Below, piece after piece: positions 1 through 21,797 of a stretch of 21,797 nt of DNA. The stretch covers positions 1 to 21,797 of IMG/VR virus record IMGVR_UViG_3300030117_005195, one strand, 5' to 3'. The notes under the pieces were generated by a model. The model ran no database searches, was not told where the DNA came from, and saw only the letters and a program-made list of their open reading frames with translations. This DNA comes from a virus. Made by a program: the position numbers and the translations under genes. The stretch's first letter is position 1; every line of letters starts with the position of its first letter.

Positions 1-1172
1 GCATAATAAATTGTTTCAGCTCCAAGTTCTAAACCAAAATTAGTTATAGGGCTATTAGGAACAATTGGTTCTATAATTGAAGTTCCAAGTTTTTTTGCTG
101 CCAAAGTAGCAACTCTGTATTCTTGATATTGATCAGTAGTCCATCTACTTAAATTATAATTATAATTTGGATCACCAAAACTTCTTGGTACTTTTATTTC
201 TTGTTTACTAAAAAGTTTTTGTCCAAGATTTTTTAAATCTCCTATAGTATCAACTGCTTTTGTACCCCCTGTTTTACTTGCATTTTTCCAAGCTTCTTTT
301 AAACTTGGAAGAGGTATTTTATTTGCTTGTTTAAATGACCAAGTCCCTAACTTTCCTCCTGCTCCTACTCCTGCTCTTGAAAGTGTATGAGATATTAAAG
401 GAATCCCTGTAGCATAAGATGCTGCTGTAATTAACCCTTCATGCCCAAGAGCATCAGGTATTCTTCTTATCATTGCTCTGCTTGTTATATCTTCTCCTAA
501 CTGCGAACCTCTTCCTATACTTTTTATTAATGCATGAGCTCCAAGTTGTAAAGCATTTCTAGTTCTGTCTTTTTTAATTACATCAGCTTTGTCTATACTC
601 CACGTTTGTTTTTCTTTATCCCAAGGACCAACATCAGAAAAATCTGCAACGGAAGAACTAAAAGGATTTAATCTGCCATCAGCAGTTGTAAAGTTATAAA
701 GATTATTTAACTTAGCTTCTTCAAGAAATGATGAATATATATTCCCCATATTTTTATTAAAATCTTGCCTAACTCTTTGTTCTATAGGAATGCTTGAATC
801 AAAAAATCCTTGCCCTGCCCAATCTGCGTAATCTCCTGAAAGAATAGGTTCTTGCAATTCGTCTCTCCATTGCTGTCTTTCAAAAGGAGTTTGTCTAAAC
901 ATAGGCATATTAGGAATTTTTTTAGCAAGGTTTCCTACAGTTTGCCCAAAAGGAATAAGTACTCCTCCTTGAGATTTTAATAACGGATCATAAAAAGGAG
1001 GTTCGGGTGGTGGGGGCAAAGGGGGCATAGCCGGTCTATACGGATTATAAGCTTCAAATGATCTTCTTGGATTAAATCTTACCTGAGGATATGTTGTTAT
1101 ATTTGGATATAACGGGGTAGGAGGCAATATATTTGCATTCCTTACATTTCTTAAATCATTTGGAGTTGTCAT
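1..1172 (-). CDS. Unrecognised late/virion-region protein, N-terminal 390 residues (runs off the left edge)
   Basis: The frame is open from an ATG at 1172 to the window edge, so the C-terminus is missing. The start is chosen because GGAG lies five bases before this ATG; another ATG at 1177 directly abuts the GGAG and is too close. The N-terminal 60 residues are proline-rich, with a short PPLPPPPEPP run near residue 50. A Gly/Ala-rich, moderately hydrophobic stretch sits about two thirds along (around SYATGIPLISHTLSRAG). No catalytic motif or signal peptide is visible. It is the sixth gene of the minus-strand run that starts with terminase and portal, nine bases after the preceding gene. From position it is probably a virion or head-to-tail protein, but I do not recognise the family. 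Confidence 0.75.
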   Translation of the reverse strand, partial: MTTPNDLRNVRNANILPPTPLYPNITTYPQVRFNPRRSFEAYNPYRPAMPPLPPPPEPPFYDPLLKSQGGVLIPFGQTVGNLAKKIPNMPMFRQTPFERQQWRDELQEPILSGDYADWAGQGFFDSSIPIEQRVRQDFNKNMGNIYSSFLEEAKLNNLYNFTTADGRLNPFSSSVADFSDVGPWDKEKQTWSIDKADVIKKDRTRNALQLGAHALIKSIGRGSQLGEDITSRAMIRRIPDALGHEGLITAASYATGIPLISHTLSRAGVGAGGKLGTWSFKQANKIPLPSLKEAWKNASKTGGTKAVDTIGDLKNLGQKLFSKQEIKVPRSFGDPNYNYNLSRWTTDQYQEYRVATLAAKKLGTSIIEPIVPNSPITNFGLELGAETIYY

Positions 1173-1181
1173 TGCATCTCC

Positions 1182-1505
1182 TTAATAAAATAAAAATCTA
1201 GTTCTAGGGTTGTATTGCTGTGAGTATTCTCCTCTTGACTGAGGAGTCATTGCTGTATATCTTTCAGTAAAAGGATTAGTTGATAAATAATCTTGGAACC
1301 TCATAGTAGGCATATTGCCTTGCCTAAGTTGTGTTCCTAATTCTCCAAGATATTGATTGTAATAATCTTGAAATGAATCTTGAAAATGCCTTCTTCTGTT
1401 AGGACTTCCTTGTCCAAAAGATCGTCCTGTAGGAGAGCTATAATATGCAGCTTGTGGCTGATATTCTAAGAAATCACTAAATGGAGAAAAATCGTTTATA
1501 GCCAT
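1182..1505 (-). CDS. Small Tyr/Phe/Gln-rich hypothetical protein (107 aa)
   Basis: This 107-residue protein starts at ATG 1505, overlapping the TAA of the upstream 419-residue gene by one base (TAATG), which implies coupled translation. It is rich in aromatic residues and glutamine, with F-Q-D-Y type motifs: FQDSFQDYYNQYLGEL around residues 41-56 and FQDYL around 70-74. A similar PFQDYLDRAEL segment occurs in the 419-residue neighbour, so the two may be related or bind the same partner. No membrane segment or enzyme motif is visible. Its place in the head-gene run suggests a minor virion or assembly protein. That is inference from position only. Confidence 0.72.
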   Translation of the reverse strand: MAINDFSPFSDFLEYQPQAAYYSSPTGRSFGQGSPNRRRHFQDSFQDYYNQYLGELGTQLRQGNMPTMRFQDYLSTNPFTERYTAMTPQSRGEYSQQYNPRTRFLFY

Positions 1506-2764
1506 TATTGTGTAACAGCTCCTGCTGATCCTATTTGATTTCCAAGAGGATCAAATGTTGGCATTGTTTGTTGTAACACAGGAGCAACATATCCTGTTTG
1601 TTGTTGTAATGCCCAAGCTAAAGGATTGTCTCTATACATTTGATTTTCTAATGAAGCTTGTGCAAACCTTCTATTCATTATATTTGCATATGTATTTCTT
1701 AATAAAGGATTAACATTGTATGACATTAATTGAGCAGCTAGTTGCCCTCTTCTGTTTCTAGCCCCTGTGTCTACCATATCATCTGCTCCTATTCCGTATT
1801 GTTGAGCTAATTGAGCTTGTGTAACAGGATCAAAATTAGCAAAATTACCATAAATATTTTCAAGCTGTCCCCACATATCTTGAGCACTAGCAGGGGCGTA
1901 ATTTGCCGTAAGATAATTTGCAAAACCTCCTGCTCCTTGTGTTGCTGATCTAAGAGGATCCATCAATCCATAACTTAATTCAGCTCTATCTAAATAATCT
2001 TGAAAAGGTCTTTGAAATGTTGGGGCTATATTTGCCAAATTTGCTGTTGAAAGCAATCCTGCATATTGACCCGGAGTTGTCATTGTTCTTGGGTCAAACA
2101 ATCCTCCTGTATCCCAAGGACCAACAGGGGTAGTTACACCTGATGGTTGTCCACTTATAGTTGGTATTATCCCTGAATCAAAGTTTTTCCATTGTTCCCA
2201 ATCATTAGCCATATTATTTCCTCCTGTTTTCTTAAAAGCATTCAACCAAGCTGCAGACATAGGTTGTTTTTTCTTATCTGCTGTTGTTAGTGTTTTAGTA
2301 GTCCCTCCTCCTCCACTAGCAGGTGGAGTCCCTGCTCCTCCTCCACTAGGTGGTGGAGCTCCTCCTTCTCCCCCTTCAGATCCTAACGGAGGTGTTCCTC
2401 CACCCTGAACTATTCCTTCTAGTCTTTGTTGAGCAACTACATCTCCTGTTAAAGCAGCTACTTGTAAAGCTATATTAGTTGTAAGTGCTTGTATAGTAGT
2501 GTCTAAACTTTTGTCATAAGGATTACTCAATAGCCTTCCTGACATATCTTTAGGACTCTTATTTACTACGTTAGTTCTAGCCTGACCTTCAGCTACTTCT
2601 TTAGTAAGCTTAACTATTTCTTTCATGTAAGCTTCACTATTTGTCATACCTTTTTCTAAAGCTAATAAATGAATTTCCTGAGGAGTCATATTTCTATAAG
2701 AAACATTTTTTAGTTCTCCCGTATCTTTATCAAAATATTCTACTCTATTTACTGTTAACGACAT
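1505..2764 (-). CDS. Unrecognised virion-region protein with a Gly/Pro linker (419 aa)
   Basis: This 419-residue protein is directly downstream of the portal gene and is preceded by AGGAG six bases before its ATG. Three parts can be seen. Residues 1-115 are mostly charged and helical-looking, with an opening like VEYFDKDTGELKNVSYRNMT. Residues about 120-160 are a low-complexity Gly/Pro/Ser linker. The C-terminal 250 residues are rich in Gln, Asn, Tyr and Ala and include a PFQDYLDRAEL segment echoed in the next gene. A scaffold, protease or capsid protein often follows the portal, but no serine-protease motif or recognisable HK97-type capsid pattern is visible. A flexible linker between a helical head and a Gln-rich domain would fit an internal virion or scaffold-like protein. 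The function is unknown. Confidence 0.75.
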   Translation of the reverse strand: MSLTVNRVEYFDKDTGELKNVSYRNMTPQEIHLLALEKGMTNSEAYMKEIVKLTKEVAEGQARTNVVNKSPKDMSGRLLSNPYDKSLDTTIQALTTNIALQVAALTGDVVAQQRLEGIVQGGGTPPLGSEGGEGGAPPPSGGGAGTPPASGGGGTTKTLTTADKKKQPMSAAWLNAFKKTGGNNMANDWEQWKNFDSGIIPTISGQPSGVTTPVGPWDTGGLFDPRTMTTPGQYAGLLSTANLANIAPTFQRPFQDYLDRAELSYGLMDPLRSATQGAGGFANYLTANYAPASAQDMWGQLENIYGNFANFDPVTQAQLAQQYGIGADDMVDTGARNRRGQLAAQLMSYNVNPLLRNTYANIMNRRFAQASLENQMYRDNPLAWALQQQTGYVAPVLQQTMPTFDPLGNQIGSAGAVTQ

Positions 2765-2776
2765 TTTAATCTCCTA

Positions 2777-4576
2777 TTATAATGGTCCCATTCCCCTAGC
2801 ATTTGGTCTAGGGGTATTTGGAGGCACTAACGGACCTGCTTGTGGAGTTGGAGTTGGAGGTGGTACTCCCATTCCTGCATTAGGCATAGCCCTTGGGTCT
2901 GCTGTCGGTCCTGCCCCTCCTTGTCCTTGCATACCCATTTGTTGACTTTGCATATCCTGTTGTTGCCTCATCATCATTTTTTGTTTTAGTATATATAATA
3001 ACTCGCCTAAGTACAATTGTGCAAGGTCTTCTCTACCACGTTCTTCTGCAGATTGCATCAATGTAAATAGTTTAGCTTCCGGTAAAAGCTCTGTTGCTTC
3101 TTGTTCTTTAATTGCATTATCAATAGTATCTGTATCTTGTAATCCAAGAATTTTATCTCTGATAAATATATCAGGAAGTAAAGGATTGGGTCCTTCTCTA
3201 GCAATTTGTGCCATGCTCATCTTAGACATATCATCTTGAGGCAGTTGTCCAACAAAACTAATCTCTATATCTTTAGCCATTTCAATACTTTCAGGTGTAA
3301 TAACTTCATTAAAATAAGCTCTGTTCATATCTCTTCCCGATAATTCCATAGGTCTAAAGTTTCCTGACATATATTGATCGCACAATAACATACACATTTT
3401 CATATAAGCATCTTCTAATGCTTCCATTCTAGGTTGTAGTACGCTATCAATTCCTTGCCTTAAAGTATTAATTGCAAATCCTGACAATTGAAATTGTAAG
3501 TCTCCATATATACTGTGAGGCAATGTCCCTCTTTGCATATCTCCTGTAAGAACTCCCATAAACCCTTGGGTTTCTCTAGACATTTCTAGTAACCCTAATG
3601 GTTCTATGTCCTCTCCTTGAGCAAGAGAAATTTCTGTCCCTTCTTTATAGGGATCTTCATCAAGGGTTTTACTTCCATCTCTAGATTTAATTTTTAACCC
3701 TTGCCTTCTTGCACGAGCAGTAAGCTCTAACATTATTGACATCATTAAATTATTTTTTTCATATATATCTCTAGAAGATTTAAATACAGACTCTCCAAAA
3801 TCTTCAACAGTACTTTCTATATCTGTGTGTTCTGCTAAAGCTTGTACAGGAGGTGTTGCCCCTACGGGTCCAATAAATACAGGGACTCTTGGAGACCCAT
3901 GAGCTGTTGCTTTTTTTACTACCTGCCCATTCCCTACTACTACAATGTTTTCTTCTTTGTCATAGTAATCGTAAACATATAGCCAATCCTCATCAGCCCT
4001 GTCTGTAGCCTCTCCATTTATTCTTACTCCGTATTCTTCCTCTATTTCAGCTCTGCCTTTTTGTATCTTGTGACAAGCCCAAGCTAATCCGTTAGCCCCG
4101 ACTCCCCAATAAGTATGCATTGGATCCCACGGACTTATATCCACGTATGTTGTCCCATCATCTTTTTTAGTTAACAAGGCTCTCCCTGCATACCAACCAC
4201 GAATAGCAATATAAAATGCAAGTTGGTTTTTAATAGAAGGACTTAAAGAATTTTTTAATCTTTCATCTGCAGACCTTAACATTCCTAGAAAAACTTTTTC
4301 TTTATTGTTATTAGCAAATCTTATTTCTTCGTTTTCATGTATGTTAGGTATTCGTGCTACCATTTCCGAAGATACTATCCATGATATAACTTTATCTGCA
4401 TAAGTTTGTGGGGCATTAGAAGTGTATGATTGGTATCCGTCCCCTGCGTCATAAGGATCTAATCTATACAAAGAATAATCATCTTCCATTCTTTGTCTTA
4501 GTTTTTCTGTATTATCATAATGTACATCTACTTTATCGATAATATCAGATGCTTTTAATTTTTTTCTCTTTGCCAT
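2777..4576 (-). CDS. Phage portal protein (599 aa)
   Basis: The portal forms the dodecameric DNA channel at the capsid vertex, docks the terminase and nucleates head assembly. The call rests on position (one base after the large terminase stop), length (599 aa, normal for portals) and composition. There is an N-terminal Lys-rich tail, an aromatic YSLYRLDPYDAG region, and the pattern TYADKVISWIVSSEM followed by SPWDPMHTYWG. A long helical middle and a Met/Gln-rich, then Pro-rich C-terminal tail (from about residue 530) follow; such a tail is common in portals. GGAG of the ribosome-binding site lies within the last codons of the terminase gene, five bases before the ATG. The family was inferred from architecture and order, not from a profile search. 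Confidence 0.82.
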   Translation of the reverse strand: MAKRKKLKASDIIDKVDVHYDNTEKLRQRMEDDYSLYRLDPYDAGDGYQSYTSNAPQTYADKVISWIVSSEMVARIPNIHENEEIRFANNNKEKVFLGMLRSADERLKNSLSPSIKNQLAFYIAIRGWYAGRALLTKKDDGTTYVDISPWDPMHTYWGVGANGLAWACHKIQKGRAEIEEEYGVRINGEATDRADEDWLYVYDYYDKEENIVVVGNGQVVKKATAHGSPRVPVFIGPVGATPPVQALAEHTDIESTVEDFGESVFKSSRDIYEKNNLMMSIMLELTARARRQGLKIKSRDGSKTLDEDPYKEGTEISLAQGEDIEPLGLLEMSRETQGFMGVLTGDMQRGTLPHSIYGDLQFQLSGFAINTLRQGIDSVLQPRMEALEDAYMKMCMLLCDQYMSGNFRPMELSGRDMNRAYFNEVITPESIEMAKDIEISFVGQLPQDDMSKMSMAQIAREGPNPLLPDIFIRDKILGLQDTDTIDNAIKEQEATELLPEAKLFTLMQSAEERGREDLAQLYLGELLYILKQKMMMRQQQDMQSQQMGMQGQGGAGPTADPRAMPNAGMGVPPPTPTPQAGPLVPPNTPRPNARGMGPL

Positions 4577-4577
4577 A

Positions 4578-5915
4578 TTAGCTCCATCTTCTTACCTGAA
4601 TTGTGCTTCTTCCTGTTACGAAACTATACCCGAAATGATTAATCAATCCGTATATTAAAGCTTTTATCCCATGATTATACTTGTCTTGTGGCTGATTGCC
4701 AACTACGTTTCCGTCCCTATCCACTTTCCATTGATAAACTTTTGTCTGTCCATCAAACGGATTTGCTGCAGCTCCGAACTCTGATAACAAGCCTTTACAT
4801 TTAGGGGAAATAATAAGTTTAGGTTCTCCTTTCCCTGTTAGTTTTAGTGTAGATTTTAATCTTTCAGTCCCATCATTGATATTTATTTTTTCAGAATCTA
4901 AATATAATCCTGTACTATCTAGCCAAACTTCTGCAGGAGCAGACATTGCTTGATGTTGATACCCTGCAATGTCAATAACTCCATATGTTAAATCTTTGTA
5001 CCATGGTCTGTTTTGTGCAATGTTTATTATTTCTTCTGTAATTAAATTTTGTTCATATATTTCATCAAACACTCTTACCTGATCATTGATAATTTGCACA
5101 GCACAGACAGCATACGCCCCTGCATAACCGGGGTCTATCCACACATGAACAGGTTCGTCAGGCACATACTCTATATTCTCAGAGACGTGTATGTCAGGAC
5201 GGAACTCAGGAAACACAATCCCTCTTGGAGGGGAAGGTATCCCTTCTATTCTTTCCATAAAGAAATCATCACTAGAAGATTCTTTTAATCTTAATATTTC
5301 AGGATCATTTTTCCCTTCAGGGTATAGATGTTTGTTAGTCCATGAAGGGAGAGAATAAGATTGTTCATTATTAACCCCGTATTTCCATGACTGAAACATT
5401 TGTGGGTACCAACCGAGTGAAGATTCAAAAGTTCCTGCAAGAAATAGCCATGCTTTTCTTGGGGCACACCTACCTCGTAGTCTGTAAAAGCTTTCAAGAT
5501 CTAGCTGTGATGCTTCACAACCAATAATTCCGTTGGGAGCTTTCATAGCTAGGGTTCTAGGGTCCTTGGCAGACTTGGTTTCTATCACAGTTCCATCAGC
5601 AAGTTCTATCCTACCGGGGTCTACCCTTTTAGAAGCCTTCTTTAGTATCCCAAGTTGTGCAAAATCACTAACAAGGTACTCAAATTCTGCTCTAGTTCTC
5701 TCATAATCGGCTGCAACCAACCAATATAACCCTGCTTCTTCTGTTTCAAATGTCTTTTTTAGCAGGAATTTACTAGCAATCATGCTTTTACCTGCCTGTT
5801 CTCCCCCTGCTACAAGGATAAATCGCTTATCTGAGTCTAATATTACCTTTTGTTCTTCTGTAGGGGAGAAATCTACCTTGTTATACAGGTAATTTTCTAA
5901 ATCATTTGTTGTCAT
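4578..5915 (-). CDS. terL: Terminase large subunit (packaging ATPase-nuclease, 445 aa)
   Basis: This is the DNA-packaging motor: an N-terminal ATPase drives translocation into the prohead and a C-terminal RNase-H-like nuclease cuts the concatemer. The Walker A loop GGEQAGKS is at residues 37-44 after a hydrophobic strand (FILVA). NGIIGCEA at 128-135 is the likely Walker B, with E134 as catalytic acid, and FLAGTF at 158-163 fits the coupling motif. The nuclease half shows HVWIDPGYAG with D261, VIDIAG with D315, and a late KYNHGIKAL segment where a third metal ligand is usually found. The length is normal. It overlaps the end of the small terminase by 14 bases, with GAGGA about 12 bases before the ATG. 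Confidence 0.93.
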   Translation of the reverse strand: MTTNDLENYLYNKVDFSPTEEQKVILDSDKRFILVAGGEQAGKSMIASKFLLKKTFETEEAGLYWLVAADYERTRAEFEYLVSDFAQLGILKKASKRVDPGRIELADGTVIETKSAKDPRTLAMKAPNGIIGCEASQLDLESFYRLRGRCAPRKAWLFLAGTFESSLGWYPQMFQSWKYGVNNEQSYSLPSWTNKHLYPEGKNDPEILRLKESSSDDFFMERIEGIPSPPRGIVFPEFRPDIHVSENIEYVPDEPVHVWIDPGYAGAYAVCAVQIINDQVRVFDEIYEQNLITEEIINIAQNRPWYKDLTYGVIDIAGYQHQAMSAPAEVWLDSTGLYLDSEKININDGTERLKSTLKLTGKGEPKLIISPKCKGLLSEFGAAANPFDGQTKVYQWKVDRDGNVVGNQPQDKYNHGIKALIYGLINHFGYSFVTGRSTIQVRRWS

Positions 5916-6324
5916 TGTCTAAAATTTCCTCAGCTTGTTTAACAACTTTGGATTTTTTGGCTGCCATTTTCCGTAATTCTGACACAATTGTCTTTGCATC
6001 ATCAGATTGTGCGTCATTATTCCTATATTTATCAGGAAGATTGGCATTTAACAGAGTAATAAGTAATACCGGTTTAGAATAATCCTCGTTTTGTACCATC
6101 TTTTCTACCAATTGGAAGGCAGAAGCTTCTAAATCTTCCCCTATCCCTATACGAATATCGTTATAATCCTGCTTAAACTGTGGATCTTCCTCTATTAACT
6201 GATAAAAATAACTCCGACTTAACCCTCTAACAGCCCTAACTGCACGGGAAACTGTCTTGTTTAACTCATAAGACTCTAAAAATAGTTTCTTTAATCGTTC
6301 TTTATCTTTTTCTGAATATGCCAT
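5902..6324 (-). CDS. terS: Terminase small subunit (DNA-recognition, about 140 aa)
   Basis: Small terminases bind the packaging site and load the large subunit. This one has a helix-turn-helix-like N-terminal part (NKTVSRAVRAVRGLSRSYFY, then QLIEEDPQFKQDY) followed by a helical oligomerisation region and a basic KKSKVVKQ stretch near the end. It sits immediately upstream of, and overlaps, the large terminase gene. I chose the start at 6324 (MAYSEKDKERLKK) because the 15 extra residues from the upstream ATG at 6369 are Cys/Arg-rich, unlike the family, and that ATG lies inside a palindrome without a ribosome-binding site. The 6324 ATG has no SD either; a TGTTATACT extended -10 ends six bases before it, so the transcript may be leaderless. 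The longer start at 6369 cannot be excluded. Confidence 0.85.
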   Translation of the reverse strand: MAYSEKDKERLKKLFLESYELNKTVSRAVRAVRGLSRSYFYQLIEEDPQFKQDYNDIRIGIGEDLEASAFQLVEKMVQNEDYSKPVLLITLLNANLPDKYRNNDAQSDDAKTIVSELRKMAAKKSKVVKQAEEILDNDNK

Positions 6325-6330
6325 AGATCT

Positions 6331-6339
6331 AGTATAACA
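6331..6339 (-). promoter_or_regulatory. Extended -10 promoter element before the terminase genes
   Basis: On the minus strand TGTTATACT combines a TGn extension with a TATACT hexamer. No good -35 lies 16-19 bases upstream, which is tolerated in extended -10 promoters. The usual transcription start, about seven bases downstream, falls on the A of the ATG at 6324. The ATGTTA core is shared with the -10 elements at 7661 and 12044. Confidence 0.4.
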
Positions 6340-6357
6340 TACTTTCCTATTGCTACA

Positions 6358-6515
6358 TTGCAATTGCATAATAAATAAATATTATGCAATTGCTATATAT
6401 AGCTATAATAGCTATTATATATATATTATGAATATCAAATTGCAACTTATATTGCTTTCCCTTCTGTTTGCAACTGCAATTGCATATGCAATTGCAAGTA
6501 CAATTGCATTGCAAT
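6358..6515. repeat. TGCAATTGCA palindrome cluster; candidate origin or regulator-binding array
   Basis: The core TGCAATTGC(A) recurs about six times in 160 bases. Two large perfect palindromes stand out. One has arms GCAATTGCATAATA at 6360-6373 and its reverse complement at 6380-6393 around AATAAA. The other is a continuous 22-base palindrome at 6475-6496 built from two TGCAATTGCAT units head to head. Partial copies follow at 6501-6515. The stretch between is AT-only with TAGCTATAATAGCTAT repeats. Iterons and AT-rich unwinding sequence are typical of replication origins, but binding by a phage repressor is equally possible. Confidence 0.6.
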
Positions 6516-6567
6516 TAATGTATAATTAACTTGGGGGTAGGGAAAACGCTTTCATTTCTCCTTTTGT

Positions 6568-6597
6568 AAAGTAACAATATGTTCCTACCCCTGCCAA
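6568..6597 (-). promoter_or_regulatory. Candidate sigma70 promoter firing leftward toward terminase
   Basis: The minus strand reads TTGGCA at 6597-6592, an 18-base spacer, then TACTTT at 6573-6568, preceded by TG one base upstream (TGTTACTTT, an extended -10). A transcript would begin near 6560 and carry the palindrome cluster in a leader of about 235 bases. The hexamers match 5 of 6 and 4 of 6 consensus bases, so this is plausible but unproven. The site lies within a GGGGTAGG/CCTACCCC inverted repeat (6534-6541 and 6584-6591). Confidence 0.35.
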
Positions 6598-6639
6598 AGG
6601 GTTCTTTTTGTAAAAAAAATTCTGTCAAGGGTATCATCT

Positions 6640-6801
6640 ATTGTTTTCTTGTTGTTCTAAGCCATGCCCCGTTGTTAGTGTTTGTGTTGTTGTTTGTTGT
6701 TTTTGTTCTTGTTGTTGTTAATGTCTTTGTAGTTAGTGTTTGTTGTCTGTTATCTATTGTCTGTTGTCTACTGTCTGTTGTTAGTTGTTGTCTGTTGTTG
6801 G
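6640..6801. repeat. T/G-only strand-asymmetric tract with 14-bp tandem repeats
   Basis: For about 160 bases the plus strand is almost only T and G, with long TTG runs. Within it, near-identical 14-base units (consensus TRTTGTCTGTTRTC) start at 6741, 6755 and 6769, with a degenerate fourth at 6783. An 86-codon open frame passes through (6579-6839), but its product is a Val/Leu/Phe/Cys run generated by the repeat, so I do not call it a gene. If the minus strand is transcribed, the RNA here would be A/C-rich and unstructured. Confidence 0.75.
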
Positions 6802-6827
6802 TAGAGCAGCACACATATTATATTGCA

Positions 6828-6964
6828 CAGGTATATTGAGTCGCACTAGAGTCGCACTAAAGAGCCACTAAAGGAAAGAGCTACGCATATGCACACGTAT
6901 TTAGCACGAGCTACTGAAGGGGACTAGGAACGCACGTGTGCAGGTATATTGAGTTGCCCTAGAG
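6828..6964. repeat. 24-bp direct repeat pair
   Basis: CAGGTATATTGAG followed by T(C/T)GC(A/C)CTAGAG occurs at 6828-6851 and again at 6941-6964, identical at 22 of 24 positions. The second copy runs straight into a TACTGAAGG element at 6966, and GAGCTACTGAAGG occurs again at 6994. The region has no credible gene, so a duplicated regulatory module is the simplest reading. Confidence 0.65.
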
Positions 6965-7631
6965 CTACTGAAGGCTACCATGTGCGTAAGAGCTACTGAA
7001 GGGAAATTGCTATGTATGAGAGCTATAGGGCTAAAGATTGCCATACCATGAGAGCTATGCGTTTTTTTAGCTGTTTTCTTTGTCCACAAATATAAGATAA
7101 ACCTCCTTCATAGCCCCTTCGATAGCCATACGGGATAGCTATGCTGAAGGGTAATTGCAATTTTGCCACCTGCATTGATTCTCTTCATATTGCTATCCCG
7201 AATAGATTTAAGGCTATAAGTGAGATGGTATACTGAGGACAAAACTTTTACTAATGGAAAAAATTTTATCTCAGTAGTGTGAAGGGGAGTTAACCTATAG
7301 GTCTTAGTGATACTATCCCCATATACCTTCACTATACCTCTCATTGTATACAATGCTCTTCCTTCAGTATAGCTGAGACTAATAGGGATTTGACATTCGA
7401 TTTGGCTCTTATACTGAGATATATAAGCAAAAATGGGAAAATTTGCCCCTTCTTACCCCCTTCGTAAAAAAACCTTAAAAGTGGCATTTTTTGGGTGTCT
7501 ATAACCACAAATGATCTCAGTAAAATTTTTGGTCATTTTTATATAGTCTCAGTATATACCTTCAGAGCCATTTTTTGCCCTGTATGACCACGATTCATCT
7601 CAGTAAAGTCTGTTTGCATGGCTACTGAAGG
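6912..7631. repeat. Dispersed TACTGAAGG and TCTCAGTA element array in the divergent control region
   Basis: Perfect TACTGAAGG occurs on the plus strand at 6912, 6966, 6994 and 7623 and inverted at 7361. Outside this span it continues at 7735, 9123 and 9424, and inverted at 8271. A second element, TCTCAGTA, is at 7269, 7515, 7547 and 7598 and inverted at 7412. The two share the core TACTGA(A/G). A nine-base word should occur by chance less than once in the window. There is no credible gene between 6325 and 7703, so these are probably binding sites for a phage regulator or replication protein. Confidence 0.7.
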
Positions 7632-7636
7632 AAAAC

Positions 7637-7680
7637 TTGACAAAATATTTGAAAAAATGTTACTATATTCCCAACATTTT
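7637..7680 (+). promoter_or_regulatory. Early sigma70 promoter with an inverted repeat over the -10
   Basis: TTGACA at 7637-7642, an 18-base spacer and TACTAT at 7661-7666 form a good promoter, with TG one base upstream of the -10. The perfect inverted repeat AAAATGTT (7654-7661) / AACATTTT (7673-7680) brackets the -10 and the expected start near 7673, as an operator would. GAGG at 7695 and the first early ATG at 7704 follow. A TACTGAAGG copy ends six bases before the -35. Confidence 0.75.
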
Positions 7681-7703
7681 GAAAATAAATTTTAGAGGTC
7701 GAT

Positions 7704-7937
7704 ATGTCCAACTACCGAAGGAAACCTCAGAACTTACTGAAGGGCTATAAAGCTGATCATCTAGGGTATCCTAGTGAGAGTAAAGCGATAGATGGCACTA
7801 AAGGAGGGACGAGATATTCCAAGATACAGAGATGGTCAGACAAGGTCTTATCTGAGAAGAGGTCTGTCCGAAAATATGAGAAGGATTCCCTTATACGTAA
7901 GGAGAAAGTGAGGGAGTTCCCTCAGCCAACCTTCTGA
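7704..7937 (+). CDS. First early gene: small basic hypothetical protein (77 aa)
   Basis: This 77-residue, strongly basic protein begins MSNYRRKPQNLLKGYKADHL and is rich in Lys, Arg and Ser. It has no cysteines, membrane segment or recognisable fold. The ATG has GAGG five bases upstream and lies about 30 bases after the predicted start of the promoter at 7637, so it is the first gene expressed from the rightward early unit. Early-position small basic proteins in phages often bind host factors or nucleic acid; nothing in this sequence identifies which. A TACTGAAGG element lies inside the coding region at 7735. Confidence 0.72.
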   Translation: MSNYRRKPQNLLKGYKADHLGYPSESKAIDGTKGGTRYSKIQRWSDKVLSEKRSVRKYEKDSLIRKEKVREFPQPTF

Positions 7938-7954
7938 CTAAAGTGAGCTAAATC

Positions 7955-8095
7955 ACTAAAGGCATAGCCTTTAGTACAGCGAAGGGTGTACGAGCATTTC
8001 CCTTAGCTGAAGGGTGTACGTGTATACGTACCGACTACCCTAACCAAGTGTCGACTAGGTAAATCGCATAGTGTCCTACTCTGCGACTTGCAGAG
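7955..8095 (+). other. Hairpin-rich untranslated gap between early genes
   Basis: The 195-base gap 7938-8132 holds several perfect inverted repeats: ACTAAAGGC/GCCTTTAGT (7955-7963 and 7967-7975, three-base loop), GTACGT/ACGTAC (8016-8021 and 8026-8031), and CTCTGC/GCAGAG (8079-8084 and 8090-8095). GAAGGGTGTACG is repeated at 7981 and 8009. No open frame with a ribosome-binding site uses the gap. It is probably a structured leader for the 8133 gene or a processing region; no known riboswitch is recognised. Confidence 0.5.
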
Positions 8096-8132
8096 ATCAA
8101 GCTATGCAAAGTTCCGAAGGAGGAACAACTGT

Positions 8133-8501
8133 ATGGTTACAAAAAATATTCGTGCCATTTCTTATGAGGGAAATACCCTTAAAACAACAATGCCTATCAC
8201 TTCTAGAGGGAAGAAGTCGAAAAACGGGAGGATTACAATTCATTCTAACCTAAACGGGTCTAATGATGTGCCTTCAGTAAGGACTTCAGTCGCTATCGAC
8301 AGCAAGTATGTCGAAGGGGCTGACCCGAACAGAGATTACTTCGTGATAGGAGGAGTCTACTCTATGCCGAAGAAAGAGCAGAAACCTAAAGCTAAAGTGA
8401 AGGCTAAAGGTAAAGCTAAGACTGAGGAAGTAGTGGACTTGAGTCAAGTGAAGTCAGCACTAGAGTTGCTGAGGAAAGCAGGAGTTCAGCTAGGTAGCTA
8501 A
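8133..8501 (+). CDS. Small hypothetical protein with Lys/Ala linker (122 aa)
   Basis: The start at 8133 is preferred to the in-frame ATG at 8088 because AGGAGG lies nine bases before it, whereas the longer form would translate through the hairpin at 8079-8095 and this SD. The N-terminal 70 residues look like a beta-rich domain (GRITIHSNLNG, then DYFVIGGVY). A low-complexity Lys/Ala linker follows (about residues 76-94, KAKVKAKGKAK). The end is a short helix (DLSQVKSALELLRKAGVQL). No known family is evident. A charged linker with a terminal helix suggests a nucleic-acid or protein-binding tail. An inverted TACTGAAGG lies inside at 8271. The gene is followed by a perfect hairpin and the hammerhead candidate. 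Confidence 0.75.
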   Translation: MVTKNIRAISYEGNTLKTTMPITSRGKKSKNGRITIHSNLNGSNDVPSVRTSVAIDSKYVEGADPNRDYFVIGGVYSMPKKEQKPKAKVKAKGKAKTEEVVDLSQVKSALELLRKAGVQLGS

Positions 8502-8523
8502 CTCCTCTCACAAATTATCCCGA

Positions 8524-8556
8524 ATCTCTCAGAGGATTTTGCGTCCTCTGAGAGAT
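8524..8556 (+). other. Perfect 13-bp hairpin after the 8133-8501 gene
   Basis: ATCTCTCAGAGGA (8524-8536) pairs perfectly with TCCTCTGAGAGAT (8544-8556) across a seven-base TTTTGCG loop. No T-run follows, so it is not a standard intrinsic terminator. It ends 15 bases before the predicted hammerhead cut, where it could protect the 3' end of the upstream cleavage product. Confidence 0.7.
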
Positions 8557-8565
8557 GTTCTCCTT

Positions 8566-8619
8566 ACTGTCTAAGAGTGTGTACTCTTACTGATGAAGGC
8601 TCAAAAGAGCCGAAACAGT
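8566..8619 (+). ncRNA. Candidate type III hammerhead ribozyme
   Basis: The elements of the hammerhead fold appear in order within 54 bases. Stem III 5' strand ACTGT is at 8566-8570, then C17 at 8571. Stem I is TAAGAGT/ACTCTTA (8572-8578 and 8583-8589) with a GTGT loop. The core CTGATGA is at 8590-8596. Stem II is GGCTC/GAGCC (8598-8602 and 8607-8611) with an AAAA loop. GAAA is at 8612-8615, and stem III is closed by ACAGT (8615-8619). All 17 stem pairs are Watson-Crick. The site reads GTC, and cleavage would fall between 8571 and 8572. The deviation is one extra A at 8597 between the core and stem II. It lies in a 149-base gene-free gap, 31 bases before the next ATG. Confidence 0.8.
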
Positions 8620-8650
8620 TTTACTAACCCTCAGTAAAGAGAGGTCAAAT

Positions 8651-8908
8651 ATGATGAGCAAAAGAATGAGAAAAAAATCTCAAACTCGTTGTAGAAAGCC
8701 CTTGTTTAAGTTTAATGGCAAAGTCATTAGATGTGGACAGTCTTGGGAAGGCAAACTTTACAAGACAGGACTTGAGTTCAAGTATAAGTCAACAAGGCAT
8801 TTTAGTAACCCAAATTACAAATCCCCGAAGGTACACTGTGATGAGTGTAAGAGCATACACAATGTGTTCAATGCCATTCAGTTTCCTAAGGGTACACAGG
8901 TTAGATAG
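8651..8908 (+). CDS. Small basic Cys-containing protein, possible zinc-binding (85 aa)
   Basis: This 85-residue basic protein starts MMSKRMRKKSQTRCRKPL, with GAGG six bases before the ATG; the context GAGGTC resembles that of the 7704 gene. Cysteines at about 14, 28, 63 and 66 (TRC, RCG and HCDEC) could form a zinc-binding site, though only the last pair is a clear C-x2-C knuckle. Its stop overlaps the GTG of the next gene by one base. It is the first gene after the hammerhead candidate, so the ribozyme would form the 5' end of its processed mRNA. The role is unknown; small zinc-knuckle early proteins usually bind nucleic acid or host proteins. Confidence 0.7.
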   Translation: MMSKRMRKKSQTRCRKPLFKFNGKVIRCGQSWEGKLYKTGLEFKYKSTRHFSNPNYKSPKVHCDECKSIHNVFNAIQFPKGTQVR

Positions 8909-9081
8909 TGCTGACACAAGAAGAGAGATCAGAGCTAGATTATGTGTGTAAATGTGGAGATAGTGGACATGACCACTTATCCACTAGGACAGGGGAAGCC
9001 CCTTATAGAGTAGGGAAATGCAAAAACTGTTACAGATGTGAACAGTTTGCATTAGGAGACGAAGGATTACTTGCTCAGTAG
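8908..9081 (+). CDS. Small zinc-knuckle protein with GTG start (57 aa)
   Basis: The frame starts with GTG at 8908, sharing a base with the TAG of the previous gene (TAGTG), with AGG seven bases upstream. The 57-residue product carries C-x-C-G-x4-H-x-H around residues 14-23 and GKCKNCYRCEQFA at 36-48, a dense set of six or so Cys/His ligands typical of small treble-clef or zinc-ribbon proteins. The tight one-base overlap and the ligand spacing make it a convincing gene although short. The RCEQFA segment recurs at DNA level near 9481-9500, upstream of another small zinc knuckle. Function unknown; probably nucleic-acid or protein binding. Confidence 0.68.
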   Translation: MLTQEERSELDYVCKCGDSGHDHLSTRTGEAPYRVGKCKNCYRCEQFALGDEGLLAQ

Positions 9082-9099
9082 AGCAAAAAAAATAAAATT

Positions 9100-9414
9100 A
9101 TGAAATTGTTAACAAAAGCAATTACTGAAGGCTTTGATAGACAAGGCAACACGGACGGGAAACCCGATAGTGAAAAAAAAGTTATAGCAAAATTTTTCCA
9201 CCCTCTAGGGTCTGCTACTTGGTATGCCATAGAGTATAACAAAGAGTGGAAGAAATTTTTAGCTTATGTTACAGGGTTAGGGTATGATGAGCTAGGAAAT
9301 GTTTCTCTTACTGAGTTAGAGAACACTATAGTTTTAGGACTTGGTGTTGAGAGAGATAAAGATTGGGACTCTAACACTACCCTAGAACAAGTGAAAACAG
9401 GAGAAGTGAGATAA
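9100..9414 (+). CDS. DUF2958-like protein (104 aa)
   Basis: The sequence matches what I recall of the DUF2958 family found in plasmids and phages. It opens MKLLTK, then has IAKFFHPLGSATWYAIEY at about residues 29-46 (family: KFF-P-G-W-TWY), FLAYVTGLGYDELGNVSLTEL at 53-73 (family: G-V-GL-ELG-FSL-EL), and GLGVERD at 80-86. Length is normal for the family (about 100-110 aa). The family has no established biochemical function. The ribosome-binding site is weak: the ATG follows an A-rich run. A TACTGAAGG copy at 9123 is inside the gene. Confidence 0.7.
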   Translation: MKLLTKAITEGFDRQGNTDGKPDSEKKVIAKFFHPLGSATWYAIEYNKEWKKFLAYVTGLGYDELGNVSLTELENTIVLGLGVERDKDWDSNTTLEQVKTGEVR

Positions 9415-9437
9415 ACTTCACTATACTGAAGGAAAAA

Positions 9438-9471
9438 CTCTTCGTCTTGGCAACCAAGCTGAGACGAAGAG
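9438..9471 (+). other. 10-bp perfect hairpin between small genes
   Basis: CTCTTCGTCT (9438-9447) pairs with AGACGAAGAG (9462-9471), and TGG/CCA can extend the stem inward with an asymmetric bulge. It begins six bases after a TACTGAAGG element (9424-9432). No T-run follows. It may be an mRNA stability or processing element, or it may be part of the reading frame that ends at 9602. Confidence 0.55.
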
Positions 9472-9515
9472 ATAACCATAGATGTGAGCAATTTGCATTC
9501 AGACCAAAAACAGAC

Positions 9516-9602
9516 ATGGAAAAAAAACTTTTTGGCAAATTTTACATGTGTATGTTATGTGGCAAAAAAGTGAACAGTATACATCATTGGTGTAAGAGAT
9601 GA
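9516..9602 (+). CDS. Very small zinc-knuckle protein (28 aa from the ATG, possibly longer)
   Basis: From ATG 9516 the frame encodes 28 residues with FYMCMLCGKKVNSIHHWCKR, a C-x2-C ... H-H-x-C knuckle. Its TGA overlaps the ATG of the next gene (ATGA at 9599-9602), supporting real, coupled translation. The frame stays open upstream to at least 9420 and includes HRCEQFAF, the same segment as in the 8908-9081 protein. The true start may therefore be upstream, for example TTG at 9447, but no start has a good ribosome-binding site. It is either a short zinc protein or the 3' remnant of a duplicated copy of the 8908 gene. Confidence 0.45.
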   Translation: MEKKLFGKFYMCMLCGKKVNSIHHWCKR

Positions 9603-9796
9603 GTAACCACGAATGGAATAGGCAACCTGTGAGGACACAGCTTGTTCATCTCTATAAAGACGAAGTGGATAGTGAATTATGGCATAGCATAATGCGAAAA
9701 CTTAAATGCGAAGGCAGAAATCCAATTTGTGATACTGACCTAATCGGGTTAGAGTTAAAAGTCATAGCTCATGAACATTTTGAAATTGACGAATAA
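9599..9796 (+). CDS. Small hypothetical protein (65 aa)
   Basis: This 65-residue acidic protein begins MSNHEWNRQPVRTQLVHLYK. The start overlaps the preceding stop as ATGA and has no strong SD of its own, so it depends on translation of the frame ending at 9602. A central helix-like stretch (DSELWHSIMRKLKCEGRN) precedes a Glu/His-rich end. No motif identifies a family. The next gene starts 12 bases after its stop with its own AAGGAG. Confidence 0.62.
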   Translation: MSNHEWNRQPVRTQLVHLYKDEVDSELWHSIMRKLKCEGRNPICDTDLIGLELKVIAHEHFEIDE

Positions 9797-9808
9797 ACAA
9801 GGAGAAAA

Positions 9809-10195
9809 ATGGCAATAAATTACGACTCTTGCGAACTGCGAATAGATGGAGAACTCAAGAGAATAATAACAGGGATTAAAAGTTTAAGAAAAAATTTAAC
9901 TTTCGAGTCTGATTACAACGAGGAAGATAATGAATACATTTCAGTATTAAGTACTGATTATGTTCCTTCTAACACTTTTAATGACCAAGATGAAGGGTAT
10001 TATCGTATACAATTCTCATGGGGAGGCCCGAGTGATGAACTGAGAGTATACTTTAACAAAAACAGATATACTAAGATAGAATATTGGTTTTTAGATTGGT
10101 TTGACGGGGCATCTCGTGAAGTCACTACTGACGAAGATATTTTATGGTATGTAGATCTGTACAACTTTGACAAAACAATAAACAAAAAGGAATAA
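9809..10195 (+). CDS. Hypothetical phage protein with YYRIQFSWGGPSDELR and DWFDGA segments (128 aa)
   Basis: This 128-residue acidic protein is preceded by AAGGAG. The second half has two conspicuous segments: GYYRIQFSWGGPSDELRVYF around residues 63-82 and KIEYWFLDWFDGASREV around 88-104. Beta-strand/turn patterns with a Gly-Gly-Pro turn followed by an aromatic DWFDGA resemble short conserved phage and plasmid proteins I have seen as uncharacterised. I cannot name a domain. TAA is immediately followed by the ATG of the next gene, in a SD-stop-start arrangement (AAGGAATAAATG) that recurs through this operon. Confidence 0.7.
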   Translation: MAINYDSCELRIDGELKRIITGIKSLRKNLTFESDYNEEDNEYISVLSTDYVPSNTFNDQDEGYYRIQFSWGGPSDELRVYFNKNRYTKIEYWFLDWFDGASREVTTDEDILWYVDLYNFDKTINKKE

Positions 10196-10591
10196 ATGAA
10201 TACAAGAGACTTCAATCACATTAAATGGCATACCAAGTTAATAACAGGACAACTCTTCGGAGTTTCTGAAAACAAACAAGGGCAAAAAACTTTATATGTC
10301 ATGCCAATAAGTAGAGATAAAAAGTTTAATCTTAACGAGATAGGCGAAGTAGATTTGTCAAGAAATAATCTTGACGAACTTAGCCCTTCAGAGTTAGACG
10401 AAATTAACAAAGCTTTTGGCACTAGGTTTGGACAATGTTACGAATACGTTGCCCCTAAAATAAAAACAAATTTAGAGGATACTGTAAGCATTAACTTTGC
10501 CATTCTTGACGAAACAATAAGTGAAACAAATATTTATCTTGAGAAAATTGCTAATGCATTATTGCGAATTGCAATAGCTAAGGAGAAATAA
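10196..10591 (+). CDS. Hypothetical protein (131 aa)
   Basis: This 131-residue protein begins MNTRDFNHIKWHTKLITGQL. The N-terminal half looks beta-rich (GQKTLYVMPISRDKKF), followed by an acidic middle (SRNNLDELSPSELDEINKAF). A C-terminal amphipathic helix (NIYLEKIANALLRIAIAKEK) could mediate self-association. There are no catalytic or metal motifs. Its last codons (KEK) contain the AAGGAG of the next gene. Function unknown. Confidence 0.68.
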   Translation: MNTRDFNHIKWHTKLITGQLFGVSENKQGQKTLYVMPISRDKKFNLNEIGEVDLSRNNLDELSPSELDEINKAFGTRFGQCYEYVAPKIKTNLEDTVSINFAILDETISETNIYLEKIANALLRIAIAKEK

Positions 10592-10876
10592 ATGACTAGT
10601 CATAGTTACGATTCAACCTGCCCTAAGTGTAACAAAAGCATGGATTCATGGTCAGAGAACAGACCATACGATATAGTAGAACATCAATGTTTTAATTGTG
10701 GATTTTACACAAGCACTAAAGAAGGAAGGTTGGATTTAGAAGAACTAAATGAAAATCGAAGAGAGTGCTACGAAAGATTCCCTTGTAAAAAACATGAAGA
10801 TAATTATGGAGAGTTTGATTGCAAGGATTGTGAAGAGAAAACTGTCTTAAAAGAATTACCAAAATGGCAGGGATAA
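10592..10876 (+). CDS. Double zinc-knuckle protein (94 aa)
   Basis: Two metal-binding groups are clear. The first has C10-x2-C13 and C33-x2-C36 (CPKC and CFNCGF), a zinc ribbon. The second has C65-x2-H68 and C77-x2-C80 (CKKH and CKDC). The spacing within each group (about 20 and 9 residues between half-sites) is normal for zinc ribbons and knuckles. It is acidic overall, so it is more likely a protein-interaction or regulatory zinc protein than a strong DNA binder. AAGGAG lies in the end of the preceding gene. The neighbouring genes at 8651, 8908 and 11069 also carry Cys knuckles. Confidence 0.72.
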   Translation: MTSHSYDSTCPKCNKSMDSWSENRPYDIVEHQCFNCGFYTSTKEGRLDLEELNENRRECYERFPCKKHEDNYGEFDCKDCEEKTVLKELPKWQG

Positions 10877-11068
10877 ATGATAGTAGTGTATTTTGAGAGT
10901 AGTGGTGGATACGCAGATGTTGTTGCTATGTTTGAAGACGAAGAGATGTATCATGCGTGTTCTCCTATCATAGACAAACTAGCAGAAAAAGGTAGGTTTA
11001 TGGTAACAGAGTCATGCGATATTCCCGATACTTTAAATAATTTATCAAGTAAAATTAAGGAGGAATGA
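10877..11068 (+). CDS. Small acidic hypothetical protein (63 aa)
   Basis: This 63-residue acidic protein starts directly after the previous stop (TAA then ATG) and has no strong SD of its own beyond AGGG in the preceding codons. It opens with a beta strand (MIVVYFESSGGYADVVAMF), then a helix (ACSPIIDKLAEKGRF), a second strand (MVTES) and an acidic end. The beta-alpha-beta order could be a mini ferredoxin-like fold, but no family is recognised. The final SKIKEE residues are encoded by the AAGGAGGAA that serves as the ribosome-binding site of the next gene. Confidence 0.62.
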   Translation: MIVVYFESSGGYADVVAMFEDEEMYHACSPIIDKLAEKGRFMVTESCDIPDTLNNLSSKIKEE

Positions 11069-11278
11069 ATGGAAGCACATATAGAATGTGATTCTTGTTA
11101 CGAATTAAGAGTAAAAAGAATCAAAGAAGAAAAGTTTTTAACACATTTTAAAGATGGTGTTGCAAGTGGTTTGATTGATGGGGTTTATAAAGATGAACTA
11201 TCAGATAATAAAACAAATGCTTATAAACAAGGCTATGATTTTGGTTTATGGTTACATTCGGAAATAAAGGAGGAATAA
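11069..11278 (+). CDS. Small hypothetical protein with one Cys pair (69 aa)
   Basis: This 69-residue protein begins MEAHIECDSCYELRVKRIKE. One C-x2-C pair at residues 7-10 is the only possible metal site, so a zinc fold would need dimerisation. The rest looks helical, with FKDGVASGLIDGVY and AYKQGYDFGLWLH. The latter type of pattern (YKQGYDFG) is common in short phage proteins. The start has AAGGAGG five bases upstream, and the gene ends SEIKEE, again dictated by the SD of the following gene. Confidence 0.62.
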   Translation: MEAHIECDSCYELRVKRIKEEKFLTHFKDGVASGLIDGVYKDELSDNKTNAYKQGYDFGLWLHSEIKEE

Positions 11279-11434
11279 ATGAGTGAAGAACTTATAAACA
11301 TAACAGATGTTGAAAATTGGTTAGGTCAAGACTATGAATATAGAGCTTTATCTACATTAGTAGACTTATTAAATGGAAGTTATCCATTAGAAAAATTCAA
11401 AGAAGATATTAAAAATTATAAAGAGGAGGAATGA
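11279..11434 (+). CDS. Small acidic hypothetical protein (51 aa)
   Basis: The ATG at 11279 follows AAGGAGGAATAA, the standard junction of this operon, and the frame closes at TGA 11432-11434 just before the next ATG. The product begins MSEELINITDVENWLGQDYE and is acidic and probably all-helical (LSTLVDLLNGS, then EKFKEDIKNYKEEE). It fills exactly the gap between its two neighbours, with proper ribosome-binding sites at both ends, which is the main support. No family recognised. Confidence 0.62.
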   Translation: MSEELINITDVENWLGQDYEYRALSTLVDLLNGSYPLEKFKEDIKNYKEEE

Positions 11435-11695
11435 ATGAGTGATATAGATGAGAAATATCCACCAATAAAATGCACTACTGAATGGGGAATTAAAGATGTT
11501 CATGCAGAAAGAGAACGTCAGAACATGAGTAAGTGGACAGACGATCAAGCATATGGATTTCTAGAATCAATTCATAGCCGATTAGGAGAATGGTGTGTAG
11601 AAAATGGGTGGGATATGCTAATGAATGTTTTGTGGGACGAAGAAGATGGATTTGAAAGAGATATGCGTAACAATGTTTTAGGAAACAAGGAGTAA
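11435..11695 (+). CDS. Small hypothetical protein with a VHAERERQ-x-KW segment (86 aa)
   Basis: This 86-residue acidic protein is preceded by GAGGAGGA. It contains DVHAERERQNMSKWTDDQAY around residues 21-40. That pattern (E-R-x-R-Q ... K-W ... D) resembles the N-terminal segment of MazG-like/DUF550 phage proteins, which are nucleotide pyrophosphohydrolase relatives. The metal-binding ExxE/ExxD helices expected of an active MazG fold are not evident and the protein is short, so the link is weak. The C-terminal half is Trp- and Asp-rich (ENGWDMLMNVLWDEEDGFER). Confidence 0.6.
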   Translation: MSDIDEKYPPIKCTTEWGIKDVHAERERQNMSKWTDDQAYGFLESIHSRLGEWCVENGWDMLMNVLWDEEDGFERDMRNNVLGNKE

Positions 11696-11699
11696 ATAA

Positions 11700-11993
11700 A
11701 TGAGTGAAGTTAAAAGAACTAAAGAAGAATTGTATTGGCATCAAAATGAAGATGGATTAATAGAGGTTACAATCCAACAACACTATACTAAAACAAAAGT
11801 AATACTAGCTGAGATAGATTGGGAAAGTTTCCATAATGCTCATGAAAATGGTATAGGATTTGTAGATGGAGATGATCTCAATATAGAAGTTGAAGGGTGG
11901 AATATCAATACTGTAAAAGTATTAAAAGAATACGAGGAAGGTTTTGAAAATGAATGTGGCAAATATTATTGTGGCGAAGACAGAATTGAATAA
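11700..11993 (+). CDS. Small acidic hypothetical protein (97 aa)
   Basis: The ATG lies after AAGGAGTAAATAA, five bases beyond the previous stop. The 97-residue product opens MSEVKRTKEELYWHQNEDGL and has a beta-rich centre (LIEVTIQQHYTKTKVILAEI). An acidic stretch follows with Trp and Asp (EIDWESFHNAHENG, then FVDGDDLNIEVEGW), ending with an acidic helix and C-G-K-Y-Y-C-G near the end. The fold could be a small beta barrel or DNA-mimic-like protein given its charge, but there is no direct evidence. It is the last gene before the internal promoter at 12021. Confidence 0.62.
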   Translation: MSEVKRTKEELYWHQNEDGLIEVTIQQHYTKTKVILAEIDWESFHNAHENGIGFVDGDDLNIEVEGWNINTVKVLKEYEEGFENECGKYYCGEDRIE

Positions 11994-12017
11994 GGAGGAA
12001 TGAATGATATAAGGTAA
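11992..12017 (+). pseudogene. Orphan ribosome-binding site and start with no gene behind it
   Basis: A full AAGGAGG plus AATGAATGA junction, as at true gene starts upstream, appears right after the stop at 11991-11993. The frame from its first ATG is only MNDIR followed by TAA, and the second ATG closes after two codons. The bases GGAGGAATGAATGA then (GT)GATATA resemble the start of the 11435 gene, so this may be the stump of a deleted copy. It may alternatively be a tiny leader or decoy ORF. Confidence 0.45.
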
Positions 12018-12020
12018 AAC

Positions 12021-12049
12021 TTGACTTCTTAGGTAACAAATGTTACAAT
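12021..12049 (+). promoter_or_regulatory. Internal sigma70 promoter with a palindromic operator
   Basis: TTGACT at 12021-12026, a 17-base spacer and TACAAT at 12044-12049 form a near-consensus promoter, with a TGn extension. The perfect palindrome GTAACAAATGTTAC (12033-12046) covers the spacer and the first half of the -10, a classic repressor position. It would drive the DUF932 and replication genes, with a leader of about 85 bases and AAAGGAG 12 bases before the ATG at 12142. Confidence 0.8.
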
Positions 12050-12141
12050 ATTTTATAAAGGGTAGATTAATATTTACTCTTACTTAACAGGTATAGTCCG
12101 ACACCACAAGTTCGGCATAACAAAAGGAGAAACATTAACAT

Positions 12142-13032
12142 ATGGACATTCAAATCGATCCATTTAATGCATACAGTCCTATTCAAAAGGAACCTTTATT
12201 TACAAGAGCTAAAGACCAATCAAGTCAGTGGTCAATACAGCTTCAGAAGTATAATAAAGATAATGTTCCTTATTGGGACGAAGTTGGTACAGTAGGAAAG
12301 GAATACCTTTTAGTACCAAACAGTGACGTCAATGAGTTGGCTTTAAATCTTATCGATAATTCTCGGTATGTGTGGGATAAAGATAAGTTATTCTTTGATG
12401 GACGAAGATACTTTCAATCTTTTACCACCAAAGATTTAACTAAAGAAGTTAAAGCAGGAGATGACATAGGATTAGGATTAGCTTTTCAAAACAGCTATGA
12501 CGGGTCTACTGCATTCTCTGTTAGTTTCTTTGCAATGAGATTAGTTTGCAAGAACGGAATGATTTCCAAAGAAAACTTACAAAGCTTTAGATTCAGACAT
12601 GATAAAAACATGGAAGGATTCCAAGATGAAGTGATGTCAGCCGTTGACTTTATTAACAACAGTGAAGTACCTTTAGAAAGATTTGTTTCGGGTCTTAGAA
12701 ACATGACTGAAGTTCCGTTTGATGTGAATACATTATACGAAATCAGAAAGATAACAGAAGACAAACAAAAAAAAGAACATAAACAAATACTAAAGCTTCC
12801 TGTTACTACATTTGGTAAATGTGTAGACAAATTCCTAGATGAGTATGACCCTCATTCATTTGCTCAAGGTCACACTAATCTATGGGACTTTTACAATGCC
12901 TGTACTAATGTACTATGGCACGAAAAGAAAATTACTAACGCACACTTTGTACAAAACTCTCAGATTACTGACAGTTTATTACAATACGCAAGTGAATATA
13001 CAGGCGAACAATTCTCTCCTGTAACAAACTAA
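12142..13032 (+). CDS. DUF932-like (phage/plasmid-type) protein (296 aa)
   Basis: The protein matches the general pattern of the DUF932 / phage-plasmid TIGR03299-like family. It has an N-terminal VPNSDVNELALNLID region, beta strands with GLGLAFQNSYDGSTAFSVSFFAMRLVCKNGM (Cys-Lys-Asn-Gly-Met at 136-140, the usual family hallmark) and FRFRHDKNMEG at about 149-159. Length (296) is near the family norm. The function is unestablished; genes of this family are common in phage and plasmid early regions near replication genes. It is the first gene behind the promoter at 12021, and the next gene begins two bases after its stop. Confidence 0.72.
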   Translation: MDIQIDPFNAYSPIQKEPLFTRAKDQSSQWSIQLQKYNKDNVPYWDEVGTVGKEYLLVPNSDVNELALNLIDNSRYVWDKDKLFFDGRRYFQSFTTKDLTKEVKAGDDIGLGLAFQNSYDGSTAFSVSFFAMRLVCKNGMISKENLQSFRFRHDKNMEGFQDEVMSAVDFINNSEVPLERFVSGLRNMTEVPFDVNTLYEIRKITEDKQKKEHKQILKLPVTTFGKCVDKFLDEYDPHSFAQGHTNLWDFYNACTNVLWHEKKITNAHFVQNSQITDSLLQYASEYTGEQFSPVTN

Positions 13033-13034
13033 AC

Positions 13035-13565
13035 ATGAAAGATAAAAATAAAATAGAACTTTTAAATGCCCTTCTGAAAGCAGGAGGGCATGACAGATCG
13101 ATTACGATCAAGAACCAAGACCCACACGTTGGTATAGGGTCTGTTACAGTACAAGTTGACCTAAGTTTTTCTCAAGGAATAGAGATAGATTTAGGAGATG
13201 TTTTTACTGACGGAATGTTTGCAGATTTTTTTGATAATGAAACTATGTATGAATTGTCAGGCAAAATTGCAAAGATTTTAGACAATGGAATTACAAACCC
13301 ACACCCAAAGTGGAAAGAACAAAAAATCAATGAAGAAATAAATGAAATGTATAAGAAAGTAGTTGATAATAATTCAGGTCAGATTTATGACATGGCATGG
13401 GAAGAGTTTTGGAATGATTATGTAGAAGGACACTCTACAAACGTAAGAGAGGAAGCTTCTATGGATTTCTATGACGAAAATTATGAACATGGTTTTCATA
13501 TAGAAGTTAATCCTGTAGCTAAAGCTCAATCAAAGATGGACGAAATAAAAGAGAGGAATAAATGA
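13035..13565 (+). CDS. Hypothetical protein (176 aa)
   Basis: This 176-residue acidic protein starts two bases after the DUF932 stop, probably by translational coupling since no clear SD precedes it. It shows a beta-rich N-terminal third (HVGIGSVTVQVDLSFSQGIEIDLG), an acidic middle (VFTDGMFADFFDNETMYEL) and a long helical C-terminus (EEINEMYKKVVDNN, then YDMAWEEFWNDYVEGH). No catalytic or metal motif is identifiable. Its TGA overlaps the next ATG (ATGA), linking it to the 195-residue protein. Confidence 0.68.
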   Translation: MKDKNKIELLNALLKAGGHDRSITIKNQDPHVGIGSVTVQVDLSFSQGIEIDLGDVFTDGMFADFFDNETMYELSGKIAKILDNGITNPHPKWKEQKINEEINEMYKKVVDNNSGQIYDMAWEEFWNDYVEGHSTNVREEASMDFYDENYEHGFHIEVNPVAKAQSKMDEIKERNK

Positions 13566-14149
13566 GTGAAGTCTTCTTACCTCACACAATTTTCTACTCT
13601 AACGTAGAGCATAAAGAAAGTAATCCTCAATGGAAGGAGACTACTTATCCATTGAGTGCCTTCATTAGCAAGGGATTGCTGAAGGGTACAGATACAATAC
13701 AAAGAAAAGACTTAAGACAGCCTAGTGAAATGTTAGAAAAGCTACCTGTTAACTCTATGGAAATTACTTGTCAAGATGCTTTTATGTATGCCCTTAAAAA
13801 CAGAATGTTTTCTATGGGGCAATTGACAAGAGTTAACTATGAAGTTAATTCAAAAGGTTTGCCTAGTCGCTTTAATGTAGAATATCCTAAAGGATCTTGT
13901 CCGGAGTTTATTCACTTGATAGGGAAACGAGACACTGTATTGTCAGGAGAAACTTGGTTGACCTTGCTTTCTACTTTCAATGACGACATGAGTTATGGAG
14001 ACCTTGCTTACATACCACATTATGTATTAACTTTTGCATTAAAGTATGGTCATTACACTCTAAGCCCTAATTCTCCTGTGATAGCTCCTTTACTAGAAGA
14101 TAAGACTGAAAGGAAAGGAACAGATTGGGATCAGTTACTAAATAACTAG
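13562..14149 (+). CDS. Hypothetical protein (195 aa)
   Basis: The start overlaps the previous stop by four bases and has GAGAGGA upstream, in the AGGAATAAATGAGTGAAG context seen at other gene starts here. The product has a helix-rich middle (CQDAFMYALKNRMFSMGQL) and an aromatic C-terminal region (YGDLAYIPHYVLTFALKYGHYTL). There are no conserved enzyme motifs I recognise, and no membrane segment beyond a mildly hydrophobic VLTFALKYG stretch. It is the last gene before a 40-base gap, so it probably ends the DUF932 cluster. Function unknown. Confidence 0.68.
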   Translation: MSEVFLPHTIFYSNVEHKESNPQWKETTYPLSAFISKGLLKGTDTIQRKDLRQPSEMLEKLPVNSMEITCQDAFMYALKNRMFSMGQLTRVNYEVNSKGLPSRFNVEYPKGSCPEFIHLIGKRDTVLSGETWLTLLSTFNDDMSYGDLAYIPHYVLTFALKYGHYTLSPNSPVIAPLLEDKTERKGTDWDQLLNN

Positions 14150-14189
14150 GGCTTGACAGCCATAGTACAATAGTAATAGGAGGAAATTT

Positions 14190-14627
14190 ATGCCTACAAA
14201 TGCAAAGAAAAAAACTAAGGGTGTTGGTAAAAAGCCAACACCTAAAGTTACTAAGAAGAAGCAAGTAGCTACTGTTAAAGAGGAGAGTCCTCCTTATATA
14301 ACAGGACAAGACTTGCCTAACACTAAGCTTAAGACCAAGCTATTAGTTGCTTCAGTTCTTACATTTATTAGTAATGTAGAAATAACTGATATGAAAATGC
14401 TAACTAAAATGCTTGTTGATAATGAGCTTTATGGAGACTTTGTTAAAGAAGTTAAAGAAGCTAAGACTGAATTAGGATTCACTTCTAAAGTAAAAAAATA
14501 CTTAAAGAAAATTCCTGTTGAATATCTTAGAAAAAACAAATTAACAAAGTTTAAAAGAGTAGATAAAGATTACATTCACGGACACTCGGAAGTGTACTTA
14601 GATGGCAATAGGTCTACTAACAATTAA
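14190..14627 (+). CDS. Lys-rich hypothetical protein (145 aa)
   Basis: This 145-residue protein is preceded by AGGAGG six bases before the ATG. Its first 35 residues are a Lys/Pro/Thr low-complexity tail (AKKKTKGVGKKPTPKVTKKK), like the charged tails of histone-like and nucleic-acid-binding proteins. The remaining part is helical (KLLVASVLTFISNVEITDMK, then LGFTSKVKKYLKKIPVEYLRK). It sits at the head of the replication/recombination block, so an accessory DNA-binding role is reasonable but unproven. Its last 26 bases overlap the next gene in another frame. Confidence 0.68.
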   Translation: MPTNAKKKTKGVGKKPTPKVTKKKQVATVKEESPPYITGQDLPNTKLKTKLLVASVLTFISNVEITDMKMLTKMLVDNELYGDFVKEVKEAKTELGFTSKVKKYLKKIPVEYLRKNKLTKFKRVDKDYIHGHSEVYLDGNRSTNN

Positions 14628-14880
14628 AGAACCTATTTGGAATGGTGTGAATAGCAACGAAAAGATCGGTGTAAGTACCCACCATTTCGATACGTTTGAC
14701 ACATTATGGATACAGATAGGGTATGAGAATCTACAGTTAGATCAACCATACCCTAGCACATACATAATGACTAAAGATTTCTTTAATAATTATTCTAAAC
14801 GTGATTGTATAACACATCATATAAAAGGAAGAGTTATTAAAGAGTTTAAAATAAAACATTTAAAATTAAAAGAGGTGTAA
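14602..14880 (+). CDS. Small hypothetical protein (92 aa)
   Basis: The gene starts inside the end of the preceding one, with GGAAGTG seven bases before the ATG. The 92-residue product is mostly beta-like and aromatic (FDTFDTLWIQIGYENLQLDQ), ending in a basic stretch (GRVIKEFKIKHLKLKEV). GAGG of the next gene's ribosome-binding site is in its last codons. There is no family call. The overlaps at both ends tie it to the putative ssDNA-binding gene and the nuclease as one translational unit. Confidence 0.65.
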   Translation: MAIGLLTIKEPIWNGVNSNEKIGVSTHHFDTFDTLWIQIGYENLQLDQPYPSTYIMTKDFFNNYSKRDCITHHIKGRVIKEFKIKHLKLKEV

Positions 14881-14884
14881 ACTG

Positions 14885-15511
14885 ATGAATAAGAAACCTT
14901 CATTCATTGCAAACACTCAAGAAGTTAAATCTTCAGTACCCGAATTGACGGGGACTCTAACTATCAAGTCTGTTGAACCGGTAGTTTCTTCTTGGGGAGC
15001 TGAACAAAATAAAATTATAGGAGATTGTTCTGAAATTGGACAATACCCTGTAACATTTTGGGTAGCTAGAGATAAACAAGCTAATCAAGGAGACGCAATT
15101 CCTTGTACGTTTAGAAGAAGAAGATTACAACAAGACCAAAGTGGAAATCTTAAAGCAGGATATTATCCTGACGGCAAGATGATTAATTGGGCATGGGATT
15201 GGGAGATAATAGATTGGAATGTTTCTAATGAAACACCTGTCCAACCTGTCCAACCTCAACCTCAACCTCAAGTAACGCCACCTGTTCAGCCTCAACCTCA
15301 GCCTGTTGTACAGCCTCAGCCACAACCTGTCGTACAACAAGAGGTGTCTCAAGAAATGTCAAGAGACATGGTAATTTCTAGAACAGCTATGTTAAAAAGC
15401 TTAATGGAAAACCATAGTAAACCTGTTGATACATGGGACAGAGATGACCTTGGTCAAGCCTTGGTAATGGTAGCCGAATTAGTAAATGTAATTTATGATG
15501 AGTGGAATTAA
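14885..15511 (+). CDS. Putative single-strand DNA-binding-like protein with a Pro/Gln linker (208 aa, tentative)
   Basis: Three parts are visible. Residues 1-115 are beta-rich with many aromatics (LTIKSVEPVVSSWGAEQNK, then QYPVTFWVARDK and MINWAWDWEIIDWN), compatible with an OB-type fold. About 118-155 is a Pro/Gln/Val low-complexity linker encoded by tandem CAACCT/CAGCCT units. About 160-208 is a helical tail (MVISRTAMLKSLMENHS, then LGQALVMVAELVNVIYDEWN). OB fold, flexible linker, then short tail is SSB architecture, but the classic acidic DDDIPF tip is absent. Position directly before a recombination nuclease and RepA-like ATPase supports DNA binding. The call is inference; a structural protein with a proline linker is the alternative. 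Confidence 0.5.
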   Translation: MNKKPSFIANTQEVKSSVPELTGTLTIKSVEPVVSSWGAEQNKIIGDCSEIGQYPVTFWVARDKQANQGDAIPCTFRRRRLQQDQSGNLKAGYYPDGKMINWAWDWEIIDWNVSNETPVQPVQPQPQPQVTPPVQPQPQPVVQPQPQPVVQQEVSQEMSRDMVISRTAMLKSLMENHSKPVDTWDRDDLGQALVMVAELVNVIYDEWN

Positions 15512-16344
15512 TGAAGACACTTATAAATAATACTCGTAAATTATTAGAACTTGCTCCTCCTTTAGAAGTTAAAGCTAAAGGAAGAGGGAGGGTTTATGTT
15601 GATGAACTTGGGAAACAGTACACTTCAGTAACTACAATCCTTAACGTCATTAACAAACCTGCCTTGATTCCATGGGCTAAGAAACAATCTCTAGAAAAAG
15701 TGAAGTATGTATTACAGAATCATGTAATGAACGGCACTTTACGTGAGATTAAAAACTCTGATGACATAGATGCAATCATAGATGAAGCTAGTAAAACTCC
15801 CGATCAAGTCTTGCAAACAGCAGGAGATTTCGGGAGTCATGCTCATGCACTAATTGAAAAGGTTATCAATGCTAGAATAAACAATGAAAAAGATCCTGTA
15901 ATTCCTATTGATTTCAAATTTGTTATGGAATCTTTTGAAATGTTTTGTGAACAATACAACCCTGTGTTTATAGGGAGTGAAGTACAAGTATGTTCTGATA
16001 GTATGTATTATGCATACGCAGGTACTGTAGATGCAGTTATTGTTCATGAAAACAATACTGTTGTTGTAGATTTTAAAACAAGTAAAGGAATTTATGACGA
16101 ACACAGGTTACAAGTAGGGGCATACAGCCATGCCTTACAAAGACTTAACAGAAAACATCTTAACTTAATAGGAGAACGAAGTCCTTTTGATATGGCATGG
16201 GTAGTTAAGTTAGGAAAAGAAAAGGCTGACGTAGAAATAGATAAAGTTATAACTCTTCCAAGTTATAGGGCTTTTGAAAATGCTACAAAACTTTATTACA
16301 AGTTAAAGGAGAAGATGTGGTTAGAGAAGAACCTTTATCTTTAG
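15511..16344 (+). CDS. PD-(D/E)XK nuclease of the RecB/Cas4-like phage exonuclease type (277 aa)
   Basis: The protein carries the family motifs in order (numbering from ATG 15511). These are YTSVTTIL (37-44), WAKKQ (55-59), GDFGSHAHALIEK (105-117; the usual G-x-x-x-H signature), E157, GTVDAV (171-176; D174), DFKTSK (187-192; D187, K189) and LQVGAYSHAL (200-209; Q201). That is a complete active site, so it should be a metal-dependent DNA nuclease acting in phage recombination or genome processing. The start at 15511 (TAATG overlap) is preferred; GTG 15502 gives three extra residues. The end overlaps the next gene by 28 bases. Length is normal. Confidence 0.85.
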   Translation: MKTLINNTRKLLELAPPLEVKAKGRGRVYVDELGKQYTSVTTILNVINKPALIPWAKKQSLEKVKYVLQNHVMNGTLREIKNSDDIDAIIDEASKTPDQVLQTAGDFGSHAHALIEKVINARINNEKDPVIPIDFKFVMESFEMFCEQYNPVFIGSEVQVCSDSMYYAYAGTVDAVIVHENNTVVVDFKTSKGIYDEHRLQVGAYSHALQRLNRKHLNLIGERSPFDMAWVVKLGKEKADVEIDKVITLPSYRAFENATKLYYKLKEKMWLEKNLYL

Positions 16345-16652
16345 ACACTTTAACATACGAACAAATAGCTCAGATAGAAAAGAATCTATCTGAGCCATGG
16401 GTACAAAAAACTTATACATTTAATGAGATGATAGTAAGATTGTTGTGCCAATCGTTAAGACAGAATCGTTACTTAGCTGACATGATAGGTAGTGCTGACA
16501 TGAGATCACGTTTAGCTTTTGGTAATGCATTAGAGTCTAAAGAAAAAATGGAAAAGTTAGTAGAGAGAAACAAAAAGAACTTTGAATTTCTCATTAACAA
16601 ACCTAAGAAAAAAGAAAATGGAAATGGAAAACAAAAAGGAATTTCTGTATGA
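16317..16652 (+). CDS. Hypothetical helical protein with GTG start (111 aa)
   Basis: Translation starts at GTG 16317, with AAGGAG five bases upstream; this is a better context than any internal ATG. The 111-residue product is helical and charged (YEQIAQIEKNLSEPWVQK, then MIVRLLCQSLRQNRYLADM) and ends in a Lys-rich, probably disordered tail (NKPKKKENGNGKQKG). It is nested between the nuclease, which it overlaps by 28 bases, and the RepA-like ATPase, which it overlaps by ATGA. An adaptor for one of those two is plausible. No family is recognised. Confidence 0.68.
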   Translation: MVREEPLSLDTLTYEQIAQIEKNLSEPWVQKTYTFNEMIVRLLCQSLRQNRYLADMIGSADMRSRLAFGNALESKEKMEKLVERNKKNFEFLINKPKKKENGNGKQKGISV

Positions 16653-17971
16653 GTGATTACACTTTTGAAGAAATAGGGGGGAGTTATACTCTCAATTGGC
16701 AGAAGGATAGTATCAAAGCTATTGTTGATAGGATATCAAATAAAAATGATAGCACTACAGCTATAGTTAGATGGTTTCGTACTGATGAAGGAGAGTTGTT
16801 ATTACATTCCTCAAGATTAAACTTTCATAGTGCCTCCGGTAAGAAAGGATTGTCTAGTATTCTAGATAAAACGGCTGAGATGTATGACGCACAGCCTATT
16901 CATTCTCATTGGTCCACTATGATTGAACAGCTCACGTATAAAGTAGATGAGCATATGATGAGAGGAGAACCCTCTGTCATAGTAGGGAACCTTGATGTAC
17001 AAGAAGTTTACCCTTACACTTTTTATCCTTTCATAAGAAAAGGAAGACCGAACATATTGTTTGGTCAAGGAGGGTCAAGCAAGTCATACTTTGCTATCCT
17101 CATGGCACTTATGTTAAGTAACAGGGGGTACAACGAGGTAAGTCCTGTTAAACCTTTTGCCTCAGAGTATTTGTGTGGACACTGTCCTCCCGAGGTAACA
17201 GATTGCCAAGCTTTAGATCATGATTCAAGTGTGATATATCTTGATTGGGAAAGCAACAAGTATGACTTTGACAAAAGAGTTAAAGCTGTCGCTAAAGGAA
17301 TAGGATTACCTAACCCTAAGCTAAGATACAAATCACTATCAAAGACTTTTAAAAATTCTATACCCGAAATAATAGCTGAGATAAGTGAGCATAAAATTAA
17401 AACAATTATTGTTGACAGTGCAGCCAAGTCTGTAGGGGGAGCATTTAATGATGCTGAATCAGTACAGGTTTTGTTTGAAGAAATCAGAAAGTTGAAAGTC
17501 GAAAACTCTTTAATCATAGATCACATTGCTAAAGGAGGAGTCGATCCTATAGGGAGTGTTCTTAAAATAAATGATGCCGGAAATATATGGCAGATAAATA
17601 AGAGCCAAGAACAAGGGGCTAACAATATGACAGTTGCGTTTCATCATAGAAAAAACAACGAGGGTATGTTAGAGAATCCTATAGGTATGACACTTTCATT
17701 TGAGGTAAGTGATTTTAAAAATACAAACAGCGTTAGGTTCAAAGAGACATCTGTTGACGCAGACCCTTCGTTAGGTAAGGAGTTGTCTAATAAACAAAAG
17801 ATATTAAACTTGCTTAAAACTTACGAGCCTATGAGTGTAGAAGTTATCGTTAAAGAGTTGGGTGTTTCTAAAGAAATAATTGCTCCCGAATTATCTAGAC
17901 TTAAAGCACAAAATAAAATAGATAAGTTTGTTCAACAAGATGGAACAAGTAAGTATGGGGTTAAAGCTTGA
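16649..17971 (+). CDS. RepA/AAA_25-like ATPase (RecA-fold replication helicase family) with a C-terminal winged helix (440 aa)
   Basis: This is probably the phage replication ATPase. A RecA-type core is visible: Walker A GQGGSSKS at 139-146 after RPNILF, a VIYLDWE strand at 195-201, Walker B KTIIVDS at 251-257, then LIIDHIAKGG (288-297) and a basic HHRKNN segment (332-337). A C-rich insert (CGHCPPEVTDC, 176-186) interrupts the core. The last 65 residues look like a winged helix-turn-helix (KQKILNLLKTYEPMSVEVIVKE). The canonical Gly before the Walker Lys is Ser here. It overlaps the upstream gene by ATGA and ends the continuous block before an AT-rich gap. RepA-type helicases load at origins; a RecA-fold recombinase is the alternative. 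Confidence 0.82.
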   Translation: MSDYTFEEIGGSYTLNWQKDSIKAIVDRISNKNDSTTAIVRWFRTDEGELLLHSSRLNFHSASGKKGLSSILDKTAEMYDAQPIHSHWSTMIEQLTYKVDEHMMRGEPSVIVGNLDVQEVYPYTFYPFIRKGRPNILFGQGGSSKSYFAILMALMLSNRGYNEVSPVKPFASEYLCGHCPPEVTDCQALDHDSSVIYLDWESNKYDFDKRVKAVAKGIGLPNPKLRYKSLSKTFKNSIPEIIAEISEHKIKTIIVDSAAKSVGGAFNDAESVQVLFEEIRKLKVENSLIIDHIAKGGVDPIGSVLKINDAGNIWQINKSQEQGANNMTVAFHHRKNNEGMLENPIGMTLSFEVSDFKNTNSVRFKETSVDADPSLGKELSNKQKILNLLKTYEPMSVEVIVKELGVSKEIIAPELSRLKAQNKIDKFVQQDGTSKYGVKA

Positions 17972-17984
17972 AAGGTTATTTATA

Positions 17985-18067
17985 TTTAGCTATTACAATA
18001 GCTATTATAATAGCTATTAATAATATTAACAATTGCTATTAATTGCAAAGCTATAATAGCTTTGCAA
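17985..18067. repeat. AT-rich repeat and perfect palindrome after the replication ATPase
   Basis: The 124-base gap 17972-18095 holds several TAGCTAT/AATAGCTAT units and a perfect 25-base palindrome at 18043-18067 (arm TTGCAAAGCTAT, single central A). The TAGCTATAATAGC units also occur near 6397-6412, beside the TGCAATTGCA cluster. There is no T-run after it. It could be a protein-binding or origin-like site, or an mRNA hairpin in the leader of the next gene. Confidence 0.6.
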
Positions 18068-18095
18068 TAAAGTAGCTATAGTTTAAAGGACTAAT

Positions 18096-19154
18096 ATGAA
18101 AAAAGATTATTACGAAAGAGAAGATGGTAAGATTTTAGCTTACAAAAAAAACAGAAAGCCTTTATTAAATCTTCCCACTACTAAAGCATTACAAGAATTT
18201 ATAGGAACAGTAATTAGAAAATCTTTACAAGCTGAAGGACCAAGGTATGTAAAGACACAAGGGTATGCCATATGGGGAAGTCTTGCTACAAGAGATGCTC
18301 TTGCTACAGGAGAATACATAGCTAAAGAAATGAAAGAAAGAAAAAGTATAAGATCTTATGGAGATTCTATGTGGGCTGACATAAGAAGTATAAAGTTAGA
18401 AAAGGTATATAGTAGACCTAGTCATCAAAAAAAATTAAACAAGATTCCAAGTGGGCATCAACAAATAGTAACCGGTATTATTAAAAATATAGGGGACACT
18501 CCTATAAGAAATATATTGGTAAAGTTTGAATTGATTAGTAGAAAAACAGGAAGAAGATCTGCAGTTGCTGTAGGTATGGTTAAACAAAGATCTGATTTTC
18601 AAAACTTTTTAAGAGTAAGAACAAAAGGATCAAAACCTCCAAAGTTTTTGCCTGAAAGTGAAGAAGTTAAACCTTTAATGCCAAACGAAAGTGTTGAATT
18701 TGTTGCAAGAACGCACAATTATGTGGACTTTGTATGGAAAGATGATAAGTATATAGACATGGCTATTCCTATGCATGAATCTGTGTCATACGAGAAGCTT
18801 GTGCGTGGTGGGGTAGGAGAAAATGGTAGATGGGTAAAGGTTGGGGGCTACAAGTATAAAACAAATGGGTATTTCTTTAGCATGATGAGTAAAAAAATAA
18901 GAGAATATTATTCAAAGAAAAAACAAAAAGCCTTACAAGAAAGAAGAGAGTTCTCTGTTATAAGACCTTTGGTTAAAAAATTAATAACAAAAAAATTAAA
19001 TGAATTAGAATCTGAAAACAAATTTGGAAATAAAAAAGTAACTATTTTAAAAAAGAAAATTAAAGACATTGCAATGAACAATGTTAAAAATAGTGTGGTA
19101 AAATTAAAAGATGACGAGAGAATATACGTTTACTATACAAGAGGTTCCTCCTAA
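18096..19154 (+). CDS. Unrecognised basic protein with a possible FxLYD-like beta domain (352 aa)
   Basis: Three parts can be described. Residues 1-115 are charged and mixed helical (KDYYEREDGKILAYKKNRKP, then ATRDALATGEYIAKEMKERK). About 125-210 is a beta-rich region whose pattern IVTGIIKNIGDTPIRNILVKF and NESVEFVART resembles the FxLYD/DUF3426-type small beta sandwich, which is weak evidence. About 260-352 is a very Lys-rich helical tail (REYYSKKKQKALQERREF and onwards). ATG 18096 follows AAAGGACTAAT. The gene overlaps the resolvase by 44 bases. It is placed with DNA-processing genes; a nucleic-acid-binding role fits the charge. Function unknown. Confidence 0.68.
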   Translation: MKKDYYEREDGKILAYKKNRKPLLNLPTTKALQEFIGTVIRKSLQAEGPRYVKTQGYAIWGSLATRDALATGEYIAKEMKERKSIRSYGDSMWADIRSIKLEKVYSRPSHQKKLNKIPSGHQQIVTGIIKNIGDTPIRNILVKFELISRKTGRRSAVAVGMVKQRSDFQNFLRVRTKGSKPPKFLPESEEVKPLMPNESVEFVARTHNYVDFVWKDDKYIDMAIPMHESVSYEKLVRGGVGENGRWVKVGGYKYKTNGYFFSMMSKKIREYYSKKKQKALQERREFSVIRPLVKKLITKKLNELESENKFGNKKVTILKKKIKDIAMNNVKNSVVKLKDDERIYVYYTRGSS

Positions 19155-19509
19155 AGAAATAAGGGGTAACTCAAGGGCTCATTGGCGAACTGTTAGGAAG
19201 ATTAACAGGGAAAGAAGAGAGAGTGCTAGGTTATTGGCTATAGAAACTGCACAAAAGACAGATGAAAAACCATCTATTACTCCTATAGAATCAAGGGTAT
19301 TAATAAGCTATGAGTTTTATCATTGGAAACCTATTGACCTAGATAACCTTATCTTTGGTATGAAATCTACACTAGATGGAATAGTTGATAGTGGTATCGT
19401 GTTAGATGATGCTCCTCATTTAGCAAAGATAGAAGCTGAGTTTTTCAAGGAGCAAAAGAAAGATAATAATTCTAGAGTAATTATTTCTATAAAGGAAATG
19501 GTTGACTAA
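19111..19509 (+). CDS. rusA: RusA-type Holliday-junction resolvase (132 aa)
   Basis: RusA dimers resolve four-way DNA junctions in recombination and concatemer processing. The family motif is clear: PIDLDNLIFGMKSTLDG at 74-90, with D76, D78 and K85 in expected positions, followed by GIVLDDAPHLAKIEAEF at 95-111 with D99 and D100, which complete the acidic metal site. The N-terminal region has the usual NSRAHWRTVRKI basic segment. Length matches RusA. It is the last gene of the plus-strand unit; a large inverted repeat terminator follows. The start overlaps the preceding gene by 44 bases with a weak ribosome-binding site. Confidence 0.9.
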   Translation: MTREYTFTIQEVPPKEIRGNSRAHWRTVRKINRERRESARLLAIETAQKTDEKPSITPIESRVLISYEFYHWKPIDLDNLIFGMKSTLDGIVDSGIVLDDAPHLAKIEAEFFKEQKKDNNSRVIISIKEMVD

Positions 19510-19583
19510 AGTTTAATTTTAATGTAGAATTTTAATGTTCATTTTATAATTCATATCTTCTTAAGATATTGATTATACTTTGT

Positions 19584-19647
19584 AAATCAGTGCCATGATC
19601 CTGTAAAATTTACTTACCTAAAGAGAGTAGATAGGGGAGCCTGATTT
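19584..19647. other. Paired segment in the convergent gap; possible structured RNA
   Basis: AAATCAG (19584-19590) is complementary to CTGATTT (19641-19647), enclosing 50 bases in which GTAAA/TTTAC and CCTA/TAGG can also pair, as in a small multi-arm RNA. No known riboswitch or tRNA is recognised, and AT content makes chance pairing likely. It lies in the 211-base gap between convergent genes. Confidence 0.25.
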
Positions 19648-19653
19648 CTATCA

Positions 19654-19726
19654 AAATAAAAAAACTCTTAGCCCTCTGAAATTATATTCAAAATGTTCTT
19701 TTCACAAGCTAAGAGTTTTTTTATTT
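19654..19726. terminator. Bidirectional terminator between convergent operons (19-bp perfect arms)
   Basis: AAATAAAAAAACTCTTAGC (19654-19672) and its exact reverse complement (19708-19726) surround a 35-base loop. Each strand reads a stem followed by a T-run, so it can stop transcription from both sides. The stop codon of the minus-strand gene at 19721 is inside the right arm. The plus-strand unit ends at 19509, the minus-strand one at 19721, which is the expected position. The loop is longer than usual for an intrinsic terminator. Confidence 0.85.
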
Positions 19727-19906
19727 CATGTTTGATTTAACAGATGCAACTATTTCCCAAAACTTTTTCATGAGTATAGATCTTTCTTTAGGGGTTATTC
19801 TTTTGTCCCTACCGGTCTCTTCTATCATGACAAGTAATTCGTATGCTAATACGATAGTCGCACTGTAACTTCTTACAAGCTTTAATGCCATAGCAAAAGT
19901 TTTCAT
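19721..19906 (-). CDS. Small mixed hydrophobic/basic late protein (61 aa)
   Basis: Read from ATG 19906, with GGAGGG four bases upstream, it is the last gene of the minus-strand unit; its stop lies in the terminator arm. The N-terminal half is hydrophobic (MKTFAMALKLVRSYSATIVL, then AYELLVMIEE), the rest basic and helical (DKRITPKERSILMKKFWEIV). It looks like a small amphipathic or peripheral-membrane helical protein in the likely lysis/membrane cluster. No holin or spanin motif can be assigned with confidence. Confidence 0.68.
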   Translation of the reverse strand: MKTFAMALKLVRSYSATIVLAYELLVMIEETGRDKRITPKERSILMKKFWEIVASVKSNMK

Positions 19907-19922
19907 TGGTCCCTCCTTTAAT

Positions 19923-20081
19923 TTATTCAGCTTCCAAGATTTTCATTCCAAGAGCAATGATCCCTCCGATACAACCCGAAGCTATTTCGTTATATCCGTT
20001 TAGAATCCCTGCTACTGAGAGCACACCTAGAACCACAATAGATAAAAATATTTGTGGTCTAAATTTTCCTAGCCATTGCAT
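19923..20081 (-). CDS. Small two-helix membrane protein (52 aa), possible holin-like
   Basis: The ATG at 20081 shares its A with the TAA of the upstream gene (TAATG), with GGAG seven bases before it. The 52 residues begin MQWLGKFRPQIFLSIVVLGV. They contain two hydrophobic stretches: about 11-27 (IFLSIVVLGVLSVAGIL) and 33-48 (IASGCIGGIIALGMKI), separated by NGYNE, with a basic N-terminus. Two short helices in a 52-residue protein next to the end of a late operon is a classic small holin or holin-antiholin layout. This is architectural inference only. Confidence 0.68.
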   Translation of the reverse strand: MQWLGKFRPQIFLSIVVLGVLSVAGILNGYNEIASGCIGGIIALGMKILEAE

Positions 20082-20233
20082 TACTTGTCTCCTTTAAACA
20101 CATCTTTGATGTCGTCTATTTTATTAAGCATCTTATCTTCTAAGCCACTGTGCTTAAACCAATACTGTGTGAGGTAACTTACTGCAGTAGTAAGTATGAT
20201 TGTCCCTAGTCCTATTTTAATTTTCTTTTTCAT
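20081..20233 (-). CDS. Small single-pass membrane protein (50 aa)
   Basis: It starts at ATG 20233, four bases after the stop of the 427-residue gene, with no clear SD, and ends by overlapping the next ATG. The product MKKKIKIGLGTIILTTAVSY then continues LTQYWFKHSGLEDKMLNKID; it has a basic N-terminus, one membrane helix at about 7-22 and a charged tail. It belongs to the same small membrane-protein run; topology (N-in) fits a signal-anchor. Holin, spanin component or inhibitor cannot be told apart. Confidence 0.66.
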   Translation of the reverse strand: MKKKIKIGLGTIILTTAVSYLTQYWFKHSGLEDKMLNKIDDIKDVFKGDK

Positions 20234-20237
20234 ATTT

Positions 20238-21521
20238 TTATTGTGTAGTAGGCTCGGCTATGTATACCTCCACATTATTACTGACATTCCACACCTGTGC
20301 TGTCACAGTTGTAGCTACAGTAAATTCTTTAGAGTCAAATCCATTACCTTGCCCTACTTCATTTAATTGTATAGTAAGTGTACCTATATCCATTTGTCTT
20401 AGGGTACAGCTCCCTCCTTTTGTCCAAAGATTAGATAGTATAAGTTTGTCTACCTTTCCATTTACTCCACTATTAGGGGCATCAATCCATATCCTGTCGT
20501 ATGTTCCACCTTTAGTTACCATAGCCTGTGCTTGATGATGACCCCCACCTATTGCTCTCATTCTTGAAGTTCCTGCTGTCTGAGATATAGATTGTCCATC
20601 ACTAGCATTGCCAATAATATTAATTGTGTGTGCATTTATATCAGAAAAGTCTAAAGATTTACACCTTGACTTCTCCACAATGAGCTCCCCAATTTGCAAT
20701 CGAGTTGCCGTACCACCCGATACATCTGTCCCCTCTACTAATACTGCTTCAGTCTTACCCGAAGGGAGGGTTGATGATGTATATGCCGTCCCGATTGTGA
20801 CGTCATAGATTCCAATTTCTGACACGGGGGTACTTGCTAAAACAATTCGTAAAGTATTATCTTCTTTGTTTTCTTTTCTAAACATCATAGCTGACTCAAG
20901 AGTTTCAGAAGGGATATTGTGTGGGGCTGCATATATACCTGCATCTCCGTTTTCAAATGTTCTGTCCTTTAGTACAGTTTCATTTACAACTACACCACCA
21001 CCTACAGTAGAGCCAACAGTTAATAAACCAAGAGCCATCTGTGGACTGAATCCGAGTGCACGAAGTAATGTATAAGGAGATTTAGCTATGTTAAATGCTG
21101 TCCTCCACTTCTTACTTTCGCTGTTAAGATACTCTACTTTGTCAAATATCCAATCCCTAGTAGCTCTTAATTTCCTGTAAGTATTTATAGGGAAATTAAG
21201 TATAGCCCTTGGACTAGATTTAATTGCACGGATTAACTTACCTATACTTCTTATGTGTATAGCTAACCCTAGAACAATCATGCCACCTGAGATAGACCAT
21301 GCTATATACCCTTGGTCTTGCCACCATTTGACATCAGTAAACAAAGTCTCTAAAGTATATGACTGAAAAGCTAAAGTCGGGAAATATTCTGCAATGTAAG
21401 GTACCGGATTAATATAACTAGCAAATGCTAATGTACCACCACCAATGATAGTAAGTGCTGTAAAAGTATTTAAGGTAAATTTCCCAATACCTTTTAATAT
21501 TTTTTTTAATTTTTCTTTCAT
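20238..21521 (-). CDS. Membrane-anchored late protein with a beta-rich C-terminal half (427 aa)
   Basis: Three likely transmembrane stretches are visible: about 17-37 (TLNTFTALTIIGGGTLAFAS), 71-90 (YIAWSISGGMIVLGLAIHI) and 160-179 (PQMALGLLTVGSTVGGGVVV). The region between the second and third is Arg/Lys-rich. From about residue 185 on, the sequence is Gly/Thr/Asn/Ser-rich with no further membrane helix (IYDVTIGTAYTSSTLPSG, then GGTYDRIWIDAPNSGVNG and TLTIQLNEVGQGNGFDSKEF), typical of beta sandwiches or a beta-helix exposed outside. An ATGA overlap joins it to the upstream 61-residue gene. It may be a virion membrane protein, a surface or attachment protein, or a lysis-related factor; the family is unknown. 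Confidence 0.7.
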   Translation of the reverse strand: MKEKLKKILKGIGKFTLNTFTALTIIGGGTLAFASYINPVPYIAEYFPTLAFQSYTLETLFTDVKWWQDQGYIAWSISGGMIVLGLAIHIRSIGKLIRAIKSSPRAILNFPINTYRKLRATRDWIFDKVEYLNSESKKWRTAFNIAKSPYTLLRALGFSPQMALGLLTVGSTVGGGVVVNETVLKDRTFENGDAGIYAAPHNIPSETLESAMMFRKENKEDNTLRIVLASTPVSEIGIYDVTIGTAYTSSTLPSGKTEAVLVEGTDVSGGTATRLQIGELIVEKSRCKSLDFSDINAHTINIIGNASDGQSISQTAGTSRMRAIGGGHHQAQAMVTKGGTYDRIWIDAPNSGVNGKVDKLILSNLWTKGGSCTLRQMDIGTLTIQLNEVGQGNGFDSKEFTVATTVTAQVWNVSNNVEVYIAEPTTQ

Positions 21522-21703
21522 AATGCGTATCCTATTAATAGTCCTGTTACAAGTACAATAGTTAGTACTAACATTATACCACGAATCCTCCCGAGTGATT
21601 TGTTGAATTGGTTTTGCATATCAATTAACCTAAGTTTAGTCGTGTTGATATGCTTTTGTAAAAGCTCTAGGTCTTGTTCAGTAACTTCTTTCTTCGGCTT
21701 CAT
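21518..21703 (-). CDS. Small tail-anchored membrane protein, coiled-coil then one membrane helix (61 aa)
   Basis: AGGAGG lies seven bases before ATG 21703. The first 40 residues are polar helix with heptad-like spacing (KEVTEQDLELLQKHINTTKL, then RLIDMQNQFNKSLGRI). A single membrane stretch ends the protein (GIMLVLTIVLVTGLLIGYAL, about 42-61). The product fits a spanin-like or holin-associated tail-anchored protein, or a simple virion membrane component. It overlaps the 427-residue gene by four bases (ATGA). Confidence 0.7.
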   Translation of the reverse strand: MKPKKEVTEQDLELLQKHINTTKLRLIDMQNQFNKSLGRIRGIMLVLTIVLVTGLLIGYAL

Positions 21704-21721
21704 AACGAAACCTCCTTAGAA

Positions 21722-21797
21722 TTAAGGCTTAGTGTATTTGTCTTTGACTTTCTTGATCTCTGCTTTCCAAGCATCAAGACCATTGTGATAGATATAA
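21722..21797 (-). CDS. C-terminal fragment of a gene entering from the right edge
   Basis: A minus-strand frame is open from the right edge to TAA at 21722-21724, giving the last 24 residues or so: YHNGLDAWKAEIKKVKDKY then TKP. The start lies outside the window. It is 18 bases upstream of the membrane-protein run and so in the same operon. An endolysin would fit this position, but the visible tail is too short to judge. Confidence 0.45.
   Translation of the reverse strand, partial: YIYHNGLDAWKAEIKKVKDKYTKP

Follow-up and report, generated by a model that had tools for sequence, protein, structure and literature searches.

Analysis of a 21,797-nucleotide viral sequence (IMG/VR record IMGVR_UViG_3300030117_005195, positions 1 to 21,797; hereafter, the window) identified a complete type III hammerhead ribozyme between two protein-coding genes, where, judging from its sequence and setting, it quite probably acts as a self-cleaving intercistronic mRNA-processing site. 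The window ribozyme is one member of an extensive family, for the most part uncatalogued, of hammerheads that lie between phage genes and behind a putatively protective hairpin. The features of the region are listed below.

8133-8501, + strand: upstream gene, 122 aa, no known family; ATG probably at 8133; conserved beside the ribozyme in four phages at 44-69% identity
8524-8556, + strand: 14-bp hairpin, ATCTCTCAGAGGAT-TTTGC-GTCCTCTGAGAGAT, just upstream of the ribozyme; pairing probability 0.84-1.0
8566-8619, + strand: complete type III hammerhead ribozyme, from sequence reading, Rfam match, descriptor scan and covariation
8566-8570, + strand: 5' strand of stem III, ACUGU, in which U8570 is U16.1; from sequence
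8571, + strand: C17, with cleavage predicted between 8571 and 8572 by homology to the hammerhead core
8572-8589, + strand: stem I, TAAGAGT (8572-8578) with ACTCTTA (8583-8589); loop letters GTGT, loop 1 UGUGUA (8578-8583)
8590-8596, + strand: core CUGAUGA (C3-A9), N7 being U; from sequence
8597, + strand: extra A separating A9 from the first pair of stem II; from sequence
8598-8611, + strand: stem II, 5 bp, GGCTC (8598-8602) with GAGCC (8607-8611); loop 2 AAAA
8612-8619, + strand: core GAA (G12-A14, 8612-8614) and 3' strand of stem III, ACAGU (8615-8619)
8640-8653, + strand: ribosome-binding site AGAGG (8640-8644) and ATG (8651-8653), with 79 nt of leader separating the ATG from the predicted cut
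8651-8908, + strand: downstream gene, 85 aa, no known family; present in all four phages

Read in order, the element comprises ACTGT C / TAAGAGT GTGT ACTCTTA / CTGATGA A / GGCTC AAAA GAGCC / GAA ACAGT. All hammerhead core positions (C3 U4 G5 A6 N7 G8 A9, G12 A13 A14, A15.1-U16.1 and H17) are present, and of the three stems, I and II are capped and III is open, as type III requires. Re-reading the sequence reproduced base for base the hammerhead with 17 Watson-Crick pairs given in a preliminary description of the window, together with the single extra A between A9 and stem II. Because of A8597, stem II does not directly continue A9 as strict descriptors specify, a feature that not all active hammerheads share. 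The ribozyme occupies a 149-base gap that, as also claimed in that description, is free of genes and bounded by two same-strand genes, the upstream open reading frame ending at 8501 and the next starting with the ATG at 8651; the 14-bp hairpin was absent from the description. On its letters, RNA transcribed from 8566-8619 should cut itself in two.

This hammerhead is not due to chance. A type III descriptor yielded no matches in 2.18 Mb of Markov-1 random sequence and none in 1.28 Mb of reversed viral DNA, versus 126 in the same loci read forward, and Rfam family RF00008 matched the window ribozyme end to end at 33.8 bits (E 1.5e-7 over the record in E-value mode; E 5.9e-6 against all Rfam families in 201 nt). 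The preliminary description had held that a covariance score below threshold would speak against the ribozyme, and formally it does: no match is returned in the window at the RF00008 gathering score of 48.5 bits, although the match obtained is full-length and significant. The gathering score is a database cut-off, not a biological feature, and it is uninformative here, since none of 10 phage records with such ribozymes passes it and the PaP3-group (Bruynoghevirus) ribozyme of Pseudomonas phage DL54 scores only 32.2 bits, about the same as the window, while the PaP3 hammerhead is counted as one of the active ribozymes that vary in the core (PMC3088659). The active PaP3 ribozyme and the DL54 site are probably the same site. 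Because the Rfam cut-off misses them, phage genomes are under-annotated for this ribozyme group. In nearest-neighbour folding, stems I and II form with high probability and stem III with a probability of 0.03-0.37 (0.03 in long context), in an energy model that omits the tertiary contacts on which hammerheads depend and for a stem III of only 5 bp. The CUG of the core is able to pair with the CAG of stem III, and TTTACT...AGTAAA at 8620-8637, just 3' of the ribozyme, is a possible hairpin that would compete with stem III pairing.

Scanning viral contigs with the window's stem III motif, leaving the stems free, returned at least 119 contigs, most of them with full hammerheads; among the matches listed in this unanchored scan, the commonest loop pair was UGUGUG/CAAAAG. 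A second scan, in which both loops and the core were fixed and the insert, stems and cut site were free, found 73 contigs with 46 distinct sequences, 45 of which have all three stems. When these 45 distinct relatives are aligned without gaps, pairing holds in 99.6% of cells and 14 of the 17 pairs are changed on both sides (4 of 5 in stem III, 6 of 7 in stem I and 4 of 5 in stem II); the covariation score is 0.866, versus 0.275 after shuffling and no more than 0.158 with slid partners, in environmental contigs whose sequences are not independent. All three helices thus covary, as the preliminary description had proposed to check. H17 is C in 44 of the 45 relatives and A in one. The core letters are kept in all 45, the core being part of the search pattern, and they are also kept in two pattern-independent relatives (L128 and L129), which differ only at N7. 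Since both loops were fixed by the pattern, loop invariance in the anchored scans is not itself evidence. With a covariance model built from this gapless alignment, L128 and L129, neither of which is part of it, reach 69.8 and 65.0 bits; the 77.5 bits of the window follow by construction. Viral contigs (L020, L024, L026, L029, L081-L085 and others) also frequently carry another subclass, whose stem II element AGCGAAAGCA has 2 bp and a GAAA loop, with A-A next to the core.

Four phages have a common neighbourhood around the ribozyme: the window, a 47-kb contig (entered as L096, L123 and L156), L128 and L129. Hairpin and ribozyme are kept in all four. The hairpin stem is near-identical and its loop exchanged. 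In the ribozyme, stems I and II change in a compensatory way, stem I reading TGAGAGT/ACTCTCA in L096 and CGAGAAT/ATTCTCG in L128 and L129. The insert is A or U (U in L128 and L129) and N7 is U or G (U in the window, G in L128 and L129). Loss of the core with retention of the gap, which the preliminary description had set out as contrary evidence, was not seen in any of these four. The downstream 85-aa gene follows the ribozyme directly or after one small inserted gene (L123, L128). Neither flanking gene had a match in Pfam or PHROGs, the sole match to the downstream protein in viral contigs was the near-identical 47-kb relative, and a distant blastn search of the 151-nt region in cultured phages gave chance-level matches only. 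In the DNA examined from terminase relatives at 62-76% identity (L130-L155), neither flanking gene has a homologue, so these relatives are uninformative on ribozyme loss; among cultured phages, even the best terminase relatives stay below 27% identity. A promoter-like site lies upstream at 7637-7666, and a tRNA search found none. The early operon of the preliminary description is a reasonable assignment, because the + strand genes of 7704-19509 include an exonuclease, a RusA-like resolvase and an AAA ATPase and the terminase lies on the other strand, but it is drawn from gene content. Between two divergent gene blocks, positions 6350-6840 of the window hold low-complexity, repeat-like DNA, with short-period peptide repeats on both strands of the open reading frame list.

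The arrangement seen in the window recurs across 147 ribozyme loci from phage contigs, where the upstream stop is followed by a strong hairpin, the ribozyme, a spacer of 20-40 nt and then a ribosome site with ATG, and both in the window and at these loci the hammerhead lies between stop and SD/ATG on the strand of its flanking genes. The 45 nt upstream of the ribozyme fold with a median of -13.8 kcal/mol, versus -5.6 kcal/mol both for shuffles and for equally distant stretches ahead of other genes (Mann-Whitney p 2e-28, with controls that are not phylogenetically independent). The hairpin base is a median of 8 nt from the cut in 105 non-redundant loci, often abutting stem III; several relatives of the wider class are without a strong upstream hairpin. 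An open reading frame with SD and ATG begins within 80 nt downstream in 73% of loci, mostly at 20-40 nt, versus 13% at random positions and 5% in antisense. Loci with several ribozymes carry them all on one strand (29 of 29), with up to four per whole record. Sorted by sequence, the downstream genes fall into 75 clusters that share no function; the element is therefore tied to a position rather than to one gene.

The base between A9 and stem II follows a narrow rule. Among the 45 distinct full ribozymes, found with the insert left free, it is U in 36 and A in nine, and never C or G. A further loop-anchored scan, allowing all combinations of stem II and insert length, covered 101 distinct virus sequences: 54 have a 4-bp stem II, none of them with a junction insert, and all 43 with a fully paired 5-bp stem II have an insert, as do two with an imperfect top pair, no 5-bp stem II being found without one. 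Stem II length and insert are thus strictly coupled (Fisher p 1e-28, the sequences being related) in scans whose loop letters were preset by the pattern. The loops of the chrysanthemum chlorotic mottle viroid (CChMVd) (+) hammerhead, a viroid replication ribozyme and not part of an mRNA, differ from those of the window. In it, too, A9 and G10.1 are separated by an additional A (De la Pena and Flores, 2001, via PMC3705267); this natural A10 is tolerated, with U10 three to four times faster and C or G harmful (PMC3705267). As read from phage sequences, the restriction to U or A matches these published kinetics, and together they indicate that A8597 is a tolerated natural variant; as the CChMVd (+) ribozyme has the same insertion and cleaves, A8597 marks a variant and not an exclusion from RF00008.

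The same UGUGUR/AAAA type III class is common in genomes of Patescibacteria/CPR, including Saccharibacteria, Nomurabacteria, Parcubacteria and others (L209-L307). In this set, 116 full hammerheads occur in 85 of 101 loci (the 101 include phage records L308 and L309), and single genomes yield as many as nine matches. Of 112 ribozymes of the set, 38 are followed within 22 nt by a boxA-like antitermination motif (GTTCTTTGA, GATCTTTGA), versus a background of 1.5%, with examples just 3' of the ribozyme in L222, L236, L270, L293 and L298; many boxA-like loci also have upstream hairpins, and L222 has an integrase. Some Patescibacteria chromosomes have single hammerheads just before a TATAAT-like promoter (L218 at 5070, L229 at 6284, L263 at 2581), as if these formed the 3' end of the upstream transcript. 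No paper joining hammerheads with Patescibacteria or Saccharibacteria was found among the open-licence papers searched. The cultured Tetrasphaera phage TJE1 carries an unannotated hammerhead of the window's class, with 5 bp and U (L309 from 2476 onwards; NC_019930.1 at about 12324-12379), on the strand opposite to the genes annotated there.

Several known systems resemble the window in part. The satellite RNA sTRSV hammerhead is also type III, with a UGUG-containing loop 1, a stem I of about 6 bp and a 4-bp stem II; it differs in its GUGA loop 2, in having no extra nucleotide and in belonging to a circular RNA satellite. The RNase III sites of T7-like phages are intercistronic cuts leaving hairpin-protected ends, but they are protein-dependent and not homologous, and the likeness is one of mode of working only. 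The DL54 ribozyme (L308, 691-745) shares with the window the type III fold, loop 2 AAAA and a hairpin just upstream, and has loop 1 UGUGUG; unlike the window, it has A17 at the cut site, no extra nucleotide, a stem II of three pairs with a U-U at its base and a stem III that overlaps the start codon. A similar setting is that of the phage and prophage arrays of Perreault et al. (2011), whose hammerheads, type III among them, sit on the coding strand in the gaps separating phage genes and have been proposed to process mRNA by cutting long transcripts into gene-length mRNAs; cleavage of prophage clusters was demonstrated both in vitro and inside E. coli (PMC3088659). Unlike in the window, no adjoining 3' hairpin is described for these arrays in the text consulted. 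Candidates mispaired at 10.1-11.1 beside the core were rejected in that search unless activity was measurable (PMC3088659), so that the extra-nucleotide class was largely filtered out.

At the window site, we infer cleavage, loop docking and mRNA stabilisation as follows. Transcription from upstream would pass the gene at 8133-8501, then the 14-bp hairpin and then the ribozyme, which would fold, dock its UGUGUA and AAAA loops and cut after C8571. A8597 would compensate geometrically for the fifth stem II pair, probably offsetting its rotation and rise so that the loops still dock. The upstream mRNA would end in the 14-bp hairpin, its proposed 3'-end cap, plus a 15-nt single-stranded tail with a 2',3'-cyclic phosphate, and the downstream mRNA would begin, 79 nt ahead of its ATG, with a 5'-OH followed by the stem I hairpin. 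Exonucleases that degrade bacterial mRNA are slowed by hairpins close to the 3' end, and a 5'-OH escapes monophosphate-stimulated RNase E. By this general knowledge of RNA decay, the upstream product would be shielded from 3' exonucleases and the downstream product from 5'-monophosphate-dependent decay. The separate gene units would then be translated and decay independently, as at the RNase III sites of T7 early mRNA, without a protein. With one ribozyme in the window record, one cut only is expected.

The predicted hairpin-capped 3' end and 5'-OH leader make processing with end protection the most likely role, and other readings were weighed against it. An active hammerhead that mainly controls the downstream gene, with an anti-SD-like stretch at about 8502-8509 pairing the SD until cutting or refolding releases it, is unlikely: a 156-nt fold does pair CUCCUC with GAGAGG at the SD, and the upstream hairpins of relatives are asymmetric, with purine/G-rich 5' arms (325 G versus 144 in 3' arms) and pyrimidine-rich, anti-SD-like 3' arms, but in the window the pairing is short, its letters are not kept in L128 and L129, the downstream genes are unrelated and no ligand-binding domain is visible. 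There is a small probability that the hairpin is instead a partial transcription terminator, the hammerhead trimming read-through or terminated transcripts. A consensus scan does list 8524-8556 as terminator-like; the tail after it, GTTCTCCTTACTG, has no T run, the hairpin of relatives usually abuts stem III, and a terminator-like tail of five or more T in 8 nt follows only 11 of 77 hairpins.

The element is very improbable as an inactive remnant, or as a structured DNA or RNA site merely resembling a hammerhead. Its extra A would fail the strict 2011 descriptor and its score is below the Rfam cut-off, yet core letters are kept in 45 distinct relatives whose stems covary, the insert is confined to U or A, and random controls gave zero matches. 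It is hardly credible as one end of a circular or excised, retrozyme- or viroid-like RNA, even though hammerheads of type III are characteristic of plant retrozymes and of RNA agents that are circular (PMC7761336). Where such agents have two hammerheads bounding a repeated unit, the window and the 47-kb relative have a single copy each, flanked by protein genes, and circular or spliced products of prophage arrays, which Perreault et al. looked for, went undetected (PMC3088659). A ligand-controlled riboswitch was also set aside, no aptamer being visible.

Processing with end protection bears on the role of prokaryotic and phage hammerheads, which has been called an open question (PMC6155905; PMC10085705). 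What our analysis adds to prior work is the pairing of hairpin with ribozyme and the rule for the insert, neither of which was found stated earlier in the open-licence papers searched. It is an evenly balanced proposition that the hairpin-hammerhead pair is a widespread, RNA-only phage punctuation cassette, with a 3'-protective hairpin upstream and a 5'-OH hairpin downstream replacing RNase III or a terminator, and that one branch of it, with a 5-bp stem II and an obligatory U or A insert, uses an alternative loop-docking geometry. The insert rule (5 bp with U or A, 4 bp with none) constitutes a natural experiment on hammerhead geometry, and the recurrence of the hairpin, ribozyme and SD-ATG layout over many unrelated genes offers a specific, testable answer to what these ribozymes may do in phages: mRNA processing with end protection.
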